Below are positions 1 through 64,000 of a stretch of 64,000 nt of DNA, piece after piece. The stretch's first letter is position 1, and each line of letters starts with the position of its first letter. Source of the stretch: an uncultured Lachnospiraceae bacterium (GTDB lineage: Bacteria; Bacillota; Clostridia; Lachnospirales; Lachnospiraceae); assembly GCA_947589095.1 (NCBI GenBank), contig CANQBX010000006.1, positions 1 to 64,000 on the forward strand. The letters are read 5' to 3'. Under the pieces are notes generated by a model. That model was not told the origin of the DNA. It searched no databases and was given only the letters and a program-made list of their open reading frames with translations. The position numbers and the translations under genes were made by a program.

Positions 1-2225
1 GGTGTGCGCTCTGGTTCTGGCCGATTGATAAAGCTGATTTGCTGCCAAGTAGAAGTGAGTTTCTGTTTGACATGTCGCTGATTTTGGAAGGCACAATGGC
101 ATCCGTAAATGTAAGTAGAGAGGCTAAAGGCGGACAGCTGTCATTGTTCCCTACAGAAATGGAACAGATTGCACTGGATATAGTTGCTACCTATGGTTCC
201 GGATCTGTGGTAGATATTCCGCGTCTGCGTAAAGAAAATCCGCGTCTTAATCTTGCATATGAGATTGCTGAAAAGAACCATTTTATGCATTGGGAATTGG
301 AGTTTGCTGATCTCTTTGCAGAGAGAGGAGGGTTCGATCTAGTAGTAGGTAATCCTCCATGGATTGCACTTAAATGGAATGAATTAGACGTTATTTCTGA
401 TATGGAACCAAGAGTAGTAATAAAAAAATACTCTGCAAGTCAGATCAATAGCGAACGTCTTAGGATGCTTTTTACAAAAGAAAGAATGGATTTATACCTC
501 TCTGAATATTCAGAAACATCTGGGACACAGAGTTATTTGAATGCTGTACAGAATTATTCAATTCTTAGTGGAATGAAAACAAATCTGTACAAATGCTTTA
601 TTCCGCTTAGCTGGTATATAGGAAATAATGATGCTGTCATGTCATTTCTTCATCCCGAAGGGACATATGACGATCCCAAAGGTGGAGTGTTTAGAGCGTA
701 TATGTATCCGAAGTTGAAGAGACACTATCAGTTTGTAAACGAAAAGTTTCTCTTTAAAGAAATAAGTCATACATCTATCTACAGCATTAATATTTATTGC
801 AATAGAGAGAGTACAAGTTTTGAACAAATATCGTCATTATATGATCCCATAACTATTGATCGATCACAAGAGGACAAAGGAAGTAAACTGGTTCCGGAGA
901 TAAAAGATGAGAATGGCGATTGGAATATATCTGGGCACAAGGATAGAATTGTACAGATAACCAAGTCGGATCTGAGGGTTTTGGCACGTCTGTTTGATGA
1001 TGAAAAAATGCCAAATGAAACAAGAATGCCATCTATTTATTCTAAGGATTTGATGTGTGTTTTGGAAAAACTTGCTTTACAAGAGAAACGAATAGGTGAC
1101 TTGAGTAATACTGTTTACATGACCCAATTCTTAGACGAAACAGCATGCCAGAAGAAAGGGATAATCGAGCCTGTAAATGGTTTTTCAGAAAATGTTCATG
1201 GTCTTGTATATGCAGGCCCTTACATTGGAATTGGAAATCCTTTATATAAAACTCCCCGACAAGAGAAATCCGAAAAAGCGGATTACGATAGAATAGATCT
1301 TACTTTTATTGATGATGATTATTATCAAAGAAATATATATCAAGTAAACCATAATTCAGATTATGACGATCCGCAAACTCCTTGGGGGACAAGTTATACT
1401 TCAGAATACAGGTATGTAGTTCGAAGAAGATTGGGGTTAAACCAAGAAAGAACTTTAATGGGTGCAATAATTCCGCCTGGTCCAAGCCATATAAATGGTA
1501 TTTTTGGGATGTGCTTTAGAGATATAAAGAATTTGGTTTTTGTCTCCGCACTACTTGAATCGTTGCCCTATGACTATTTTGTTCGCGCTCTTGGAAAAGG
1601 CGATATTTATAATGATACCGCTGGAAAATTTCCGCTTCCAGATGCTGTCTATCAAAATGAATTGATAGGAAGAACAATGCTGTTAAATTGCGTAAACAAA
1701 TATTATCGCGCATTATGGAATAAAGTTCTGCCTGAGATGCCAGTTGAAGGAAAATGGGCAAAAGAAGATCCTAGATTGGATAATAGATACTTTAAGTTTT
1801 CGAATTGGACGCCTAATACGTTTGTAAGAACTGATTATGCACGACGTGAATTGCTGGTTGAGATTGATGTTTTGGTTGCAATGAGTCTCGGTATTACACT
1901 TCATGAATTGAAAAACTTGTATTGCTTACAGTTTCCTGTTCATAAAAAGTATGAGGATGATACTTGGTATGATGTGAACGGTAGGATTGTTTTTACAATT
2001 AACAAAGGGCTTCCTGGTGTAGGTTTCTCACGTGCTGAGTGGGAAAACGGAATCAAAGATGCACCTGAGAACAAAAAATTCTATCGAACGGTTATTGATG
2101 ATACCATGCCCGAAGGTCCTATAGAGAGGACGATAGAATACGTTGCACCATTTGATCGCTGTGATCGGGAGAAAGATTACGAAATCGCTTGGGATTTCTT
2201 TGAGAAGAAATATAAGGGCTGCTAA
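1..2225 (+). CDS. N6-adenine DNA methyltransferase, DrmMI/Eco57I type (5' end cut by window)
   Basis: The frame is open from the first bases, so the N-terminus lies outside the window; the 741 codons seen are the C-terminal part of a larger protein. The motif NPPW (DNA near 351-362), preceded by FDLVVG, is motif IV of N6-adenine DNA methyltransferases of the Eco57I/type IIG group. The flanking text (HWELEF..LFAERGGFDLVVGNPPW) is the style of the large methylases found with DISARM class 1 (DrmMI). The SAM-binding motif I would be upstream. The long C-terminal part probably carries target recognition. The next gene starts 49 nt downstream in the same direction, so this is the first visible gene of a defence operon. 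Expected role: marking host DNA so that the downstream helicase-nuclease spares it. A BREX PglX-like or stand-alone type IIG enzyme is the alternative. Confidence 0.82.
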   Translation, partial: CALWFWPIDKADLLPSRSEFLFDMSLILEGTMASVNVSREAKGGQLSLFPTEMEQIALDIVATYGSGSVVDIPRLRKENPRLNLAYEIAEKNHFMHWELEFADLFAERGGFDLVVGNPPWIALKWNELDVISDMEPRVVIKKYSASQINSERLRMLFTKERMDLYLSEYSETSGTQSYLNAVQNYSILSGMKTNLYKCFIPLSWYIGNNDAVMSFLHPEGTYDDPKGGVFRAYMYPKLKRHYQFVNEKFLFKEISHTSIYSINIYCNRESTSFEQISSLYDPITIDRSQEDKGSKLVPEIKDENGDWNISGHKDRIVQITKSDLRVLARLFDDEKMPNETRMPSIYSKDLMCVLEKLALQEKRIGDLSNTVYMTQFLDETACQKKGIIEPVNGFSENVHGLVYAGPYIGIGNPLYKTPRQEKSEKADYDRIDLTFIDDDYYQRNIYQVNHNSDYDDPQTPWGTSYTSEYRYVVRRRLGLNQERTLMGAIIPPGPSHINGIFGMCFRDIKNLVFVSALLESLPYDYFVRALGKGDIYNDTAGKFPLPDAVYQNELIGRTMLLNCVNKYYRALWNKVLPEMPVEGKWAKEDPRLDNRYFKFSNWTPNTFVRTDYARRELLVEIDVLVAMSLGITLHELKNLYCLQFPVHKKYEDDTWYDVNGRIVFTINKGLPGVGFSRAEWENGIKDAPENKKFYRTVIDDTMPEGPIERTIEYVAPFDRCDREKDYEIAWDFFEKKYKGC

Positions 2226-2274
2226 TTCTTTGCAAAAGAAAAATGATATACAATTGAGAAAAAGGAGAAGAAAT

Positions 2275-4257
2275 ATGAACAGTAAAAATGCGCTTACAAG
2301 TGCGGTAATGCTTGAGACACAATGGGTAACTCGAAAAAAGGATATTTTGGATCTTATTACGCCTTTTGTTGAGTATTGTGTTGCAATGAGTACGAGTTTG
2401 GGGGAGATGGTTGACATATCGAAAGTCATTGCAGCGATGCACAGTAACTTTGGATATGTAGATATGCCAGAGATAATAATTAAAAGGATTTTTCAAAGAA
2501 ATACTCAGTTTTTTCAGAAAAAGCAAAGAAAATATTATCTTGTAAAATCACTAGATAGTGTTGTTGAAAGAATAGAAACGCGACGGAAAGAATGCGATTT
2601 AATTATTGATTCTGTTGGAGGAGCCTTGTTTCAATATCTAGAAAGTCACTGTCAACATGAAAAAGTTTGTTCAAAAGAACAGGCTTTAAACCTTTTGCAT
2701 ATGTTTTTTGCTTTTTATGGAATTGATATTAGCATTGATAGATTGCGAATAGATGCAATATCACGAAAAACATCAGAAGCTTTTTATTATATAGCTAGGT
2801 TTATTGCCGAGGGACAGATTCATAATACCGTTGAATATAAATATATTCTTGATCTTGTTAAGGGGTATTATCTCGAAACAGTATTATATCTTCAACCAGA
2901 CAATGGGAATTTGATGTCTGCAAACTACAAAGCTGTTGTTTTTTATTATGATACGCCATTCCTTTTGCGGTTATTAGGATATCAGAGTGAGCAGGAAAAA
3001 AAGAAGGCAGAAAGTTTACATGAAATGTTGAAAAGACAGAATGCTAGTTTCCGTTACTTCCCGCAAACAAGAAATGAGATTATTAACATTCTTACAGCGT
3101 ATGAATATTCTATAAATTCCAATGTGTTATCAAATAGGACATTAGACGGATTGGACGCTAAGCATTATACAGAGTCAGATGTGGATAGACTTAAAAATAA
3201 TTTTCATGTAACTCTTAGTAGAAAATATGGCATTGAACTGACGGAATTACCTAATTATTCTCAAAAATCTAATGGTAGTGTGGATGAAAGATTTGTTATT
3301 AATGAGAAAGATGCAGAATTATTTGTACGAAATAAGGTGGGACATTATAAGCCAGAAAGTTTGAAAGCAGATATTGATTCTGCCATTGCCATTCATAAAC
3401 TACGTAATGGCTTTGAAGGAAATAGAATTGAAAATTGCCGTCATTTGTTTGTCACAACAAATATAGAGTTTGTCAACGCATTTAATCAATACTATAGGAG
3501 AGAAATAGATAGTGACAATTTTGATTTGACAATAGATGTAGGACGTCTTGCAGCAATTACCTGGGTAAAGAGTAATAATATAGATGCAGATATTCCAGAG
3601 TTACAATTATTAGAAAATGCTTATTCAGCGCAGCAGCCGACACCAGAACTTATTGAAAAAATGTCGGAAGTGTTAAGTAAAATGGAAGCAGAGGGTATTT
3701 TGAGTTATGAAGAGGCAGTCACAATTCGATCGGATCATTTTGTGAGAAAAGAATTGCTCTTGAAGACTAATGGTCAAGTTGAAAAGATAACGGAGCCTTT
3801 TGTTGAACAAATACGGGAGGAGTATGAATACCGTTTAGTAAATCAAACTCGTGAAGATACAAAGAGTGAATTATATGCCTCTTTTCGCGAAAAAGAGGAG
3901 AAAACATATAAGGAAATTTGTCATAATGCAGAACGTATGGCTCATGAGGAGGCAGTAAAAGTAAAGAGAAAATTTATTAAGCGCGTAAATGGTATTATTA
4001 TTTTCATCTCTGTTGTTATATTCTTGGCAGGAATATATGGATGCGTTCATAGTAACTCTTGGGGCTGGAATATTCCTTATGGCATGTTTATAGCTTTATC
4101 ATGTATTTCTATATATGATACAGTAAAATCAAGGCGGATATGGATTTCAAAGTTGATAGATAAACATGCCAATATGAAAGAAACGAAAGCATTTGATTTA
4201 AATTATAATAAATACATAACTATTTACGACATGCAACGGCATTTGGATAGTAAATGA
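2275..4257 (+). CDS. PIN-like domain protein with C-terminal membrane anchor, defence operon member
   Basis: 660 aa; start chosen at the ATG behind AAAGGAGAAG (2261-2270), not the longer frame that overlaps the methylase. I do not recognise a named family for the whole protein. Around residues 225-240 the text FYYDTPFLLRLLG, followed later by an acidic DIDSAIA and LFVTTN, resembles the beta-strand/aspartate pattern of PIN-like nucleases. Residues about 545-585 are highly charged and probably coiled-coil. Residues about 588-640 contain two hydrophobic segments (IIIFISVVIFLAGIYG and MFIALSCISI) that should form a membrane hairpin. It lies between the methylase and the giant helicase in one operon, so it is probably part of the same system, perhaps as a membrane-tethered RNase effector. 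The PIN call is by motif shape only; codon use is AT-rich like its neighbours. Confidence 0.6.
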   Translation: MNSKNALTSAVMLETQWVTRKKDILDLITPFVEYCVAMSTSLGEMVDISKVIAAMHSNFGYVDMPEIIIKRIFQRNTQFFQKKQRKYYLVKSLDSVVERIETRRKECDLIIDSVGGALFQYLESHCQHEKVCSKEQALNLLHMFFAFYGIDISIDRLRIDAISRKTSEAFYYIARFIAEGQIHNTVEYKYILDLVKGYYLETVLYLQPDNGNLMSANYKAVVFYYDTPFLLRLLGYQSEQEKKKAESLHEMLKRQNASFRYFPQTRNEIINILTAYEYSINSNVLSNRTLDGLDAKHYTESDVDRLKNNFHVTLSRKYGIELTELPNYSQKSNGSVDERFVINEKDAELFVRNKVGHYKPESLKADIDSAIAIHKLRNGFEGNRIENCRHLFVTTNIEFVNAFNQYYRREIDSDNFDLTIDVGRLAAITWVKSNNIDADIPELQLLENAYSAQQPTPELIEKMSEVLSKMEAEGILSYEEAVTIRSDHFVRKELLLKTNGQVEKITEPFVEQIREEYEYRLVNQTREDTKSELYASFREKEEKTYKEICHNAERMAHEEAVKVKRKFIKRVNGIIIFISVVIFLAGIYGCVHSNSWGWNIPYGMFIALSCISIYDTVKSRRIWISKLIDKHANMKETKAFDLNYNKYITIYDMQRHLDSK

Positions 4258-4302
4258 TATTATTGTTTGTGTGTAATTATGCTATGAGGGAGGACATGCA
4301 GT

Positions 4303-7300
4303 ATGTTACCATCCGTACTTGCAAAGCAATTAGAAAAAGGTATCGGGGATTATATTGAAACCACATTTCCAATGACGAATGAACCTTTCAGAGGCTCCGT
4401 CCGGAATATGCTGGAGACAAAGGATTCTGTTTACCACGAACCCTATGTATCTGTGCGCCTTCCTTTTCGTGTGGCAGAACAGATGCCGGACTGTTTCGAG
4501 GCGATCCATCCTGCATACCTCCCGTATGTTCATCAAGATATAGCTTTTAAGAGACTGATAGGGGATGATGGGCAATCTACCTTGATTGCAACCGGTACGG
4601 GATCCGGTAAGACGGAGTGCTTCTTGTATCCTATTTTGGAGTACTGTTATCAGCATCGAGGAGAGAATGGCATTAAGGCACTCATTATTTATCCGATGAA
4701 TGCGCTTGCGACAGATCAGGCTAGGCGTATTGCTGAACTTATTCACAAAAGCCTGGAGTTACGGGGAAATGTGACTGTTGGTATGTATGTCGGTGGTCGT
4801 GAGCATACTCCGAGTCGTATGATGAGCGAAGATAATGTCATCACGGATCATGAGACGTTGCTTAATACGCCGCCAGACATTCTTATGACGAACTATAAGA
4901 TGCTGGATTACCTGCTTGTTCGTCCGAAGGATGCCGGACTTTGGAAGGATAACGCACCGGATACACTGAAATATATTGCTGTCGATGAGTTACATACTTT
5001 TGATGGTGCGCAGGGCACGGACCTGGCCTGCTTGCTTCGACGTCTGAAATCTCGTCTGTGGACACCGGCAGGCTATCTTTGCTGTATCGGAACATCTGCA
5101 ACGATGGGATCCAAAGACAACGGAAAAGGGATTCTTGAGTACGCATCGGAGATCTTTGGAGAACCGTTTGAAGAGAATGCAGTCATCACGGAGGATAGAC
5201 TTTCACCAGCAGAGTTTTTTGCAGATTCTGATATTACAGATTTTACAATTCCGGCAGATGAACAGGTTAGGAAACTCATCACTCTGACTCAGCAGGATGA
5301 CGAGAAAGCCTATATCGCTGAGGCAGTAAAGGCATGGACGAATCTTCCTGGTACCGATATTTCAACACCGGAGGGAAAGATCGTTTTAGGTAAGCAGTTG
5401 GTGCATCACAGCTTTATGCAGGCGATGATTTCTTTCATAAAGGGGAATTATTATCAAGTATCAGCAATCGTTGATGAATTGCAGGTCAATTATCCGGCAC
5501 TGAAAGAGATGAAAGACCCGGAAGAAGCTGTAAATGCGCTTTTGGCGCTTATTTCCTATGCCAGAACAGGATCGGCAGAAAGTATGCGGCCTTTCTTAAA
5601 CGTTCAGGTTCAGCTTTGGATGAGGGAATTGCGTCGTCTGGTGGCAAAGGTGTCACCGAAGATGGTTGCATATTCCATAGCACATGATCTGAACACTCAG
5701 CAGGCGAAACAATATCTGCCTGTGGTAAACTGCCGTGATTGCGGAGCTACCGGATGGACGTCGATATTAAGTGAACGTATGAATGCAACCATTACAAGCC
5801 TGGAAGCATTCTATAACCTGTATTTTAAGGCGGATGAAAAAATCGTGATGATGTTCCCTCATAAGGAGAGCGATTGTCCGCGGGGGTTCATAGAATCTCA
5901 GTTATGCCCTGAGTGTTTGCAGGTAAAGATCGGCGAGAACGTATCTGCATCTTGTGACAATTGTGGAGCTGATACGGTTAAAGTCCTGATTCCGAATCCG
6001 ATTAAAACTTCAGGTTCTAAAAATCATAAGCAGTTTGTGTGCCCGTTTTGCGGATCAAAGCGTGGCATCTCCCTGATGGGGCTTCGGAGCGCCACGGAAA
6101 TCAGCACGAGTATCTCACAACTGTTTGCATCAAAATTCAATGATGACAAAAAGACGTTGGCATTTTCCGATAATGTCCAGGATGCTGCGCATCGTGCAGG
6201 ATTCTTTAATGCAAGAACATGGAGATTTGGTTTTAGAAGTGCACTTCAGCGTTATGTAGAGAATGGTGGCGCAGGGAAGTCGCTTGCTGATTTCACAAAG
6301 GGGTTCATCGATTACTGGCATGATCAGATGGACGATGAAAGTTTTGTCAGTTTCTTTATTGCTCCGAATATGACCTGGATGCGTGCCTATGAGGAAATGA
6401 TCCAGAATCGTAAGCTGGGTAAGGATGCCCTTGCCAAAAAGCTGATGTCAGATATAGAAAAAAGGATCTCCTATGAGATCATGCTTGAGTATGGACTTAC
6501 AAGCTGCATCGGACGAACACTGGAGAAGTTCGGCTGTTCCTGCCTGTCATTCAAGGAGGAAGAACTTCTTGAGGTCGCCGGGAATGTGCATGAGCGTGTG
6601 ACCAATGAGATCGGGGCATTGCCGAATACATCTGCGAAGCGATATGAGCAGATGGTTGCGGGCTACGTAGACATCATGCGGCAGAATGGTGCATTTGATG
6701 ACGATGCATTCTATCTGTTTCTGAAAGAAAATGGAAATACCTACCTGCTCTCCAATGATCGGGTGAGCTGGATGCCAGGAAGGCAGTCCGGAAGAAATAC
6801 GCCACGATTTATTTTTAAGCAGAATAATCCCAAAGGAAAACGAAATTTCAATTTTGATACGGTGGCAGAGAGTAAGTACACAGACTGGATTTCTTCATGC
6901 TGCGATGAATTTATGACTGAGCCATCGACCTTTACAATGATCAGCCAGATTATTTTGGAGGAACTGGTGAAGTCCGGGATAGTGGCGACGATTCAGATTG
7001 CTTCGGACTATGTAGTCTATGGCCTGGATAAGGATCGTGTATATATCACTGATAAGGTGATTCAGCTTAAGTGCGATACTTGTGGAATTGGCCATGCTGT
7101 TTCTGAAGAAAATAAGGATTTATGGGATGGAGCGCCTTGCACGAGAAGTGTCTGCAACGGCTCGTTTGAAGCATCAGAGTGCGATGAGTTGGATTATTAT
7201 GGAAAGCTTTTTACATCTGGTGATATTGCCAGAATAAATGCCAAGGAGCACACAGGACTCCTGGAGAGGGAGGACAGGGAAGCTCTGGAGGTAGATTTCA

Positions 7301-10300
7301 AGCGGAGTAAGGATGAACAGAAGGTCTGGGACCCGAATGTTCTGTCCTGTACGCCAACGCTTGAAATGGGTATCGATATCGGTGACCTTTCCACCGTCAT
7401 CCTTTGCAGTATGCCTCCGGCTCAGGCACAATTCCTGCAGCGTACCGGGCGTGCAGGACGTAAAGATGGAAATGCATTGATGCTGGCTGTAGCGGCTGCG
7501 AGACCGCATGATCTGTACTTCTATGCGGATCCGCTGGATATGATGGAAGGCAATGTACAGCCACCGAAGATCTTCCTGAAGGCTTCTGCTGTTTTGGAGC
7601 GTCAGTTTGTTGCCTATTGCATGGATTCCTGGGTGAAGCGCGGAGTACCGGAACAGTCTATCCCTAAAAATATCGGTATAATCCTTGGGAAATTAGAGAA
7701 CCATCCGATGGATATGTTCCCGTTTAATTTCCTTAGCTATGTGCAGAATAATCTTACACATCTGCAGAACTCCTTCATCCAGCTGTTTGTTCAGTACCTG
7801 GATAATACGGCAAAGCAGGAACTGAAAGAATTTGCTCAGGGAGACCGTCTCAAAAAGAGTCCGATGCATATGAGCATCCTTGAAGCTTTTGAGGCGATGA
7901 AAAAGCAGAGAGATTCTTTGTCAGCAAGTATACAGCAACTGAAGGACATGGTGAAGGATCTGCAAAGCAAGCCGAAGGATTCTTCTTATGAGGATGAAAT
8001 AAAAGAACTGAAGGCAGAGCAGGCAGCTCTCATCAATGTATTAAAGGAACTGAACAAGAAAGATGTGTTTAATTTCTTATCTGATGAAGGACTGCTTCCA
8101 AACTATGCCTTCCCGGAGGCCGGAATTATTCTGAAGGCCATTCTTTATCGTAAGGACGAGGCAGATGCCGGCGAAGGTGAAGCAAAGAAAAAATATAGGA
8201 AGTCTGTTTATGAATATAGCCGTAGTGCTTCGGCAGCAATTAGTGAATTCGCGCCAAATAATAGCTTTTACGTTGACGGAAGAAAGCTGACGATAGATCA
8301 GATCGATCTGACTAGCTCCCAGTCGGCAAAGTGGAGATTGTGTCCAAACTGCTCTCATGCGCAGATTGAAGAAGTCGGAAAGAATACTGCATGCTGTCCG
8401 CAGTGTGGAAGCCCGGCATGGGCGGATTCCGGACAGGTTCGTAACATGTTGAAAGTGCAGATGGTCTATTCCAACATGGATTATACCAAGAGCCTTATTT
8501 CTGATGAAAGCGATGACCGGTCAAACGTATTCTACTGTAAGCAGTTGTTGGTAGACGTAGACGAAGACCATGATATTTCAAGCGCTTACCAGATGGATAA
8601 TGAAGAGTTTGCATTCGGTTATGAGTTTGTAAAGAAGGCTACTCTCAGAGAGATCAATTTCGGTGAAAGCGACATGGTGGGAGAAAAGCTTTCTGTGTCC
8701 GGTGTTGAGGATGTCAGAAAAGGCTTCAAGATCTGTAAATACTGCGGAAAGATTCAGCCGGATCATGGAAAGGAAGTACATACATTCTACTGTAAGACCA
8801 GGAAGATGCCTGCATCCAGCAACGATCCCTTTGAAGAGTGCTTATTCCTTTACCGTGAGTTTGCAACGGAGGCACTGCGTATTCTGATCCCTGCCACTAC
8901 AATGGATTCCTCCAATGTACGAACAGAATCATTTACAGCCGCTTTCATGCTTGGAATGAAGGAATATTTTGGCAATGTGGATCACCTGCGGGCAACAGTT
9001 AGCGAGGTGCCGATTCCGGATGCTGATTACCGGAAGCAGTATCTTGTTATATACGATTCCATTCCTGGTGGTACGGGATATTTGAAGCAGTTGATGAACG
9101 AAAAGAATTCGCTCATCGACATCTTTGAGCGTGCGCTTCAGAAGCTGGAGCAGTGCTCCTGCAAAGAGGATCCGCAGAAAGATGGCTGCTATCATTGCCT
9201 GTATGCGTATAGGCAGAGCCAGAATATCGGCGATATTTCACGTAGCACGGCAATCCGGATCCTGCGTTCTATTTTGAGCGGAAAAGACAATCTGACAAAG
9301 ATTGAGAAGCTGGCCAGCGTTCCCGTCAATTCCTTGTTTGACAGTGAATTGGAGCGACGGTTTGTGGAAGCTCTTGCTCAGATGGGAAATGAGAACCGTA
9401 AGGTGGATATTTCCAAGTCGCTTATTTCAGGCAAGGAAGGATACATATTAAAGATCAATGATCAGACATGGGAAATTGAACCTCAGGTATTACTTGATGC
9501 TACTCAGGGTGTCAAAGTAAGCTGCAAGCCGGACTTCATCATTAGCCCTGTCGGTAAATCGGATAAGCTTCCGGTCGCAATCTTCACAGATGGGTTTATC
9601 TATCATAAAGATAAAGTTGCAGATGATACCTTAAAGCGAGAGGCAATCCGGAGAAGCGGAAGATATCGTGTATGGAGCCTCAGCTGGAGAGACGTACAAT
9701 CTGTGTTTACACAGCAGGGAGATTACTTCACTCCTACATTGACTTATGAGAAGATGCCGTCCGGCACAAAGATGTACCTGCCTACGATCAGTGCGGCTAA
9801 AGCGGATGCTTTAAGACCGAATAAAATGTCCGCTATGGAACTGCTGATGAGATATCTGGAACTGGATGGATCTGATAAGTTATTTGCAGCACATGCGCAC
9901 GGCATATCGCTGTCGCTTCTGGAACCGACTAAGGCAGCAAGTTCTATCGATTTCATCAATTGGAATGATGTTACAGGAAAGGTGAACGGGCAGACTCATT
10001 ATACGGAAGATGATTTTGTACAGCCGGGAACATTTTTCGGAACGTGGATTCCACGAAGTGATAATACCCATCTTTACATGTATGCCGGAATTCTGGCAGC
10101 GAAGATGAAGGCTGACAGGAATGCAGCTGTTTCAGTGTGTGCAGTGCTGGATGATCGTAAAAACGCCAGAACAGATAAGTATGAACAGGAATGGAATGGT
10201 TTCTGGCAGTTCTCCAATGTGATGCAGTTTGATGATCAGTTTATTGCTGTATGTTACACAGGACTGGACAATCAGACGTATTCAGCATTGCCTAATGGCA

Positions 10301-10626
10301 AGGTGGAGACCGCAGCAGAGGATGTTGCACCGGCTGAAGTATCTATGGAAGCCTGGGAGGAGATTAAATCCATACTGTTTGATGATATCAGCAAGAGTAT
10401 TGCCGATGGATGTAAAGCGCGTGGTATTCCTGCTCCGGAAGAAGCTGGTTATGAGCTGGCAGATGCATCCGGAGAAGTCATTGCTGAAATAGAGTTGGCG
10501 TGGATTGAGAAGAAGATAGGATTTATGACCGAAGATCAGGCAGAAGATATTGAAAAGGCCAAAGCTTCAGGTTGGAAGATATTTACTGTATCGGATGAGA
10601 TAGATGATACGTTCAAGGAGGTGTGA
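4303..10626 (+). CDS. Giant DEAD/DEAH helicase with DUF1998 and PD-(D/E)XK nuclease domains (DruE / DrmA-DrmB-like)
   Basis: 2107 aa. Superfamily 2 helicase motifs: Walker A TGTGSGKT (97-104), DELH box (228-231), SAT (265-267), then motifs V/VI LEMGIDIG (about 1018) and QRTGRAGR (about 1045). Zinc-binding CxxC pairs lie at about 476, 545-590 and 1346-1371; a charged coiled coil spans about 1195-1255. A DUF1998 region with a Cys cluster (about 1510-1650, GGTGYLKQ and CYHCLYAY) is as in MrfA, DrmB and DruE. About 1676-1800 carries a nuclease-like stretch (CKPDFII, then LPVAIFTDGFIYH, then KREAIRRSGR) of the PD-(D/E)XK/Vsr type. The length matches DruE (about 2100 aa), while the operon resembles DISARM, where these functions are split between DrmA and DrmB. 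Start ATG follows GGGAGGA. It is the probable DNA-translocating core of the system. Neighbour spacing is 45 nt upstream and 3 nt downstream. Confidence 0.85.
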   Translation: MLPSVLAKQLEKGIGDYIETTFPMTNEPFRGSVRNMLETKDSVYHEPYVSVRLPFRVAEQMPDCFEAIHPAYLPYVHQDIAFKRLIGDDGQSTLIATGTGSGKTECFLYPILEYCYQHRGENGIKALIIYPMNALATDQARRIAELIHKSLELRGNVTVGMYVGGREHTPSRMMSEDNVITDHETLLNTPPDILMTNYKMLDYLLVRPKDAGLWKDNAPDTLKYIAVDELHTFDGAQGTDLACLLRRLKSRLWTPAGYLCCIGTSATMGSKDNGKGILEYASEIFGEPFEENAVITEDRLSPAEFFADSDITDFTIPADEQVRKLITLTQQDDEKAYIAEAVKAWTNLPGTDISTPEGKIVLGKQLVHHSFMQAMISFIKGNYYQVSAIVDELQVNYPALKEMKDPEEAVNALLALISYARTGSAESMRPFLNVQVQLWMRELRRLVAKVSPKMVAYSIAHDLNTQQAKQYLPVVNCRDCGATGWTSILSERMNATITSLEAFYNLYFKADEKIVMMFPHKESDCPRGFIESQLCPECLQVKIGENVSASCDNCGADTVKVLIPNPIKTSGSKNHKQFVCPFCGSKRGISLMGLRSATEISTSISQLFASKFNDDKKTLAFSDNVQDAAHRAGFFNARTWRFGFRSALQRYVENGGAGKSLADFTKGFIDYWHDQMDDESFVSFFIAPNMTWMRAYEEMIQNRKLGKDALAKKLMSDIEKRISYEIMLEYGLTSCIGRTLEKFGCSCLSFKEEELLEVAGNVHERVTNEIGALPNTSAKRYEQMVAGYVDIMRQNGAFDDDAFYLFLKENGNTYLLSNDRVSWMPGRQSGRNTPRFIFKQNNPKGKRNFNFDTVAESKYTDWISSCCDEFMTEPSTFTMISQIILEELVKSGIVATIQIASDYVVYGLDKDRVYITDKVIQLKCDTCGIGHAVSEENKDLWDGAPCTRSVCNGSFEASECDELDYYGKLFTSGDIARINAKEHTGLLEREDREALEVDFKRSKDEQKVWDPNVLSCTPTLEMGIDIGDLSTVILCSMPPAQAQFLQRTGRAGRKDGNALMLAVAAARPHDLYFYADPLDMMEGNVQPPKIFLKASAVLERQFVAYCMDSWVKRGVPEQSIPKNIGIILGKLENHPMDMFPFNFLSYVQNNLTHLQNSFIQLFVQYLDNTAKQELKEFAQGDRLKKSPMHMSILEAFEAMKKQRDSLSASIQQLKDMVKDLQSKPKDSSYEDEIKELKAEQAALINVLKELNKKDVFNFLSDEGLLPNYAFPEAGIILKAILYRKDEADAGEGEAKKKYRKSVYEYSRSASAAISEFAPNNSFYVDGRKLTIDQIDLTSSQSAKWRLCPNCSHAQIEEVGKNTACCPQCGSPAWADSGQVRNMLKVQMVYSNMDYTKSLISDESDDRSNVFYCKQLLVDVDEDHDISSAYQMDNEEFAFGYEFVKKATLREINFGESDMVGEKLSVSGVEDVRKGFKICKYCGKIQPDHGKEVHTFYCKTRKMPASSNDPFEECLFLYREFATEALRILIPATTMDSSNVRTESFTAAFMLGMKEYFGNVDHLRATVSEVPIPDADYRKQYLVIYDSIPGGTGYLKQLMNEKNSLIDIFERALQKLEQCSCKEDPQKDGCYHCLYAYRQSQNIGDISRSTAIRILRSILSGKDNLTKIEKLASVPVNSLFDSELERRFVEALAQMGNENRKVDISKSLISGKEGYILKINDQTWEIEPQVLLDATQGVKVSCKPDFIISPVGKSDKLPVAIFTDGFIYHKDKVADDTLKREAIRRSGRYRVWSLSWRDVQSVFTQQGDYFTPTLTYEKMPSGTKMYLPTISAAKADALRPNKMSAMELLMRYLELDGSDKLFAAHAHGISLSLLEPTKAASSIDFINWNDVTGKVNGQTHYTEDDFVQPGTFFGTWIPRSDNTHLYMYAGILAAKMKADRNAAVSVCAVLDDRKNARTDKYEQEWNGFWQFSNVMQFDDQFIAVCYTGLDNQTYSALPNGKVETAAEDVAPAEVSMEAWEEIKSILFDDISKSIADGCKARGIPAPEEAGYELADASGEVIAEIELAWIEKKIGFMTEDQAEDIEKAKASGWKIFTVSDEIDDTFKEV

Positions 10627-10629
10627 TAG

Positions 10630-12723
10630 ATGGAGTCAGCAGCAAAGGTAGCTATATCCGCAGATTTCCTGACTGCATTTGCAGCATTGCCGAGGCAAAT
10701 CCAGGGGAAGGTTACGGAGTTTATCAATAAGTTCCGCAATAATCCTCAGTCTCCGGGAATCAACTATGAGAAAATCAATGGGGGTATGGATAAAAAAATC
10801 TGGTCTGTACGGATCGATGATACCTACCGTGGTATTACTGTAAGACAGCCAGAGACAGGTGTTTATCTGCTTCTGTGGGTTGACCATCATGATGAGGCTT
10901 ATGCTTGGGCACGAAATAAAAAATGTGAGATCAATCCAAAGACCGGTGCCATTCAAGTATTTGATATTGTGACAACACCGGTTGTGGAACCTGCAGCGCA
11001 GGACTTTGTACTATTTGCGGAACTTACGGACGAGGGGCTGATTGAGCTTGGAGTTCCGGAAGAACAGATTCCATTCGTGAGATCCATCGGAGATGCACAG
11101 GAGTTCTATGCTAAAAAGGCCAGCTTTGCCAGTGATACATTCGAGGCGCTTTCCTGGGTGGTAGAAGGCATTCCTGCTGAGGAGGTAATTGAGCTTTTCA
11201 AAGAAGAGAAAGAGGGCAGCAAACCTGCTGAGAATCTGGCAGATGCTCTGGAAAGCCCGTTGTCCTTGAAGTCCTTTGTTGTGGTTGAAGGGGAAGAAGA
11301 ACTCCGTCGTATCATGGCAGAGCCGCTGGAGAAGTGGAGAGTGTTCCTTCATCCAACGCAGAGAAAAATTGTGAATAAAAACTATTCTGGTTCTGCAAGA
11401 GTACTTGGCGGAGCAGGAACCGGAAAAACAGTTGTTGCAATGCACAGAGCAAAGCATCTGGCAGCAGGGCTGAAGGACAAGGAGAGAATTCTTTTCACCA
11501 CCTATACAGCCAATCTTGCCTCTGATATTAAGGATAATCTGCGAAAGATATGTACGCTGGATGAGATCAGAAGAATTGATGTGATCAATCTGGATGCGTG
11601 GGTATCTCAGTTTCTTCGTGAGCATGGATATCCGGCAGAGATTGCCTATGATGAAAAGGCGGACAACCTCTGGGAAGAAGCGGTGACAGGAACGGACTTT
11701 TCCGGAGAATTTCCTGTGAGCTTTTATGAAGAAGAATATAATCGTGTAGTTGTGGCGCAGGAGGCTTTCTCGTTAGAAAAATATGTCAAGGCAAGCAGAA
11801 CCGGGCGCGGCACCAGACTAGACAGAAAAAAGAGAATGCAGATATGGAAGGTATTCGAAGCTTACCAGAATCTGATGAAGGAAAATCAGGTCCGTGATAT
11901 CAATACAGCCATGTATGAGTGCAGACTGTTAATAGAAAAAACATCCTCAGAGACGAGGTACAAGCATGTCATCGTTGATGAGGGACAGGATCTTAGTGCA
12001 AATGCGTTTCGATTGCTCCGATCGATTGCAGGAGAGGAGCACGAGAATGATATTTTCATTGTCGGTGATGCTCATCAGAGAATATATAAGAATAAGGCTG
12101 CTCTATCAAAATGCGGAATTAATATCAGAGGAAGAAGCAGTGTTCTGAGAATCAATTACAGAACTACGGAAGAGATTCGGAAGGCGGCATTTGCTTTGCT
12201 GAATGGAATATCCTTTGATGACCTTGACGATTCCTTCGACACCGGAGACCGTTGTCAGTCTCTTACGCATGGTTCAGTTCCGGAGATAATCGCTACAACG
12301 AATGCAAATGAGGAATTTGATGCAATCCTGACAAAGGTCAAAGGATTGATCGATGGCGGTGTGTCTGCAAAAAATATCTGTGTTGTTGCCAGGACGCACA
12401 GATTGCTGGATGATTATATCGCTCATTTCACTTCGAGTGGAATCCGCTGTTATGAGATCAAGGGAAATAAGGCGGATGATCGTGGTCTGGATGGGATCCG
12501 TGTTGCCACGATGCATAGAGTTAAGGGACTGGAATTCCAGTATATGTTTGTTGTAGCGGCCAACAACAGGATTATTCCATTGGCTTCAGCGATTGACCAT
12601 ACGGATGCCGTCAGTGAACAGGAAACAATGACAGCTGAAAAGTGTCTGCTATATGTGGCACTGACAAGAGCCCAAAAGGGTGCTTATATCAGCGGGTACG
12701 GGAAGATGTCAGAGTTTTTGTAG
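10630..12723 (+). CDS. RelE/ParE-like domain fused to UvrD/Rep-type superfamily 1 helicase
   Basis: 697 aa. Residues 1-95 look like a RelE/ParE/HigB-fold toxin module (FLTAFAALP, then WSVRIDDTYRGI and WVDHHDEAY). The rest is a UvrD-like helicase: Walker A GGAGTGKT (about 260-267), Walker B VIVDEGQD (about 446), GDAHQRIY and INYRTT, then the C-terminal HRVKGLEF and YVALTRAQ motifs. The start ATG lies 3 nt after the stop of the giant helicase, and its ribosome site AAGGAGGTG is inside that gene's end, so the two are translationally coupled. Family knowledge: a RelE-like head on a UvrD helicase is a recurrent defence-island architecture. Whether the head still cuts RNA, binds nucleic acid or only mediates contacts cannot be told from sequence. 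Confidence 0.82.
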   Translation: MESAAKVAISADFLTAFAALPRQIQGKVTEFINKFRNNPQSPGINYEKINGGMDKKIWSVRIDDTYRGITVRQPETGVYLLLWVDHHDEAYAWARNKKCEINPKTGAIQVFDIVTTPVVEPAAQDFVLFAELTDEGLIELGVPEEQIPFVRSIGDAQEFYAKKASFASDTFEALSWVVEGIPAEEVIELFKEEKEGSKPAENLADALESPLSLKSFVVVEGEEELRRIMAEPLEKWRVFLHPTQRKIVNKNYSGSARVLGGAGTGKTVVAMHRAKHLAAGLKDKERILFTTYTANLASDIKDNLRKICTLDEIRRIDVINLDAWVSQFLREHGYPAEIAYDEKADNLWEEAVTGTDFSGEFPVSFYEEEYNRVVVAQEAFSLEKYVKASRTGRGTRLDRKKRMQIWKVFEAYQNLMKENQVRDINTAMYECRLLIEKTSSETRYKHVIVDEGQDLSANAFRLLRSIAGEEHENDIFIVGDAHQRIYKNKAALSKCGINIRGRSSVLRINYRTTEEIRKAAFALLNGISFDDLDDSFDTGDRCQSLTHGSVPEIIATTNANEEFDAILTKVKGLIDGGVSAKNICVVARTHRLLDDYIAHFTSSGIRCYEIKGNKADDRGLDGIRVATMHRVKGLEFQYMFVVAANNRIIPLASAIDHTDAVSEQETMTAEKCLLYVALTRAQKGAYISGYGKMSEFL

Positions 12724-12757
12724 GGAAAGTAACTATCGGTTAAGGAGTATCAGAATT

Positions 12758-13891
12758 ATGAGTTTGATTCTATGCCCAGAATGTGGAACGAAAATCTCTG
12801 ATAGAGCGACAAAATGTCCTCATTGTGGCTTTCAGAGCGCGGATGCCGAGAGGCCTATTAGCGAACAAGATAAGTATGAGATAGTTCCTATTTTTGAATA
12901 TGATATTGAGGAGTGGAAACCTAATAGGGGAGATTTGAGTGTGATTTCCTATGAAGACAATAAAAGCCTTATCGAATATTTTGGTAGTTGGGAAACAATT
13001 CAGGTAAAACTCCCGGCAATTGCGGAAGTCATTGGAGCTATGGCGAATAAAGAACATGTGATGATCGCCAAAATGGATAACTATGTTAAAGACCTGATTG
13101 ATAAAGGGATATATCGCTTTACGATTGATAAGCAGGGAGAAATCCTTCCGACAATCAGAGACGCTGATGGTTTTGTAAAACAGGTGCGATTGGAGGATAT
13201 GGCTCTTACGCCTAACCTAACTCAATCTCTGAACAATCTATCTACACATGCCGTTATGGCTCAGATATTGGATGAGATTGAGTATGTCGGAGACGCCATT
13301 AGAGAAATTCACATTGAACTACAGAATGATCGACTGGCTATGGCTGAAAGTTCCCGCGATAAATTGAAGCAGGCACGGATGATACAGGATGCAAAGCTGA
13401 GAGAAGTCGCGCTAATCGGAGTAGTAAACGGCGCTACAGATGCGAAGAGAATTCTTATGCGGAATTTCTCACAGAATATGAGTCATATTATAGAGCATTC
13501 TCATAAGAGCGATCTTCAACTGATACTATCTCCGAAGGGTGAAAGAGATGTTAGCCAAAAAGCTATTGATTCTTTCCAGGCACTTGTGTACATAACAAAT
13601 GCTGTCCAAACAGAATGTGAAGGATATGCAATGCTTGGAGAATACGAACCGTGTCGTGAATGCTTAAGCGAATTTAAGACATTCATCGAAGAAAACGGTC
13701 TTAATAAGAGGGACACATTGCTTTTGCTAAACGAGAATTCTTCCCAGAAAAGAATTGAGATAGTGGATGAGTTTTCAGATATAGCTTCAAGAATATCGGC
13801 ATTTGATACATCTTCAGGACAGATAGAGTTTCGGATGCGAGATCTACTGACGACGACTGACGAAGGAGGTGAGGATGATGGCCAAGAATGA
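12758..13891 (+). CDS. Zinc-ribbon protein of unknown function in the defence operon
   Basis: 377 aa; start at the ATG behind TAAGGAG (12741-12747). The N-terminus is a double CxxC zinc ribbon (CPECGTKISDRATKCPHCG). The remaining 340 residues are mainly helical and charged, with no signal peptide or membrane segment; about 185-230 looks coiled-coil. An acidic tail (DEGGEDDG) ends the protein. I recognise no catalytic motif. It is separated from the UvrD helicase by 34 nt and its last codons contain the ribosome site of the next gene, so it is an operon member. It could be an adaptor or sensor subunit of the DISARM/Druantia-like complex, but this is inferred from position only. Confidence 0.65.
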   Translation: MSLILCPECGTKISDRATKCPHCGFQSADAERPISEQDKYEIVPIFEYDIEEWKPNRGDLSVISYEDNKSLIEYFGSWETIQVKLPAIAEVIGAMANKEHVMIAKMDNYVKDLIDKGIYRFTIDKQGEILPTIRDADGFVKQVRLEDMALTPNLTQSLNNLSTHAVMAQILDEIEYVGDAIREIHIELQNDRLAMAESSRDKLKQARMIQDAKLREVALIGVVNGATDAKRILMRNFSQNMSHIIEHSHKSDLQLILSPKGERDVSQKAIDSFQALVYITNAVQTECEGYAMLGEYEPCRECLSEFKTFIEENGLNKRDTLLLLNENSSQKRIEIVDEFSDIASRISAFDTSSGQIEFRMRDLLTTTDEGGEDDGQE

Positions 13892-14087
13892 GACCATTGA
13901 TAATAATGAGATAAGGTATTGCAAGAAGTGCAGATGCGAGCTTTCAAGTACCAATAAGCACAAACTCTGTGATAATTGTAGAAGAGAGCGTGCAGCGAAA
14001 ATTAGAAATGGCGCACTTGGAGCAGGGAGTATCGCACTCTTCGTCATAACCAAAGGGAAGCATGGGGGCGGTGGAGCAAAAGCGTAA
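13875..14087 (+). CDS. Small zinc-ribbon protein with hydrophobic C-terminus
   Basis: About 70 aa; ATG at 13875 or 13878, with AAGGAGGTGAGG (13863-13874) inside the end of the preceding gene, which it overlaps by 14-17 nt. Two CxxC pairs (CKKC and CDNC) form a short zinc ribbon, followed by a Gly/Ala hydrophobic stretch (GALGAGSIALFVIT) and a basic glycine-rich tail (KHGGGGAKA). It ends the defence operon just before a hairpin terminator. No family name recognised. The ribosome site is strong, so translation is likely. It may be a membrane-associated or nucleic-acid-binding accessory of the system. Confidence 0.6.
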   Translation: MMAKNETIDNNEIRYCKKCRCELSSTNKHKLCDNCRRERAAKIRNGALGAGSIALFVITKGKHGGGGAKA

Positions 14088-14106
14088 CAAATAATTTAGT
14101 GAAAAC

Positions 14107-14144
14107 AGCGGCTTACCGGCATAATACCAGGAGCCGCTATTTTG
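14107..14144 (+). terminator. Hairpin terminator at the end of the defence operon
   Basis: AGCGGCT (14107-14113) pairs with AGCCGCT (14132-14138) and is followed by ATTTT. It lies between two converging genes, 20 nt after the small zinc-ribbon gene. A second T-run (GGTCTTTTTT, 14155-14162) follows and could help. Confidence 0.6.
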
Positions 14145-14175
14145 GTGTCGGGGGTCTTTTTTATAAAAATCAGTT

Positions 14176-17100
14176 TCATGTCCGTTGGCATGGAGCAGGA
14201 TGTCCGGATTCTTTAAGCCTACGAATTTCTCCCGTTATATTTTCTCCCTCATAGGTAAATACAGCCTCCCAATCACTCCAATTTGTAATAGAGTAATCCC
14301 CTGCATGAATTTCTTTATCAGAATCTACCAGCCAAACTAGTTTCATTCCGGTCATATCAAGAAAAGTATCTAAGATATCTTTCCGAACAACAACACAATT
14401 CATTTTTTGTGTCAAATCTGTATCAAATGCAGCCAACTTTCCATTTAAATCATAATAAAATCCATCTTCTTGTTGTTGTCTCAAATTCATTATTTCAATA
14501 AGTTCGGCACACGGAAGACTACGGGAAATCGCTGCTTCTTTTGACGCATCATATTCTTCTTCCCATAATAAATCTGTTGTAGCATGAAGAATTTTCCCGA
14601 TTTTTTTCTCGATTTCCCTACTTCGAGTTTCCATTTTATACTGAGGATCTGGAACTACGAAATCATATTTTTCTTCCTCGTTATCCTCAGTTACATTTTC
14701 TTCACCCTCTTCATCCTTAAGCCACCCTCTGTACAGACGCAATAACGCTTCCATTTGAGAATAATCTGAAACTTGCACCGTTTCTGTAACTATTTCATAC
14801 TCGCCAGTTTTAATTTGTACATCTACCCATGCATTTTCATTCAACTCTCGGCAACTTGGTGACCATGGATATTCTCTATTAAAGACGGCGTATGTCTCAT
14901 GATGGGATGCTGTATCATCTGTGATAACAGATTGTCCATTTTCAGCGCATCGAGAAAGTTCATCTGCCTGTTCTGGACTAACAAAATAAGCATATAACCA
15001 ACTCCATATCAACAACTTTTCTGTACGTAAATCTTTACGTCCAGTGTCGCAATACTTCGTCAAACATATCCATTTAATTCCACAATGGTCTGTCAAAATT
15101 AATGTATCTTTCAACTCATCAAAATAAACACTCTTCGTTTCAAGCCAAGCCTTCTGCGCATCCGCAGTCAAAATATCACTGCTCCTATTTTCCTCTCTTT
15201 CCTTATTAGCATAGTCATCTAATACATCGAATTTCGGTGCAATATCACAAAACATAAAATTTGAATTCAACGTCGGGTCAAAATCTCTAACATACGGTTC
15301 CCATGCCCCTTCAAATTGAATATATTCTTTCTTCGAATAATTCCAGCGGTCAATCATTTTGCAATGATCAGAAATGCGGGCTAATACATTATACATCGTA
15401 ATCCATTGGTATTTTTTCCCAATCCTTTCTGTCTTTATAGTCTGACTTCTATCATGACTACCGCAATGAAGATCATGCTCTCCAAAATATTCTTCAGAAA
15501 AACCAAGCTCTGTCTGGATGTAGTATACGGAGTAATTAAATATCTTCTTGTCATCCACTTCAAAATTATGAAGAGCACTCTGGAAAACGTAACGGCCAAA
15601 ATCCCCATACATTCCCATACTATCAAATCGCATTGAATGCATTAACCAAAACATTGCACCAGTATATTTTTTCTCTAAATAGTGTTGATCCCCTATCTCT
15701 GGAATTGGATCAGAATTGTACGGTGGTATGATTTGGGCTCTATCTATCACACCCGTATATTCCGGATCCTCATAGAGGAATCGCTCAATAATCAATCGTG
15801 CATAATCTCTGAGTAGTATATCAGGGTATACTTTTTCTTGATTAAACACTGCCTGAAAAACATACTCTGCTAGTGCCTGTAAACTCTTACCATTTTCTCG
15901 TTTAGAACTGGCGCCGAACACAACTCCATATAAACGCTGAATTACATAAGGATCATTTACATCTTTAAATTTCTCAAGAATCTTTTGACACAGTTCAAAA
16001 TGTTCCTTCATAATTTCTATCATTGCTTTTGATGTATGATCTCTCAGCCATCGATTAGACGAAGTCAGAATCCATCCAAATAATGTTAAGAGTAACTCCA
16101 ATTGCTTTTCATTTGTTATTTTGAGTTTTTCACCCTTATTATACATTTGAATAAGTTGTATTATTCTGTCCGCATCATTTTTTGTCAATTTATTTATATA
16201 AATTGTCCAGAGATAATCTCTATAATTTAATTTATATCTTAAGAGGATGTTGTGAAGAAAATCGGCATTAAGTGGATGCAAAACTTTCACACTATTTCCA
16301 ATCAACATTGACCACAAATCTTCCAAATTGCAGGGATATTTTTTCAACAGATTTTCAAAATAATCAGCTGTCGGCATATACCGGATATCTCGCCATTGGA
16401 AAGAATCGATATACCTAGAGAATACCCGCCCTTTATCGTTGGGATCTTCTAGTTCAGCAATTACATCAATACACTCTTCCATATACTCCTCTGCATATAA
16501 TGCACAGGCATTTATAAACAAATCTATGTTCCAGGCCTTATGCAGTTCCCCATTTTTTATTCCTAAAATATTTGTAGATAAATATTTACATACTTCGTAT
16601 TTTGAACGGAACTTTTTCATAACCGCTTTTGCACAGTAATAATCATTCATCTGATCAAACGCAAAATACAATTTTTCCTTTCCTTCAAAAATAGATTCAT
16701 GTAAAATATGCTCTCTTACAAGATGACGTACAAAAGGCGCGACAGTCAGCCCATATTCTTTCCAATAGCTTAACTGTGCTAAATCCTTCCGAGAAATAAA
16801 TCTCTCCTCCTGTAATACCAACCATTCTGCAATTTCCATAACAAGAGGACTCAGAATATCATCATTTTCCGTATACCCTTTTCCTCTTAATTCTACTCTG
16901 AGGGCTCGAGAAATATTATCATTAGCATATTTAACTATTCGATCATACAACGTAGACAAACTAACTTCCTCGCCATTATACGTTTTACAATACAGGGTAA
17001 GGAAAAGCGGGTTTGACATCTCATAACCAAAATATTCTAACGGAGTAAATGGAATATTATAGTGATTCAGAAACTCTCTCACTGCCGAAATGCTGTTATC

Positions 17101-18552
17101 CTCAAACCCTCTATGATGTATAGTTACAATATCTCTTTCCCCTTCCCAAAAAGAATCGGGCAAAACTGATTGTTGATACTCTGTCCGATAGGATAGAATT
17201 ATTTTAACCATAGGGGATTTTTTTATCTTATCTATAATCGTTGGCAAACCCGATTTCCATAGTTCTCTATTCCATGTCTCATTAAGTGCATCTATGAAAA
17301 TCGGCACAATACAATTATCTCTTTCACCAATAGTTTCCAAGATATCAATTAAAGTTTCAAAACTGTAATCAAGTTCTAGATTTTTCATGATTTGCGTATG
17401 AATTGGATCGGCAGTAAAATAGATAGCTGCAACTAATAAAAGTCCTACTCGATCCTCATCAAGTATATTCTGCATCTTTGACGCTAGCAGTTGTGACTTG
17501 CCAATGCCGGCTTCACCATGAATAATTAATACATCACCATATAGCAATTGCATTTCCTTTTCAGAAAATGCTACTATTTCCGGAAGTTGTATCAACATAT
17601 CTAGGTCATAGATGTGATCCCCCAGCTTATGATATTTTTTTAAAGCTGCCTCCCGCTCCTTAAGATTACTTTTATTATCATCAGCAAGTGTATACAGTTC
17701 CTCCCTCTCAGCCTCTAACCTCTTGCGTTCTTCTTGAAAATTATCCAGAAACGTAGCAACGGCCGATCGTATCGCTTGGCTCCACTCGAAAGATTGATAG
17801 AATGTTTTATTATCAACATCTGGAAGGGCCGAGATAACTTCTTCCAATTTTCTTAAATAATCCTTGCTACCGCTTCGAGCTGGCAATTTGTTTATTGTAT
17901 CAAGAAGATTTGCTTTCTTTGCATTAAGATATTCTGATGCTCTTTGATCATGGATAAATAAGGAAAGCTCATCCGAAGATGTCGTCTCGACATTAAAATG
18001 CCGATTATAGCGATCTCCAAGTGCATCCAACATATAACCTGTATGCTTTACAAACCATTCCCTCTGAATGGAATGATTCCCAAAATAATATAACCCAAGA
18101 TAAGAATACTTATTTCTTACAAGATCTAGAATTGCTGTATCTGTAATTAACTGAACATCTATATGGGCATTTTTCAAAACTTTTACTGCATTTACATATC
18201 CATTCGCTGTAACTGTTATGGGCTTATTACAAAAAAGGAATACGAGATTAACGATTCCTTCCTTACCTGTATAGTACTCGACAGTCTTTTCCGCAGAATT
18301 TTTTATCTGCTCATAACGCACATCCTGATCAAAAAATTTTGCCTGGAACCCAATCCAGCGTTTATTTACCTCATCATAAATTGGTTCTGTTTCCAATCCA
18401 TGGTTATTGGGATTAGCATGGAGATATTTGAACTGTTTGTTTCCAGAAAGATTTTCATTGATGAATAACTGACGACACAAATCTTCAAATTTAATCCGAA
18501 TCCCACGTACATCATGGTTATATGTAGCAAAGCTCTCCCAGTTAATTTGCAT
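14176..18552 (-). CDS. Avs-like STAND NTPase with N-terminal Mrr/Cap4-like nuclease domain
   Basis: 1458 aa. The N-terminus (about 20-110: FEDLCRQLF, GLETEPIYDE, GFQAKFF) matches the Mrr/Cap4-like PD-(D/E)XK nuclease head of AVAST proteins, with E54/E56 and the QAK triad residues visible. A linker with coiled coil (275-310) leads to a P-loop GEAGIGKS (346-353) and Walker B IFIDALNE (about 418-425). The long helical C-terminal half (about 650-1450) would be the ligand sensor. Family knowledge: Avs2/Avs4-type STAND proteins bind a conserved phage protein, oligomerise and degrade DNA. Here the gene stands alone, convergent to the DISARM/Druantia-like operon, with its own promoter and a 5' leader near 120 nt. 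The ribosome site GAGGG lies 7 nt before the ATG. Sub-type cannot be set by eye. Confidence 0.8.
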   Translation of the reverse strand: MQINWESFATYNHDVRGIRIKFEDLCRQLFINENLSGNKQFKYLHANPNNHGLETEPIYDEVNKRWIGFQAKFFDQDVRYEQIKNSAEKTVEYYTGKEGIVNLVFLFCNKPITVTANGYVNAVKVLKNAHIDVQLITDTAILDLVRNKYSYLGLYYFGNHSIQREWFVKHTGYMLDALGDRYNRHFNVETTSSDELSLFIHDQRASEYLNAKKANLLDTINKLPARSGSKDYLRKLEEVISALPDVDNKTFYQSFEWSQAIRSAVATFLDNFQEERKRLEAEREELYTLADDNKSNLKEREAALKKYHKLGDHIYDLDMLIQLPEIVAFSEKEMQLLYGDVLIIHGEAGIGKSQLLASKMQNILDEDRVGLLLVAAIYFTADPIHTQIMKNLELDYSFETLIDILETIGERDNCIVPIFIDALNETWNRELWKSGLPTIIDKIKKSPMVKIILSYRTEYQQSVLPDSFWEGERDIVTIHHRGFEDNSISAVREFLNHYNIPFTPLEYFGYEMSNPLFLTLYCKTYNGEEVSLSTLYDRIVKYANDNISRALRVELRGKGYTENDDILSPLVMEIAEWLVLQEERFISRKDLAQLSYWKEYGLTVAPFVRHLVREHILHESIFEGKEKLYFAFDQMNDYYCAKAVMKKFRSKYEVCKYLSTNILGIKNGELHKAWNIDLFINACALYAEEYMEECIDVIAELEDPNDKGRVFSRYIDSFQWRDIRYMPTADYFENLLKKYPCNLEDLWSMLIGNSVKVLHPLNADFLHNILLRYKLNYRDYLWTIYINKLTKNDADRIIQLIQMYNKGEKLKITNEKQLELLLTLFGWILTSSNRWLRDHTSKAMIEIMKEHFELCQKILEKFKDVNDPYVIQRLYGVVFGASSKRENGKSLQALAEYVFQAVFNQEKVYPDILLRDYARLIIERFLYEDPEYTGVIDRAQIIPPYNSDPIPEIGDQHYLEKKYTGAMFWLMHSMRFDSMGMYGDFGRYVFQSALHNFEVDDKKIFNYSVYYIQTELGFSEEYFGEHDLHCGSHDRSQTIKTERIGKKYQWITMYNVLARISDHCKMIDRWNYSKKEYIQFEGAWEPYVRDFDPTLNSNFMFCDIAPKFDVLDDYANKEREENRSSDILTADAQKAWLETKSVYFDELKDTLILTDHCGIKWICLTKYCDTGRKDLRTEKLLIWSWLYAYFVSPEQADELSRCAENGQSVITDDTASHHETYAVFNREYPWSPSCRELNENAWVDVQIKTGEYEIVTETVQVSDYSQMEALLRLYRGWLKDEEGEENVTEDNEEEKYDFVVPDPQYKMETRSREIEKKIGKILHATTDLLWEEEYDASKEAAISRSLPCAELIEIMNLRQQQEDGFYYDLNGKLAAFDTDLTQKMNCVVVRKDILDTFLDMTGMKLVWLVDSDKEIHAGDYSITNWSDWEAVFTYEGENITGEIRRLKESGHPAPCQRT

Positions 18553-18676
18553 TTCAATTCCCTCGTCTTTAATTTTTGTCGCACAATCATTTCTCGATTA
18601 TGCCCTTTATTTAAGTAGCTTTGTATCTCTATGATCAATCCCCTATATCATCCTTAATCAAGATATTATCACTTTT

Positions 18677-18705
18677 ATTATACTCCACAATATATGAAAA
18701 TACAA
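18677..18705 (-). promoter_or_regulatory. Promoter of the Avs-like gene
   Basis: On the minus strand TTGTAT (18705-18700), a 17-nt spacer and TATAAT (18682-18677) form a good sigma-A site. Transcription would start near 18670, leaving a leader of about 118 nt. Confidence 0.55.
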
Positions 18706-18805
18706 TTTTATTATGCTTGAGTTTCCGTAGTTCCGTCTACAGAACCATAAACATCGCTATGACCATCCACAACTTTCTAAAGCTGTATCAAGATGTATGT
18801 TTTCG

Positions 18806-18834
18806 TTGATAGATTCAGACTTTAGTTATATAAT
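18806..18834 (+). promoter_or_regulatory. Promoter of the DUF262-HNH gene
   Basis: TTGATA (18806-18811), a 17-nt spacer and TATAAT (18829-18834) form a near-consensus sigma-A promoter about 50 nt before the ATG. Confidence 0.65.
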
Positions 18835-18889
18835 CAAAATTAGCAAGAATAGGTTAGAAACAAAGCAGATTATTGAAAGGTAGAGTCAA

Positions 18890-20668
18890 ATGAAAACAAA
18901 CGACAGACCGCTTACAGATTTAATGAAGGCCGTGGATAACGGTGCGGCACAATTGCCTGATTTCCAAAGAGGCTGGGTATGGGATGATGGAAGAATTAAG
19001 GCGCTGATACTCAGCGTTATACATAATTTTCCCGTTGGCGCAGCGATGTTCCTTGAATACGGAAACGAAAGCATCCATTTCAAGCACAAACCGATCGAGG
19101 GTTCGGATGCAAAGGACGATACCGAACCGGACGAGCTGATTCTCGACGGACAGCAGAGACTGACCTCTCTTTATAATGCCCTTTACAGCAAGAAACCCGT
19201 ACATACGAAAACGGACAAAGGCAAAGAGATAGACAGATACTATTATCTGAATATTGAAAAGGCCATTGACCCGGGCGCTGATGACGATGATGTTGTCATC
19301 TCTGTTCCTGCAACGAGACAGGTGACGTCTGAATTTGGAAGGAAGGTTGATATTGACCTTTCTACCCGGCAGGATGAATTTAAGTTAAAAATGTTCCCGC
19401 TTAACATCATTCTCAATTCCGGAGAGGAGCAAGGCTGGCAGAACGATTATTATGCTTATTATAACTATGAACCGGATGTTATTCGGCAGTTCACCGAGTT
19501 ATTTTCCAAGATCATTATGCCGACACAGAAATATGCCATGCCGGTTATTCTTCTGGACAAGGAGACTCCGAAAGAGGCTGTTTGTCAGGTCTTTGAGAAT
19601 GTCAATACCGGTGGCGTCTCTCTGACGGTTTTTGAACTTGTCACGGCGATTTTTGCTATGGATGACTTCCCGCTGCGTAAAGACTGGGAGGAACGTAAGG
19701 AGAAATATTTTTCAGGAGATTTACTGAACATTGTTACAGCCACCGACTTCCTGACGGCGCTCACGCTGCTCGCTGCGTCTAAGGAAGACAAAACAGTGAG
19801 CTGTAAGAAAAAGGATGTGCTGGCCCTGCAGTTGACGGCGTACAAAAAGTATGCAGACGATCTTTGCAAAGGATTCTCCGAGGCGAATAAACTGCTGAAG
19901 GAGGAGCGGATTTTCTCAAGCCGGGACCTGCCATACAGCACACAGCTCATTCCTTTAGCCACTATTTGTACTGTGCTGATGGAGGGGAACAGGATTCATA
20001 CCACCACTGTCAGGAATATGGTAAAACAGTGGTATTGGTGCGGCGTATTTGGAGAACTGTACGGTTCTGCAAATGAAACGAGATACGCAAACGACATAAC
20101 GCAGGTTATCAAATGGATTACAGAAGGAGGAGACCTTCCGAAGACTGTCACGGACTTCTTCTTTAATCCGACGCGTCTGCTTGGTCTGCAATCGAGGCAA
20201 TCGGCGGCGTATAAAGGTATTATGGCGCTCATATTGAAGAACCACGCCCGTGATTTCATCTCCGGCGTAGAGATGGATTTCTCGACATATTCCAATGAGA
20301 AAATCGACATACATCACATCTTTCCGAAGGATTATTGCATCGGACAGAGTTACGACAAGGACAAGTGGAACAGCATTATAAATAAAACTCCGATTTCTGC
20401 AAGCAGCAATCGGGAAATCGGTGGCGTCGCTCCATCTGTCTATCTTGGAAAACTTGAGAAGAAAGGCTCTGTGCTGCCGTCCGATTTGGATGGTTATGTT
20501 GAGACGCACTGGATCGATCATACCATGTTAAGAAACGATGAATTTCAGGAATTCATTGTTGACCGCGCAAAGAAACTTTTAAGCGCGATCGAACGGGCTA
20601 CCGGCAGAACGATATCCGGAAAGGATTCCGATGAGGTGCGGCAGGCGTTTGGAGATTCGCTGAATTAA
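18890..20668 (+). CDS. DUF262 / HNH (GmrSD- or SspE-like) restriction nuclease
   Basis: 592 aa. The N-terminal DUF262 domain shows LPDFQRGWVW (about 23-32) and the hallmark DGQQRLTSL (about 85-93), a ParB-like NTPase/nickase fold. The C-terminal part has an HNH-like site, DIHHIFPKDYC with downstream Asn (about 470-505), as in DUF1524-type nucleases. Family knowledge: single-chain GmrSD proteins cut glycosylated 5-hydroxymethylcytosine phage DNA, and SspE proteins act with phosphorothioation. No Dnd/Ssp modification genes are visible here, so the type IV restriction role is favoured. It has its own promoter, and a GAAAGG ribosome site. The base composition is somewhat GC-richer than the Avs-like gene, suggesting separate acquisition. 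Confidence 0.78.
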   Translation: MKTNDRPLTDLMKAVDNGAAQLPDFQRGWVWDDGRIKALILSVIHNFPVGAAMFLEYGNESIHFKHKPIEGSDAKDDTEPDELILDGQQRLTSLYNALYSKKPVHTKTDKGKEIDRYYYLNIEKAIDPGADDDDVVISVPATRQVTSEFGRKVDIDLSTRQDEFKLKMFPLNIILNSGEEQGWQNDYYAYYNYEPDVIRQFTELFSKIIMPTQKYAMPVILLDKETPKEAVCQVFENVNTGGVSLTVFELVTAIFAMDDFPLRKDWEERKEKYFSGDLLNIVTATDFLTALTLLAASKEDKTVSCKKKDVLALQLTAYKKYADDLCKGFSEANKLLKEERIFSSRDLPYSTQLIPLATICTVLMEGNRIHTTTVRNMVKQWYWCGVFGELYGSANETRYANDITQVIKWITEGGDLPKTVTDFFFNPTRLLGLQSRQSAAYKGIMALILKNHARDFISGVEMDFSTYSNEKIDIHHIFPKDYCIGQSYDKDKWNSIINKTPISASSNREIGGVAPSVYLGKLEKKGSVLPSDLDGYVETHWIDHTMLRNDEFQEFIVDRAKKLLSAIERATGRTISGKDSDEVRQAFGDSLN

Positions 20669-20704
20669 ATCTTTTAGCGTTGCGAAATATATGGAGGTGA
20701 ACGC

Positions 20705-22056
20705 ATGATGGCAGAAAGCCAGAATATAGAATGGAAAGAAATCTGGCGCGACGAATATCTGAAATGGATATGCGGTTTTGCCAATGCACAGGATGGCAAG
20801 ATATATATTGGTAAAAAGGACGATGGCACTGTCGTTGGTGTCAGTGATGCCAAAAACTGATGGAAGATATTCCAAACAAAATCCAAAACAAGCTTGGTAT
20901 TGTTGCAGATGTAAATCTTCTCACCGATAACGGAGCAGAATACATTGAGATTGCGGTTTCACCATGGGCGTTCCCTGTCAATTATGATGGCGAGTATCAT
21001 TATCGCAGTGGTAGTACGAAACAGCAGCTTCGTGGCAGCGCATTGACAAATTTTCTGATGTCAAAGACTGGAATCAGGTGGGACGCTGCGACAGTCAACA
21101 ATGTTACAGTTGATGATTTGGATAAGGAGAGCTTTGACATTTTTCGTCGCGAGGCGCTACGCAGCGGCCGCATGACAAAGGATGATTTGGATATACCAAA
21201 TGTTGAACTTTTGGACAAGCTTGATCTGCTTGTTGATGGCAAACTGAAAAGAGCTGGAGCATTATGCTTCTATCGAAATGCAGAAAAGATTATCAGTGGC
21301 TGTTATGTAAAGATCGGAAAATTCGAGGGTAGTGACCTTTTGTATCAGGATGAAGTACACGGTTCTCTGCTGCTTATGGCCGACCGGGTAATCGACTTGA
21401 TCTATCTGAAATACTTGAAAGCCGCAATTTCGTATTACAAAGAAACAAGGGTTGAAACCTATCCTTTTGCTCGCGACGCAGTGCGCGAGGCGGTCTATAA
21501 TGCGCTGATCCATTGCAATTGGGCTGACAATATTCCGATCCAAATCCGCATTGAGGAAGACGTCATGTATATCAGCAACAGTAGTCTGCTTCCTTTTGGA
21601 TGGACGGCGGAGACATTGATGGGAGCGCATTCCTCAAAGCCTTTCAATCCGGATATCGCAAATGTATTTTATCGTGCGGGTTATATTGAAAGCTGGGGAC
21701 GCGGAATTCAAAAAATTTGTGACGCCTGTAAAAGCCTTGGCGCAGATGAACCGGTATATATTCTTCATGGGGAAGATATCATGGTGAAATTCCGAGCTTT
21801 GCAAAGTGCTATAGTGTCGGATGCTAAAGTTCCAAAGCACCAAAGCACCGTAGACTTTGGTGCTTTGGATGACGCTTTGGTGCAAAAGATTCTGGAAGTG
21901 TTAAGACACAAACCAGAAATTTCACAAAGCGAAATGGCAGAAGAGCTTGGGACCACAAGACGGGTGATTCAAAAGAAAATGATTCTTTTGAAAGAAGCGG
22001 AACGCATTGAACGTGTCGGTGGCAAGCGTTATGGTCACTGGATAATTCATGAATAA
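20705..22056 (+). pseudogene. AlbA_2 ATP-binding regulator, frameshifted after 49 codons
   Basis: The first part (20705-20860) begins NIEWKEIWRDEYLKWICGFAN, keeps KIYIG and DDGTVVGV, and ends at DAKN-stop. The second frame resumes at once with MEDIPNKIQNKLGIV and runs to 22056. Together they make a normal Schlafen-AlbA_2/ATP-binding protein of about 450 aa with a C-terminal winged helix (SEMAEELGTTRRVIQKKM). A single missing A in the run at 20852-20856 explains the break: one more A would read DAKKLMEDIPN. The stop and the next ATG overlap as TGATG, so reinitiation could in principle make a long second product lacking the AlbA_2 start. A ribosome site GGAGGTG precedes the first ATG. The linker contains repeated CAAAGCAC/GTGCTTTG words. 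It could also be a sequencing error in a homopolymer. Confidence 0.8.
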
Positions 22057-22117
22057 AACCTATTAAATGGACTTAGCAGGATTCCCCAGCCATACTCTCA
22101 GAAAGAAGTGAAGAACA

Positions 22118-24628
22118 ATGCCCCAATTCGATTTTGTGCAAACAACAGATGCAGAAGAATTTGAAATAGAACATACAGATGTTATGACTGGCGACAGAAA
22201 TAAAAACCGTTTTCTGTATTACCAGTTAAAGATGAGTATGCAAAAAGCCGGCAGAATCGACATTATCGTCTCGTTTCTCATGGAATCCGGCGTCAGGATG
22301 ATTTTGAAGGATTTGAAGGCGGCGCTAGACCGCGACGTACCGGTGAGAATTCTTACCGGGAATTATCTTGGCATCACGCAGCCGTCGGCGTTGTATCTGA
22401 TCAAGAAAGAACTCGGCGACAGGGTGGATCTGCGGTTTTATAACGATAAGGGACGTTCCTTTCATCCGAAAGCCTACATATTTCACTATGAAAATATGGG
22501 GGAAATATATATAGGCTCCTCTAATATTTCCAGAAGCGCGCTGACCTCGGGCATAGAGTGGAATTACCGGTTTACCAGTCTTAATGATAAGAAAAACTTT
22601 GGGCAGTTTTATGCAGCCTTTGTTGATCTATTTGAAAATCATTCCCTGGTAATAGACGACCGGGAACTGATCAGTTACTCCAGAAGCTGGCATAAGCCTG
22701 CTGTATCAAAAGATCTGGCCAGATATGATGAGCTGGAAGATTTTGCGGATGCGGAAGGGCAGCCGCTGTTTCAGCCGCGGGGCGCGCAGATAGAGGCTTT
22801 GTATGCGCTGCAGGACAGCCGGGCTGAGGGCGCGACAAAAGGACTTGTTCAGGCGGCTACCGGCGTGGGAAAGACATACCTGGCGGCGTTTGATTCTGCC
22901 AAATATGAACGGGTCTTGTTTGTGGCCCACAGAGAGGAAATTCTAAAGCAGGCGGCGATGTCTTTTCGGAATGTAAGGCGGTCCGACGATTACGGATTTT
23001 TCTACGGAAAACAGAAGGATACGGATAGATCCGTGATTTTTGCGTCTGTCGCGACGCTTGGCAGGAGCGAATATCTTACGGAAGAATATTTCGCACCGGA
23101 TTATTTTGATTATCTGGTGATCGATGAATTTCATCATGCTGTTAATGACCAATACAGAAGGATTGTAGAATACTTCCGCCCGAAGTTTCTGCTGGGCCTG
23201 ACGGCGACGCCGGAGCGTATGGATGGAAGAAATATCTATGAAATCTGTGATTATAATGTTCCATATGAGATTTCACTAAAGGACGCCATTAACAAAGGCA
23301 TGCTGGTGCCGTTCCATTATTATGGCATCTTTGATGAGACCGATTACTCCGGGCTGCATATTGTCGGGGGAAAGTATGATGAAAAAGAACTGAACCGCGC
23401 TTACATCGGAAATGTTTACCGGCATGAACTGATCTATAAGTATTATTGCAAATATGGCTCAAAACGTGCGCTGGGGTTTTGTTGTTCCCGGGCACATGCG
23501 GAAGAGATGGCTGGAGAATTCTGCAAAAGAGGTATTCCGTCTGTGGCCGTTTACAGCAACGCATCGGGTCAGTTTTCCGAGGACAGAGATCAAGCAATCG
23601 AAAAATTGAAAAACGGCGAGATCCGGGTCATCTTTTCAGTGGATATGTTTAATGAAGGTGTAGATATTACGTCTGTGGATATGGTGCTATTTTTACGTCC
23701 GACAGAATCTCCCATTGTATTTTTACAGCAGCTGGGTCGGGGATTGCGCAGGAGCAGAGGAAAAGCATATCTGAATGTACTGGATTTCATTGGAAATTAT
23801 GAAAAGGCAGGGCGCGTCAGATTTCTGCTTACCGGAAAAACGGAATCAGACCATGGAGGCTATGATCCGGCGGATCGATCTGATTGGCCGGATGATTGCC
23901 AGATCGATTTTGATCTGAAACTGATCGATCTGTTTGCTGAAATGGACAAAAAGCAGCGTAAAGTGAAAGATCTGATCAGAAATGAATTTTTCCGAATCAA
24001 GGAGCTACTGAGTCGAAGGCCTTCCCGCATGGATTTGTTCAGTTACATGGATGACGATATTTATCAGATGGCAATTACCCATTCCAGGGAGAATCCGTTC
24101 AAGCGGTATTTGGAATATTGCAGAGAACTAGACGTTTTGACTGACGAAGAAACAGCATTTTATCAAGGAATCGGCAGGGAATTTATCAGACTGATTGAAA
24201 CAACGAATATGACGAAAATATATAAAATGCCGGTTCTGATGGCTTTTTATAATCATGGAAATGTTCGTATGCGTGTTACGGAAGAGGAACTTCTGGAAAG
24301 CTGGAAGGCATTTTTCAGCACCGGAACAAATTGGAAGGATCTGGCGTTGGAAATGAGTTATGCGCGCTTTCAGAAAATCACGGATAAAGAGCATCTTCGT
24401 AAGATTTTGCAGATGCCGGTGCATTTTTTGCTGGAATCCGGAAAAGGCATGTTTATCAAAGGCGAAGGCGCACCAATTGCGCTCCGGGAGGAATTACGGA
24501 ATGTTATATCCGACAAAGTATTTTCGGAGCAAATGAAAGACGTCATCGAGTATCGAACGATGGACTATTATCAAAGACGCTACAGAGGAAATGCGAGCAA
24601 AGGGAGGACGCTGTATGGATCAAAATGA
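22118..24628 (+). CDS. PLD-family nuclease fused to DEAD/DEAH-type helicase
   Basis: 836 aa. The N-terminal phospholipase-D-like nuclease domain has one HxK motif (HPKAYIF, about 124-130) followed by IGSSNISRSAL and GIEWN. The helicase core follows: ATGVGKT (about 249-255), VIDEFHH as motif II, GLTATPERMDG, FSVDMFNEGVDI and QQLGRGLRR (motif VI). The C-terminal 200 residues are helical and of unknown role. This PLD-helicase architecture (as in SSL2-like/DUF3427-related proteins) is common in defence islands and probably translocates on and cuts foreign DNA. The end overlaps the start of a small methyltransferase by 14 nt, so the two are co-translated. It is also separated by only 61 nt from the frameshifted regulator upstream, in the same direction. 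Confidence 0.78.
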   Translation: MPQFDFVQTTDAEEFEIEHTDVMTGDRNKNRFLYYQLKMSMQKAGRIDIIVSFLMESGVRMILKDLKAALDRDVPVRILTGNYLGITQPSALYLIKKELGDRVDLRFYNDKGRSFHPKAYIFHYENMGEIYIGSSNISRSALTSGIEWNYRFTSLNDKKNFGQFYAAFVDLFENHSLVIDDRELISYSRSWHKPAVSKDLARYDELEDFADAEGQPLFQPRGAQIEALYALQDSRAEGATKGLVQAATGVGKTYLAAFDSAKYERVLFVAHREEILKQAAMSFRNVRRSDDYGFFYGKQKDTDRSVIFASVATLGRSEYLTEEYFAPDYFDYLVIDEFHHAVNDQYRRIVEYFRPKFLLGLTATPERMDGRNIYEICDYNVPYEISLKDAINKGMLVPFHYYGIFDETDYSGLHIVGGKYDEKELNRAYIGNVYRHELIYKYYCKYGSKRALGFCCSRAHAEEMAGEFCKRGIPSVAVYSNASGQFSEDRDQAIEKLKNGEIRVIFSVDMFNEGVDITSVDMVLFLRPTESPIVFLQQLGRGLRRSRGKAYLNVLDFIGNYEKAGRVRFLLTGKTESDHGGYDPADRSDWPDDCQIDFDLKLIDLFAEMDKKQRKVKDLIRNEFFRIKELLSRRPSRMDLFSYMDDDIYQMAITHSRENPFKRYLEYCRELDVLTDEETAFYQGIGREFIRLIETTNMTKIYKMPVLMAFYNHGNVRMRVTEEELLESWKAFFSTGTNWKDLALEMSYARFQKITDKEHLRKILQMPVHFLLESGKGMFIKGEGAPIALREELRNVISDKVFSEQMKDVIEYRTMDYYQRRYRGNASKGRTLYGSK

Positions 24629-25217
24629 AACTTTGGCATATTACGATCAAAATGCCGCTGCCTTTGCGGCGGGGACGGAGAAGGTGGACTTTGCGGAAAT
24701 GCAGGATCAGTTTCTGGCATTGCTTCCGCCGGGATCAAAGATTTTGGATTTTGGATGTGGCTCCGGGAGAGACACTCGGTATTTTCTGGACAGGGGATAT
24801 TATGTAGACGCGACGGACGGTTCCGAAGAAATGTGCCGGTATGCTGAGAAATATACGGGAATACCTGTTCGGAAAATGTTGTTTTCCGAGCTGAACGCTG
24901 TAGATGTGTACGATGGCATCTGGGCGTGTTCTTCGATTCTGCATGTGCGCTTACCAGAGCTTCCGGATGTCTTTGGAAAGATGGTACGGGCGTTAAGGAA
25001 GCATGGAATCATTTATACTTCGTTTAAATATGGTACGTATGCCGGAATGCGAAACGGTAGACACTTCACGGATTTCACGGAAGAATCCTTTGAAAAATTT
25101 CTTTTGGATATACCAAATCTTCAGATGCGGCAGATGTGGGTCACGAGCGATGTACGGCCGGGGAGAGCGGATGAAAAATGGTTGAATTTGATATTGGAGA
25201 AGACGGAGGAAGAGTGA
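24615..25217 (+). CDS. Class I SAM-dependent methyltransferase, coupled to PLD-helicase
   Basis: 200 aa. Start chosen at the ATG behind GGGAGGACG (24601-24609), within the last codons of the helicase gene. Motif I is ILDFGCGSGRDTRYF (about 46-60), then VDATDGSEEM as motif II; the fold is that of small-molecule or protein methyltransferases (Methyltransf_11/25/TehB-like), not the NPPY/DPPY adenine type. The substrate is unknown. The tight overlap with the PLD-helicase suggests a functional pair, but similar small methyltransferases are also common as passengers. Confidence 0.75.
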   Translation: MDQNETLAYYDQNAAAFAAGTEKVDFAEMQDQFLALLPPGSKILDFGCGSGRDTRYFLDRGYYVDATDGSEEMCRYAEKYTGIPVRKMLFSELNAVDVYDGIWACSSILHVRLPELPDVFGKMVRALRKHGIIYTSFKYGTYAGMRNGRHFTDFTEESFEKFLLDIPNLQMRQMWVTSDVRPGRADEKWLNLILEKTEEE

Positions 25218-25264
25218 CGGGGATATAAAGATATCGGAAATGTGAAACAATAATATTCAAAACA

Positions 25265-25349
25265 TTACTCTTCCTTATCTGCCATAGTTGGTTCTCCTTA
25301 TTAACAAAACGCCCTCAAGTGTGCATGTGTTTCCACAGAGGCCTGAGGG
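25265..25349 (-). other. Second Abi-type leader: hairpin, ribosome site and six-codon remnant; also possible terminator of the abi gene
   Basis: Reading leftwards, CCCTCA (25349-25344 on the minus strand) pairs with TGAGGG (25317-25312), with an inner GTGGAAACAC loop, and is followed by CGTTTTG. Next come TTAATAAGGAG and an ATG at 25285 giving MADKEE and a stop at 25265. This copies the design of the leader in front of the intact abi gene (hairpin, U-run, GGAGG, ATG, MAEK). It lies 38 nt after the abi stop, so it can also terminate that transcript. It is read here as the leader of a second abi gene whose body has been lost. Confidence 0.45.
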
Positions 25350-25386
25350 AGATGTTAATTATATATTAACAGGAAGCAGGAAATTG

Positions 25387-26352
25387 TCAAGATATTTGGG
25401 AGATATTCATCCAATTTGCATCAAATCCCATGATTGACATAATATCAGAAACAGGAATGGTATGCAGCTGCTTTTGTAATTTGTTGAATGCGCCGCGCAT
25501 GGATGAAACAAATTCATTTAAATCGGTTTTGCTTAGTAAAAGGGCAAACATAATAGCCAGGGCAAAAGCATCATTTGTTCCATATGTATATGATCCATCT
25601 TTAGCGCGGATAAGGCCCAAACGGCTGAAGTTTTTAATACTTTTTGTATGAATGCTTTCTCTGAATTTAATATCGAAAAAGCGTTCATCATGCGCGCAGC
25701 TGTTTCTGGCTAACGCCAGCATATGCATAAATTTAGACAGTTCGCTTGGTTGAAGATTGAATTGCTTTGCAACAATGGTTTTGTCTGCCGGTTTCATGTT
25801 TTTATAAAAGTTTTCGATTTTGCCAAATGTAAGAACATTTACAAGAACCCAAAGAGGAATATAACCATGTTCAGTCATATAGTGGGTAACAGCCTGATGA
25901 TGTTTGCTCATCTGCCGGGCGATTTCCTGCTGAATGTCTCCGATGAGCTTAATTGCTGATGAAATATTTCGTTCATTGGAGACATCAAAATTATCGATCT
26001 TTAAATAATTATCATGACCATATTTGGCAGAGAATTCGTGAGCGATGACAGTTTTGAATGTGTTTTCGATCTTCAATAAGTATTTTAAGTAGATGTTTCT
26101 TACTTCGCGGTCAAAATTATAGAGAGCAAATACCTCATCAAATGTTGTTCCGGCCTTATAGACTTCATCAGTCGTTGCAGTGGCTTTTGAAGCAAGGAAA
26201 GGTTCTTTGTATCCGTTGATGACATTATAATAATTTTCGTGCTCAAGTATTCGCATAACTCGCGAACCTTGGGAGCCTTTACCGATGACCATGCCTCTTG
26301 AGCGAAGGATATTTAATTGTTGACGATATGTTTTATATGTTTTTTCAGCCAT
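25387..26352 (-). CDS. Abi_2 family abortive infection protein (AbiD/AbiF-like)
   Basis: 321 aa; start chosen at the ATG behind CGGAGG on the minus strand, which removes 21 upstream codons that overlap the leader hairpin. The N-terminal pattern (TYRQQLNILRSRGM, then RVMRILEHENYYNVINGYKEPF) is typical of Abi_2 (PF07751) proteins AbiD, AbiD1 and AbiF. The C-terminal half contains RNSCAHDERFFD, the Rx4-6H-like signature shared with HEPN RNases. Expected role: RNA cleavage or growth arrest on phage infection. Its strong promoter and short hairpin-ended leader suggest control by a small RNA. It faces the methyltransferase gene tail to tail. Confidence 0.85.
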   Translation of the reverse strand: MAEKTYKTYRQQLNILRSRGMVIGKGSQGSRVMRILEHENYYNVINGYKEPFLASKATATTDEVYKAGTTFDEVFALYNFDREVRNIYLKYLLKIENTFKTVIAHEFSAKYGHDNYLKIDNFDVSNERNISSAIKLIGDIQQEIARQMSKHHQAVTHYMTEHGYIPLWVLVNVLTFGKIENFYKNMKPADKTIVAKQFNLQPSELSKFMHMLALARNSCAHDERFFDIKFRESIHTKSIKNFSRLGLIRAKDGSYTYGTNDAFALAIMFALLLSKTDLNEFVSSMRGAFNKLQKQLHTIPVSDIMSIMGFDANWMNISQIS

Positions 26353-26365
26353 AGAACCTCCGATA

Positions 26366-26420
26366 ATAAAAAGCCCCCGGGCCCGAAGGACACCGGAGGA
26401 CAAACTGGCAATCACTTTGT
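26366..26420 (-). ncRNA. Candidate abi leader RNA (abiF-RNA-like) ending in a terminator hairpin
   Basis: Transcription from the promoter at 26427-26454 should begin near 26420. After about 20 nt the RNA forms CCTCCGG (26399-26393) paired with CCGGGGG (26380-26374), followed by CTTTTTATT, a classic intrinsic terminator. The abi ribosome site GGAGG and ATG follow directly. Most transcripts would end as a 50-55 nt RNA and only read-through would express abi. Rfam has an abiF RNA motif upstream of Abi_2 genes; membership was not tested. Confidence 0.5.
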
Positions 26421-26544
26421 ATAGACATTATAACACAATAATGCCGAATGTCAACAATACATTGGCTTTTTGGCCGTGCTTTTTCCGCATCGGCTTCGCC
26501 GTACCTATACAAGTGATTCTATATCAGTATATGTCAAAAAGCCA
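26410..26544. repeat. Two interleaved inverted repeats at the island edge
   Basis: AATCACTTTGTATAG (26410-26424) is matched in inverse by CTATACAAGTGATT (26505-26518, one base shorter). TGGCTTTTTG (26463-26472) is matched by CAAAAAGCCA (26535-26544). The order A-B-A'-B' would form a pseudoknot-like fold or mark a rearranged element end. Confidence 0.5.
26427..26454 (-). promoter_or_regulatory. Consensus promoter of the abi leader/gene
   Basis: On the minus strand a perfect TTGACA (26454-26449), a 16-nt spacer and a perfect TATAAT (26432-26427). It is the closest match to sigma-A consensus noted in the window, unusual for a potentially toxic gene and consistent with high expression of a protective leader RNA. 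Confidence 0.7.
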
Positions 26545-26698
26545 GAAAGGATTCAAAAAAGATTCCTCCAGTTACGGATTGTAAATTAAAAGAATTTGTG
26601 CCATAATAAATCAGCCAGAGAAATACTTTGAACGATAACATAACTATAGATGTCCCCCCGCAACCCTATCCCACCACCCCCATACGGAGTTGAACAAA

Positions 26699-28723
26699 AT
26701 GGAACAAAACAACAGACTGCAACTGGAAGACATAATGAAAGGAATCCCCGGCGGATTTTTCATTTACCACGCGGACGGCGATGAGGAGCTGATCTACGCC
26801 AACAACGAGGTCCTCTATCTGTACAAATGCGAGACGATGGAGCAGTTCCGCGGCCTGACGGGGAATTCTTTCCGCGGCATGGTGCATCCGGACGATCTCG
26901 ACGAGGTGGAGAAGAGCATTGAGAAGCAGATCATGAACAGCCGGCGGAATTTGGATTATGTGGAGTACCGGATCGTCTGCAGCGACGGCGAGGTGCGCTG
27001 GGTGGAGGATTTCGGCCATTATGTCCGGAGCGACGAGTACGGCGGCGTGTTCTATGTGTTTATCAGCGATGTGACGGATAAGATGAACAGCCACGCGAAG
27101 CGAGAGAGCGAGCTGATCAGCGAGCTGCGGGATCAGGAGCTTCTGCGGACGGCGCTCCAGAGCACCGCGTTCTCGTACCGGGAGGTGTATATCCTGGATC
27201 TGGTGAACAGCTATTACCGCATGATCTATCCGGACAATCACAATGTCACGGCCCGCGGGGATTACCGGGAGCTTCTGAAGAAGCGGGTCGCGTACACGAA
27301 GACGGACAGCCGGATGCACGGGGATATCCTGGAGCGGCTCCAGCCGGAGCAGATCCAGAAGGCGCTGACGGATGAGAATGTGGTGGAATACCGTTATATC
27401 CGGAATCGGCCGGAGGGCGGGGAGGAATGGTGTGTCGTCACATTTACCGTCAATGAGCGCATAGACGGAACGCCGGTCTCGGCAGTCATGGGGGTCCGCA
27501 GCATCGAGCGGATTATCCGCAGTGAGGAGAAGCAGAACGCGATCCTCAAGGATGCGCTGATGCAGGCGAAGCAGGCCAACGAGGCCAAGAACATGTTCCT
27601 GGCCAATATGTCCCACGATATCCGTACGCCGATGAATGCGATCGTCGGTTTCTCCACGCTGCTTGAAAATGAGGCGGAGCATCCGGATAAGGTGCGCCAG
27701 TACGCCCGGCGGATCACGGCGTCGAGCCGGCATTTGTTGGGACTGATCAACGACGTCCTCGATATGAGCCGGATCGAAAGCGGGAAAATGGCGTTAAATG
27801 TGGCGCGGCTGCAGCTGCATGAGCTGCTGGACGAGATTACGGCGATCATTGCGCCGCAGGCGCAGGAGAAGAACCAGCGGTTTGACGTCCGTGTAGAGGG
27901 AAAGGCGCCGGAGCAGATCCTGGCGGACCGGCTGCGGCTTTCGCAGGTGCTGATCAATCTTCTGACCAATGCGGTGAAATATACGCCGGAGAATGGCACG
28001 ATCGCACTGGAGGTTCAGAACTGCCCGCAGCGTTCGGCGGGCTACGCCCGCCTGCGGTTCCTTGTCACGGACGACGGGATCGGGATGAGCGAGGAGTTTC
28101 AGAAGACGATTTTTGAACCGTTCACCCGCGAGATCAATTCGCTGACCAATAAAGTACAGGGAACCGGACTGGGGATGGCGATCACCAGGAACCTGGTGGG
28201 TCTGATGGGAGGCACGATCGCCGTGAAGAGCAGGAAGGGCGAGGGAAGCACATTCACGGTGGATATGGAGTTCGCTCTTCCGGAGCAGACGGAGGAACCG
28301 GAGCCGGAGATCGTTGTGAAGGCGGCCGAAAGGCTCCTGCCGGGGAAACGGATCCTGGCGGCGGAGGATAACGAGATCAACGCGGAGATCCTCGGGGAGG
28401 TCCTGAAGCTGGAGGGCGTGGAGTACGACCTGGCGAAGGACGGACGCGAGGCGGTGGAGATGTTCGCGAATTCCGCGCCGGGGTATTATGATATGATCCT
28501 GATGGACATCCAGATGCCGCGCATGAACGGCTACGAGGCGGCGAAGGCCATCCGCGCCAGCGGCCGTCCGGACGCGCGCACGGTTCCGATCGCGGCGATG
28601 ACGGCGAACGCGTTTTCCGAGGATGTGCAGAAGGCGCTCGACAGCGGAATGAATGTACATATTCCGAAACCGATCGATATCGCGGCGCTGCATGAGACGT
28701 TCCGGCGTCTGATGACACCATAA
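26699..28723 (+). CDS. Cytoplasmic PAS hybrid histidine kinase with C-terminal receiver domain
   Basis: 674 aa. The ATG at 26699 sits 9 nt after CGGAG and is preferred over the TTG at 26690. Domain order: PAS domain (about 10-125, FFIYHADGDEELIYANN), a second sensory region (about 140-280), HisKA with H-box SHDIRTPMNA (His about 306), HATPase_c (NLLTNAVKYTP, DDGIGMS, GTGLGMAI) and a receiver domain with phospho-Asp in ILMDIQMP (Asp about 603). No signal peptide or membrane segment, so the stimulus is cytosolic. No output domain or adjacent response regulator exists; the receiver may pass phosphate to a partner elsewhere. It is the first GC-rich gene beyond the defence island. Confidence 0.88.
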   Translation: MEQNNRLQLEDIMKGIPGGFFIYHADGDEELIYANNEVLYLYKCETMEQFRGLTGNSFRGMVHPDDLDEVEKSIEKQIMNSRRNLDYVEYRIVCSDGEVRWVEDFGHYVRSDEYGGVFYVFISDVTDKMNSHAKRESELISELRDQELLRTALQSTAFSYREVYILDLVNSYYRMIYPDNHNVTARGDYRELLKKRVAYTKTDSRMHGDILERLQPEQIQKALTDENVVEYRYIRNRPEGGEEWCVVTFTVNERIDGTPVSAVMGVRSIERIIRSEEKQNAILKDALMQAKQANEAKNMFLANMSHDIRTPMNAIVGFSTLLENEAEHPDKVRQYARRITASSRHLLGLINDVLDMSRIESGKMALNVARLQLHELLDEITAIIAPQAQEKNQRFDVRVEGKAPEQILADRLRLSQVLINLLTNAVKYTPENGTIALEVQNCPQRSAGYARLRFLVTDDGIGMSEEFQKTIFEPFTREINSLTNKVQGTGLGMAITRNLVGLMGGTIAVKSRKGEGSTFTVDMEFALPEQTEEPEPEIVVKAAERLLPGKRILAAEDNEINAEILGEVLKLEGVEYDLAKDGREAVEMFANSAPGYYDMILMDIQMPRMNGYEAAKAIRASGRPDARTVPIAAMTANAFSEDVQKALDSGMNVHIPKPIDIAALHETFRRLMTP

Positions 28724-28734
28724 CCGCAAAATGT

Positions 28735-28763
28735 TGGACAATGCCCATATATTGTGTTAAAAT
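28735..28763 (+). promoter_or_regulatory. Promoter of the CPBP protease gene
   Basis: TGGACA (28735-28740), a 17-nt spacer and TAAAAT (28758-28763), about 75 nt before the ATG. Confidence 0.5.
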
Positions 28764-28837
28764 ATTAAGATCAGGATGTTAATGAATTAATACGCCGAAG
28801 GGGCGGAAGAAATGGCGGCCTGAAGGGGATTACGGTT

Positions 28838-29740
28838 ATGGAAAAGAACCGGGTATTCAAGAGGAAATGGTACGACACGCTGGGCGTGCTTTACGTGCAG
28901 ACAGCACTGCTTTTCATATTCGGACAGCTCGTGGGCGACCTGCTGATCATTCTGTTGGAGGGCGGGATATCGCGGCTCAGCGAGTCTTTTGCGGCGTCGG
29001 ACGCCTGGGGTATGGCGCGGCTTTATCTGGCGTTCATCGGAATCTGGGTGGTCGTGCTTCTGCGGATACGGCTGTCTAAGAAAGACCGGTCGATCCTGGC
29101 GGTTGTCGGGCCGAAGGCCCGCGGGAACAACGGGAAGATGCTTCTGGTCGGGGCGGCGGTTGGTTTCGGGCTGAACGCGTTCTGTATCCTGATCGCGTGG
29201 CTGCATAAGGACATCGTGCTGCATTTTGATTCGTTTCAGCTTCTTCCGCTGCTTGGGGTATTCGCTGCGGTGTTTGTTCAGTCTTCCGCGGAGGAGCTGA
29301 CGTGCAGGGGCTTTCTGTACCAGAAGCTTCTGCGCAGTTACCGGAATCCGGCGGTGGCGATCATCGGGAATGCGCTGCTTTTCGGGATCCTTCATCTTCT
29401 GAATGACGGCGTTACGGTGCTGTCGATTGTGAATATCGTGATGGTGGCGATCCTCTTCTCGCTGATCGTTTATTATACGGATAGTCTGTGGTGCGCGTTC
29501 ATGGCTCATACGGTGTGGAATTATACGCAGAATATCATTTTCGGACTGCCGAACAGCGGGATCGTTTCGGGGTTTTCGATCTTTAAGCTGGACGCCAGTA
29601 CGGCGGTGAACAGCTTCGCTTATAACGTTGGATTCGGAGTCGAGGGAACGATCCTGGCGGACGTGGTGCTGATCCTGGCGACTGTGGCGGTCTATGTGTG
29701 GGGCAGCAGGCGTTCGGGACACGGGCAGGCGGCCGCCTGA
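28838..29740 (+). CDS. CPBP family intramembrane glutamic endopeptidase
   Basis: 300 aa, polytopic. The CAAX-protease/bacteriocin-processing (CPBP, Rce1-like) signature is complete: EELTCRGF (ExxxR type motif 1, about 153-160), FGILHLL (motif 2) and FMAHTVWN (motif 3, HxxxN). About eight hydrophobic segments are visible. Family members cut prenylated or bacteriocin-like substrates, or anti-sigma factors, in the membrane; the substrate here is unknown. It stands alone in the forward direction with its own promoter. Confidence 0.85.
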   Translation: MEKNRVFKRKWYDTLGVLYVQTALLFIFGQLVGDLLIILLEGGISRLSESFAASDAWGMARLYLAFIGIWVVVLLRIRLSKKDRSILAVVGPKARGNNGKMLLVGAAVGFGLNAFCILIAWLHKDIVLHFDSFQLLPLLGVFAAVFVQSSAEELTCRGFLYQKLLRSYRNPAVAIIGNALLFGILHLLNDGVTVLSIVNIVMVAILFSLIVYYTDSLWCAFMAHTVWNYTQNIIFGLPNSGIVSGFSIFKLDASTAVNSFAYNVGFGVEGTILADVVLILATVAVYVWGSRRSGHGQAAA

Positions 29741-29897
29741 TATATGCTGCCATCGGCGGCTGGCGGCGGGTGACTTAAGCGGCTGTGGTAAACAGAAAAG
29801 AGAGGACAGAAAGACGGATGCGCGGCCGGCGCCGGCATCCGGCATTTCGCGGATTGTGAAACAGTAAGCGGAAGAAACGGTGCGGAGGAGAAGACAG

Positions 29898-30680
29898 ATG
29901 GGAAATGGCGCTCTGACGGCAGGGATCATCATTGCGGTGATCGTTTGCGCGGTATTTGCGGGGGCGGCGGTTCTGCGCAGAAAGATCCGAAATAGTCCGG
30001 AGCTGGAGGTCATCCGCTACGCGGCGAAGGCGATCCAAAACGGCGATATCAACGACCGCATTTCAACCACGCCGAAATCCCTGTCCAATATGGAGAAGAT
30101 CTTTCTGCCGCAGATCCAGAAGGATTTTCCGGAATTCAATTGGAATGAGTTCAAGCCGCTGATCCGGACCAGCATCTGCAATCTGCTTCTGGCCATCGAT
30201 ATGAGGGATAAAGGGCCGGTGGCGGGGAATTCGAAGCTGCGGGAGGCGGTGGAGCAGACGCTGGCAGGGACGCAGATACCGCATTATAAGGACGTGAAGG
30301 TTCATGATACCGTGATCAAGAGGTATTATAAGCAGGAGGGAACCTGCTATATCCTCTGTGAATCTGCCGTGGAATATTATACATATGTTGAAGAAAACGA
30401 TAAGGTTGTGAGCGGCTATAAGGACCGCAAGCGGCAGGAGGTTTACGAGACGGAGCTTGTCTATGTGCAGGATATAGAACGAGCGGCCGCAGGCCCCGGA
30501 GGGACTGCCGCGAAAATGACCGCCGCCGGTCACGCATCCGCCACTGGAATCGGTGTTACCTGCCCCAATTGCGGCGCGCCGATCACGAGCCTGGGCGCGA
30601 AGCGGTGTGAATACTGTGGAACGGCCATCGAACCGCTGAACCTGCGGGTGTGGAAGATCAATGCGATACGGCTTGCATAG
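29898..30680 (+). CDS. Membrane-anchored TIM44-like protein with C-terminal zinc ribbon
   Basis: 260 aa; start at the ATG behind GGAGGAG (29883-29889). One N-terminal membrane segment (ALTAGIIIAVIVCAVFAGAAV) is followed by a soluble domain (about 35-190) resembling the Tim44-like fold (FLPQIQKDFPEFNWNEF and later YILCESAVEYYTY). It ends with a zinc ribbon, CPNCGAPITS..RCEYCG (about 222-243). Similar zinc-ribbon proteins are widespread in Lachnospiraceae with unknown function. No operon partner within 200 nt. The Tim44 likeness is a judgement of pattern, not a verified match. Confidence 0.6.
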   Translation: MGNGALTAGIIIAVIVCAVFAGAAVLRRKIRNSPELEVIRYAAKAIQNGDINDRISTTPKSLSNMEKIFLPQIQKDFPEFNWNEFKPLIRTSICNLLLAIDMRDKGPVAGNSKLREAVEQTLAGTQIPHYKDVKVHDTVIKRYYKQEGTCYILCESAVEYYTYVEENDKVVSGYKDRKRQEVYETELVYVQDIERAAAGPGGTAAKMTAAGHASATGIGVTCPNCGAPITSLGAKRCEYCGTAIEPLNLRVWKINAIRLA

Positions 30681-30831
30681 CGCTGCGCTGCCGAATTTGG
30701 TGGGTATGGAAACATGTTTTGACAGAAGATATCTGCATTCGCAGGCGCGGAGAAAATTCTTCGCAGAAATAATAGTTTTGCGTGCGCAGAAAAAAGCCCC
30801 GGCAGAGGCACGTTCTTACGAGCAAAGAGAC

Positions 30832-30865
30832 GCCCCGGAAGGAATGTTCATTTCCTTTCCGGGGC
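30832..30865. terminator. Strong hairpin between converging genes
   Basis: GCCCCGGAAGGAA (30832-30844) pairs with TTTCCTTTCCGGGGC (30851-30865). It lies 30 nt after the sugar kinase stop on the minus strand and 150 nt after the zinc-ribbon gene on the plus strand, so it can serve both. The T-run is weak on either side. Confidence 0.55.
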
Positions 30866-30893
30866 CTAAATTGTGCCCGAGGTTATTTATTCA

Positions 30894-31982
30894 TTACCGC
30901 TTGATATCATAATTCATATCCATCAAATGCCGGATCGCGTCTGCGTCGTCGGTGATATTGGCGTCGCCGCGGATCGTATGCTTGATCACGCTGCTGGCTA
31001 CGGCGAAGTTGACCATATCCATGGGCTTGTAGCCGTGGATCATGGCGTAGATCAGGCCGCTGGCGAAGGCGTCGCCGCCGCCGACACGGTCCAGGATATT
31101 GAAGGTGAACATCTTGCTCTCGAAGGTATGGCCCTGGTACCACATGAACGCTTTCAGGCTGTTCTCGCTTCCGCTGTGGGCGTAGCGCACATGGCGGGCG
31201 ATGCACTGCAGGTTCGGGTAGCGCTCCACGAACGCCTGGAAGACTTCGTCCTGCTGCTCGTAGCTGGGCCGGAAGGGGATGTCGTCTTTTAGGTCGCCCT
31301 TGCTGTGGTCGTTCTCGTCCTTCCACAGATGGTAGGGCTCAATGCCCATGAGGACGTCGATATAGGGCAGGCATTCGGTGCAGAAATCCCTTGCTTCCTC
31401 CCAGGTCCACAGGGTGCTGCGGAAGTTGCCGTCGAAGCTGACGGTGAGGCCGTGGGCCTTGGCGATCTTTAGGCAGTCCATGATCAGCTTCCGGCAGTTG
31501 GGAGCCAGCGCCGGGGTGATGCCGCTTAAATGCAGCCAGGTGAACTCGTTAAGCAGCGAGTCCAGGTCGACGCCGCTGAAATCGAATTCCGTGATAGCGC
31601 TGTTCTTCCGGTCGTAGGTCACCTTGCTGGAACGGATCCCGAAGCCGGTCTCCAGATAGTAAGTACCCAGACGGTGGGTCGGCGTCTGTTCCGGCGTGCT
31701 TAAGATCACCGGCGAGCAGTGGACGTCGTTGCTGCGGAGCATGCGGACGGCGCTCTTGCCGAGGCTGTTGTTCGGGACGACGGTGAAAAATGTGCTGTCG
31801 ACGCCGAGGTTAGCCAGCGCCAGCGCGATGTTGGCTTCGCTGCCGCCGTAGCTGGCTTCGAAGCTGGTGGCCATGCGGATCTTCTCGTAATTGGGCGGCG
31901 TCAGGCGGAGCATGATCTCGCCGATGGTAATAAACCGGGCGGATGTGCCGTCCTGCACGGCCAGTGGGTTGGAATGCTGCAT
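30894..31982 (-). CDS. PfkB-family sugar kinase (2-keto-3-deoxygluconate kinase-like)
   Basis: 362 aa. The N-terminus FITIGEIMLRLTPP and GGSEANIALALANLG is the substrate-binding PfkB signature 1 region; the C-terminal VGGGDAFASGLIY carries the catalytic Asp. The overall pattern is that of KdgK-type kinases, which phosphorylate 2-keto-3-deoxygluconate in pectin or uronate breakdown. No aldolase or uronate gene is adjacent, so substrate is uncertain. AAAGGAGG precedes the ATG, and a good promoter lies 42 nt upstream. It is transcribed away from the YerC-like gene. Confidence 0.82.
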   Translation of the reverse strand: MQHSNPLAVQDGTSARFITIGEIMLRLTPPNYEKIRMATSFEASYGGSEANIALALANLGVDSTFFTVVPNNSLGKSAVRMLRSNDVHCSPVILSTPEQTPTHRLGTYYLETGFGIRSSKVTYDRKNSAITEFDFSGVDLDSLLNEFTWLHLSGITPALAPNCRKLIMDCLKIAKAHGLTVSFDGNFRSTLWTWEEARDFCTECLPYIDVLMGIEPYHLWKDENDHSKGDLKDDIPFRPSYEQQDEVFQAFVERYPNLQCIARHVRYAHSGSENSLKAFMWYQGHTFESKMFTFNILDRVGGGDAFASGLIYAMIHGYKPMDMVNFAVASSVIKHTIRGDANITDDADAIRHLMDMNYDIKR

Positions 31983-32023
31983 ATACCATACCTCCTTTAC
32001 AGACTGATCTGATAACTGATTTG

Positions 32024-32052
32024 ATTATACACGATTTTTCAAAATATTCCAA
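32024..32052 (-). promoter_or_regulatory. Promoter of the sugar kinase gene
   Basis: On the minus strand TTGGAA (32052-32047), 17-nt spacer and TATAAT (32029-32024). Confidence 0.6.
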
Positions 32053-32108
32053 GAGCTTTCTTTCCGGTTTCCTCTCATTTCATCCTGTTTAATGGTTTAA
32101 AGTTTTTA

Positions 32109-32137
32109 TTTACTGAAACCGCGTTTTATGTTAAGAT
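32109..32137 (+). promoter_or_regulatory. Possible promoter of the YerC-like gene
   Basis: TTTACT (32109-32114), 17-nt spacer and TAAGAT (32132-32137), leaving a leader of about 115 nt before the ATG at 32260. Confidence 0.4.
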
Positions 32138-32259
32138 GGAGTGGGGGAAACGTGACGCCCGGGCGAGGCAATGAAAGTTTGCGGCAGCAGAAGCTCAGTG
32201 AAAATGGACGGGCGTACGACGGCGGAGATATTTCCAGCAAAAAGAGGAGGGAGCCATCA

Positions 32260-32577
32260 ATGGCAAGAAATATTCCAAAAGAACGGGAGACCAGGATGTA
32301 CGACGCAATCCTTCAGCTGAAGGATCTGAAGGAATGCCGCGATTTTTTTGAGGACATCTGCGCGATGACCGAGCTGCGGGCGATGGAGCAGCGGTTCGAG
32401 GTGGCGCGGATGCTGCGGGACGATAAGGTCTACACGGAGATCAAGCAGGAGACCAACGCCAGCTCCGCCACGATCAGCCGGGTGAACCGGATGCTGAATT
32501 ATGGAACCGGGTGTCTGGGAGAGATCCTGGACCGGATGTCGGCGCAGGGGGATGAGGAGGGAAAGTCTGTAGAATAA
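32260..32577 (+). CDS. YerC/YecD-family TrpR-like transcriptional regulator
   Basis: 105 aa; start at the ATG behind AAAGAGGAGG (32241-32250). The pattern MYDAILQLKDLKECRDFFEDICAMTELRAMEQRFEVARML followed in a later segment by TNASSATISRVNRML is the TrpR-type helix-turn-helix of the YerC/YecD family found across Firmicutes; length fits the family. It probably binds DNA as a dimer. The ligand is unknown. It is followed by short tandem repeats starting at its stop codon and then by iorA, which it might regulate. Confidence 0.85.
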   Translation: MARNIPKERETRMYDAILQLKDLKECRDFFEDICAMTELRAMEQRFEVARMLRDDKVYTEIKQETNASSATISRVNRMLNYGTGCLGEILDRMSAQGDEEGKSVE

Positions 32578-32611
32578 GCTGGCGAGTAAGCCTGGAAAGT
32601 AAGCCGGCAAG
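32575..32611 (+). repeat. Three 12-13 nt tandem repeats starting at the stop codon
   Basis: TAAGCTGGCGAG, TAAGCCTGGAAAG and TAAGCCGGCAAG follow each other from the TAA stop of the YerC-like gene. Short, imperfect; probably replication slippage. Confidence 0.55.
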
Positions 32612-32669
32612 CAGAACAGAATGGATAGGGCAGCGAACATTTCGGAGATCGGTCGGAATGCGGCTGATA

Positions 32670-32777
32670 CCTGTTTCCGCGGCATGAAACAGAATGCCTG
32701 TTTCTGCAGCGCAAATTGTGAATCGGTTCCTGCGGCGCAGGACCGGGAATCGGTTCCCGCGGCGCGGGACTGTGAAC
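32670..32777. repeat. Four tandem 27-nt imperfect repeats, three clearly hairpin-forming
   Basis: Units at 32670-32696, 32697-32723, 32724-32750 and 32751-32777, each exactly 27 nt. Three show paired arms around a GC-rich core: GTTTC/GAAAC in unit 1, CCTGC/GCAGG in unit 3, CCCGC/GCGGG in unit 4. The arms differ between units yet still pair; unit 2 is decayed. They end 38 nt before iorA. On the minus strand they read as 9-residue repeats (AAETGI.., RRRNRF..). Confidence 0.75.
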
Positions 32778-32815
32778 AGAAATATATTTACATATAGCAA
32801 GAGAGGATATTTTAC

Positions 32816-34543
32816 ATGAAAGAACTGATGTTAGGCAACAAGGCCCTGGCCCGCGGGCTGTATGAGGCCGGGTGCGGCGTGGTGTCCAGCTATCCGGGGA
32901 CGCCCAGTACGGAGGTCACTGAAGAGGCGGCCAAATACGACGAGATCTACTGCGAATGGGCTCCGAATGAGAAGGTAGCCATGGAGGTCGCCTTCGGCGC
33001 GTCCTTAGCCGGAACGCGCAGCTTCTGCGGCATGAAGCATGTCGGGTTAAATGTGGCCGCGGATCCGCTATTTACCTGCTCCTACACCGGCGTGAACGCG
33101 GGTATGGTCATCTGCGTCGCCGACGACGCGGGGATGCATTCGTCCCAGAACGAACAGGATTCCCGCCATCACGCGATCGCGGCGAAGGTTCCGATGCTGG
33201 AGCCGTCGGATTCCGCCGAGGCGCTGGAGTTCGCGAAGAAGGCGTACGAGTTGTCGGAGAAGTTCGACACGCCGGTCATCATCAAGATGTGCACCCGCAT
33301 CGCCCATTCCCAGAGCGTGGTGGAGACAGGCGAGCGCGTGATGCCGGAGCCGAAACCCTATGAGAAGAATATTGCCAAATATGTCATGATGCCGGGGTTC
33401 GCGATCCGCCGCCATCCGATCGTGGAGGAGCGGACGCGGAAGCTGACCGAATACGCGGAGGACTGCGAGTTCAACCGCGTGGAGATGGGAGGCACCGCGC
33501 TGGGCATTATTACCTCTTCCACCAGCTACCAGTACGCGAAGGAAGTGTTCGGCGACAGCGCCAGTATTCTGAAGCTGGGCATGGTGAATCCGCTGCCGGT
33601 GAAGCTGATCCGGGATTTTGCCGCGAAGGTGGAGAAGCTGGTCGTGATCGAGGAACTGGATCCGATCATCGAGAATCACTGCCGCCGGCTGGGTCTTGAG
33701 GTCTCCGGCAAAGACGTGCTGCCGGTCTGCGGGGAGTTCTTCCCAAACATGATCGCGGAGAAGCTGGGCGCGGAGGTTCCGGCTTACGGCGCCATCGGGG
33801 AGCCGCTTCCGGGCCGTCCGCCGGTCATGTGCGCCGGATGCCCGCACCGCGGCCTGTTCTATACATTGTCTAAGAATAAATGTACTGTCCTGGGAGACAT
33901 CGGCTGCTACACGCTGGGCGCGACCGCGCCGCTAAGCGCGATGGAGATGACCCTCTGCATGGGCGCGTCGGTCAGCGCGATCCATGGTTTCAACAAGGCC
34001 CTGGGCGCGGAGAGCGAGAAGAAGACGGTGGCCGTTATCGGCGACTCTACCTTCATGCATTCCGGCATGACCGGTCTGGCTAATATTGCCTACAATCAGA
34101 GCAATTCCACGGTCATCATCCTGGACAACTCCATCACCGGCATGACCGGCCACCAGCAGAATCCGACCACCGGGTACAACATCAAGGGCGACCCGGCGGG
34201 CAAGATCGATCTGGAGAGCCTGTGCCGGGCCATGGGCTTCAACCGTGTCGTGGTGGTGGATCCCTACGATCTGGCAGCCTGCGACAAGGCGGTGAAGGAA
34301 GAGCTGGCGGCGGAGGAACCGTCGGTCATCATCAGCCGCCGCCCCTGCGCGCTTCTGAAGTACGTGAAGCATAATCCGCCGTATCATGTGGATCCGGATA
34401 AATGCATCGGCTGCAAGTCCTGCATGCGCCTGGGCTGCCCGGCCATCAGCGTGAAGGAAGGCAAAGCCGTCATCGACGCGACCCAGTGCGTGGGCTGCGG
34501 TGTGTGCGCGCAGCTGTGTAAGTTCGACGCGCTGAAGGCGTGA
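32816..34543 (+). CDS. iorA: Indolepyruvate:ferredoxin oxidoreductase alpha subunit
   Basis: 575 aa, usual length. It decarboxylates aryl pyruvates such as indolepyruvate to the acyl-CoA with ferredoxin as acceptor, with IorB. N-terminal pyruvate-ferredoxin oxidoreductase domain (SSYPGTPSTEV, about 22-32), central TPP-binding part (GDIGCYTLGA, GDSTFMHSGMTG, NSITGMTGHQ), and two C-terminal 4Fe-4S motifs: CIGCKSCMRLGCP (IOR-type variant) and CVGCGVCAQLC. A weak ribosome site (AGAGG) precedes the ATG. IorB follows after 233 nt, an unusually long gap for this pair. Confidence 0.95.
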   Translation: MKELMLGNKALARGLYEAGCGVVSSYPGTPSTEVTEEAAKYDEIYCEWAPNEKVAMEVAFGASLAGTRSFCGMKHVGLNVAADPLFTCSYTGVNAGMVICVADDAGMHSSQNEQDSRHHAIAAKVPMLEPSDSAEALEFAKKAYELSEKFDTPVIIKMCTRIAHSQSVVETGERVMPEPKPYEKNIAKYVMMPGFAIRRHPIVEERTRKLTEYAEDCEFNRVEMGGTALGIITSSTSYQYAKEVFGDSASILKLGMVNPLPVKLIRDFAAKVEKLVVIEELDPIIENHCRRLGLEVSGKDVLPVCGEFFPNMIAEKLGAEVPAYGAIGEPLPGRPPVMCAGCPHRGLFYTLSKNKCTVLGDIGCYTLGATAPLSAMEMTLCMGASVSAIHGFNKALGAESEKKTVAVIGDSTFMHSGMTGLANIAYNQSNSTVIILDNSITGMTGHQQNPTTGYNIKGDPAGKIDLESLCRAMGFNRVVVVDPYDLAACDKAVKEELAAEEPSVIISRRPCALLKYVKHNPPYHVDPDKCIGCKSCMRLGCPAISVKEGKAVIDATQCVGCGVCAQLCKFDALKA

Positions 34544-34776
34544 GCGCCGTGGGGCATATTTCGAGGCTGGAATAATTAGTGGAAGATGATTATTGGATGG
34601 GCTGCTATGCATATGGAAAGCCGGAAAGGGAATCTGACTGAGAAAGTCTGACCGGAAGACGGACATGACGACTAAAAGCGGTTGAAAACCCCATTATTAA
34701 GGTCAATTGGAAGGCTGGCTGGAAAGAAAGCGATCGGACAGGAAGCAGCCCGAGAATATGGAGGTACATATATCAT

Positions 34777-35346
34777 ATGACGAAGAATATCATGATCGTA
34801 GGCGTCGGCGGCCAGGGGTCGCTGCTCGCCAGTAAATTACTGGGCCATCTGCTTCTGACAGAGGGCTATGACGTGAAGGTGTCCGAGGTCCACGGCATGA
34901 GCCAGCGCGGCGGCAGCGTGGTCACCTATGTGCGTTTCGGCGAGAAGGTCTATTCGCCGGTCATTGACAAGGGCCAGGCGGATTTCATCGTTTCCTTTGA
35001 GAAACTGGAGGCGGCCCGCTACATCGAGTATCTGAAGGTGGGCGGCCGCGTCGTGGTCAACACCCAGCAGATCGATCCGATGCCGGTCATCACCGGCGCG
35101 GCGGTCTATCCGGAGAACCTGATCGGGAAAATGGAAGCTGCCGGCGCTGTGGTGGACGCCATGGACTGCCTGACGCTGGCCGAGCAGGCCGGTTCCGCCA
35201 AAGCGGTCAACATCGTGCTCATGGGCCGGCTGTCCCGGTATTTCGATATTCCGGTGGAGAAATGGCAGCAGGCGATCCGCGAGTGCGTGCCGCCGAAGTT
35301 CGTGGATCTGAACCTGAAGGCGTTCGAGCTGGGACGGGCGGAGTAA
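34777..35346 (+). CDS. iorB: Indolepyruvate:ferredoxin oxidoreductase beta subunit
   Basis: 189 aa, typical length. The N-terminal GVGGQGSLLASKLLG and HGMSQRGGSV are the gamma/beta-type domain signature of 2-oxoacid:ferredoxin oxidoreductases. It forms the heterodimer with IorA in aromatic amino-acid catabolism. GGAGGT precedes the ATG. No recognisable element was seen in the 233-nt gap after iorA. A hairpin terminator follows about 80 nt downstream. Confidence 0.93.
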   Translation: MTKNIMIVGVGGQGSLLASKLLGHLLLTEGYDVKVSEVHGMSQRGGSVVTYVRFGEKVYSPVIDKGQADFIVSFEKLEAARYIEYLKVGGRVVVNTQQIDPMPVITGAAVYPENLIGKMEAAGAVVDAMDCLTLAEQAGSAKAVNIVLMGRLSRYFDIPVEKWQQAIRECVPPKFVDLNLKAFELGRAE

Positions 35347-35425
35347 TAAGCGTGCAGTGGTCCGTAAGGGATATGAAAACAAAGCGAAGGGACCAGAAAC
35401 TGAAAACATATAATATAAGACGGGA

Positions 35426-35460
35426 GATCCGTACCGGCTGGATGTCGGTACGGATCTTTA
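35426..35460 (+). terminator. iorB: iorB terminator
   Basis: GATCCGTACC (35426-35435) pairs perfectly with GGTACGGATC (35447-35456), followed by TTTA. Ten-base-pair stem with an 11-nt loop. Confidence 0.7.
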
Positions 35461-35622
35461 TGACATAAAAAATCAATTTGAAAAATCTTGCGATATAGCG
35501 TTTCATCTGTTATACTGAATTCATCATCAGTCAGTGTCATCTGCGGTTATCCAGGTATGTATTATCTGCGGATTCCGTAACTATTTTCCAATTCCATTTT
35601 CAGACATTTTATGTATCTGCTG

Positions 35623-35652
35623 TTTACAAACAGTTTATTTTTGATGTACAAT
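35623..35652 (+). promoter_or_regulatory. Promoter of the Rpn-family remnant
   Basis: TTTACA (35623-35628), 18-nt spacer, TACAAT (35647-35652), followed closely by AAGGGGGT as ribosome site. Confidence 0.5.
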
Positions 35653-35666
35653 AAGGGGGTAACAGA

Positions 35667-36260
35667 ATGGCCAAAAAAGCAAAGATCAATCGGGAACACA
35701 AAGCAACGTTGTTCGCCTTGGTTTTTTCAGATGCAGGGGATGCGCTGTCTCTCTACAACGCCATGAACGGCACCGATTACGATGACCCGGATCAGCTTCC
35801 GTGCAGCTTAAGCTGCCGACACCTAAATTTGTGGTGTTCTATAACGGACAGGGCAGTCAGCCGGAATCGCAGGATCTGAGACTGTCGGCGTCTTTTGTAA
35901 ATGCGAAGGACGGTATATCGGAGTCTGGCTGTGCAGGAGTGCATTGCCAAAGGGATCCTTGCGGATATGCTTGTTAAGAACCGTGCGGAGGTGACGAATA
36001 TGATTCTGGAGGAATATGACGAAGAATTTCATATTGAGTGTGAGAAGGAATTGAGCCGCGCAGAAGGACGTGATAAAACGCTGATTACACTGGTTGTCCG
36101 TAAGCTTATTAAAGGGAAAACTCCGGAAGAGATTGCTGAGGATCTGGAAGAGGAGCTGCCGGTTATCCGGCCGATCTATGAGGCGGCTTTTCGCTGCGCG
36201 CCGAAATATGACTGTAATCAGATTTATCAAAAACTGACCGAGCTGCGTGAAAACGCCTGA
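35667..36260 (+). pseudogene. Decayed Rpn / PD-(D/E)XK nuclease family transposase
   Basis: The start MAKKAKINREHKATLFALVF and NAMNGTDYDDPDQL is typical of Rpn-family (recombination-promoting nuclease) proteins of gut Clostridia, normally about 300 aa. After codon 49 the frame breaks. A second frame carries KLPTPKFVVFYNGQ and later DLRLSASF, and a third carries VQECIAKGILADML to the end (36260). A central block containing the catalytic region is deleted. Promoter and ribosome site are intact, so truncated peptides may still be made. Several such genes usually exist per genome. Confidence 0.85.
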
Positions 36261-36341
36261 CGTTGGATGCAAGGATCGCTCCTGGGTATTTCACAAAATG
36301 AGTTTGTATATACTTGAAAATAAATACAAGGAGAAAACCAC

Positions 36342-37607
36342 ATGCCGCCGATTTCCGTTATGATCAAACCGGCTTCCGGCAGCTGCAATATGCGCTGCCG
36401 GTACTGCTTTTATGCCGATGAGCAGGAGAACCGGGAAGTGGGTTCCTACGGAGTTATGTCTCTGTCAACCATGCGGAACCTGGTGGACAGAGCGTTGGAT
36501 TACGCGGAATATGTCTGCAGCTTCACTTTCCAGGGAGGAGAGCCGACGCTGGCGGGGCTTGATTATTTCCGGGAATTTGTGAAGTATGTGGGGGAGCGGG
36601 CGCAGGAGCGCAGGACAGAGATGAATTCGGCAGCGGCTTTTCAGGCGAATGCCAAGACACAGCCTGCCGCTGCTTCGCCGCAGGACGAAGACAGGAAAGA
36701 CGACGTGCCGGCAGATAAACTGACTGGGCAGCAAAAGAGGCGTTCGGCGTCTCGCATACAGATCCGCTACGCCCTTCAGACCAATGGTTACGCGATCACC
36801 GAGGAGTGGGCGCGTTTCTTCGCGGAGAATCATTTCCTGATCGGCGTGTCGCTGGACGGCACGAAGGAGATCCATGACCGCTACCGCCTGGACGCGGCGG
36901 GGAAGGGGACGTACCAGCGGGTGATGGATTCCATTGCCCTGCTTGAGAAATACAGGGTGGATTTTAATATCCTGACTGTGATTACCGGGCCTTCGGCCCG
37001 GCGCGGTCAGAAGATCTATTCGTTCTTCCGGCAGCAGCATTTCGATTATCACCAGTATATCGAATGCCTGGATCCGCTGGAGAAAACGCCGGGCGGTCAT
37101 GATTATTCCCTGACGCCGGAGAGACTGGAGCAGTTTCTGAAAAGTACCTTCGACGCCTGGTATCAGGATGTGGCCGGGGGCTATTATGTGTCCAATCGGT
37201 ATTTTGACAATCTGCTCCGGATGCTTTATGGCCGGGAGCCGGAAAGCTGCAATATGCGGGGCGTCTGCGGCGTCCAGTGGATCGCGGAAGCGGACGGCGG
37301 CATGTATCCCTGCGATTTCTATGTGCTGGATCAGTGGCGGCTGGGCAATGTGAACGAGAACACGTTTGCGGAAATGAACCGCCGCCGGGCCGAACTGGGC
37401 TTTATGCAGGAATCCATGCGCGTGCCGGAGGAATGCAGAACCTGCCGTTGGGCCGCCCTGTGCCGTAACGGCTGCCGCCGAAACCGGCGGATAGGTGCGG
37501 GGGAGGACGGAAAAAACTATTTCTGTTCGGCGTATAAGGGGTTCTTTGAATACGCATATCCGAGGCTGGCCGGGTTGGTCAGCCTCGGCGTGGGGAGGCC
37601 GGGATAG
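36342..37607 (+). CDS. Radical SAM anaerobic sulfatase-maturase-like enzyme (anSME)
   Basis: 421 aa. CNMRCRYC (about 14-21) binds the radical-SAM 4Fe-4S cluster; TFQGGEPTLAG is the GGE motif. The C-terminal SPASM region has CNMRGVCGVQW, MYPCDFYV and CRTCRWAALCRNGCRRN for two auxiliary clusters. Family knowledge: anSME converts Cys or Ser to formylglycine in sulfatases. No sulfatase gene is adjacent. Residues about 88-140 form a low-complexity insertion (Ala/Gln/Asp/Lys-rich) not usual for the family. AAGGAG precedes the ATG. It lies alone between the Rpn remnant and a convergent two-component pair. Confidence 0.85.
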   Translation: MPPISVMIKPASGSCNMRCRYCFYADEQENREVGSYGVMSLSTMRNLVDRALDYAEYVCSFTFQGGEPTLAGLDYFREFVKYVGERAQERRTEMNSAAAFQANAKTQPAAASPQDEDRKDDVPADKLTGQQKRRSASRIQIRYALQTNGYAITEEWARFFAENHFLIGVSLDGTKEIHDRYRLDAAGKGTYQRVMDSIALLEKYRVDFNILTVITGPSARRGQKIYSFFRQQHFDYHQYIECLDPLEKTPGGHDYSLTPERLEQFLKSTFDAWYQDVAGGYYVSNRYFDNLLRMLYGREPESCNMRGVCGVQWIAEADGGMYPCDFYVLDQWRLGNVNENTFAEMNRRRAELGFMQESMRVPEECRTCRWAALCRNGCRRNRRIGAGEDGKNYFCSAYKGFFEYAYPRLAGLVSLGVGRPG

Positions 37608-37616
37608 AATTCAATT

Positions 37617-37638
37617 AAAAGGGGCGCTCCGGCGCCCC
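37617..37638 (-). terminator. Terminator of the GHKL kinase gene
   Basis: GGGGCGC (37621-37627) pairs with GCGCCCC (37632-37638); on the minus strand it is followed by TTTT. Confidence 0.7.
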
Positions 37639-37646
37639 TGAACGGT

Positions 37647-38996
37647 TTATGTTTCTTCCTGCCTGGGATTCAGGATGATCCTTGTGGTAAATGTGCCGTC
37701 CTTTCGCTGGAACAGCGCGCTGCCGTTGTATTTCTGGGCGATGGCGTCGACGCTGCTTAAGCCTACGCTCAGAGAGCCGGATTCCGCGTGAACGGCGAAG
37801 GCCGCCCATCCTGCCGGGTTCCCGCTGTCGTCCGTTTCCGCGCAGTTGTTCTGAATGCGCAGCAGGATCATGGATTTCGCCGAGCGCAGATCGATGGAGA
37901 GCTTCCGCTGATCCGGCGGGAGCTTCTGCAGGGCCTTTAACGCATTTTCCAGACAGTTGCCAAGCAGTACCGTCATGTCCATAGCTTCCAGGCCGCTGGT
38001 TCCCTGGAGATCGACCTCATATTCTGTGGCGATGGACTCTTCGCGGGCCAGGGTCAGATAGTATTCCAGTATGCCGTCCACCACCGGATCTCCGCTGAAG
38101 TTTTGCTGACGCAGCCGCTCATACACAGCGCCGTACTGCTTTAAGTATTCGCTGATCTCCTCCGATTTGCCCTGAGCGTTCAGCGCGCCCAGAACGTTTA
38201 AATGGTGGCGCAGATCGTGGCGCAGCTGCCGGGCGTTCTCCATCTCCTGGCTGATCTTCTCATACTGCATCTGCTGGAGCTCCAGAATCCGCCGCCGTTC
38301 GCTGTCGCGCTTGCGCCGCAGGGATTCGCGGAACAGAAGCCAGTAGATTAATACCTGTCCCAGGATCAGCAGCAGCTCCAGCAGCATGACGGCAGGGTAA
38401 TAATGAAGGGTGAAGTTCTGATCGCTGACGATCATCATCGCCGCCAGGATGATGATCGTGGTCAGAATTGCGATCAGAAATTCCCTGCGTATCTCTTCCG
38501 GCTCCATTTCACGGATGAAGGCGCCCATAGGTCGGATCACGCACAGCAGCATTACCGGCAGCGATACCGCCGCCATAGCCGCGTACAGCAGCATGCCTGC
38601 CGGGGAATAAGACCGGTAATACGCCATAAAGAACTCCGGCGGCAGCAGGATCCGGGTGGAATTCACCAGCCAGAATTGGGTTATCGCGTAGAACAGGACA
38701 ACGAAAAAAACGAGGATCTTCTTCATCAGCGCCTCCCGCACCAGCCACACGAAGGCGGCCAGGATCAGCAGAAGGGTAATCAGCATGATCATGTTGCCCA
38801 TGGCGGTGAACGCGGGGAAGGGCAGTAGCATCAGCGGAAAGAGCGCCGCCAGGACGCCGGTCAGAACGATCGTCCCGGCAAGGATACGTTTGCGGGGAAA
38901 TCGCAGGCTCTCTTCGGGAAAGGGCAGGAAGATCATCAGCGCGCAGGGAGCTAATTGGATAAAGAATCCCAGACTGTTGCTCAGATAATATTTCAC
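37647..38996 (-). CDS. GHKL sensor histidine kinase, AgrC-like
   Basis: 449 aa, starting at a GTG whose codon overlaps the stop of the response regulator (GTGA). The N-terminal half has about six membrane segments (FIQLAPCALMIFLPF, TIVLTGVLAALFPLMLL and others). The cytoplasmic part has the H-box LRHDLRHHLNVLG and N-box LGNCLENALKAL of the AgrC/ComD/GHKL group, with ATP-lid text SVGLSSV near the end. AgrC-type kinases usually sense peptides, but no agrB/agrD-like genes are next to it. The 4-nt overlap shows translational coupling to the LytTR regulator. Confidence 0.87.
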   Translation of the reverse strand: MKYYLSNSLGFFIQLAPCALMIFLPFPEESLRFPRKRILAGTIVLTGVLAALFPLMLLPFPAFTAMGNMIMLITLLLILAAFVWLVREALMKKILVFFVVLFYAITQFWLVNSTRILLPPEFFMAYYRSYSPAGMLLYAAMAAVSLPVMLLCVIRPMGAFIREMEPEEIRREFLIAILTTIIILAAMMIVSDQNFTLHYYPAVMLLELLLILGQVLIYWLLFRESLRRKRDSERRRILELQQMQYEKISQEMENARQLRHDLRHHLNVLGALNAQGKSEEISEYLKQYGAVYERLRQQNFSGDPVVDGILEYYLTLAREESIATEYEVDLQGTSGLEAMDMTVLLGNCLENALKALQKLPPDQRKLSIDLRSAKSMILLRIQNNCAETDDSGNPAGWAAFAVHAESGSLSVGLSSVDAIAQKYNGSALFQRKDGTFTTRIILNPRQEET

Positions 38997-39718
38997 AGAG
39001 CCCTCCCTCCTTTCTTCCGGGACAGCTGATCCAGCAGATAATCGTGATAGGCGGCGCAGATAGCGCCCCGGTCCCGCACGACCAGGAACAGTTCCTGACC
39101 GTTCTGCATGACGCAGCTTTTGGTCCGCATTTCCTCGACATGGTCCATATTGACAATGATACCCCGGTTGATCTTTAAAAAGCTTCTGTCCAGCATTTGC
39201 TCCAGTTCGTTCAGGGGCGTCCATACCCGGAGCTTCCGGTCGCCGACCAAGGTGATCTCAACGGCATGGTTGGCGCTGACCAGATAGCAGATATGATCCA
39301 GCGCGACGGTCTGGGTGTTGCGGCCTACGGTCAGACGGATGGTTTTTCTAAGCTCCGGACGGAGTTCCTTAAGCCGCCGGAACACCTCCGCCACGTCCGG
39401 CCCGGTCACGGGCTTGACCAGATAGTGCAGGGCGGAGAGGGAAAATGCGGCGATGGCATGGTCTTCGCTGTTGGTGACGAACACGAGACCCGTCTGGGGA
39501 GAGATATCCCTGAGGCGTCGGGCAATCTCGACGCCATTCTCGCCGGGCATATAGATATCTAGGAATACGATATCAAACGGCGGCGACTGCCTCGCCGCCT
39601 CTAGTAAGGAAACGCCGCCGGAAAAGCATTCCGCCTGCGCGGCCGGATCCCAGGTCCGCAGGGCCTGGAGCATTTGTTCCCGCTCGCGCAGGTCATCGTC
39701 GCAGACAGCGATGCGCAT
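38993..39718 (-). CDS. LytTR-family response regulator, AgrA-like
   Basis: 241 aa. Receiver domain with CDDD (6-9) and phospho-Asp 54 in FLDIYMPG; the C-terminal LytTR DNA-binding domain (about 140-235) shows ISYLxx-like DHICYLVSANHAVEI and FLKINRGIIVNMDHVEEM. It is the partner of the overlapping GHKL kinase and probably binds imperfect direct repeats upstream of its targets. Operon order: regulator first, kinase second. Confidence 0.88.
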   Translation of the reverse strand: MRIAVCDDDLREREQMLQALRTWDPAAQAECFSGGVSLLEAARQSPPFDIVFLDIYMPGENGVEIARRLRDISPQTGLVFVTNSEDHAIAAFSLSALHYLVKPVTGPDVAEVFRRLKELRPELRKTIRLTVGRNTQTVALDHICYLVSANHAVEITLVGDRKLRVWTPLNELEQMLDRSFLKINRGIIVNMDHVEEMRTKSCVMQNGQELFLVVRDRGAICAAYHDYLLDQLSRKKGGRAL

Positions 39719-39827
39719 GGAATGTACCTCCCTTATTCTTTCTTGTAAACTCCGTATTCCGGGACTTGGCGTTCGTCTGTGACCCGGACCGCCTGGTCAT
39801 AAGTCAGCCGTCCGATATGAAAACAGA

Positions 39828-39867
39828 CGCCAAGGCAGACCGGATGATACGGACGCCTGCCTTGGCG
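39828..39867 (-). terminator. Terminator of the AIM24 gene
   Basis: CGCCAAGGCAG (39828-39838) pairs with CTGCCTTGGCG (39857-39867); on the minus strand the stem is followed by TCTGTTTTCAT. Confidence 0.6.
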
Positions 39868-39936
39868 CATGCTTGCATATGTTATTCCGCCGCCTGGTCA
39901 GTTACACGGTTTGACTGGTCTGGTAGCAGCTCCTGC

Positions 39937-40635
39937 TTATGACGTTGAACTGGAGCTGCTGGAGTTAGGGAAATACGGACGGAGTACGCGGGCCACATTG
40001 CTCAGCGGCATGGTCTGCAGCCATACGCGTCCGGGGCCGGTAAGGGTGGTGAGGAAGAGACCCTCGCCGCCGAAGAATATGTTCTTGGCGCCCTCGACCA
40101 TCTTGATGTCCATGGTAACGCTCATATCGATGGCAGCCACATGACCTGTGTCCACGACCAGCTGCTCATTCTCCTGCAGCGTGTATTCCACTACATGGCC
40201 GTCGAATTCTGCGAAAACAATACCGTTGCCGGAAACCTTCTGCATGATGAAACCCTCGCCGCCGAAGAATCCGACGCCCAGCTTCTTGTTCAGATGAACG
40301 CTCAGTTCCACGCCGGTTTCTCCGGCCAGGAATGCCTTCTTCTGCAGTACGATCTCATTGTCCGGTGTGATCTCAAAAGCTTTGATGGAGCCGGGGAAGC
40401 TGGACGAGAAAGCGATCATGCCTTCGCCGTTCATGGCGGTGTAGACATTCTGGAACAGCTTCTCACCGGCGAACATCCGTCCCAGCGCCTTGCCGGCGCC
40501 GCCGTTGGTCGTGGTCTCCATCTTCATGTTGGGACTCATCCAGCTCATGGAGCCGCCCTCGTTAAACATCGCCTCTCCGTCGTTCAGACGGCATACTACC
40601 ACGGGAAGATTGTCTCCCAAAATCTCATACTTCAT
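39937..40635 (-). CDS. AIM24 / TIGR00266 family protein
   Basis: 232 aa. Features of the family: repeated glycine-rich beta-strands such as GGSMSWMSPNM, GFFGGEGFIMQKVSGNG and FFGGEGLFLTTLTGPG. AIM24-type proteins fold as a beta-helix trimer resembling tryptophan RNA-binding attenuation protein; their bacterial role is unknown. The last residues are a serine tail (SSSSSSTS). AAGGAGGAAGG precedes the ATG. It is a single-gene unit. Confidence 0.88.
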   Translation of the reverse strand: MKYEILGDNLPVVVCRLNDGEAMFNEGGSMSWMSPNMKMETTTNGGAGKALGRMFAGEKLFQNVYTAMNGEGMIAFSSSFPGSIKAFEITPDNEIVLQKKAFLAGETGVELSVHLNKKLGVGFFGGEGFIMQKVSGNGIVFAEFDGHVVEYTLQENEQLVVDTGHVAAIDMSVTMDIKMVEGAKNIFFGGEGLFLTTLTGPGRVWLQTMPLSNVARVLRPYFPNSSSSSSTS

Positions 40636-40767
40636 TGCCCTTCCTCCTTGATATAATTGATTTGGTCAGGATAACCAATCATCTCCATTATAGCATACTT
40701 TTAAGAGGCTGTGGGTGCTTTTCAGGTAATATAAGCGGTTTTTAAGTAATTTTTCGCAATGCGGCCG

Positions 40768-41631
40768 TCAGCGGTCCGTCAGCGGGAGCTTAAGAAGCGC
40801 CGCCGCGTTTCCGAAGAAGACGGCCTGCCTTTCTTCCTCGCTGAGTGGTATCCGCTTCATTCGCCCGATGTAGTCCGCCTGATCCTCCCACGGTGAGTCG
40901 GTAGCGAAGAGGATGCGGCTGATGCCGTGTTTCCGCGCCAGGCGTGTAAAATCCCCGTCGGTCAGGTTCATCGTCCGGTAAGGCGGCCTGTCCGCCTTCG
41001 GCCATGGCGTGACCGGTCCGATCGAAAATGCGGTGTCCAGCCATACCGGAGCTCCGGCCAGATCGCGTTCTACCGCGTCCCAGCAGGCCCAGCCTCCCAT
41101 ATGGGCCAGGACCAGCTTTTCGGGGCGAACCTCCTTAAGTACCCGCAGAATCTGGGCTGTAGAGCAATAATTATGGTCATAGAGACCGATATCGATACCG
41201 GCGTGGGTGACCGTGATCATCCCGAATTCATTGGCGCAGTCCAGAATCCGCATAATGCGGAGATCGTCGAAATCCACGCCCTGATAGGCCGGATGCAGCT
41301 TGATGCCGGGGATCCCGGCGTCCCTGAGCCGCTTAAGCTCTCCGCGGAAATCCTCATGATCCGGATGGATTCCGCCGAAGGTGATGATGTGCCGGGCCCG
41401 CAGCTCCTCCTGCCGGGCGATGAGGGATGCGTTCACTTTCCCGACCTGGCCTGCGTAGGTCATCACCGGAAGATTGACGGACCAGTCCACGCCGGCTTTC
41501 TCCATGGAGGCGGCCAGCGCGCTGTCGGATCCGTCCGTGAACGGTGCGCTTCGCGATACGGCGGCCAGCTTTTCTACTACGCTGCCGGAAACCTTCTTCG
41601 GAAATGTATGGGTATGAAAATCGATGATCAT
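40768..41631 (-). CDS. Amidohydrolase-family (amidohydrolase_2) metal-dependent hydrolase
   Basis: 287 aa. The N-terminal DFHTHTFP supplies the HxH metal ligands; GIKLHPAYQG, THAGIDIG, LAHMGGW and FATDSPWE complete the TIM-barrel metal site (the last Asp is the general base). This is the group of decarboxylase/lactonase-like amidohydrolases; substrate unknown. It is separated from the AIM24 gene by 132 nt and diverges from spmA. Confidence 0.82.
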   Translation of the reverse strand: MIIDFHTHTFPKKVSGSVVEKLAAVSRSAPFTDGSDSALAASMEKAGVDWSVNLPVMTYAGQVGKVNASLIARQEELRARHIITFGGIHPDHEDFRGELKRLRDAGIPGIKLHPAYQGVDFDDLRIMRILDCANEFGMITVTHAGIDIGLYDHNYCSTAQILRVLKEVRPEKLVLAHMGGWACWDAVERDLAGAPVWLDTAFSIGPVTPWPKADRPPYRTMNLTDGDFTRLARKHGISRILFATDSPWEDQADYIGRMKRIPLSEEERQAVFFGNAAALLKLPLTDR

Positions 41632-41873
41632 CCGGAAAACCTTCTTTCTATGCTTCTGTCTCAGAACGGCGGTTCTGTCTTTATATTAGGGGAATACGGC
41701 GGTAAAGTCAATCGGCAGATTGGCGGGGCGCGCCGTCCCGGCCTCCTTCCGGATCGGATCCGGTGGAGCCGCGGTATCGGATTCAGTGAAGCTGCGGTAT
41801 CAGATCCGGAAGCGCGGCATAAGATGAAGAAGTATCGGGAACAGGAACATATGATTAGGAAAGGAGCCGGGGC

Positions 41874-42503
41874 ATGCTGAATTATATCTGGGCTTTTATG
41901 ATCATGATCGGGATTCTCTGGGCCATCATCCATGGCCGCGCCGCGGCCCTGACGCAGGGCCTTCTGGATTCTGCCGCCGACGCGGTCAGCCTCTGTATCA
42001 CCATGCTGGGAGTCGTTTCCATGTGGTCCGGCATTCTGAAGATCGGAGAACGTTCCGGCCTGGTCGACCGGCTGGCCGGCAGGATGGAGCCGGTCCTCCA
42101 TTTCCTGTTTCCGGATCTGCCACGCGAACATCCCGCGCGCCGGTCCATTGCCGTCAATATGATCGCCAATATTCTGGGGCTTGGCTGGGCCGCTACGCCC
42201 GCGGGCCTGCAGGCTATGAAGGAGCTGAAGGAGCTGGAGGAGGAGCGCGGCGCGGGGAAAAGCGTCGCAGCGCGCGGTATGCCGGCTCCTCTGCCCGGCA
42301 CGGCCAGCCGCGAGATGTGTACATTTCTTATTATAAATATTTCCTCCCTTCAGCTCATACCGGTCAATATGATCGCCTACCGCGGGCAATACGGCAGTGC
42401 CGCGCCGGCCGCGATCGTCGGCCCCGCGATCGCGGCGACGGCCGTGAGCACGCTGACGGCTGTCCTGTTCTGCAGATTCATGTGCCGGGGAGGGAGGAGA
42501 TAA
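41874..42503 (+). CDS. spmA: Spore maturation protein A
   Basis: 209 aa membrane protein of the nucleoside-recognition (Gate) family: GVVSMWSGILKIGERSGL, NIIANILGLGWAATPAGL and SSLQLIPVNMIAYR are typical SpmA text. SpmA and SpmB are needed for full core dehydration of spores in Bacillus and Clostridium. AAAGGAG precedes the ATG. spmB follows after 59 nt. A short Glu/Arg/Ala-rich loop (about 125-140) is species-specific. It supports that the organism is a spore-former. Confidence 0.9.
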   Translation: MLNYIWAFMIMIGILWAIIHGRAAALTQGLLDSAADAVSLCITMLGVVSMWSGILKIGERSGLVDRLAGRMEPVLHFLFPDLPREHPARRSIAVNMIANILGLGWAATPAGLQAMKELKELEEERGAGKSVAARGMPAPLPGTASREMCTFLIINISSLQLIPVNMIAYRGQYGSAAPAAIVGPAIAATAVSTLTAVLFCRFMCRGGRR

Positions 42504-42562
42504 GAGGGAATACATCCTACTGCGGAGACATATCCATATAAGAAAAAGCAAAGGAATTTTCC

Positions 42563-43087
42563 ATGGAGTTTATCCTCTGCCTTTCCGATTATCTGATCCC
42601 GCTTGCGGTCTTTTATATCGTCACTTTCGGCGTACTGATGAAGCGTCCGGTCTATGACGATTTCGTGGAGGGGGCGAAGGAGGGCGCCAGGACGGTGCTT
42701 AGAGTCTTTCCTACGCTGACGGGACTGATGGCCGGTGTGGGTGTGCTTCGCGCTTCCGGCTTTCTGGACGCGGCGGCAGGGGCGCTGGGCCGCTGGACCC
42801 GGGCCGTGGGATTGCCGCCCCAGCTTCTGCCGGTAGCGGTTGCAAAGCTGTTTTCGTCCGGAGCGGCCACGGGGCTCGCGCTGGATATATTCAGGACTTA
42901 CGGGCCGGATTCCCGGCTGGGGCTGGCGGCGTCGCTGATGCTTTCCAGCACGGAGACCGTATTCTACACCATGAGTATTTATTTTTTGTCCGTAAATGTG
43001 AAGAAAACCCGATATACGCTGCCCGGAGCCCTTCTGGCAACCTTCGCCGGAATTGCCGCCAGCGTGTTTCTGGCGGGCAGGATGTGA
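42563..43087 (+). CDS. spmB: Spore maturation protein B
   Basis: 174 aa, about the usual length. Gate-family membrane protein: FVEGAKEGARTVLRVFPTL, KLFSSGAATGLALDIF and SSTETVFYTMSIYF. Partner of SpmA in the same operon. AAAGGAATTTTCC precedes the ATG. Confidence 0.92.
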   Translation: MEFILCLSDYLIPLAVFYIVTFGVLMKRPVYDDFVEGAKEGARTVLRVFPTLTGLMAGVGVLRASGFLDAAAGALGRWTRAVGLPPQLLPVAVAKLFSSGAATGLALDIFRTYGPDSRLGLAASLMLSSTETVFYTMSIYFLSVNVKKTRYTLPGALLATFAGIAASVFLAGRM

Positions 43088-43137
43088 CCGGAAATACCCT
43101 GTCCGGGTTTCGTAAGAAAACTATAAGGAATAAACAG

Positions 43138-43166
43138 TTGCGGTAAAACCGGAAATCATGTATAAT
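43138..43166 (+). promoter_or_regulatory. Promoter of the GerMN-like lipoprotein gene
   Basis: TTGCGG (43138-43143), 17-nt spacer, perfect TATAAT (43161-43166); AAGGAGG follows 27 nt later. Confidence 0.55.
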
Positions 43167-43210
43167 TTATGCGGAATTTGATTTTGTGATTCAAGGAGGC
43201 TTTTGTGATT

Positions 43211-43813
43211 ATGAAGAAAAGATATATATGGCTGGCAGGTATGATCGCGGCGGGAACCCTCGCGGCCTGCTCTCCTTCCAACAAGACGTCCGGGTCGGGC
43301 GTTTACGATTATCTGGTGGAAGAGTCGACGGAGGAGCGTATCTATGTGGAACCGGGCCCCAATAATCCCGAGGATGTAGCGGCGATGCTGTTCGTGTTCC
43401 GTCCGAACAGCGGCGGAACGGAGCTGGAGCGTGTTACCAGCTACGCGGATAAGCTGACGGAGCAGGCACTGGTGGATAAGCTGATCGAGTACGGCGTGCT
43501 GGACGAGGGAACGGAGATCCTTTCCTTTGAGAAGGAAGGCGTGGAGGATAACGCTTCGGCGAACGATGGCGGGCCTCTGGCGGGCACGCAGCAGTCGGAG
43601 CCGCGGATCGGATATCTGAATCTGTCTGCCGTACCGGAGCTGGAGGGAGAAGAAGAGAGGGTCATGCTGAACTGCATTGCGGCTACGTTTATTGACAATT
43701 ATCTGCTTGATGAGGTGAAGCTTCAGGTAAATGGAGCGGACTATGAGAGCGAATACCTTTCGCCGGAGGGCGATCTGGTGTTTGATATGAAGTATAAGAA
43801 CATAGAAGAATAG
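43211..43813 (+). CDS. Lipoprotein with GerMN-like domain
   Basis: 200 aa from the ATG at 43211; a GTG at 43205 is closer to AAGGAGG (43193-43199) and is possible. The signal peptide ends in the lipobox GTLAAC. The C-terminal half (LNLSAVPELEGEEERVML, later TFIDNYLLDEVKLQVNG) resembles the GerMN domain of spore germination/sporulation proteins. Function unknown; it would be anchored on the outer face of the membrane. It follows spmAB by 120 nt but has its own promoter. Confidence 0.68.
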   Translation: MKKRYIWLAGMIAAGTLAACSPSNKTSGSGVYDYLVEESTEERIYVEPGPNNPEDVAAMLFVFRPNSGGTELERVTSYADKLTEQALVDKLIEYGVLDEGTEILSFEKEGVEDNASANDGGPLAGTQQSEPRIGYLNLSAVPELEGEEERVMLNCIAATFIDNYLLDEVKLQVNGADYESEYLSPEGDLVFDMKYKNIEE

Positions 43814-43820
43814 ATAAAAT

Positions 43821-43843
43821 CCCGCCGGAGATTCTCCGGCGGG
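43821..43843 (+). terminator. Hairpin after the GerMN-like lipoprotein
   Basis: CCCGCCGGAG (43821-43830) pairs with CTCCGGCGGG (43834-43843), with a 3-nt loop. T-run is weak; the next hairpin probably finishes termination. Confidence 0.6.
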
Positions 43844-43864
43844 ATCTTCATTGCCGCTTCTCAG

Positions 43865-43891
43865 AAGAGTCCGCTTTTCAGACTCTTTTTT
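43865..43891 (+). terminator. Intrinsic terminator
   Basis: AAGAGTC (43865-43871) pairs with GACTCTT (43881-43887), followed by TTTT. Confidence 0.7.
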
Positions 43892-43902
43892 ATTATGTCA
43901 GT

Positions 43903-43980
43903 ATACAGGCAGGGTGCCAGTAACGCCCTGCTTGTATTTCCATACAGGCAAGGCGCCGGTAACGCTCTGCTTGTATTATC
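43903..43980. repeat. Two tandem 39-nt hairpin repeats
   Basis: Units 43903-43941 and 43942-43980 both run ATACAGGCA...CTGCTTGTAT and share about 85% of positions. Unit 1 folds into a 12-bp stem (ATACAGGCAGGG with CCCTGCTTGTAT, one G-T pair); unit 2 keeps most of it. The last bases touch the end of the DUF885 gene. Translated, they give 13-residue repeats. Confidence 0.7.
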
Positions 43981-45895
43981 GATCCAGGGAGTTTTTCAGG
44001 AGCCATGTCTGGAATTCCTCGCGGATCACGGTGAACGGCGCGGGCCCGGTATCCAGCAGGAACCGGTGGAATTCCTTCAGGGAGAAGCCGTTTCCGAGAG
44101 TATCCCGGGCCTGATCCCTCATCCGGATGATCTCCAGATAGCCGACATAGTATTCCACATAATTGACCGGCGCGTTCAACATTGCGTCGTAGATGGTTTC
44201 CACCAGGCTCTCGTCGCTGACATCGAAATACGGGGCCAGAAATTCCTTCACCTGCTCCCGCGTCCAGCCGAAATAGTTGATGTTGATGTCAATGATGGCG
44301 TGAAGTCCCAGGTTGGCGGCGGCGTTATGCGCCAGGAGCCGGCCCAGCTCCGGGGAAAGCCCGTTGCTGGTCGTATAGGAATAATTTTCCACATAGGAAG
44401 CCCATCCTTCGCTGTAGCTGGTAAAGGAAAGGATCTTGCGAAGATCGTTCGTACAGTGGGACAGGAAGTAGGTATTCTGGTACATATGCCCCGGGATCCC
44501 TTCATGGGCCAGCGTGGTGTAAAGAGCCTGGGAATCCGAGGTGCTGTCCGGATTGATATAGATGACGCAGTCGTCATAGTCGTCGACCGGCGGAACCAGG
44601 AAAAAGGCGGGGCCGAGAGTGTGGGCGAGCTCCTCCGGCACATATTTGGTTACATAGCTGCACGGAGGGCTTTCGGGAAAGTCTTCAGCGATCTGAGACT
44701 GCAGCTGTGTAAGGATCTGCTCCGGCCCGGTGTATGCGAAGGAATAATCCATGATCTGATCGGCAACCTCCGGATGCGCTTGAATGATATCCGTCATCTC
44801 GGCCAGGTCGCTGTCTATCTGCGCGGCAATGGCGTCCCGCAGCTCTTCGATGGTCTGGTATGTAGTGCCGGTCCCGGAACGGACCAGATATTCGTAGTAC
44901 TGCTTCCCTTCCGGCAGATAGCACAGTCCCTGGTTATTGACGCCGCTTCCTTTCAGCTGCGTGAGACCGTCGGACAGGAGATCATAGGCGGGAATGAAAT
45001 GCTCTTCCACCGCGGCAAGGTTCCGGGCCTTATATTCGGAGCGTTCCTCGTCGCTTAAGCCGTCGAAGGCGTCGATCCGCTGGTCAAATGTGAGAGTCAT
45101 GAAATTATGATCCGCCTTTATTCTGTAGGCGTCGCAGCCCTCCGTGATCTGATCTGCGCAGGAATCCGCCATAAACAGGCCCGCGGCGGCCTTTTCCTTT
45201 TCAAAATCAAGGATCTGCCGGTAGTAGCTGTCGATCGTGGAAAGGAGCTCCAGATAATCCTCAATATCCTGCCGCTCGCGGAACGCAAACTCGGCCAGGA
45301 GAACGGGCAGCTGGGCCTGCACGCCGGTAGACGGAGCCAGCGGCTGGTAATAAAGCTCCAGCCCGTCTCCGGATTCCTCCAGACGGAAGGCTTCCGTGAG
45401 AATGCGGAAGGTCAGTTTCTGCTCATTGTCAAGAAAACCGGGGTCGATCCCGGCCAGTTCCTTCTGAAATTCTTTCTGCCGGTCCCGTTCCTTTCGCATC
45501 CCGTCCAGGGAGAAATCGCCGAATTCGGCCTTATAGCCGGTGATCCCGTATGCCTCCGGAGAAACCAGAGAATAGTGGAGATTGAGAAAGGAAGTCTCCA
45601 GCTGCTCTTTAAGGAAACGGCTGCACCAGTCGTCGAAGGAGGCGCGGATCCGGGCGGTTTCCTCCTGTCCTCCGCCGTCTGAACGTTCGGAAGACGGCTC
45701 CGGTTCCCGGGTGTCCGTATCGTCCGCGGCGGCCGTTTCCGACGGGGCGGCGGGCGCCGTCGCGCTGCCGGCGCGGGAGCAGGCGGAGATCAGGACCACA
45801 AGAACGGCGCACAGCAGAATACAGATTTTCGCGGACTGTCGGGGCCGTCGGGCCGGTCGGAACCGGATAATAGATCGTGTGATCAGTTTATTCAT
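43976..45895 (-). CDS. DUF885 family lipoprotein, putative zinc-dependent peptidase
   Basis: 639 aa; start set at the ATG behind GGAGGG on the minus strand. The frame stays open much further upstream, but only because it runs antisense to metG. Signal peptide with lipobox (VVLISAC), then a Ser/Thr/Glu-rich linker (about 35-75). The key motif HEGIPGHMYQ (HExxxGH, about 450) with downstream EGWASY is that of DUF885 proteins, gluzincin-like peptidases. It would act at the cell surface. Its promoter is back to back with that of metG. Confidence 0.85.
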   Translation of the reverse strand: MNKLITRSIIRFRPARRPRQSAKICILLCAVLVVLISACSRAGSATAPAAPSETAAADDTDTREPEPSSERSDGGGQEETARIRASFDDWCSRFLKEQLETSFLNLHYSLVSPEAYGITGYKAEFGDFSLDGMRKERDRQKEFQKELAGIDPGFLDNEQKLTFRILTEAFRLEESGDGLELYYQPLAPSTGVQAQLPVLLAEFAFRERQDIEDYLELLSTIDSYYRQILDFEKEKAAAGLFMADSCADQITEGCDAYRIKADHNFMTLTFDQRIDAFDGLSDEERSEYKARNLAAVEEHFIPAYDLLSDGLTQLKGSGVNNQGLCYLPEGKQYYEYLVRSGTGTTYQTIEELRDAIAAQIDSDLAEMTDIIQAHPEVADQIMDYSFAYTGPEQILTQLQSQIAEDFPESPPCSYVTKYVPEELAHTLGPAFFLVPPVDDYDDCVIYINPDSTSDSQALYTTLAHEGIPGHMYQNTYFLSHCTNDLRKILSFTSYSEGWASYVENYSYTTSNGLSPELGRLLAHNAAANLGLHAIIDININYFGWTREQVKEFLAPYFDVSDESLVETIYDAMLNAPVNYVEYYVGYLEIIRMRDQARDTLGNGFSLKEFHRFLLDTGPAPFTVIREEFQTWLLKNSLDR

Positions 45896-45916
45896 GGTTA
45901 AACCCTCCATTTCTAT

Positions 45917-45945
45917 AGTATAATTTATATTGAAGGATTTGACAA
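45917..45945 (-). promoter_or_regulatory. Promoter of the DUF885 gene
   Basis: On the minus strand TTGTCA (45945-45940), 17-nt spacer, TATACT (45922-45917), very close to the start codon. Confidence 0.6.
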
Positions 45946-45959
45946 CGCATGAAAAAAGA

Positions 45960-45988
45960 TTGACGAAAGCCATGAAAAAAGGTACACT
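45960..45988 (+). promoter_or_regulatory. metG: Promoter of metG
   Basis: TTGACG (45960-45965), 17-nt spacer, TACACT (45983-45988). The leader of about 140 nt is GC-rich and has a small hairpin with GAGGCACCGCGGCCTC near 46092, only faintly like a T-box core. Confidence 0.55.
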
Positions 45989-46135
45989 GAATATAAATGT
46001 CCGGCGGGGAGCAGGTCTCGGCGTGCCGCGGCGGAAAGATGTCGGTGCACCGGGCGGAAGGGCGCCGCGCAGGACAGTGAAGGAGAGGTTGAGGAGGCAC
46101 CGCGGCCTCCGGTAATGCAAAAAGGAGAAGCAGAC

Positions 46136-48256
46136 ATGTGCGACAAATGTAAGAAACCCTATTATATTACGACGGCCATCGCTTACACCTCCGGTAAGCC
46201 CCATATCGGCAACACCTATGAGATCGTGCTGGCGGACAGCATCGCCCGCTATAAGCGTGCCCAGGGCTACGATGTGTTCTTCCAGACCGGTACCGACGAG
46301 CACGGCCAGAAGATCGAGCTGAAGGCGCAGGAGGCCGGCGTGACGCCGAAGGAGTTCGTGGACGGCGTGGCCGCGCAGATCAAGTCGATCTGGGATCTGA
46401 TGAACACTTCCTATGACAAGTTCATCCGCACCACGGATAAGGATCATGAGATTCAGATCCAGAAGGTGTTTAAGAAAATGTACGACCAGGGGGACATTTA
46501 CAAGGGCTACTATGAGGGCCTGTACTGCACGCCCTGCGAGTCCTTCTGGACCGAGTCCCAGCTGGTAGACGGCAAATGCCCCGACTGCGGCCGGGAGGTG
46601 AAGCCGGCGCGGGAGGAAGCCTATTTCTTTAAGATGAGCAAATACGCGGACAGGCTGATCCAGTATATCAACGACCATCCGGAATTTATACAGCCGGTGT
46701 CCCGCAAGAATGAGATGATGAATAATTTCCTGCTTCCGGGCCTGCAGGATCTGTGCGTGTCCAGGACGTCGTTTACCTGGGGCATCCCGGTGACCTTCGA
46801 CCCGAAGCATGTGACTTACGTGTGGCTGGACGCGCTGACCAACTATATCACCGGTCTCGGCTACGACTGCGACGGCGACAGCTCCGAACGGTTTAAGAAA
46901 TACTGGCCGGCGGATCTGCATCTGATCGGCAAGGATATTATCCGTTTCCATACGATCTACTGGCCCATTTTCCTGATGTCCCTGGGTCTGCCGCTGCCGA
47001 AGCAGGTGTTCGGCCACCCGTGGCTGATGATGAGCGGCGGCAAGATGAGCAAGTCCAAGGGCAATATCATCTACGCCGACGACCTGGTTCGGTTCTTCGG
47101 CGTAGACGCGGTGCGCTACTATGTGCTGCACGAGACGCCCTTTGACAATGACGGCAACGTGACGTGGGAGCTGATCGTGGAACGGTACAATTCCGATCTG
47201 GCCAATATTCTGGGGAACCTGGTGAGCCGTACCATTTCCATGACGAATAAGTATTTCGGCGGCGTCGTGAAGAAGACCGGCGCGGCGGAGGAGACGGACG
47301 CGGATCTGAAGGCGACGGTGTTGGAAGCTGTGAAGAAGGTAGACGCGAAGATGGAGGAGCTGCGGGTGGCGGACGCCATCACGGAGATCTTCGGGATCTT
47401 CCGCCGCAGTAATAAATATATCGACGAGACCACGCCGTGGGCGCTGGCGAAGGACGAGGCAAAGAAGGACCGTCTGGCGGAGGTACTCTATAATCTGACG
47501 GAGGCCATCACCATCGGCGCGTCGCTTCTGGAGCCGTTCATGCCGGAGACCTCGCAGAAGATCCTGGGCCAGCTGAATACGCAGAAGCGCGAGCTCTCGC
47601 AGATGGACGGGTTCGGGCTGTATCCGGACGGCAATAAAGTGACGGAGAAGCCGGAGATCCTGTTTGCCAGACTGGATGTGAACGAGATCATGGACAAGGT
47701 GAACGCCATGAACGCGGAACGGGAGGCGCAGGCGGCGGATAGCGCGGCGGACGCCGGCGCGGAAACGGCCGGAGAAGCGGCAGCGGGAACCGGAAGCGCG
47801 GACAGCGGTGCGGCGGCCGGAACCGTGTCCGTAGCCGGCGCAGACAAGGACGGTGCTGCACAGGCAGCAGACGGAAAGACCGGAACTGCCGGTACAGCCG
47901 GCGGAACCGAAGCGGCCGTCAAGGCTAAGCCCGAGGTCACCTACGACGATTTTGCGAAACTGCAGTTCGCGGTAGGCGAGATCATCGCCTGCGAGGAAGT
48001 GAAGAAGTCGAAGAAGCTTCTCTGCAGCCAGGTGAAGATCGGCGGCGAGGTCCGCCAGATCTTAAGCGGCATTAAATCCCACTATACGCCGGAGCAGATG
48101 GTAGGCAAGAAGGTCATGGTCCTTATGAATCTGGCTCCCCGCAAGATGGCGGGACTGGAGTCCCAGGGGATGCTTCTGTGCGCCGAGGACGCGGATGGCG
48201 AGCTTGCGCTGATGACGCCGGAGAAGGATATGCCGTCGGGGGCGGAGATCTGCTGA
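46136..48256 (+). CDS. metG: Methionyl-tRNA synthetase with C-terminal tRNA-binding domain
   Basis: 706 aa; start at the ATG behind AAAAAGGAG (46117-46125). Class I synthetase: PHIGN (HIGH-like), zinc-binding CTPCESF..KCPDCGREV, and MSKSKG (KMSKS loop). Anticodon-binding helices follow. Residues about 520-595 form a low-complexity Ala/Gly/Asp/Thr linker, longer than normal, before the C-terminal EMAP/Trbp111-type tRNA-binding domain (DFAKLQFAVGEI, PRKMAGLESQGMLL). It charges tRNA-Met for initiation and elongation. Confidence 0.96.
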   Translation: MCDKCKKPYYITTAIAYTSGKPHIGNTYEIVLADSIARYKRAQGYDVFFQTGTDEHGQKIELKAQEAGVTPKEFVDGVAAQIKSIWDLMNTSYDKFIRTTDKDHEIQIQKVFKKMYDQGDIYKGYYEGLYCTPCESFWTESQLVDGKCPDCGREVKPAREEAYFFKMSKYADRLIQYINDHPEFIQPVSRKNEMMNNFLLPGLQDLCVSRTSFTWGIPVTFDPKHVTYVWLDALTNYITGLGYDCDGDSSERFKKYWPADLHLIGKDIIRFHTIYWPIFLMSLGLPLPKQVFGHPWLMMSGGKMSKSKGNIIYADDLVRFFGVDAVRYYVLHETPFDNDGNVTWELIVERYNSDLANILGNLVSRTISMTNKYFGGVVKKTGAAEETDADLKATVLEAVKKVDAKMEELRVADAITEIFGIFRRSNKYIDETTPWALAKDEAKKDRLAEVLYNLTEAITIGASLLEPFMPETSQKILGQLNTQKRELSQMDGFGLYPDGNKVTEKPEILFARLDVNEIMDKVNAMNAEREAQAADSAADAGAETAGEAAAGTGSADSGAAAGTVSVAGADKDGAAQAADGKTGTAGTAGGTEAAVKAKPEVTYDDFAKLQFAVGEIIACEEVKKSKKLLCSQVKIGGEVRQILSGIKSHYTPEQMVGKKVMVLMNLAPRKMAGLESQGMLLCAEDADGELALMTPEKDMPSGAEIC

Positions 48257-48381
48257 GCGGAACTGCCGGAATCGGCCGCGCCGCGTGTTTTACAGAGGTA
48301 AATTAGGCCGATGGATAATCAGAAATTGATAATTTAAGAAAGGCCGTTGTCGGATACAAAGAGAAAATACCGTCTTACAGC

Positions 48382-48449
48382 GGAAGGAAGCGCAGTTTTG
48401 TTCGTTTGAATTAGAATCATCGATATTATACCGGACTGCGCTTCCTTCC
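48382..48449. repeat. 15-bp inverted repeat between metG and the hexosaminidase gene
   Basis: GGAAGGAAGCGCAGT (48382-48396) is the exact inverse complement of ACTGCGCTTCCTTCC (48435-48449), with a 38-nt AT-rich loop. It lies between converging genes and may act as a two-way terminator, though the T-runs are poor. Confidence 0.65.
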
Positions 48450-48456
48450 GAGCTCG

Positions 48457-50400
48457 TTAATGAACTTCCGTTTTTTGGCCCCGGGACATGTTGTAATAGA
48501 AAGTCAGCAAATGGTTTATCTGCTTGATACTCCGGCTAAATCCGCCCAAACGGTTCCGGGCAGTCCAGCACTGAAAATGTATCGGCAATATTTCATTCAG
48601 ATCCTGATATAATATCTTCATTTCTTTTTGAAACAGCTCCGTATCATCTGCCAGTTCGGTCATTGTGTAGTACAAGTGAATGCCATGCTTCACCATGCGC
48701 AGTCCGTTTTTCATCTCCTGTTTAATCAGCGCACCATCCGGTCCCGCAAGCGTCAGCGATTCGATTTCCAGAGCTACCGTTTCCAGATAAGACTGCATGG
48801 CCGGGTAATCTATATGGATGCTGTTTTCCTTTGGCTGGATATGATTTGTTTTGGCAATAGAAGCGGAATGGGCCAGCATCTGCTCCATCTTTACCGAAAA
48901 CTCTTCCCGGGAGTGAAAAACATACTTACTGCACATCACGGCAAAGGCCAGTGTAGTACTGTACAAGGGAGCATGTTCAAAACGATAATAATTGCCAAGA
49001 TCTAAGGCTGCTTTAAATGCGCGTTCATTGGAATCCTTATAAATAAAACGGTTACAGTACCATTCAGCTGGAGATTTATCTTCCGACGGGCCATTCCATG
49101 TGAGGAAGGCCGTATAGGCAAACGCCGGAAAACTTGCGCTCTGGTACTGCCAGTGACCCATATCTCCCCAGTCTGTGGTAATTACACCCAGCCCGCCATA
49201 TTGGATAGCGCAGGCGACGGCGTCTTCGATATTGGCGATCATATTATCAGACCGCCCTGTCAAAGAAGCCCAGCAGCTTGTTCCGGGACAAAGGCAGAAC
49301 GGCCGCTTCATCTCTTGCAAAAGCCTGGCGTGATCTTTAAAATGCCCTTCGCTCTCATAGAGCCAGTCAAGAAGAATTATGTTTTCGGGGATTCGCGACA
49401 CATGCTCCGGATGCTGCAGAAGCTCATCGCCCCATATCATCATCGTCTTTTTCTTTTCTGTACAGTACCCGTATATTTTGCTTAAATATTCAAGATATAG
49501 TTCCGATCTTCCGTAATTCTCCGCAAAAGCTTTATTTTTGCCCATCCCCAGCTCAAACGGTTCGTCCATATTGACGTTCAGATACCGGGAATCCGAGCGT
49601 TCTGCCAGCGCATTTAAAAGAGAAACGACCAGACGAAAGCTTTCCGGGTTTTTAACATCCAGCGTCGCCGGGGGTCTCCAGTACAGATTTTTAAAAATGT
49701 AACCATCCTCACATTCGGCCAGCGGATGAAACTGCGGTTTATCCAGCCATTTCCCCATGTGTCCCAGCACGTTTTGGCATGGCACAAGGTCAATAAAGCG
49801 TGCTTTTGCATATGCGGATAATTTTTGGAATTCCTCCGGCGTCAGAGGCGTTTCATCTGTAAAAAGATACCGGTATTCTTCATAGTTATAGCAGAACCCT
49901 TCCATATATAATTGAAGGTGGTTCAGCCGCATTAAGGCGAACATATCGATCAGGGAGCAGAGGGTTTCCATTGTGGGAATCTTATCTCTCGCGATATCCA
50001 GCAGGATTCCGCGGATAGACAGGGCAGGCCAGTCAGCCATATACAGGCAGGGCAGGGCCTGCTCTCCCTGCGCCGCCAGCTGGTATAGTACATTGGCGGC
50101 ATAGAAAAATCCGCTTCCGCTGCGGCATGCGATATGAATCGCGTCTGCGTCGATGGAGAGAACAAAACCGTCTGACGGCAGATCCGGTATATCGGGGTCT
50201 GACGTTACGGAAACAGGGATGCCATCAGCAGAGAGCCCCGCAGGAAAGATGCTTTTAAGATGTTCTTCCGGATCGCAGCCGGCAGCGAGGCAGGAGGATC
50301 GGATCGATGGCGCCATAGAAAGCCGCACAGGTCTGTCTGTGGATAAAGTGCCCGGATGAAAAACACATTGCTTCGGCGCCGGGAAAATGTGAATAGCCAT
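48457..50400 (-). CDS. GH20-type beta-N-acetylhexosaminidase-like glycoside hydrolase
   Basis: 647 aa, no signal peptide, so cytoplasmic. The N-terminal GH20b-like domain ends around 120; the TIM barrel begins ADWPALSIRGILLDIARDKIP and contains NVNMDEPFELG (about 275-285), whose Asp-Glu pair is the GH20 substrate-assisted catalytic pair. It probably removes terminal beta-linked GlcNAc or GalNAc from an imported conjugate. The gene follows the YheO-like regulator by 24 nt on the same strand and faces away from the ABC transport operon, suggesting a shared substrate. Confidence 0.8.
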   Translation of the reverse strand: MAIHIFPAPKQCVFHPGTLSTDRPVRLSMAPSIRSSCLAAGCDPEEHLKSIFPAGLSADGIPVSVTSDPDIPDLPSDGFVLSIDADAIHIACRSGSGFFYAANVLYQLAAQGEQALPCLYMADWPALSIRGILLDIARDKIPTMETLCSLIDMFALMRLNHLQLYMEGFCYNYEEYRYLFTDETPLTPEEFQKLSAYAKARFIDLVPCQNVLGHMGKWLDKPQFHPLAECEDGYIFKNLYWRPPATLDVKNPESFRLVVSLLNALAERSDSRYLNVNMDEPFELGMGKNKAFAENYGRSELYLEYLSKIYGYCTEKKKTMMIWGDELLQHPEHVSRIPENIILLDWLYESEGHFKDHARLLQEMKRPFCLCPGTSCWASLTGRSDNMIANIEDAVACAIQYGGLGVITTDWGDMGHWQYQSASFPAFAYTAFLTWNGPSEDKSPAEWYCNRFIYKDSNERAFKAALDLGNYYRFEHAPLYSTTLAFAVMCSKYVFHSREEFSVKMEQMLAHSASIAKTNHIQPKENSIHIDYPAMQSYLETVALEIESLTLAGPDGALIKQEMKNGLRMVKHGIHLYYTMTELADDTELFQKEMKILYQDLNEILPIHFQCWTARNRLGGFSRSIKQINHLLTFYYNMSRGQKTEVH

Positions 50401-50424
50401 AATAACTCCTTTTCTGAAATACTA

Positions 50425-51087
50425 TTATAATTCCTGATTCTGTTTCGTCTGCCCGCGGCTGATATCCAGATAGTTATAAAAAGTAAATTTACTAATGTTC
50501 AGCAGCCTGCAGACCTGTTCGCCGGATTTGGTTATCAGAAACGCTCCTTTTTGATCCAGATAATGAATAAACTCGATTTTTTCTGCTTTATTCATTTCGG
50601 ACGCCGGTTTGCCGATCTGTTCCTGCCCTTTCTGCATAAGATGGGACAGCAAATGGTTAATATCGGAAGAGAAAACTTCTTCCTCATGGGTATCGGACGG
50701 TTCAAACTGGTTGAATTGATGGAGATATCCTTCAAACTGAAGGGTATCCGTAATATCCAGATTTACGCAGATGGAACCGATCACGGCGCCCTCGTCATTT
50801 TTTAAATAGATGGATGAAGAGCGCAGGATCTTGCCGTCGGAGGTAGTTGATACGTAATTAAAGCGGTCGCCGTCTACCACCGTTCCTTTAAGAACCTCCA
50901 GGCCTAAATTGCTTCCGCATCCTCCGATCGAGCGGTTGGTGATCGCTCCATTTCGGATGTCAACAATTGTATGATCATAATCTTTCGTTAAATCATGAAG
51001 GACTACTTCGCATCGATTGCCGAAATGCTTTTCAATAAGGGTAAGAAGCTGCTGCAGCAACGGCATGATTTCATCAATGGTTTTCAT
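50425..51087 (-). CDS. YheO-like PAS / helix-turn-helix regulator (DauR type)
   Basis: 220 aa; start at the ATG behind GAGAGGAGAA. The N-terminal YheO-type PAS domain (EVVLHDLTKDYDHTIVDIRNG, later GSICVNLDIT) and C-terminal HTH_22 (GEQVCRLLNISKFTFYNYL) match the DauR/YheO family; DauR itself represses D-arginine catabolism. It is the first gene of a leftward unit with the hexosaminidase. A perfect palindrome over its -10 box suggests autoregulation and control of the divergent transport operon. Confidence 0.87.
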   Translation of the reverse strand: MKTIDEIMPLLQQLLTLIEKHFGNRCEVVLHDLTKDYDHTIVDIRNGAITNRSIGGCGSNLGLEVLKGTVVDGDRFNYVSTTSDGKILRSSSIYLKNDEGAVIGSICVNLDITDTLQFEGYLHQFNQFEPSDTHEEEVFSSDINHLLSHLMQKGQEQIGKPASEMNKAEKIEFIHYLDQKGAFLITKSGEQVCRLLNISKFTFYNYLDISRGQTKQNQEL

Positions 51088-51129
51088 AAATTCTCCTCTC
51101 TGGAACTTTAGAATTAAATCGTCAGGCAC

Positions 51130-51155
51130 GGTATAATCTCTAATGAGATTATACC
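51130..51155. promoter_or_regulatory. Candidate operator palindrome
   Basis: GGTATAATCTC (51130-51140), spacer TAAT, GAGATTATACC (51145-51155): perfect 11-bp arms. It covers the minus-strand -10 box and lies about 120 nt upstream of the transport operon's promoter. Very likely the binding site of the YheO-like regulator; a strong hairpin in the leader is the alternative. Confidence 0.65.
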
Positions 51156-51176
51156 ATAATAAAAGTCATTAAACAA
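51148..51176 (-). promoter_or_regulatory. Promoter of the YheO-like regulator
   Basis: On the minus strand TTGTTT (51176-51171), 17-nt spacer, TATAAT (51153-51148), the latter inside one arm of the palindrome. Confidence 0.6.
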
Positions 51177-51271
51177 CCAGAAAATCAAAAAAAATATCAG
51201 GTAAAAAACAAATTGATTGAAAAAGCATCGGATACACCCTCATAAAAATAACAAAAAATTGAAATTATGCC

Positions 51272-51300
51272 TTGAAATATTATAAAAAGTATGATATAGT
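51272..51300 (+). promoter_or_regulatory. Promoter of the ABC transport / catabolic operon
   Basis: TTGAAA (51272-51277), 17-nt spacer, TATAGT (51295-51300); leader of about 60 nt before the binding-protein ATG. Confidence 0.6.
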
Positions 51301-51367
51301 GAGGAAGGACATGAAAAATGTTCATGTAAACATGCCAAAAAGTTTGAAAAAAGAAAGGGGTACGAGT

Positions 51368-52828
51368 ATGATGAAAATGAAACTGGCGTTAATATCGGCA
51401 GTGATATCGGTCGGTATCTTAACCGCGTGTTCGGACAGAACCGAGACACAGGTAAAAGAAGAAAGTACGGCGGCATCCAGTACAACGGCATCCGAAAGCG
51501 TTACGCAGAAAGATACTTTGCTGGCCAAAGAGGAGAACGAGCCTGCGGCGGATACCATTACGATTATGGTTCCGCCCATTACATCCAATTACGTGGAGCT
51601 GCTCGACGGATGGATAGAAGACTACAAAAAGGATCATCCGAATATCGAAATCGAAGTAACTGCTACCACATGGGCCGAGAACACCAGCAAGCTGACCACG
51701 ATGGCGCTTGCCGGAGAAGCGCCGGATATTGCGGAAGTCGATATGAATATGATCGGTCCGCTTGCGGAGATGGGAGTAGCCGTAGATCTGGAGCAGTATC
51801 TGGACGCTGAAACCTTGGCGGATTACGACCGGAATAGTTTGGATTATCTGAGGCAGAATGATATTTTATACGGACTTCCGCTTTATTTAACGATTCAGGC
51901 TTTAGGCGGGAATCGCGCTATGCTGGAAGAGGCCGGAGCGGATATAGAAAAAATCCAGACGTCAGGATGGACCTACGATGAATTTTTGAAAATTGTCGCG
52001 GCAGGAACAAAAGAAGGAACATGGGGCTTCATCTTTGCCAATCAGGGCGTGGCGGCCGCAGATGTTGTCAATATATTCGGAGTGTCGGCAGGTATTACCA
52101 ACGCCTTCACAAGCGATTTTAAGTATGCGTTTACCTCAGAAAACATGCTTCAGCTGCTGACGGCGATTGAAGATCTGGTTAAGTCCGGCTATATGCCGAA
52201 CTACGGAATTGAAACGGGACAGCGTTGGGCCATGCTTGAAACCGGCGAAACAATGATTGCGGGCAAGGCCATGCCGCTGACGGAAAGCACGATACGGAAG
52301 AACAATGCGGGAATCGCCGACGGGACGGCGACCGAAGGCTCCATTGAAGTAGAATATGTTTTTCTGCCCACTCCGGCGATGGAAGGAGTGGATGAATCCT
52401 GTTACGGGATTGTGGATGGAATGGTTCCTCTTCGCAACAACGGAACCACGGATCAGCATATGAAGAACGTATGTGAGTTTTTGAATTATATTTGTTCCGG
52501 CGAGAGGATAGCGGCGGTAGATGACGAGGTGATGCTTCCGAGCGTGTGCGAATCGGGAAGACAGGCGCAGGCAAACAGGGAGCTGGAGCAATATGAGAAT
52601 AATGCGGCGGCGGCAGCCAGATGTATTTCTCTGGTAAAGGTGCCTCCGGTGGGAATTTCTTCCGAGCAGACTTCCAAAGCTTCTACGCTGATGAACGAGG
52701 TGATCGTACCGAAATTCCAGGCCCTGCTGGCAGGCGAGGTTACGGCACAGAATATGTACGAGGAAATCTGTCAGGCGGCCATCGCTGAATTCGGTGAGAG
52801 CTCCTGCGAGATGGGGCGGATCCCGTAA
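51368..52828 (+). CDS. ABC transporter substrate-binding lipoprotein (family 1, CUT1 type)
   Basis: 486 aa; start at ATG 51368 with AAAGGGG upstream. Signal peptide with lipobox GILTAC. The mature part has the family-1 pattern TITIMVPPITSNYVELLDGWIEDYKKDHP and ITVTAxTWAENTSKL-like text, then LPLYLTIQALGGNRAML and EETGETMIAGKAMPL. These proteins bind oligosaccharides or related solutes outside the cell. The two permeases follow after a hairpin, so binding protein may be made in excess. Confidence 0.88.
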   Translation: MMKMKLALISAVISVGILTACSDRTETQVKEESTAASSTTASESVTQKDTLLAKEENEPAADTITIMVPPITSNYVELLDGWIEDYKKDHPNIEIEVTATTWAENTSKLTTMALAGEAPDIAEVDMNMIGPLAEMGVAVDLEQYLDAETLADYDRNSLDYLRQNDILYGLPLYLTIQALGGNRAMLEEAGADIEKIQTSGWTYDEFLKIVAAGTKEGTWGFIFANQGVAAADVVNIFGVSAGITNAFTSDFKYAFTSENMLQLLTAIEDLVKSGYMPNYGIETGQRWAMLETGETMIAGKAMPLTESTIRKNNAGIADGTATEGSIEVEYVFLPTPAMEGVDESCYGIVDGMVPLRNNGTTDQHMKNVCEFLNYICSGERIAAVDDEVMLPSVCESGRQAQANRELEQYENNAAAAARCISLVKVPPVGISSEQTSKASTLMNEVIVPKFQALLAGEVTAQNMYEEICQAAIAEFGESSCEMGRIP

Positions 52829-52858
52829 ATGCCATAGCAGTATTCCTGATCTGTAATT

Positions 52859-52888
52859 CAGAGGCCTGTTCGTATGGACCGGCCTCTG
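52859..52888 (+). terminator. Intra-operon hairpin after the binding-protein gene
   Basis: CAGAGGCC (52859-52866) pairs with GGCCTCTG (52881-52888). No T-run; it probably stabilises the upstream message or causes partial termination, giving more binding protein than permease. Confidence 0.5.
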
Positions 52889-52934
52889 TGCTTATAACGG
52901 CAAAGCATAGTCGTGTGAGGAGAATAACTGAATA

Positions 52935-53819
52935 ATGAAAAAACATTTTCATGTAAAACGGGAGACCGTGGATGGATATTTATTCATATTGGCGGCGATG
53001 GTCATTTTCCTGGTTTTTACGATCTATCCCATGGTTTCTGCCGTTACTACCAGTTTAAAGGATTACAGACCGTTTGGTTCAGAATGGGTTGGTGCAGCCA
53101 ATTATAAAGCCGCGGTCGGCAACGCGCTTTTTCTAAAATCCGTTAAAAACACACTGGTATATACGGTAGCTACCGTTCCGGTTTCCCTGGCCATATCCTT
53201 TATTGTTGCGTTATTGATCATGCCTTTTAAAAGGAAAACGCAGTCTTTATTCAAGGCGCTTTATTACATGCCGGCTGTCGCGTCCGGCGTGGCGACCAGC
53301 GTTGTATGGCTGTGGATCTACAATTCCGCTCCGTCGGGTCTGTTTAATCAGATAATGTCGATCCTGCATTTGCCGGCTCAGAACTGGCTGAGCTCCAGCA
53401 GGACGGCCATGTTGTCGCTCATCATAATGTCATTATTAGGCGGTCATGGGACGCATATCATCACATATATCGCGGCACTTATGGGGATTGACAGCTCCTA
53501 CTTTGAGGCCGCCGATATCGACGGCGCCAGCTTTTTTCAAAAAGTATGGTATGTCGTTCTTCCTTTATGCAAGCCGACGACTCTTTTCCTCTTAGTGACA
53601 GGCTTCATTAATTCGTTTCAGGTGTTTATGAACGCTTATATGATGACCGGCGGCGGTCCCGACAATAATACGACCATGATCGGACTGCTGATATTTAATA
53701 ACGCTTTCGTATATGGTAAATACGGGCTGGCCTGCGCCGAAGCGATTATACTGGCCTGTCTTATTGCCTGCATGACAGCGGTCCAGTTCAGGGTTATGGG
53801 AGATAATGTAGAGTATTAA
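52935..53819 (+). CDS. ABC transporter permease (MalF/UgpA type)
   Basis: 294 aa, six membrane segments. The cytoplasmic EAA loop reads EAADIDGASFFQKVWYVVLP (about 196-215), the contact site for the ATPase. First permease of the CUT1 importer. No ATPase gene is in the operon; a shared MsmX-like ATPase encoded elsewhere is expected, as is usual in Firmicutes. Confidence 0.92.
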   Translation: MKKHFHVKRETVDGYLFILAAMVIFLVFTIYPMVSAVTTSLKDYRPFGSEWVGAANYKAAVGNALFLKSVKNTLVYTVATVPVSLAISFIVALLIMPFKRKTQSLFKALYYMPAVASGVATSVVWLWIYNSAPSGLFNQIMSILHLPAQNWLSSSRTAMLSLIIMSLLGGHGTHIITYIAALMGIDSSYFEAADIDGASFFQKVWYVVLPLCKPTTLFLLVTGFINSFQVFMNAYMMTGGGPDNNTTMIGLLIFNNAFVYGKYGLACAEAIILACLIACMTAVQFRVMGDNVEY

Positions 53820-53850
53820 AATGGTTCTGTAAGAAGGAGAAGAGACAATA

Positions 53851-54714
53851 ATGCGAGGATTATATTCACTGCATTTGCACAATCCTGTAATCTGTCGGAT
53901 CAGAAATGCGCTGATCGGGATTTTTTTGCTTCTGTTTGCGGCGGTTATTCTGTTTCCGATGATATATATGGTAGCATGGTCTTTCGGCCCGGATAGAGAA
54001 ATGGCTGCTAATTCCTATTCCATTTTTCCGGGTATCTGGACGCTGGAATCCTATTATGCTTTTTTTGCAAAGAGCGAATATACCGTTCGCTGGCTGTATA
54101 ACAGCTTTGTAACGTCAGCGGCTGTTATGGTCAGCAATGTTATATTTGCCAGCATGGCCGGTTATGCGTTTGCCAAGATTTCCTTTAAAGGCAGCCGCCC
54201 GCTGTTTTCGCTTATTCTTGTGGCAATGATGATACCATATCAGGTAACGCAGGTACCGCTTTATATCCTGATTGTCAGCCGTCTTAAGATGGGAAACAGT
54301 TATGCGGCTCTGATTCTGCCGGGCTGTGCGACCGCATATAATATTTTTCTGTCGAAACAATTCTTTTCCAGTATACCGTCGGCATTGATTGAAAGCGCTA
54401 AGATCGACGGGGCGAGCCAGCTTAGAATATTTTATAATCTTGTGCTGCCCCTTTCCAAAACAGTGCTGGCCGTTATGGCGATCAATACGTTTATGAGCAA
54501 TTGGAATACCTTTTTCTGGCCGTTTCTGGTAACCTCAAAAGAGGCTATGTACACGATTCAGGTTGGATTAAAGACGTTCCGCTTTGCGAACGGTACGCGG
54601 CTTTCGCCGATGATGGCGGGAGCCACAATATCGACATTGCCGATGTTTATTTTGTTCTTCTCGCTGCAAAAGTATTTTCTTGAGGGCGTGACAATAGGAG
54701 CTGTGAAGGGATAA
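53851..54714 (+). CDS. ABC transporter permease (MalG/UgpE type)
   Basis: 287 aa, six membrane segments; EAA-type loop ESAKIDGASQLRIFYNLVLP (about 179-198). It follows the first permease by 31 nt with AGAAGGAGAAG as ribosome site and forms the heterodimeric channel with it. Confidence 0.92.
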   Translation: MRGLYSLHLHNPVICRIRNALIGIFLLLFAAVILFPMIYMVAWSFGPDREMAANSYSIFPGIWTLESYYAFFAKSEYTVRWLYNSFVTSAAVMVSNVIFASMAGYAFAKISFKGSRPLFSLILVAMMIPYQVTQVPLYILIVSRLKMGNSYAALILPGCATAYNIFLSKQFFSSIPSALIESAKIDGASQLRIFYNLVLPLSKTVLAVMAINTFMSNWNTFFWPFLVTSKEAMYTIQVGLKTFRFANGTRLSPMMAGATISTLPMFILFFSLQKYFLEGVTIGAVKG

Positions 54715-54720
54715 TCGATT

Positions 54721-55950
54721 ATGGAGGCTTACTTAAAGTGCGATATATGCGGAAAGGAACTTTCCGTGAAAGAGCCATGGAACCTCTGTCCCCAATGCGG
54801 AGGGCTGCTGGAGGTTAATTATGAGTGGGGTCATTTTCACCCCGAAAAAGTAAGAAAAAGTACCAGGAAGGGAATCTGGAAATATCGGGAATGCTTTCCG
54901 GAAATCCGGGAAGAAAATATCGTTACTCTTGGAGAGGGCGGTACTCCGCTGGTAAAGTCCGTGCATTTAAGCAGGAAGCTTGGCGTGGAACATATTTATT
55001 TTAAAAATGATACGTTAATGCCGACAGGGAGCTTTAAAGACAGGGGCTTCAGTCTGGCCGTCAGCTACGCGAAGGAAATAGGCGTAAAAAGAGGAATTAC
55101 CTACAGCTCCGGAAACGCGGGCGCCTCCTTTGCCGCATATGCGGCAAGAGGCGGACTTCCGTCGGTGATATTGGTTGAATATATTGCCAATTCAGCGAAA
55201 GTATCCGCGATACGTCTTTATGGAGGGAATGTCGCGATACTGCACTATCGGAAGTTTGGTGAAATAGAAAAGATGCTGGAGGAATCGGTTCAGAAGCTTG
55301 GCGCGTATCAATTCGTGAATTTTATAAATCCGATCCGGCACGAGGCTATGAAAACCTATGCGTATGAAATATACGAGGAGCTTGGCAAGGCGCCGGACGC
55401 CATGTTTCATCCGGTGGGAACCGGCGGCGGATTATGGGGCGCGTATAAGGGGTTTCGGGAGCTGGCCCGCTTCGGAAAGGTTTCCCGGCTTCCGCGTATG
55501 TTTTGCGTACAGCCGGACGCGACGGCCCATTTTCGGGAAGCGGTAAGGAACAGATCCGGGCAGGCGTCCGCTTATGGGGACTGCCGCAATACAATTGCAC
55601 AAAGCATTGCGTCTGACAGTCCGCTTAAAAAAGGGGAACGGATTCTATCCGCCGTTTATGAAACGGATGGGGACGCTTTAGGCGTGACGGACGAAGAAAT
55701 CGTCGACGCGATGCGTGAGCTTGCGAAGGAAGGAATCGGGGCGGAACCGTCCTCGGCGGCTGCAGTGGCCGGACTGATTCAGGCAGTCAAAAGCGGAAAG
55801 CTCAGATCAGATGAAACAGCAGTCTGCATCGTCACCGGCAGCGCCCTGAAACAGCCGGGCGTTCTGGAGCGGATGGCGGGCCAGGATCCCCCGAAGCTTT
55901 ATGCCGACGTAAATAGTTTGCGGATACTTCTGGAACAGTTAAAGCTATGA
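54721..55950 (+). CDS. Threonine-synthase-like PLP-dependent enzyme (fold type II)
   Basis: 409 aa. The N-terminal zinc ribbon (CDICGKELS..LCPQCGG) is typical of threonine-synthase-like proteins. PTGSFKDRG (about 102-110) holds the PLP lysine; GNAGASFAAYAA binds substrate and PVGTGGG the phosphate. Its place in a catabolic operon with RidA makes a beta- or gamma-elimination (ammonia-lyase type) on an amino acid more likely than threonine synthesis. It begins 6 nt after the permease stop and ends 12 nt before the amidohydrolase. Confidence 0.82.
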   Translation: MEAYLKCDICGKELSVKEPWNLCPQCGGLLEVNYEWGHFHPEKVRKSTRKGIWKYRECFPEIREENIVTLGEGGTPLVKSVHLSRKLGVEHIYFKNDTLMPTGSFKDRGFSLAVSYAKEIGVKRGITYSSGNAGASFAAYAARGGLPSVILVEYIANSAKVSAIRLYGGNVAILHYRKFGEIEKMLEESVQKLGAYQFVNFINPIRHEAMKTYAYEIYEELGKAPDAMFHPVGTGGGLWGAYKGFRELARFGKVSRLPRMFCVQPDATAHFREAVRNRSGQASAYGDCRNTIAQSIASDSPLKKGERILSAVYETDGDALGVTDEEIVDAMRELAKEGIGAEPSSAAAVAGLIQAVKSGKLRSDETAVCIVTGSALKQPGVLERMAGQDPPKLYADVNSLRILLEQLKL

Positions 55951-55962
55951 GGATTGCAGCCT

Positions 55963-57066
55963 ATGAAAGTAAATATGATTGATCCGGTAAAACAAACGAT
56001 TTCTACCGCGCTTATGGAAGAAAGAAACGGCGGAGTCGTCCTTCTTCCGCTGCGGGATGCGGAGAACGAAGCGTGGCCGTACCTGAGTCCGGGATGGATC
56101 GATCTCCATTGCCATGTATTTCATGGGACGACGTCTTTCGGGATCTGTCCGGATCAGATCGGCTACTCCCACGGGGTTCATATGCTTGTGGATGCCGGCA
56201 GCAGCGGAGCGGAAACCAGCCTTGGATTTACGGAATATGTTGTCAAAAGAAACAGAACGCCGGTAAAAGCCTTTTTAAACATAAGCGATATCGGCCTTGT
56301 GACCATGCAGGAGTACGCCGACATGAGAAGATGTTCGGCAGAACGCGCGATTTCCTGTTTTGAGGCGAACCGGGAATTCTACGTGGGAATTAAAGTAAGA
56401 AGCAGCCATTTAATCGTTGAAGACAAAGGAATCCAGCCCTTACAGAGGGCGCTGAGGGCGTCCAGAGCCCTGAAGTGTCCCCTTATGGTTCATATGGGGG
56501 AGATGCCGCCTTCCAATGAAGAGATTCTGCAGTATTTAGGACAGGGAGACATTATTTCCCATTGTTTCCATGGAAAATGCGAACCGCTCTGGGAAGAGGA
56601 CGGAACTCCCATTCCGGCGCTGGAAAAGGCCCTGGAACGGGGAGTACTTCTTGACACAGCCCACGGCGCGGCCAGCTATAGCCATAGGGTCGCCTTGGCG
56701 GCGATAAAAAATGGGTTTCGAAATTTTATAATCAGTACTGATCTGCATCAAAGAAGTATAAACAGTCCCGTATACAGCCTAGCCCATACAATGGGTAAGC
56801 TTTATGCGGCCGGTCTTACTAAAATGGAGCTTATAAATTCGGTGACTGTATTACCGGCGAAAGCCATCGGCTTGTATAATTGGGGAGATTGTCTGGAACA
56901 GGAGGCGACTCTATTCTATTTGCGCCCAAGAAAAGAGGATGACGCGCCTTTTACAGACGCAAGCGGGTGCGAGATACCGGTCGGACAGGTTATAGAACCA
57001 TTTGCTAATATCATATGCGGTCATTTAGAATATATCCGTCCATCCGTAAAGGAGACTACAGCATGA
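55963..57066 (+). CDS. Amidohydrolase / deacetylase of the EF_0837-AHA_3915 type
   Basis: 367 aa; ATG at 55963 behind TGAGGA. DLHCHVF (HxH metal ligands), YVGIKVRSS where the carboxylated Lys is expected, LMVHMGEMPP, ISHCFHGK and IISTDLH complete a dihydroorotase/D-aminoacylase-like metal site. Family members are linked with D-glucosaminate-type or N-acyl amino acid pathways. Likely removes an acyl group from an amino sugar or amino acid, or opens a cyclic amide. Its stop overlaps the next start (ATGA). Confidence 0.8.
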   Translation: MKVNMIDPVKQTISTALMEERNGGVVLLPLRDAENEAWPYLSPGWIDLHCHVFHGTTSFGICPDQIGYSHGVHMLVDAGSSGAETSLGFTEYVVKRNRTPVKAFLNISDIGLVTMQEYADMRRCSAERAISCFEANREFYVGIKVRSSHLIVEDKGIQPLQRALRASRALKCPLMVHMGEMPPSNEEILQYLGQGDIISHCFHGKCEPLWEEDGTPIPALEKALERGVLLDTAHGAASYSHRVALAAIKNGFRNFIISTDLHQRSINSPVYSLAHTMGKLYAAGLTKMELINSVTVLPAKAIGLYNWGDCLEQEATLFYLRPRKEDDAPFTDASGCEIPVGQVIEPFANIICGHLEYIRPSVKETTA

Positions 57067-58091
57067 GTAAAATCAGGGATTTATTGGAGTCGGGAGTCCG
57101 CGGTAAAATCTATTCAGGAGCGGCTTACCAGATAGGCACAAAGGACGCTGTCCTGGAAAACGGCTGCGTCGGAACTTTAGGCGAGGAGCGTGCGCCGGTA
57201 AGCCTGGATGCCCTTTTTGATCTGGCTTCTGTAACCAAACCGCTCGTAGCCCTGGCCTTCATGAAACAGATGGAGGAAGGGAAGGTATGCCTTGATGACT
57301 GCGCAGGCAGGTATATGCCGGAATACAGGAATTCGGATAAAAGCAATATAACCATGCGTCAGCTCTTGACGCATACGAGTATTATACCGGGGCAGGTGCA
57401 GCTGTATCGGAGCTGCCATAACAGGCAGGAGATTCTGGAAGCGATCCGCTTTCTTCCGCCCAGAGCTGTGGAAGCGCAGCCGGTTATGTATTCCTCGCAG
57501 GGAATGATTCTATTGGGAGAGATCTTATGCAGGATTGAAGATATGCCATTGGATCAAATCATGGATAAGTATGTCTTCCAACCATTGGGCATGACGGAAA
57601 CCTGCTATAATCCGCCGCAGTACCTACATGCCCGCATCGCATCGACTGAATTCTGCAGATGGAGAGGTTACCGGCTCCTTGGAGAGGTGCATGATGAAAA
57701 TGCCTTTGTAATGGGAGGGATCTGCGGACATGCCGGTCTTTTTTCCAGTGTTGCGGATATGGCGAAAATCGGCCAAATGTGTCTGTCAGGCGGCTTTTTA
57801 CCGCAGCCGCTGATGAAACTGATGACCAAAAATCACACGCGGGGACTGAATGAGGCCCGCGGTCTGGGATGGCAATGCCGGGATGCTTCGGGGTCTCCGG
57901 CCGGAGACTTGTTTTCGGAGGTATCCTATGGACACACCGGGTATACGGGAACCAGTATCTGGATCGATCCGTATTATGGGATCTATGCCATTTTGCTGAC
58001 GAACCGGGTTTATTACTTCAGGGAAGCAATGGAATTTTCTCATTTGCGGCGGTGTTTTCACAATCTGGCGGTGTTAGGGAATGTATCGTGA
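57063..58091 (+). CDS. Class C beta-lactamase-fold serine hydrolase
   Basis: 342 aa; ATG within the ATGA overlap with the amidohydrolase. The SVTK motif (Ser nucleophile, about 54-57), Tyr motif (YSSQG region, about 142) and HTGYTG near 297 (KTG equivalent) form the beta-lactamase/DD-peptidase/esterase active site. No signal peptide, so it works in the cytoplasm, unlike true PBPs; such enzymes include D-aminopeptidases and esterases. Position suggests it cleaves part of the imported compound. Confidence 0.85.
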   Translation: MSKIRDLLESGVRGKIYSGAAYQIGTKDAVLENGCVGTLGEERAPVSLDALFDLASVTKPLVALAFMKQMEEGKVCLDDCAGRYMPEYRNSDKSNITMRQLLTHTSIIPGQVQLYRSCHNRQEILEAIRFLPPRAVEAQPVMYSSQGMILLGEILCRIEDMPLDQIMDKYVFQPLGMTETCYNPPQYLHARIASTEFCRWRGYRLLGEVHDENAFVMGGICGHAGLFSSVADMAKIGQMCLSGGFLPQPLMKLMTKNHTRGLNEARGLGWQCRDASGSPAGDLFSEVSYGHTGYTGTSIWIDPYYGIYAILLTNRVYYFREAMEFSHLRRCFHNLAVLGNVS

Positions 58092-58177
58092 ATAAGAAGA
58101 CAGGAAAGGGTATAGCTGCTGTATCATAAGCACACAAAATTTTAGAGAGGAGCGCCGGGCTTATCCGGGGTATGAAT

Positions 58178-58645
58178 ATGAACGCTGAACTGAGACTAAA
58201 GGAACTGGGAGTTGTGCTGCCTCAGGTGCCTGCCAAGGCAGGACTGTTTATGAATTGCAAGCAATTTGGTGAAAATCTGTTTTATGTATCCGGCTGCGGT
58301 CCGGATATTAATGGAAAGCTCTATAAAAAAGGAAAGCTGGGAACGGAGATTACTATCATAGAAGGGCAGGAAGCCGCTGAAAAATGCATCCTGAACGCGT
58401 TATCCATTTTGCAGGAAAGATTAGGAAGCGTGAACCGGATCCGGCATATTGTAAAGCTGCTGGTATTTGTAGCCAGTGAATCGGATTTTTATCTGCAGCC
58501 GCAGGTCGCTAACGGAGCGACCAGACTGTTGATTAATATTTTTGGCGAGGATATTGGCTGTCCGGCCCGATCCGCCATTGGCGTTTATGTTCTTCCGGGA
58601 AATATTCCCGTTGAAATTGAAATGATAGTAGAAACGGAACGCTAG
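58178..58645 (+). CDS. RidA/YjgF-family protein (enamine/imine deaminase-like)
   Basis: 155 aa from the ATG at 58178 (GGGG 7 nt before); an ATG at 58172 is too close to it. Pattern LFYVSGCGPDINGKL, NALSILQERLGSVNRIRHIVKLLVFVAS and PARSAIGVYVLP is RidA-like. RidA hydrolyses reactive enamines released by PLP-dependent dehydratases, which fits the PLP enzyme three genes upstream. The usual final Arg-containing motif is changed to ARSAIGV, where the Arg is retained. Last gene of the operon, followed by a terminator. Confidence 0.85.
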   Translation: MNAELRLKELGVVLPQVPAKAGLFMNCKQFGENLFYVSGCGPDINGKLYKKGKLGTEITIIEGQEAAEKCILNALSILQERLGSVNRIRHIVKLLVFVASESDFYLQPQVANGATRLLINIFGEDIGCPARSAIGVYVLPGNIPVEIEMIVETER

Positions 58646-58654
58646 ATCCAATTT

Positions 58655-58699
58655 GAGCGGACGCGGAGATTCCAGGAAATCCGTGTTCCGCTCTTTTTT
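58655..58699 (+). terminator. Terminator of the catabolic operon
   Basis: GAGCGG (58655-58660) plus extended pairing to CCGCTC (58688-58693), followed by TTTTTT. Confidence 0.8.
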
Positions 58700-58768
58700 A
58701 ATGCTATCTATTGTTTCTGTAATCAATTTATGATAAACTGGATAGGATTTAAGGTTAGGGGGATTGAC

Positions 58769-59587
58769 GTGGTGGAAGAAACTTTTTCGGTATCGGTGAA
58801 TCGGACGCCGGTCATTCAGGCAGACGGGGACGGGCCGGAGCTGTCGCCCCGGGCGGCGCGCCCCCGCTGGCAGGTGCTGAGCGGCAGCGCGCTTAAGCTG
58901 ATCGCCCTGATCACGATGATCATCGATCATATCGGCGCCGCGGTTCTGGAGATGGGCGTTATAGAGGGATACAATACCGGAATGCTGAACATTTCCTATG
59001 AGAGCGCGCTGTACTGGTGGAATGTGGACAGCGTGCTGCGGGCGATCGGGCGGATCTCCTTTCCGATCTACTGTTTCCTGATCGCGGAAGGATATACGCA
59101 TACCCGGGATCCCAGGAAATACGCGCTGCGGCTGGGAGCGTTCGCGCTGATCTCGGAGATCCCGTTCGACCTGGCGTTTTATCACTCCTGGTGGAGCATG
59201 GAGCACCAGAATGTTTTCTTCACGCTGCTTTTGGGGCTTTTGGCGATCATGACGGTCGATTATTACGAGAGACGGATGAACAGCCGGTGGGTCGGTCTGG
59301 TGGCTGCCTTCTGCTTCATAATGCTGGGAGATGTGCTTCATACGGACTACGGCGCGTTCGGCGTGTTTTTTATTGTGGTGCTGTACGCCTTCCGGAACTG
59401 CGGATGGATCCGCACGGTGATCGGCTGCCTGCTGATCGCCTGGGAGACCACGGCGCCGCTGGCCTTTGTTCCGATACAGATGTACAACGGCGAACGCGGC
59501 CGGCTGCGGCTGAAATATTTCTTTTACGCGATCTATCCGGTACATCTTTTGATCCTGTATGGGTTCTGTATGGCGCTGCTGCGTTAA
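58769..59587 (+). CDS. TraX-family membrane protein
   Basis: 272 aa from a GTG at 58769 behind AGGGGG (58757-58762); an ATG at 58730 has no ribosome site. The pattern LKLIALITMIIDHIG, GRISFPIYCFLIAEGY and LISEIPFDLAF is that of TraX, named after the F-pilin acetyltransferase but common on chromosomes of Clostridia. About seven membrane segments. Possibly an acyltransferase of cell-surface material; no conjugation genes are nearby. Confidence 0.85.
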   Translation: MVEETFSVSVNRTPVIQADGDGPELSPRAARPRWQVLSGSALKLIALITMIIDHIGAAVLEMGVIEGYNTGMLNISYESALYWWNVDSVLRAIGRISFPIYCFLIAEGYTHTRDPRKYALRLGAFALISEIPFDLAFYHSWWSMEHQNVFFTLLLGLLAIMTVDYYERRMNSRWVGLVAAFCFIMLGDVLHTDYGAFGVFFIVVLYAFRNCGWIRTVIGCLLIAWETTAPLAFVPIQMYNGERGRLRLKYFFYAIYPVHLLILYGFCMALLR

Positions 59588-59639
59588 AACCGCCGCGTCC
59601 GGCGGATCGGACCGACTATAAGAAGGAGTCTCGGAAGTT

Positions 59640-60407
59640 ATGATATTTGATACCCATGCGCATTACGATGACGATGCGTTTCAGGAAGACAGGGAGGAGC
59701 TGCTGGCCGGGCTTAATGCGGCCGGCATCGGTACGGTAGTGAATGTCGGGGCCAGTATCGCGTCCACAAAGACCACGCTTGAGCTGGCGGAACGGTATCC
59801 TTTTATTTACGCGGCCGCAGGCGTCCATCCCAGCGAAACGGCGGAGCTTGATGAGGAGAAGATGAAGTGGCTGGAGGAAATGTGCGTCCGCCCGAAGGTG
59901 GTGGCTGTGGGAGAGATCGGCCTGGACTATCATTGGGACGAACCGGAGCGGGAGATACAGAGGCGCTGGTTCCGGGAGCAGATCCGTCTGGCTCTCCGTG
60001 TAAATCTTCCGATCATTGTCCACAGCCGTGACGCGGCGAAGGATACATTGGATATCATAAAGGAAGAGAAGGCAGCGGAAGCCGGAGGCGTGATCCACTG
60101 CTTTTCCTATAGCGTTGAGGTCGCCCGTGAATATCTGGATATGGGATTCTGTCTGGGTGTGGGAGGCGTGCTGACCTTTAAGAACGCGAAGAAGCTCCGG
60201 GAGGTCGTGGCGTACATGCCGCTGGACCGGCTGCTTCTGGAGACAGACTGCCCTTACATGGCGCCGGTCCCGCACCGGGGCGAGCGGAATTCGTCGGTGT
60301 ATCTGCCGTTCGTGGTAAAAGCGGTCAGCGAGATCAAAGGAATTCCGGAGGAGGAAGTCATCGAAGCGACGGAGGCGAACGCGCGGCGGATGTACCGGCT
60401 GGCGTAA
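59640..60407 (+). CDS. tatD: TatD-family metal-dependent deoxyribonuclease
   Basis: 255 aa, typical length. FDTHAHYDD (HxH), AVGEIGLDY with metal Glu, IVHSRDA, IHCFSY and LLETDCPYMAP are the TatD metal and catalytic motifs. 3'-5' DNase acting in DNA repair or turnover. It often precedes rsmA in Firmicutes, as here. Confidence 0.94.
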   Translation: MIFDTHAHYDDDAFQEDREELLAGLNAAGIGTVVNVGASIASTKTTLELAERYPFIYAAAGVHPSETAELDEEKMKWLEEMCVRPKVVAVGEIGLDYHWDEPEREIQRRWFREQIRLALRVNLPIIVHSRDAAKDTLDIIKEEKAAEAGGVIHCFSYSVEVAREYLDMGFCLGVGGVLTFKNAKKLREVVAYMPLDRLLLETDCPYMAPVPHRGERNSSVYLPFVVKAVSEIKGIPEEEVIEATEANARRMYRLA

Positions 60408-60412
60408 GGACG

Positions 60413-60551
60413 GCGCTTGATTGTGCGCGGCTGAATCGGCGGGCCGCGCCGGGATGAGAAAAAGCCGGACGGCTGTGAGTATGGCGGGGTATGCCGGCCG
60501 GCGTATGACCTGCGCTTTATTGTACGCGGCTGAATCAGCGGGCCGCGCCGG
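60413..60551. repeat. 99-nt-spaced direct repeat with palindromic core
   Basis: A 40-nt sequence at 60413-60452 recurs at 60512-60551 with 3 mismatches; the 59 nt after the first copy are partly matched after the second (ATGGCGG..GGCCGGCG-type text). Each has a CGCGGC...GCCGCG stem. Located between tatD and rsmA. Confidence 0.7.
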
Positions 60552-60634
60552 ACAGAACAGCATGGCGGCATTGGACCGGCGATATGAGTCGCCTGCAGAA
60601 ACCGGGACAGACTTCGGAGAAAGGAACTTACTGT

Positions 60635-61501
60635 ATGCCGACGCTTGGCAACCCGAAGAACACGATCGGGATCATTCAGAAATACAATTTTATGTTCCAG
60701 AAGAAATTCGGTCAGAACTTCCTCATTGACACCCATGTCCTGGACAAGATCATCCGGGCGGCGGAGGTGACGAAGGAAGACTGCGTATTGGAGATCGGTC
60801 CCGGCATCGGCACCATGACCCAGTACCTGGCGGAGAGCGCCGGCCGTGTCGTGGCGGTGGAGATCGACGCGAATCTGATACCGATTCTGGAAGAGACGCT
60901 GGCGGATTATGAAAATGTGACCGTTCTGAACGCGGATATCCTGAAGCTGGATATTATGGAGCTGGCGCGGGAGTACGGCGGCGGAAGGCCGCTAAAGGTG
61001 GTCGCGAACCTGCCTTACTATATCACTACGCCGATCATCATGACCCTGCTGGAGGGAGAAGCTCCCGTTGACAATATCACGGTTATGGTTCAGAAGGAAG
61101 TGGCCGACCGCATGCAGACCGGCCCCGGCAGCAAGGACTACGGCGCGCTTTCCCTGGCGGTTCAGTATTACGCGGAACCGTATATCGTGGCGAATGTGCC
61201 GCCCAACTGCTTCATGCCGCGTCCCGCGGTGGGATCGGCTGTGATCCGGCTTAGGAAGCTGCCGCAGCCGCCGGTGGCGGTGAAGGATGCGGGACTGATG
61301 TTCCGGCTGATCCGGGCCTCCTTCAACCAGCGCAGGAAGACGCTGCTAAACGGACTCGGCAACGCGGCGGAACTGCCGTTTTCCAGAGAGGAGATCGCGG
61401 CGGCTATTAAGGCCTGCGGTCTGGAGCCCGCGGTGCGGGGAGAGACGCTGAGCCTTGGACAGTTTGCGCAGCTGGCCGATACGCTGGCAGGAAACGTCTG
61501 A
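60635..61501 (+). CDS. rsmA: 16S rRNA dimethyladenosine transferase
   Basis: 288 aa; start at the ATG behind GGAGAAAGGA (60616-60625). KKFGQNFLID, VLEIGPGIGTMTQYLA (SAM motif I) and NLPYYITTPI (NLPY catalytic motif IV) define KsgA/RsmA, which dimethylates A1518 and A1519 of 16S rRNA in late 30S assembly. Confidence 0.96.
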   Translation: MPTLGNPKNTIGIIQKYNFMFQKKFGQNFLIDTHVLDKIIRAAEVTKEDCVLEIGPGIGTMTQYLAESAGRVVAVEIDANLIPILEETLADYENVTVLNADILKLDIMELAREYGGGRPLKVVANLPYYITTPIIMTLLEGEAPVDNITVMVQKEVADRMQTGPGSKDYGALSLAVQYYAEPYIVANVPPNCFMPRPAVGSAVIRLRKLPQPPVAVKDAGLMFRLIRASFNQRRKTLLNGLGNAAELPFSREEIAAAIKACGLEPAVRGETLSLGQFAQLADTLAGNV

Positions 61502-61549
61502 GAACAGGGGCCATCGGAAATACGAATAGAAAATCAGGAGGAACCGGTT

Positions 61550-62254
61550 ATGTTGGGAATCATCGGCGCCATGGCGCAGGAGGTCGCGGCACTGAAAGAA
61601 GCCATGAAGGATGTGGAAGTCCGCACTATGGCCGGAATGGATTTTTACAAAGGAACGATCGACGGAAAAGACGTGGTAGTGGTGCGCTCCGGAATCGGCA
61701 AGGTGAACGCGGCCGTCTGCTGCCAGATCCTGGCGGACCGCTATAACGTGGAGGCGGTCATTAACACCGGCATTGCCGGCTCCCTGCGGGCGGAGATCGA
61801 TATCGGAGATATTGTGCTTTCCTCCGACGCGCTTCAGCATGACATGGACGCTACCGGCTTCGGTTATCCGGTCGGCGTGATTCCGCAGATGGACGTGTCC
61901 GTCTTTCCGGGAGACGAGGCGCTGATCGAGGCGGCGCGAAAGAGCTGCGAGAGGGTGAATCCGGAGATCGGCGTCCACATCGGCCGCGTGGTCAGCGGAG
62001 ACCAGTTTGTTTCCGATAAGGAGAAGAAGGCGTGGCTGACCGGGACGTTTGCGGGGTACTGCACCGAGATGGAAGGCGCGGCCGTCGCGCAGACGGCGTA
62101 TCTGAACGGGATCCCGTTTCTGATCATCCGTGCCATCTCCGACAAGGCGGACGATTCCGCGGAGATGGATTATGCGGAATTTGAGGCGAAAGCGATCGAC
62201 CACAGCGTGAAGCTGCTGCTGGACATGATCCGGACGCTGCAGAATGCTTCTTAA
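61550..62254 (+). CDS. mtnN: 5'-methylthioadenosine/S-adenosylhomocysteine nucleosidase
   Basis: 234 aa, usual length. IGIIGAMAQEV, GIGKVNAAVC, NTGIAGSL, EMEGAAVAQ and AISDKAD (catalytic Asp) are the MTAN signatures. It recycles MTA and SAH, products of SAM-dependent reactions. CAGGAGG precedes the ATG. It is probably co-transcribed with rsmA, 48 nt upstream. Confidence 0.96.
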   Translation: MLGIIGAMAQEVAALKEAMKDVEVRTMAGMDFYKGTIDGKDVVVVRSGIGKVNAAVCCQILADRYNVEAVINTGIAGSLRAEIDIGDIVLSSDALQHDMDATGFGYPVGVIPQMDVSVFPGDEALIEAARKSCERVNPEIGVHIGRVVSGDQFVSDKEKKAWLTGTFAGYCTEMEGAAVAQTAYLNGIPFLIIRAISDKADDSAEMDYAEFEAKAIDHSVKLLLDMIRTLQNAS

Positions 62255-62304
62255 CCCCTTAAGAATCGTTTCCTGTCGCCATTTGACGAACGATTCTAGG
62301 GGTT
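62253..62304. terminator. Long stem-loop overlapping the end of mtnN
   Basis: AACCCCT and GAATCGTT (62253-62270) pair with AACGATTC and AGGGGTT (62289-62304); 15 paired bases with a small internal bulge and an 18-nt loop. No T-run, so it may be a terminator of unusual kind or a regulatory element of the next gene. Confidence 0.45.
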
Positions 62305-62310
62305 CTTAAC

Positions 62311-62339
62311 TTCCCAAATCAAAAATCACCCGCTATAAT
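62311..62339 (+). promoter_or_regulatory. Possible promoter of the Arg-rich membrane protein gene
   Basis: TTCCCA (62311-62316), 17-nt spacer, perfect TATAAT (62334-62339); leader of about 105 nt. Confidence 0.45.
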
Positions 62340-62449
62340 GATGGCGTTGACCGGACATGCGGCCCGTGCATCCGTGAGCGCGCAAGTGATGACGGAGACC
62401 GGCGTGGACGGCGGAGCAGCTTAGTCATTATAGAAAGGGGAGTTTTACA

Positions 62450-63529
62450 ATGATGCTTCAAATCCTGGAATCGGGACAGGCATTGTACGCACTGGCGGCC
62501 GTCTGTGCGCTGGGGATCCTGGCCAGACTGACGGCGCGGACTCTCTACAAGAGACTGATCAGGGAAACTGACAACATGGCACTCACGAAGAACCGCTATC
62601 TGCGGGAATTTAAGCAGAAGGCGGAGAATACATACCGTTTGAATCAGGGGATCGCCAATACCCAGGTCTATCTGGAGAAGCAGCTTTCGACCTACCGCTT
62701 TCTGGGCGTCAGCTTAAGCGGCTGGGCGAACCTGGCGGGGCAGATGACGCTAATGTGCTTTCTGCTCGGCGGGGCCGGATCCTTTCTGGCCTACTGGTAC
62801 CGGTGCGATACCTATTATATTGTGCTGTATGCGGTCATCGGCATCCTGACGGGGCTTCTGACAATGGTTCTGGATCTGGGCGTGAATCTGTCGGAGAAGC
62901 ATGCCCGGCTGATCTGCGTGCTGCAGGATTATCTGGAGAATTCCCTCTGGTGCAGGCTGGCGCGGGAGACCGCGGCGACGGAGGAAGGCCCCAGGGCCGT
63001 CAGCCGGGACAGCATCCGTGACAGCGGCCCGGCGGACCGGGATATCCGGGAGCGCGACGGCGGCCGCGATACGGCGGATCGGGACGCCAACGGCCGCGAG
63101 CCGTCAGGCAGCGGGCTTCGGGGCGGGATCCGCAGCATTGCCCGGAACAGCCGGGGGGCAGAAAGCAGCCGGACGGCGGAAGGCATCCGGCTGGCAGACG
63201 ATGACCGGATGGAGGAGAACAGCCGGAGCGGCGCAGGCGGCGGCCGCGACACAGGCGGAGACCGGGGGCCGGATTTTAGCAATGACGCCCGCCCGTTGAA
63301 CCGGAGTCTGCGGCGTAACGAGCGGGCGGCAAGAAAGAGCAGCCTGAAGGCGGTGGAGGACGAGCCTGCGGCGGAAGGCGGACGCCCGGCCCCGGAAGAG
63401 CTGAGACGGAGCCTGGAGCAGATCGCCGCCAGCCGCGAGAAAAGCCGGATGGACGGCGAGTGGCTCAAGGCTCTGTCGCCGGACGAGCTGGATCTGGTAG
63501 GCGAAATATTAAAGCAGTATCTGGAGTAA
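62450..63529 (+). CDS. Uncharacterised membrane protein with Arg/Asp-rich low-complexity tail
   Basis: 359 aa; AAAGGGGAG precedes two ATGs (62450 and 62453). Three hydrophobic segments: about 10-25 (ALYALAAVCALGILA), 95-115 (LMCFLLGGAGSFLAYWY) and 122-145 (YIVLYAVIGILTGLLTMVL). Residues about 175-300 are disordered and full of Arg, Asp, Ser and Gly (DRDIRERDGGRD and similar), and the end is helical (SPDELDLVGEILKQYLE). I recognise no family; the N-terminal part resembles conserved hypothetical proteins of Lachnospiraceae. It lies directly before pgi. Confidence 0.7.
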   Translation: MMLQILESGQALYALAAVCALGILARLTARTLYKRLIRETDNMALTKNRYLREFKQKAENTYRLNQGIANTQVYLEKQLSTYRFLGVSLSGWANLAGQMTLMCFLLGGAGSFLAYWYRCDTYYIVLYAVIGILTGLLTMVLDLGVNLSEKHARLICVLQDYLENSLWCRLARETAATEEGPRAVSRDSIRDSGPADRDIRERDGGRDTADRDANGREPSGSGLRGGIRSIARNSRGAESSRTAEGIRLADDDRMEENSRSGAGGGRDTGGDRGPDFSNDARPLNRSLRRNERAARKSSLKAVEDEPAAEGGRPAPEELRRSLEQIAASREKSRMDGEWLKALSPDELDLVGEILKQYLE

Positions 63530-63787
63530 CGGCCCGTCCGCCGCCTGCCGGATCCCGGACGGATCCGCGTTCCCGCGAAGCACCGCGCAGGGCCGGCAGG
63601 CGTGAAAGGAATCGCGAAAAATTGCATATTACATATCGCAAAAAGGGACAGACTATGTTATACTGTATCCGAAGACCGAAAGCCCCGGCAGAGCCTGAGA
63701 TCCGGCCGTGTAAGCCGCGCGGACGCCAGGACGGGAGGCCGCAGTTTACAACAGGCATCACCTGACAATATGATAAAAGGAGAGTGT

Positions 63788-64000
63788 ATGACCATGGGAA
63801 GAGAAGTAACGTTTGATTATTCGAAGACAGCCGGATTCATTTCCGCGGAGGAGATCGCGAATATGAAGGCGTCCGTGATGTGCGCGAAGGACGTTCTGAC
63901 CGCGAAGACCGGTGCGGGCAATGATTTCCTGGGATGGATCGATCTGCCGGTGGACTATGACAAGGAAGAATTCGCGCGGATCAAGAAGGCGGCGGCCAAG
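63788..64000 (+). CDS. pgi: Glucose-6-phosphate isomerase (3' end cut by window)
   Basis: 71 codons seen from the ATG at 63788 (AAGGAG 5 nt before; a second ATG at 63794 is possible). The text [13 protein letters not shown] and [13 protein letters not shown] then [13 protein letters not shown] is the N-terminus of clostridial phosphoglucose isomerases. It interconverts glucose-6-phosphate and fructose-6-phosphate. The active-site part lies outside the window. The 258 nt before it hold no clear feature. Confidence 0.88.

Follow-up and report, generated by a model that had tools for sequence, protein, structure and literature searches.

Six co-directional open reading frames (ORFs), separated by gaps of 49, 45, 3, and 34 nt and by one 14-nt overlap, stand at the start of the window (the whole 64,000-nt stretch of DNA analysed, from an uncultured Lachnospiraceae bacterium), and they raise the question of which defence system they encode and whether they work as one unit. 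The initial annotation had described this run with the same spacing, which is present in the ORF coordinates (Table 1). It was right in reading the run as an anti-phage operon and wrong in taking it for a hybrid of DISARM and Druantia. According to the passages covered of the preprint on ARMADA (PMC12458937), the visible core consists of three ARMADA type II genes, and the name ARMADA, which the annotation had raised, is correct for them. Taken together, the locus is probably an ARMADA type II operon with a cargo slot between armB and armC, followed by a separate zinc-ribbon pair.

Table 1 Features at the start of the window.
Feature	Position	Strand	Description
ArmB fragment	3..2225	+	PglX-like N6-adenine methylase, C-terminal 740 aa, reading frame cut by the window edge
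Cargo slot, armB-armC junction	2226..4302	+	armC border at base 4302/4303
PIN-like slot cargo	2275..4257	+	660 aa; coiled-coil-like C-terminal part and membrane segment
ArmC	4303..10626	+	2107 aa; YprA-family SF2 helicase, MrfA Zn-binding (DUF1998) domain, C-terminal Vsr-like nuclease region
ArmD	10630..12723	+	RelE-like domain fused to GajB/UvrD-like helicase
Zinc-ribbon protein 1 of accessory pair	12758..13891	+	377 aa
Zinc-ribbon protein 2 of pair	13878..14087	+	69 aa; Cys4 ribbon and hydrophobic stretch; 14-nt overlap with gene 1

The visible part of ArmB is 51% identical to ArmB of a relative (G670) and keeps the NPPW motif at fragment residue 117, with the variable specificity region beginning at about residue 121. 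ArmC aligns with an E. coli plasmid protein at 36.7% identity across 98% of its length, and the neighbours of that protein are annotated as a DEAD/DEAH helicase, a class I SAM methyltransferase, and an ATP-dependent helicase. Helicase and MZB domains were detected in ArmC together with its Walker A (K103) and Walker B (D228) residues, and the conserved E, D, and DG..H positions of the Vsr-like end align with those of the E. coli ArmC. The ArmD gene follows directly, with Walker A K266 and Walker B D450; its N-terminal part aligns with the E. coli ArmD, and its Pfam match is weak (Gp49, E 0.0057, below the cut-off). The residues mutated in the covered passages of PMC12458937 carry the same numbers in the plasmid copy (K136 and D236 of ArmA, G605 and N971 of ArmB, K110 and D234 of ArmC, K266 and D454 of ArmD), and the five positions covered by the window's portion of the operon are all conserved. 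The order ArmB-ArmC-ArmD is as published for type II, with a cargo gene between B and C; the text covered there names the order ArmA-ArmB-ArmC-ArmD, not the absence of intervening genes.

The three junctions of the operon were compared in the best 80 of at least 581 confirmed relatives. Both slot borders are present in 52 of these loci; of the others, 27 do not contain the ArmB C-terminus and one (L123) has a broken ArmB. Among these best 80 of at least 581, the armB-armC junction exceeds 300 nt in 27 of the 52 loci, the corresponding counts being 1 of 35 at armA-armB and 2 of 69 at armC-armD; the Fisher values for the junction comparison (3.9e-7 and 1.6e-10) are overstated because the loci are not independent. 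Counted gene by gene in the same best 80 of at least 581, ArmB adjoins ArmC in 23 of 70, ArmA adjoins ArmB in 33 of 34 readable relatives, and ArmD adjoins ArmC in 65 of 69, a count that omits L123 and loci with less than about 400 nt beside the gene, and in which some of the 47 cases of a non-adjacent ArmB may have no ArmB at all. Empty armB-armC gaps range from −68 to 174 nt and are as tight as the other two junctions, so the slot is not merely a loose junction. Furthermore, 71 of the 74 closed-slot ORFs of at least 150 aa lie on the operon strand, and in 24 of 27 loci no more than 148 nt separate the end of the final cargo gene from armC. An ArmC tree of 62 requires no fewer than 20 changes of occupancy, a number similar to that in shuffles (mean 21.0). 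Grouped at 60% ArmC identity, the 52 loci fall into 35 clusters; the slot is occupied in 19 of these, of which 4 are mixed. No description of this slot was found in print, and the passages covered of PMC12458937 state a 'strict gene order' and do not mention it.

The content of the slot is diverse, and the slot may accept co-directional defence genes or entire systems. The cargo includes Gabija-, GmrSD-, McrBC-, SIR2-, Schlafen-, and dynamin-like genes, and BLAST groups 146 cargo sequences, of which 57 come from unclosed loci and 7 are references, into 124 clusters. The ORFs are mechanical calls, and 73 closed-slot ORFs of at least 150 aa were listed after omission of L090, a near-copy of L082. 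Pfam, run on 29 of the 73, gave 24 with at least one match at E ≤0.01 (not all above Pfam's cut-off), one borderline case (E 0.0087), and four without a match; PADLOC was run on all 73, with counts per model rather than the members matched as its output. Relatives of the PIN-like protein were found in none of 1726 ORFs of at least 150 aa from other ARMADA loci (the best 80 of at least 581 loci and 16 others), and the link between ARMADA and this protein rests on one case.

Comparison of close relatives indicates how the slot may change its content. A relative with an ArmC 97% identical to that of the window (L045) carries unrelated cargo and a different ArmB specificity region: identity is 94-99% per 200 residues in ArmC and 95-98% in the ArmB core, and drops to 28-57% in the specificity region. 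Identity with the nearest relative resumes (94%) at the ArmC start, base 4302/4303. None of the five nearest relatives (ArmC 73-97%) has the PIN-like gene; three of their slots hold other cargo and two are empty. Among 27 close pairs, three have a similar specificity region yet a different slot state, and in four the specificity regions differ although neither slot is occupied. What the slot holds and the adjacent ArmB specificity region tend to change together, though not always. These close pairs suggest that a single recombination, running from the conserved catalytic core of ArmB to the start of armC, could swap specificity region and cargo.

ARMADA is taken to restrict invading DNA directly. 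The probable order of events would be that ArmB marks or recognises the DNA, ArmA and ArmC translocate, and the Vsr-like part of ArmC cuts, with ArmD assisting. The slot cargo, here one membrane-anchored PIN-like protein, would presumably be expressed with the operon. On the view that we consider most likely, the PIN-like protein would be an RNase that stays silent until ARMADA is inhibited or infection advances and then halts translation, by analogy with PrrC inside a type I restriction operon; we tentatively propose that the PIN-like cargo is a backup effector. A broader reading is speculative and, as a whole, somewhat unlikely: ARMADA II would consist of a constant engine (ArmA, the ArmB core, ArmC, and ArmD) and one cassette, formed by the ArmB specificity region and the slot, so that one recombination brings a new specificity and a backup gene, with the cargo reporting failure of the engine. 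The cargo here would then belong to a PIN-type RNase family not described before, anchored in the membrane and joined elsewhere to type I restriction operons as well.

A serious competitor, although we lean against it, is that the cargo is a passenger rather than a partner, the slot being a tolerated landing site at which a stand-alone defence or addiction gene borrows the ARMADA promoter without sensing ARMADA. The high diversity of the cargo and the independence of occupancy from the ArmC lineage fit such a passenger, as do the PIN-like relatives, which are mostly solitary on plasmids and often lie beside recombinases or IS elements. A single-protein PIN defence without antitoxin (DS-3), possibly unrelated to the slot protein, is also reported as validated in the covered part of PMC13092281. 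A mere passenger would be harder to reconcile with insertions concentrated at one of three junctions, all of them tight when empty, and with the strand bias of the cargo. Moreover, one PIN-like relative (in L140) follows hsdM-hsdS-hsdR at a distance of 71 nt, and a second points away from neighbours with the annotations site-specific DNA-methyltransferase and DEAD/DEAH helicase.

The backup reading further depends on the nature of the slot protein, whose gene starts with the ATG at 2275 behind a ribosome-binding site. PIN RNases have an acidic active-site set of D, E, D and T/S-x-N/D. This set is present and invariant in 12 of 12 divergent family members as D226, E268, D366, T394, and N396 (numbered from the ATG at 2275), though the members are 16-22% identical to the window copy, and a hydrophobic C-terminal segment is likewise found in 12 of 12. 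Profile similarity is weak. Pfam PIN matches appeared in two of seven relatives scanned (E 3e-4 and 6e-4, both below Pfam's cut-off), and the window copy has no Pfam match at E ≤0.01. Alignment of the family with PIN_3 by hhalign gave a probability of 9% (E 0.0037) with a set of 18 PIN_3 proteins (23 loci tried) cut by the first-aspartate motif pattern, which favours good matches there. Low-level MotA matches alone came from NCBIfam (E 0.0016), and in PADLOC two models matched weakly, either of them in a single member of the 12 (best E 0.0031). The PDB profile search with the family reached a best E of 0.087, scans of viral contigs gave nothing useful, and single-sequence fold prediction of the PIN-like region had a mean pLDDT of 34.6. 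The PIN label is therefore a prediction from motif conservation and weak profile similarity, and the membrane-bound slot protein is a putative RNA-cutting enzyme. Given such faint profile matches, the protein might instead have an inactive PIN-like fold and act as a membrane-anchored regulator or sensor; the invariance of all five candidate active-site residues across the divergent members makes this improbable.

No convincing copy of the BrxHII/RapA-like ArmA was found in the 97.6% complete assembly, nor was the rest of ArmB, the N-terminal stretch of about 842 residues (about half of the protein) that lies beyond the contig end, found elsewhere in it. A SNF2-type gene had been suggested as a possible upstream neighbour, which is right as an expectation; window position 1 is base 1 of its contig, which itself ends inside ArmB, and the sequence to the left is absent. 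These absences could mean that the operon is broken at the contig edge and that selection acts on the cargo genes alone, and there are decayed relatives: ArmC is a fragment in G507 and carries one stop in G319, and ArmB is broken in L123. Such decay is nevertheless rather improbable here, as every visible frame is open, the catalytic residues are kept, and the contig merely stops inside ArmB. As the assembly lacks ArmA and roughly half of ArmB, an intact ARMADA in this genome is an assumption.

The last two genes form a separate overlapping pair, which elsewhere stands beside type III restriction, GmrSD-like, and HsdR-like genes. It adjoins non-ARMADA genes in nine other loci, among which the contigs of L038 and L168 begin just upstream, and L033, L130, L166, and L167 are one close lineage. 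Zinc-ribbon protein 1 had no match in the plasmid search. From its neighbourhoods, the pair appears to be an independent module common to other restriction-type systems, in which a small membrane-associated protein may accompany a sensor or regulator. Downstream of it, no intrinsic terminator was found in a scan allowing loops of 3-8; an inverted repeat with an 18-nt loop was spotted by eye at about 14,107-14,138. That all six genes are one obligate system in which the PIN-like and zinc-ribbon proteins are essential is suggested by the single strand and the close spacing and is very improbable, since the nearest relatives do without the PIN-like gene, the zinc-ribbon pair keeps other company, and the four-gene E. 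coli ARMADA protects alone, needing all four of its genes (PMC12458937, passages covered). Recurrence of the six-gene set, a question raised by the initial annotation, was likewise not borne out, as the PIN-like gene and the zinc-ribbon pair do not occur together in any other locus examined, and six genes as one recurring unit were rejected.

The locus was further compared with known systems. It shares homologues, order, and domain fusions with ARMADA type II as described in the covered passages of Bell et al. (2025 preprint, PMC12458937; E. coli NCTC 12900 ArmABCD), and differs from it in having a cargo gene of 2 kb at the armB-armC junction and the zinc-ribbon pair after armD, so that a described subtype is matched by the core genes and not by these additions. 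DISARM class 1 likewise has a SNF2-type helicase, a PglX-like methylase, and a YprA helicase (per the same passages of PMC12458937), but keeps drmA, drmB (DUF1998), and drmC (PLD nuclease) as separate genes. Here ArmC is a single fused protein with a Vsr-like end, drmB does not stand as a gene of its own, and drmC is missing; no PLD match was found in the five larger operon proteins. DruE of Druantia III is a related YprA helicase, and the DruE models of PADLOC match ArmC. The PADLOC run suggested earlier accordingly called ArmC 'DruE', from a database (PADLOC-DB 2.0.0, 2023) older than the ARMADA preprint. In contrast to Druantia III, the locus has a methylase and ArmD, its helicase C-terminus is Vsr-like rather than PLD, and no PADLOC model for DruH matched five of the six proteins (all but the 69-aa one). 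Toxin-type genes inside restriction operons are known from PrrC in EcoprrI and DarTG2 between hsdS and hsdR, and sensing of restriction inhibition is reported for PrrC (PMC12707154, PMC12255303); the enzyme families and the operon differ here. PARIS/Gabija-like, Schlafen, GmrSD, and PIN genes lie within or beside the core of BREX and BREX-related systems as backup effectors (PMC12839542, whose main text lacks the terms ARMADA, YprA, DUF1998, DISARM, and Druantia), and the host system is different. Layered effectors are thus already described for BREX, and by analogy the armB-armC slot may be regarded as a new variant.

For a defence operon that is widespread, a slot at a constant place amounts to a simple search rule, namely to inspect the armB-armC interval, where genes related to Gabija, GmrSD, and other known systems stand beside unannotated genes that are good candidates for new systems. 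Another unexplained module that merits attention is the zinc-ribbon pair, which accompanies restriction-type genes of at least four kinds. Layered defence becomes testable within one operon, as the firing of an inner gene upon a block of the outer system. Likely co-exchange with the specificity region of the methylase would explain why cargo accumulates at the armB-armC junction and not at the other two.

The three visible core genes of the window operon belong to ARMADA type II. The 2107-aa protein (ArmC) is identified as DruE in PADLOC-DB (best E 1e-114) and contains DEAD, Helicase_C and MrfA zinc-binding domains in Pfam, and the UvrD protein (ArmD) is identified as GajB in PADLOC-DB, with a weak Gp49 match followed by UvrD helicase domains in Pfam. 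A preprint (Bell et al. 2025, PMC12458937) defines ARMADA type II by four genes whose order is strict: they encode ArmA (BrxHII-like), ArmB (PglX-like), ArmC (YprA-like, ending in a Vsr nuclease) and ArmD (a fusion of RelE and a GajB-like helicase). All four genes are required for protection of E. coli, by a non-abortive, direct mechanism. An E. coli plasmid protein aligns to 98% of the window ArmC length with 36.7% identity, and its gene adjoins annotated DEAD/DEAH helicase, SAM methyltransferase and ATP-dependent helicase genes. The eight residues mutated in the preprint (ArmA K136 and D236, ArmB G605 and N971, ArmC K110 and D234, ArmD K266 and D454) have identical numbering in this plasmid copy. 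The window includes five of these positions, ArmB N971 and the pairs in ArmC and ArmD, and each is kept in the alignment; mutation of four of them abolished protection and ArmD D454N lowered it (PMC12458937). L040, a conjugative E. coli IncY plasmid, carries a four-gene ARMADA II without cargo; genes for a class 1 integron integrase and, by annotation, a beta-lactamase lie on the same plasmid. An ArmC remnant away from any operon in one genome is a sign of module loss.

The ORF listing of the window gives six ORFs for the operon, all in the same direction, and the intergenic gaps reported for this run in the initial annotation were confirmed by the ORF coordinates. A ribosome-binding site precedes the PIN-like gene, whose start codon is the ATG at 2275. 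Window base 1 is also base 1 of its contig in an assembly of 4.1 Mb and 192 contigs, and the methylase (ArmB) is cut by the contig end, residue 1 of the fragment aligning to residue 843 of the 1589-aa homologue in L045, the nearest relative of the locus. An ArmA query from a relative yielded only weak matches in the assembly (25% identity, E 3e-8). The assembly therefore lacks armA and the 5' half of armB, through a gap or real loss.

The junction between armB and armC is a cargo slot. A profile built from seven aligned ArmC proteins was searched against 84,980 species genomes, and the best 80 of at least 581 confirmed relatives, which come from many phyla, were taken as loci; the slot was measured in the 52 of these 80 where the ArmB end and the ArmC start are both present. 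Of the 52 armB–armC distances, 27 exceed 300 nt (24 of them above 1 kb, up to 9.2 kb), 23 do not go beyond 150 nt and two measure 173–174 nt. The other junctions of the best 80 loci exceed 300 nt in 1/35 (armA–armB) and 2/69 (armC–armD). Because large inserts may push a neighbouring gene outside the fetched stretch, direct neighbours were also counted in the best 80 loci: ArmB–ArmC in 23/70, ArmA–ArmB in 33/34 and ArmD–ArmC in 65/69. The operon strand holds 71 of 74 closed-slot ORFs of at least 150 aa. In 22/27 loci the first cargo gene overlaps armB or starts no more than 70 nt from it, and in 24/27 the last overlaps armC or ends no more than 148 nt before it. This strand bias and the tight borders show that the slot is integral to the operon. 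The armC–armD inserts in L118 and L069 (3.6 and 2.1 kb) indicate that this junction is also used, though rarely; the armA–armB gap of 733 nt is found in L118 as well. A co-directional ORF of at least 100 aa starts within 150 nt 3' of armD in 19 of the 54 loci (of the best 80) with enough sequence; a further attachment site, weaker than the slot, may exist at this 3' end. In genome G670, the ARMADA operon is followed by a single run of genes for a TPR protein, a protein matching mad2 weakly, a DUF1848 protein of the DRT-associated kind and a PrimPol-helicase protein.

Pfam scanning of 29 cargo proteins, one at a time, and PADLOC analysis of 73 revealed diverse contents. Recognisable cargo includes a GajA-like and GajB-like pair followed by a relative (by BLAST) of the Schlafen-type L046 protein (L105), a RecQ-like helicase with a DprA-like protein (L067), a McrBC-like pair of AAA ATPase and DUF2357-PD-(D/E)xK (L079), GmrSD (L114), SIR2 (L096), a protein kinase (L082), dynamin-like GTPases (L089, L120), a NERD-kinase-helicase protein (L081), a Sacsin-like ATPase with NOV_C (L113), and SMEK and DUF2326 proteins (L109). 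Among the commonest PADLOC models were AriA (5 members), HEC-01, GajA and PtuA (4 each), and MkoA, TmtA, PDC-M07A and Leo (3 each); one protein may count under several models, since several of these are related ATPases. Outside the 52, inserts were a 308-aa protein in G670, whose N-terminus looks hydrophobic by eye, a 185-aa ATPase-like protein in Nostoc and an M78-like protein in G669; the slot of L055 is filled by a 63% relative of the G669 protein. Cargo is seldom shared, with 124 clusters from 146 sequences (82 closed-slot, 57 from unclosed loci and 7 references).

Slot occupancy changes at least 20 times on a FastTree phylogeny of 62 ArmC proteins (31 occupied, 31 empty). Shuffled labels gave a mean of 21.0, and 41% of the shuffles needed no more than 20 changes; occupancy therefore carries no trace of ArmC ancestry. 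Among loci with ArmC at least 73% identical to that of the window, the cargo is the PIN-like gene in the window, a 965-aa helicase with a 136-aa protein in L045, Schlafen/HATPase in L046 and a 284-aa protein without a Pfam match in L153, and the slot is empty in L154 and L057. The L045 locus matches the window at 94.4% DNA identity over everything from one base ahead of the ArmC start codon to its own end; the two ArmB proteins are 95–98% identical in the core, 28–57% in the specificity region and 78% in the last stretch, and their cargoes are unrelated. Thirteen pairs, overlapping in membership and not independent, have ArmC identities of 85% or more. Among them, similar specificity regions (≥72%) accompany equal slot states in 7/7 and different ones (≤53%) accompany differing states in 5/6. 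The 14 pairs at 75–84%, likewise overlapping, are less clear: three combine similar regions with differing states, eight combine different regions with differing states, and three have different regions with both slots empty. These sequence comparisons hint that the specificity region and the cargo move together.

The PIN-like protein of the window matches no family of note in Pfam, NCBIfam or PADLOC. Eleven relatives of 645–697 aa were found, and D226, E268, D366, T394 and N396 are invariant in all 12 family members, in the D...E...D...T-x-N order of PIN nucleases. PIN_3 matched two of seven scanned relatives below the Pfam cut-off, and hhalign against 18 PIN_3 proteins aligned only the middle region (51 columns including the first D and the E, probability 9%); probabilities stayed below 1% for the two terminal regions and for a pair of control alignments. 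The C-terminal segment is strongly hydrophobic in 12/12. Six relatives lie on plasmids (Hymenobacter, Arthrobacter, Enterococcus, Klebsiella, Sporosarcina, Pantoea), four are encoded by further genomes from the phylum and one is on C155, a short contig of the window's assembly without an ARMADA gene, encoding a second, distant PIN-like membrane protein (20% identity). One relative lies 71 nt 3' of hsdM-hsdS-hsdR (L140), the one in L131 points away from genes annotated as methyltransferase and DEAD/DEAH helicase, and the others inspected are mostly solitary. A profile search across 398 genomes from the phylum detected the family in 8, one of them the genome of the window and three with pieces only.

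The zinc-ribbon pair closes the operon. In the ten pairs compared, the two reading frames share 4–32 nt where protein 1 ends and protein 2 starts, and C15, C18 and C31 of the protein 2 ribbon are invariant, with C34 almost so. Pair neighbours, identified through Pfam or BLAST to annotated references except in L170 (by eye), are a type III methylase, REase and AIPR (L033, L130), AIPR with other genes upstream (L167), a HATPase_c_4-type protein (L166), a PLD-helicase restriction-type protein (L037), GmrSD-like proteins (L169, L038), an HsdR-like protein (L168, 23% identity) and a Dam-like methylase (L170). Protein 1 copies are 94–98% identical in L033, L130, L166 and L167, adjoining partly different genes, and 85% identical in L037 and L169; the nine loci thus represent about five lineages, with partners switched within lineages. 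L037 and L169 share a gene of 507–517 aa 3' of the pair (56% identical), and the gene ahead differs. L171 has a shortened protein 1 and no protein 2 in the ORF listing, L172 only a partial protein 1 domain, and L034 a remnant away from any operon, a sign of module loss. Protein 1 occurs in 8/391 genomes in a class-wide profile search, the window's own included; a family-wide search with whole protein 1 matched 61/299 genomes, mostly confined to the zinc ribbon. It is absent from other ARMADA loci by profile search of the best 80 and by BLAST for L153 and L154. The operon starts a defence island of about 26 kb, which goes on with an Avs2-like NTPase, a GmrSD_N protein, a HATPase_c_4/HTH protein, a PLD-ResIII helicase with a SAM methyltransferase, and an Abi_2 protein. 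The PLD-ResIII helicase, ~8 kb from the window's pair, is of the type that neighbours the pair in G050 (L037).

Coordinates of features in the window and in related loci
Feature	Location	Strand
Operon, six ORFs	window 3-14087	
armC	window 4303-10626	
Avs2-like NTPase	window 14176-18552	-
GmrSD_N protein	window 18890-20668	
HATPase_c_4/HTH protein	window 20860-22056	
PLD-ResIII helicase and SAM methyltransferase	window 22118-25217 (helicase 22118-24628)	
Abi_2 protein	window 25387-26415	-
Run 3' of ARMADA operon (G670)	L030:3058-10008	
ArmC remnant (G507)	L036:11651-12070	
Distant PIN-like protein (C155)	L039:1040-2980	
Zinc-ribbon protein 1 remnant (G268)	L034:9839-10030	
507-517 aa gene 3' of pair	L037:6473-7996	
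507-517 aa gene 3' of pair	L169:10601-12154	
PLD-ResIII helicase type (G050)	L037:8025-11997	

Collectively, the analysis establishes the slot, its bias, its cargo classes and its turnover, and no report of an armB–armC slot was found in the main texts of open-licence papers on ARMADA, where one preprint describes the system and two papers name it only briefly, or on genes embedded in defence operons. The cited papers offer several parallels. BREX and BREX-related loci carry effectors, including PIN RNases, within or beside their core genes as proposed backup effectors; these belong to the same classes as the slot cargo, making the parallel close (PMC12839542). DarTG2 is placed between hsdS and hsdR (PMC12255303), PrrC lies inside EcoprrI and is triggered by inhibition of the restriction enzyme (PMC12707154), and a PIN defence made of a single protein has been validated (PMC13092281). 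By analogy with these systems, we favour a membrane-anchored RNase backup for the PIN-like gene, the main rival reading being an independent passenger. The cargo would then form a second defence layer behind the directly protecting ARMADA, in which the PIN-like protein of the window, as a membrane-anchored putative RNase, may serve as the backup effector.
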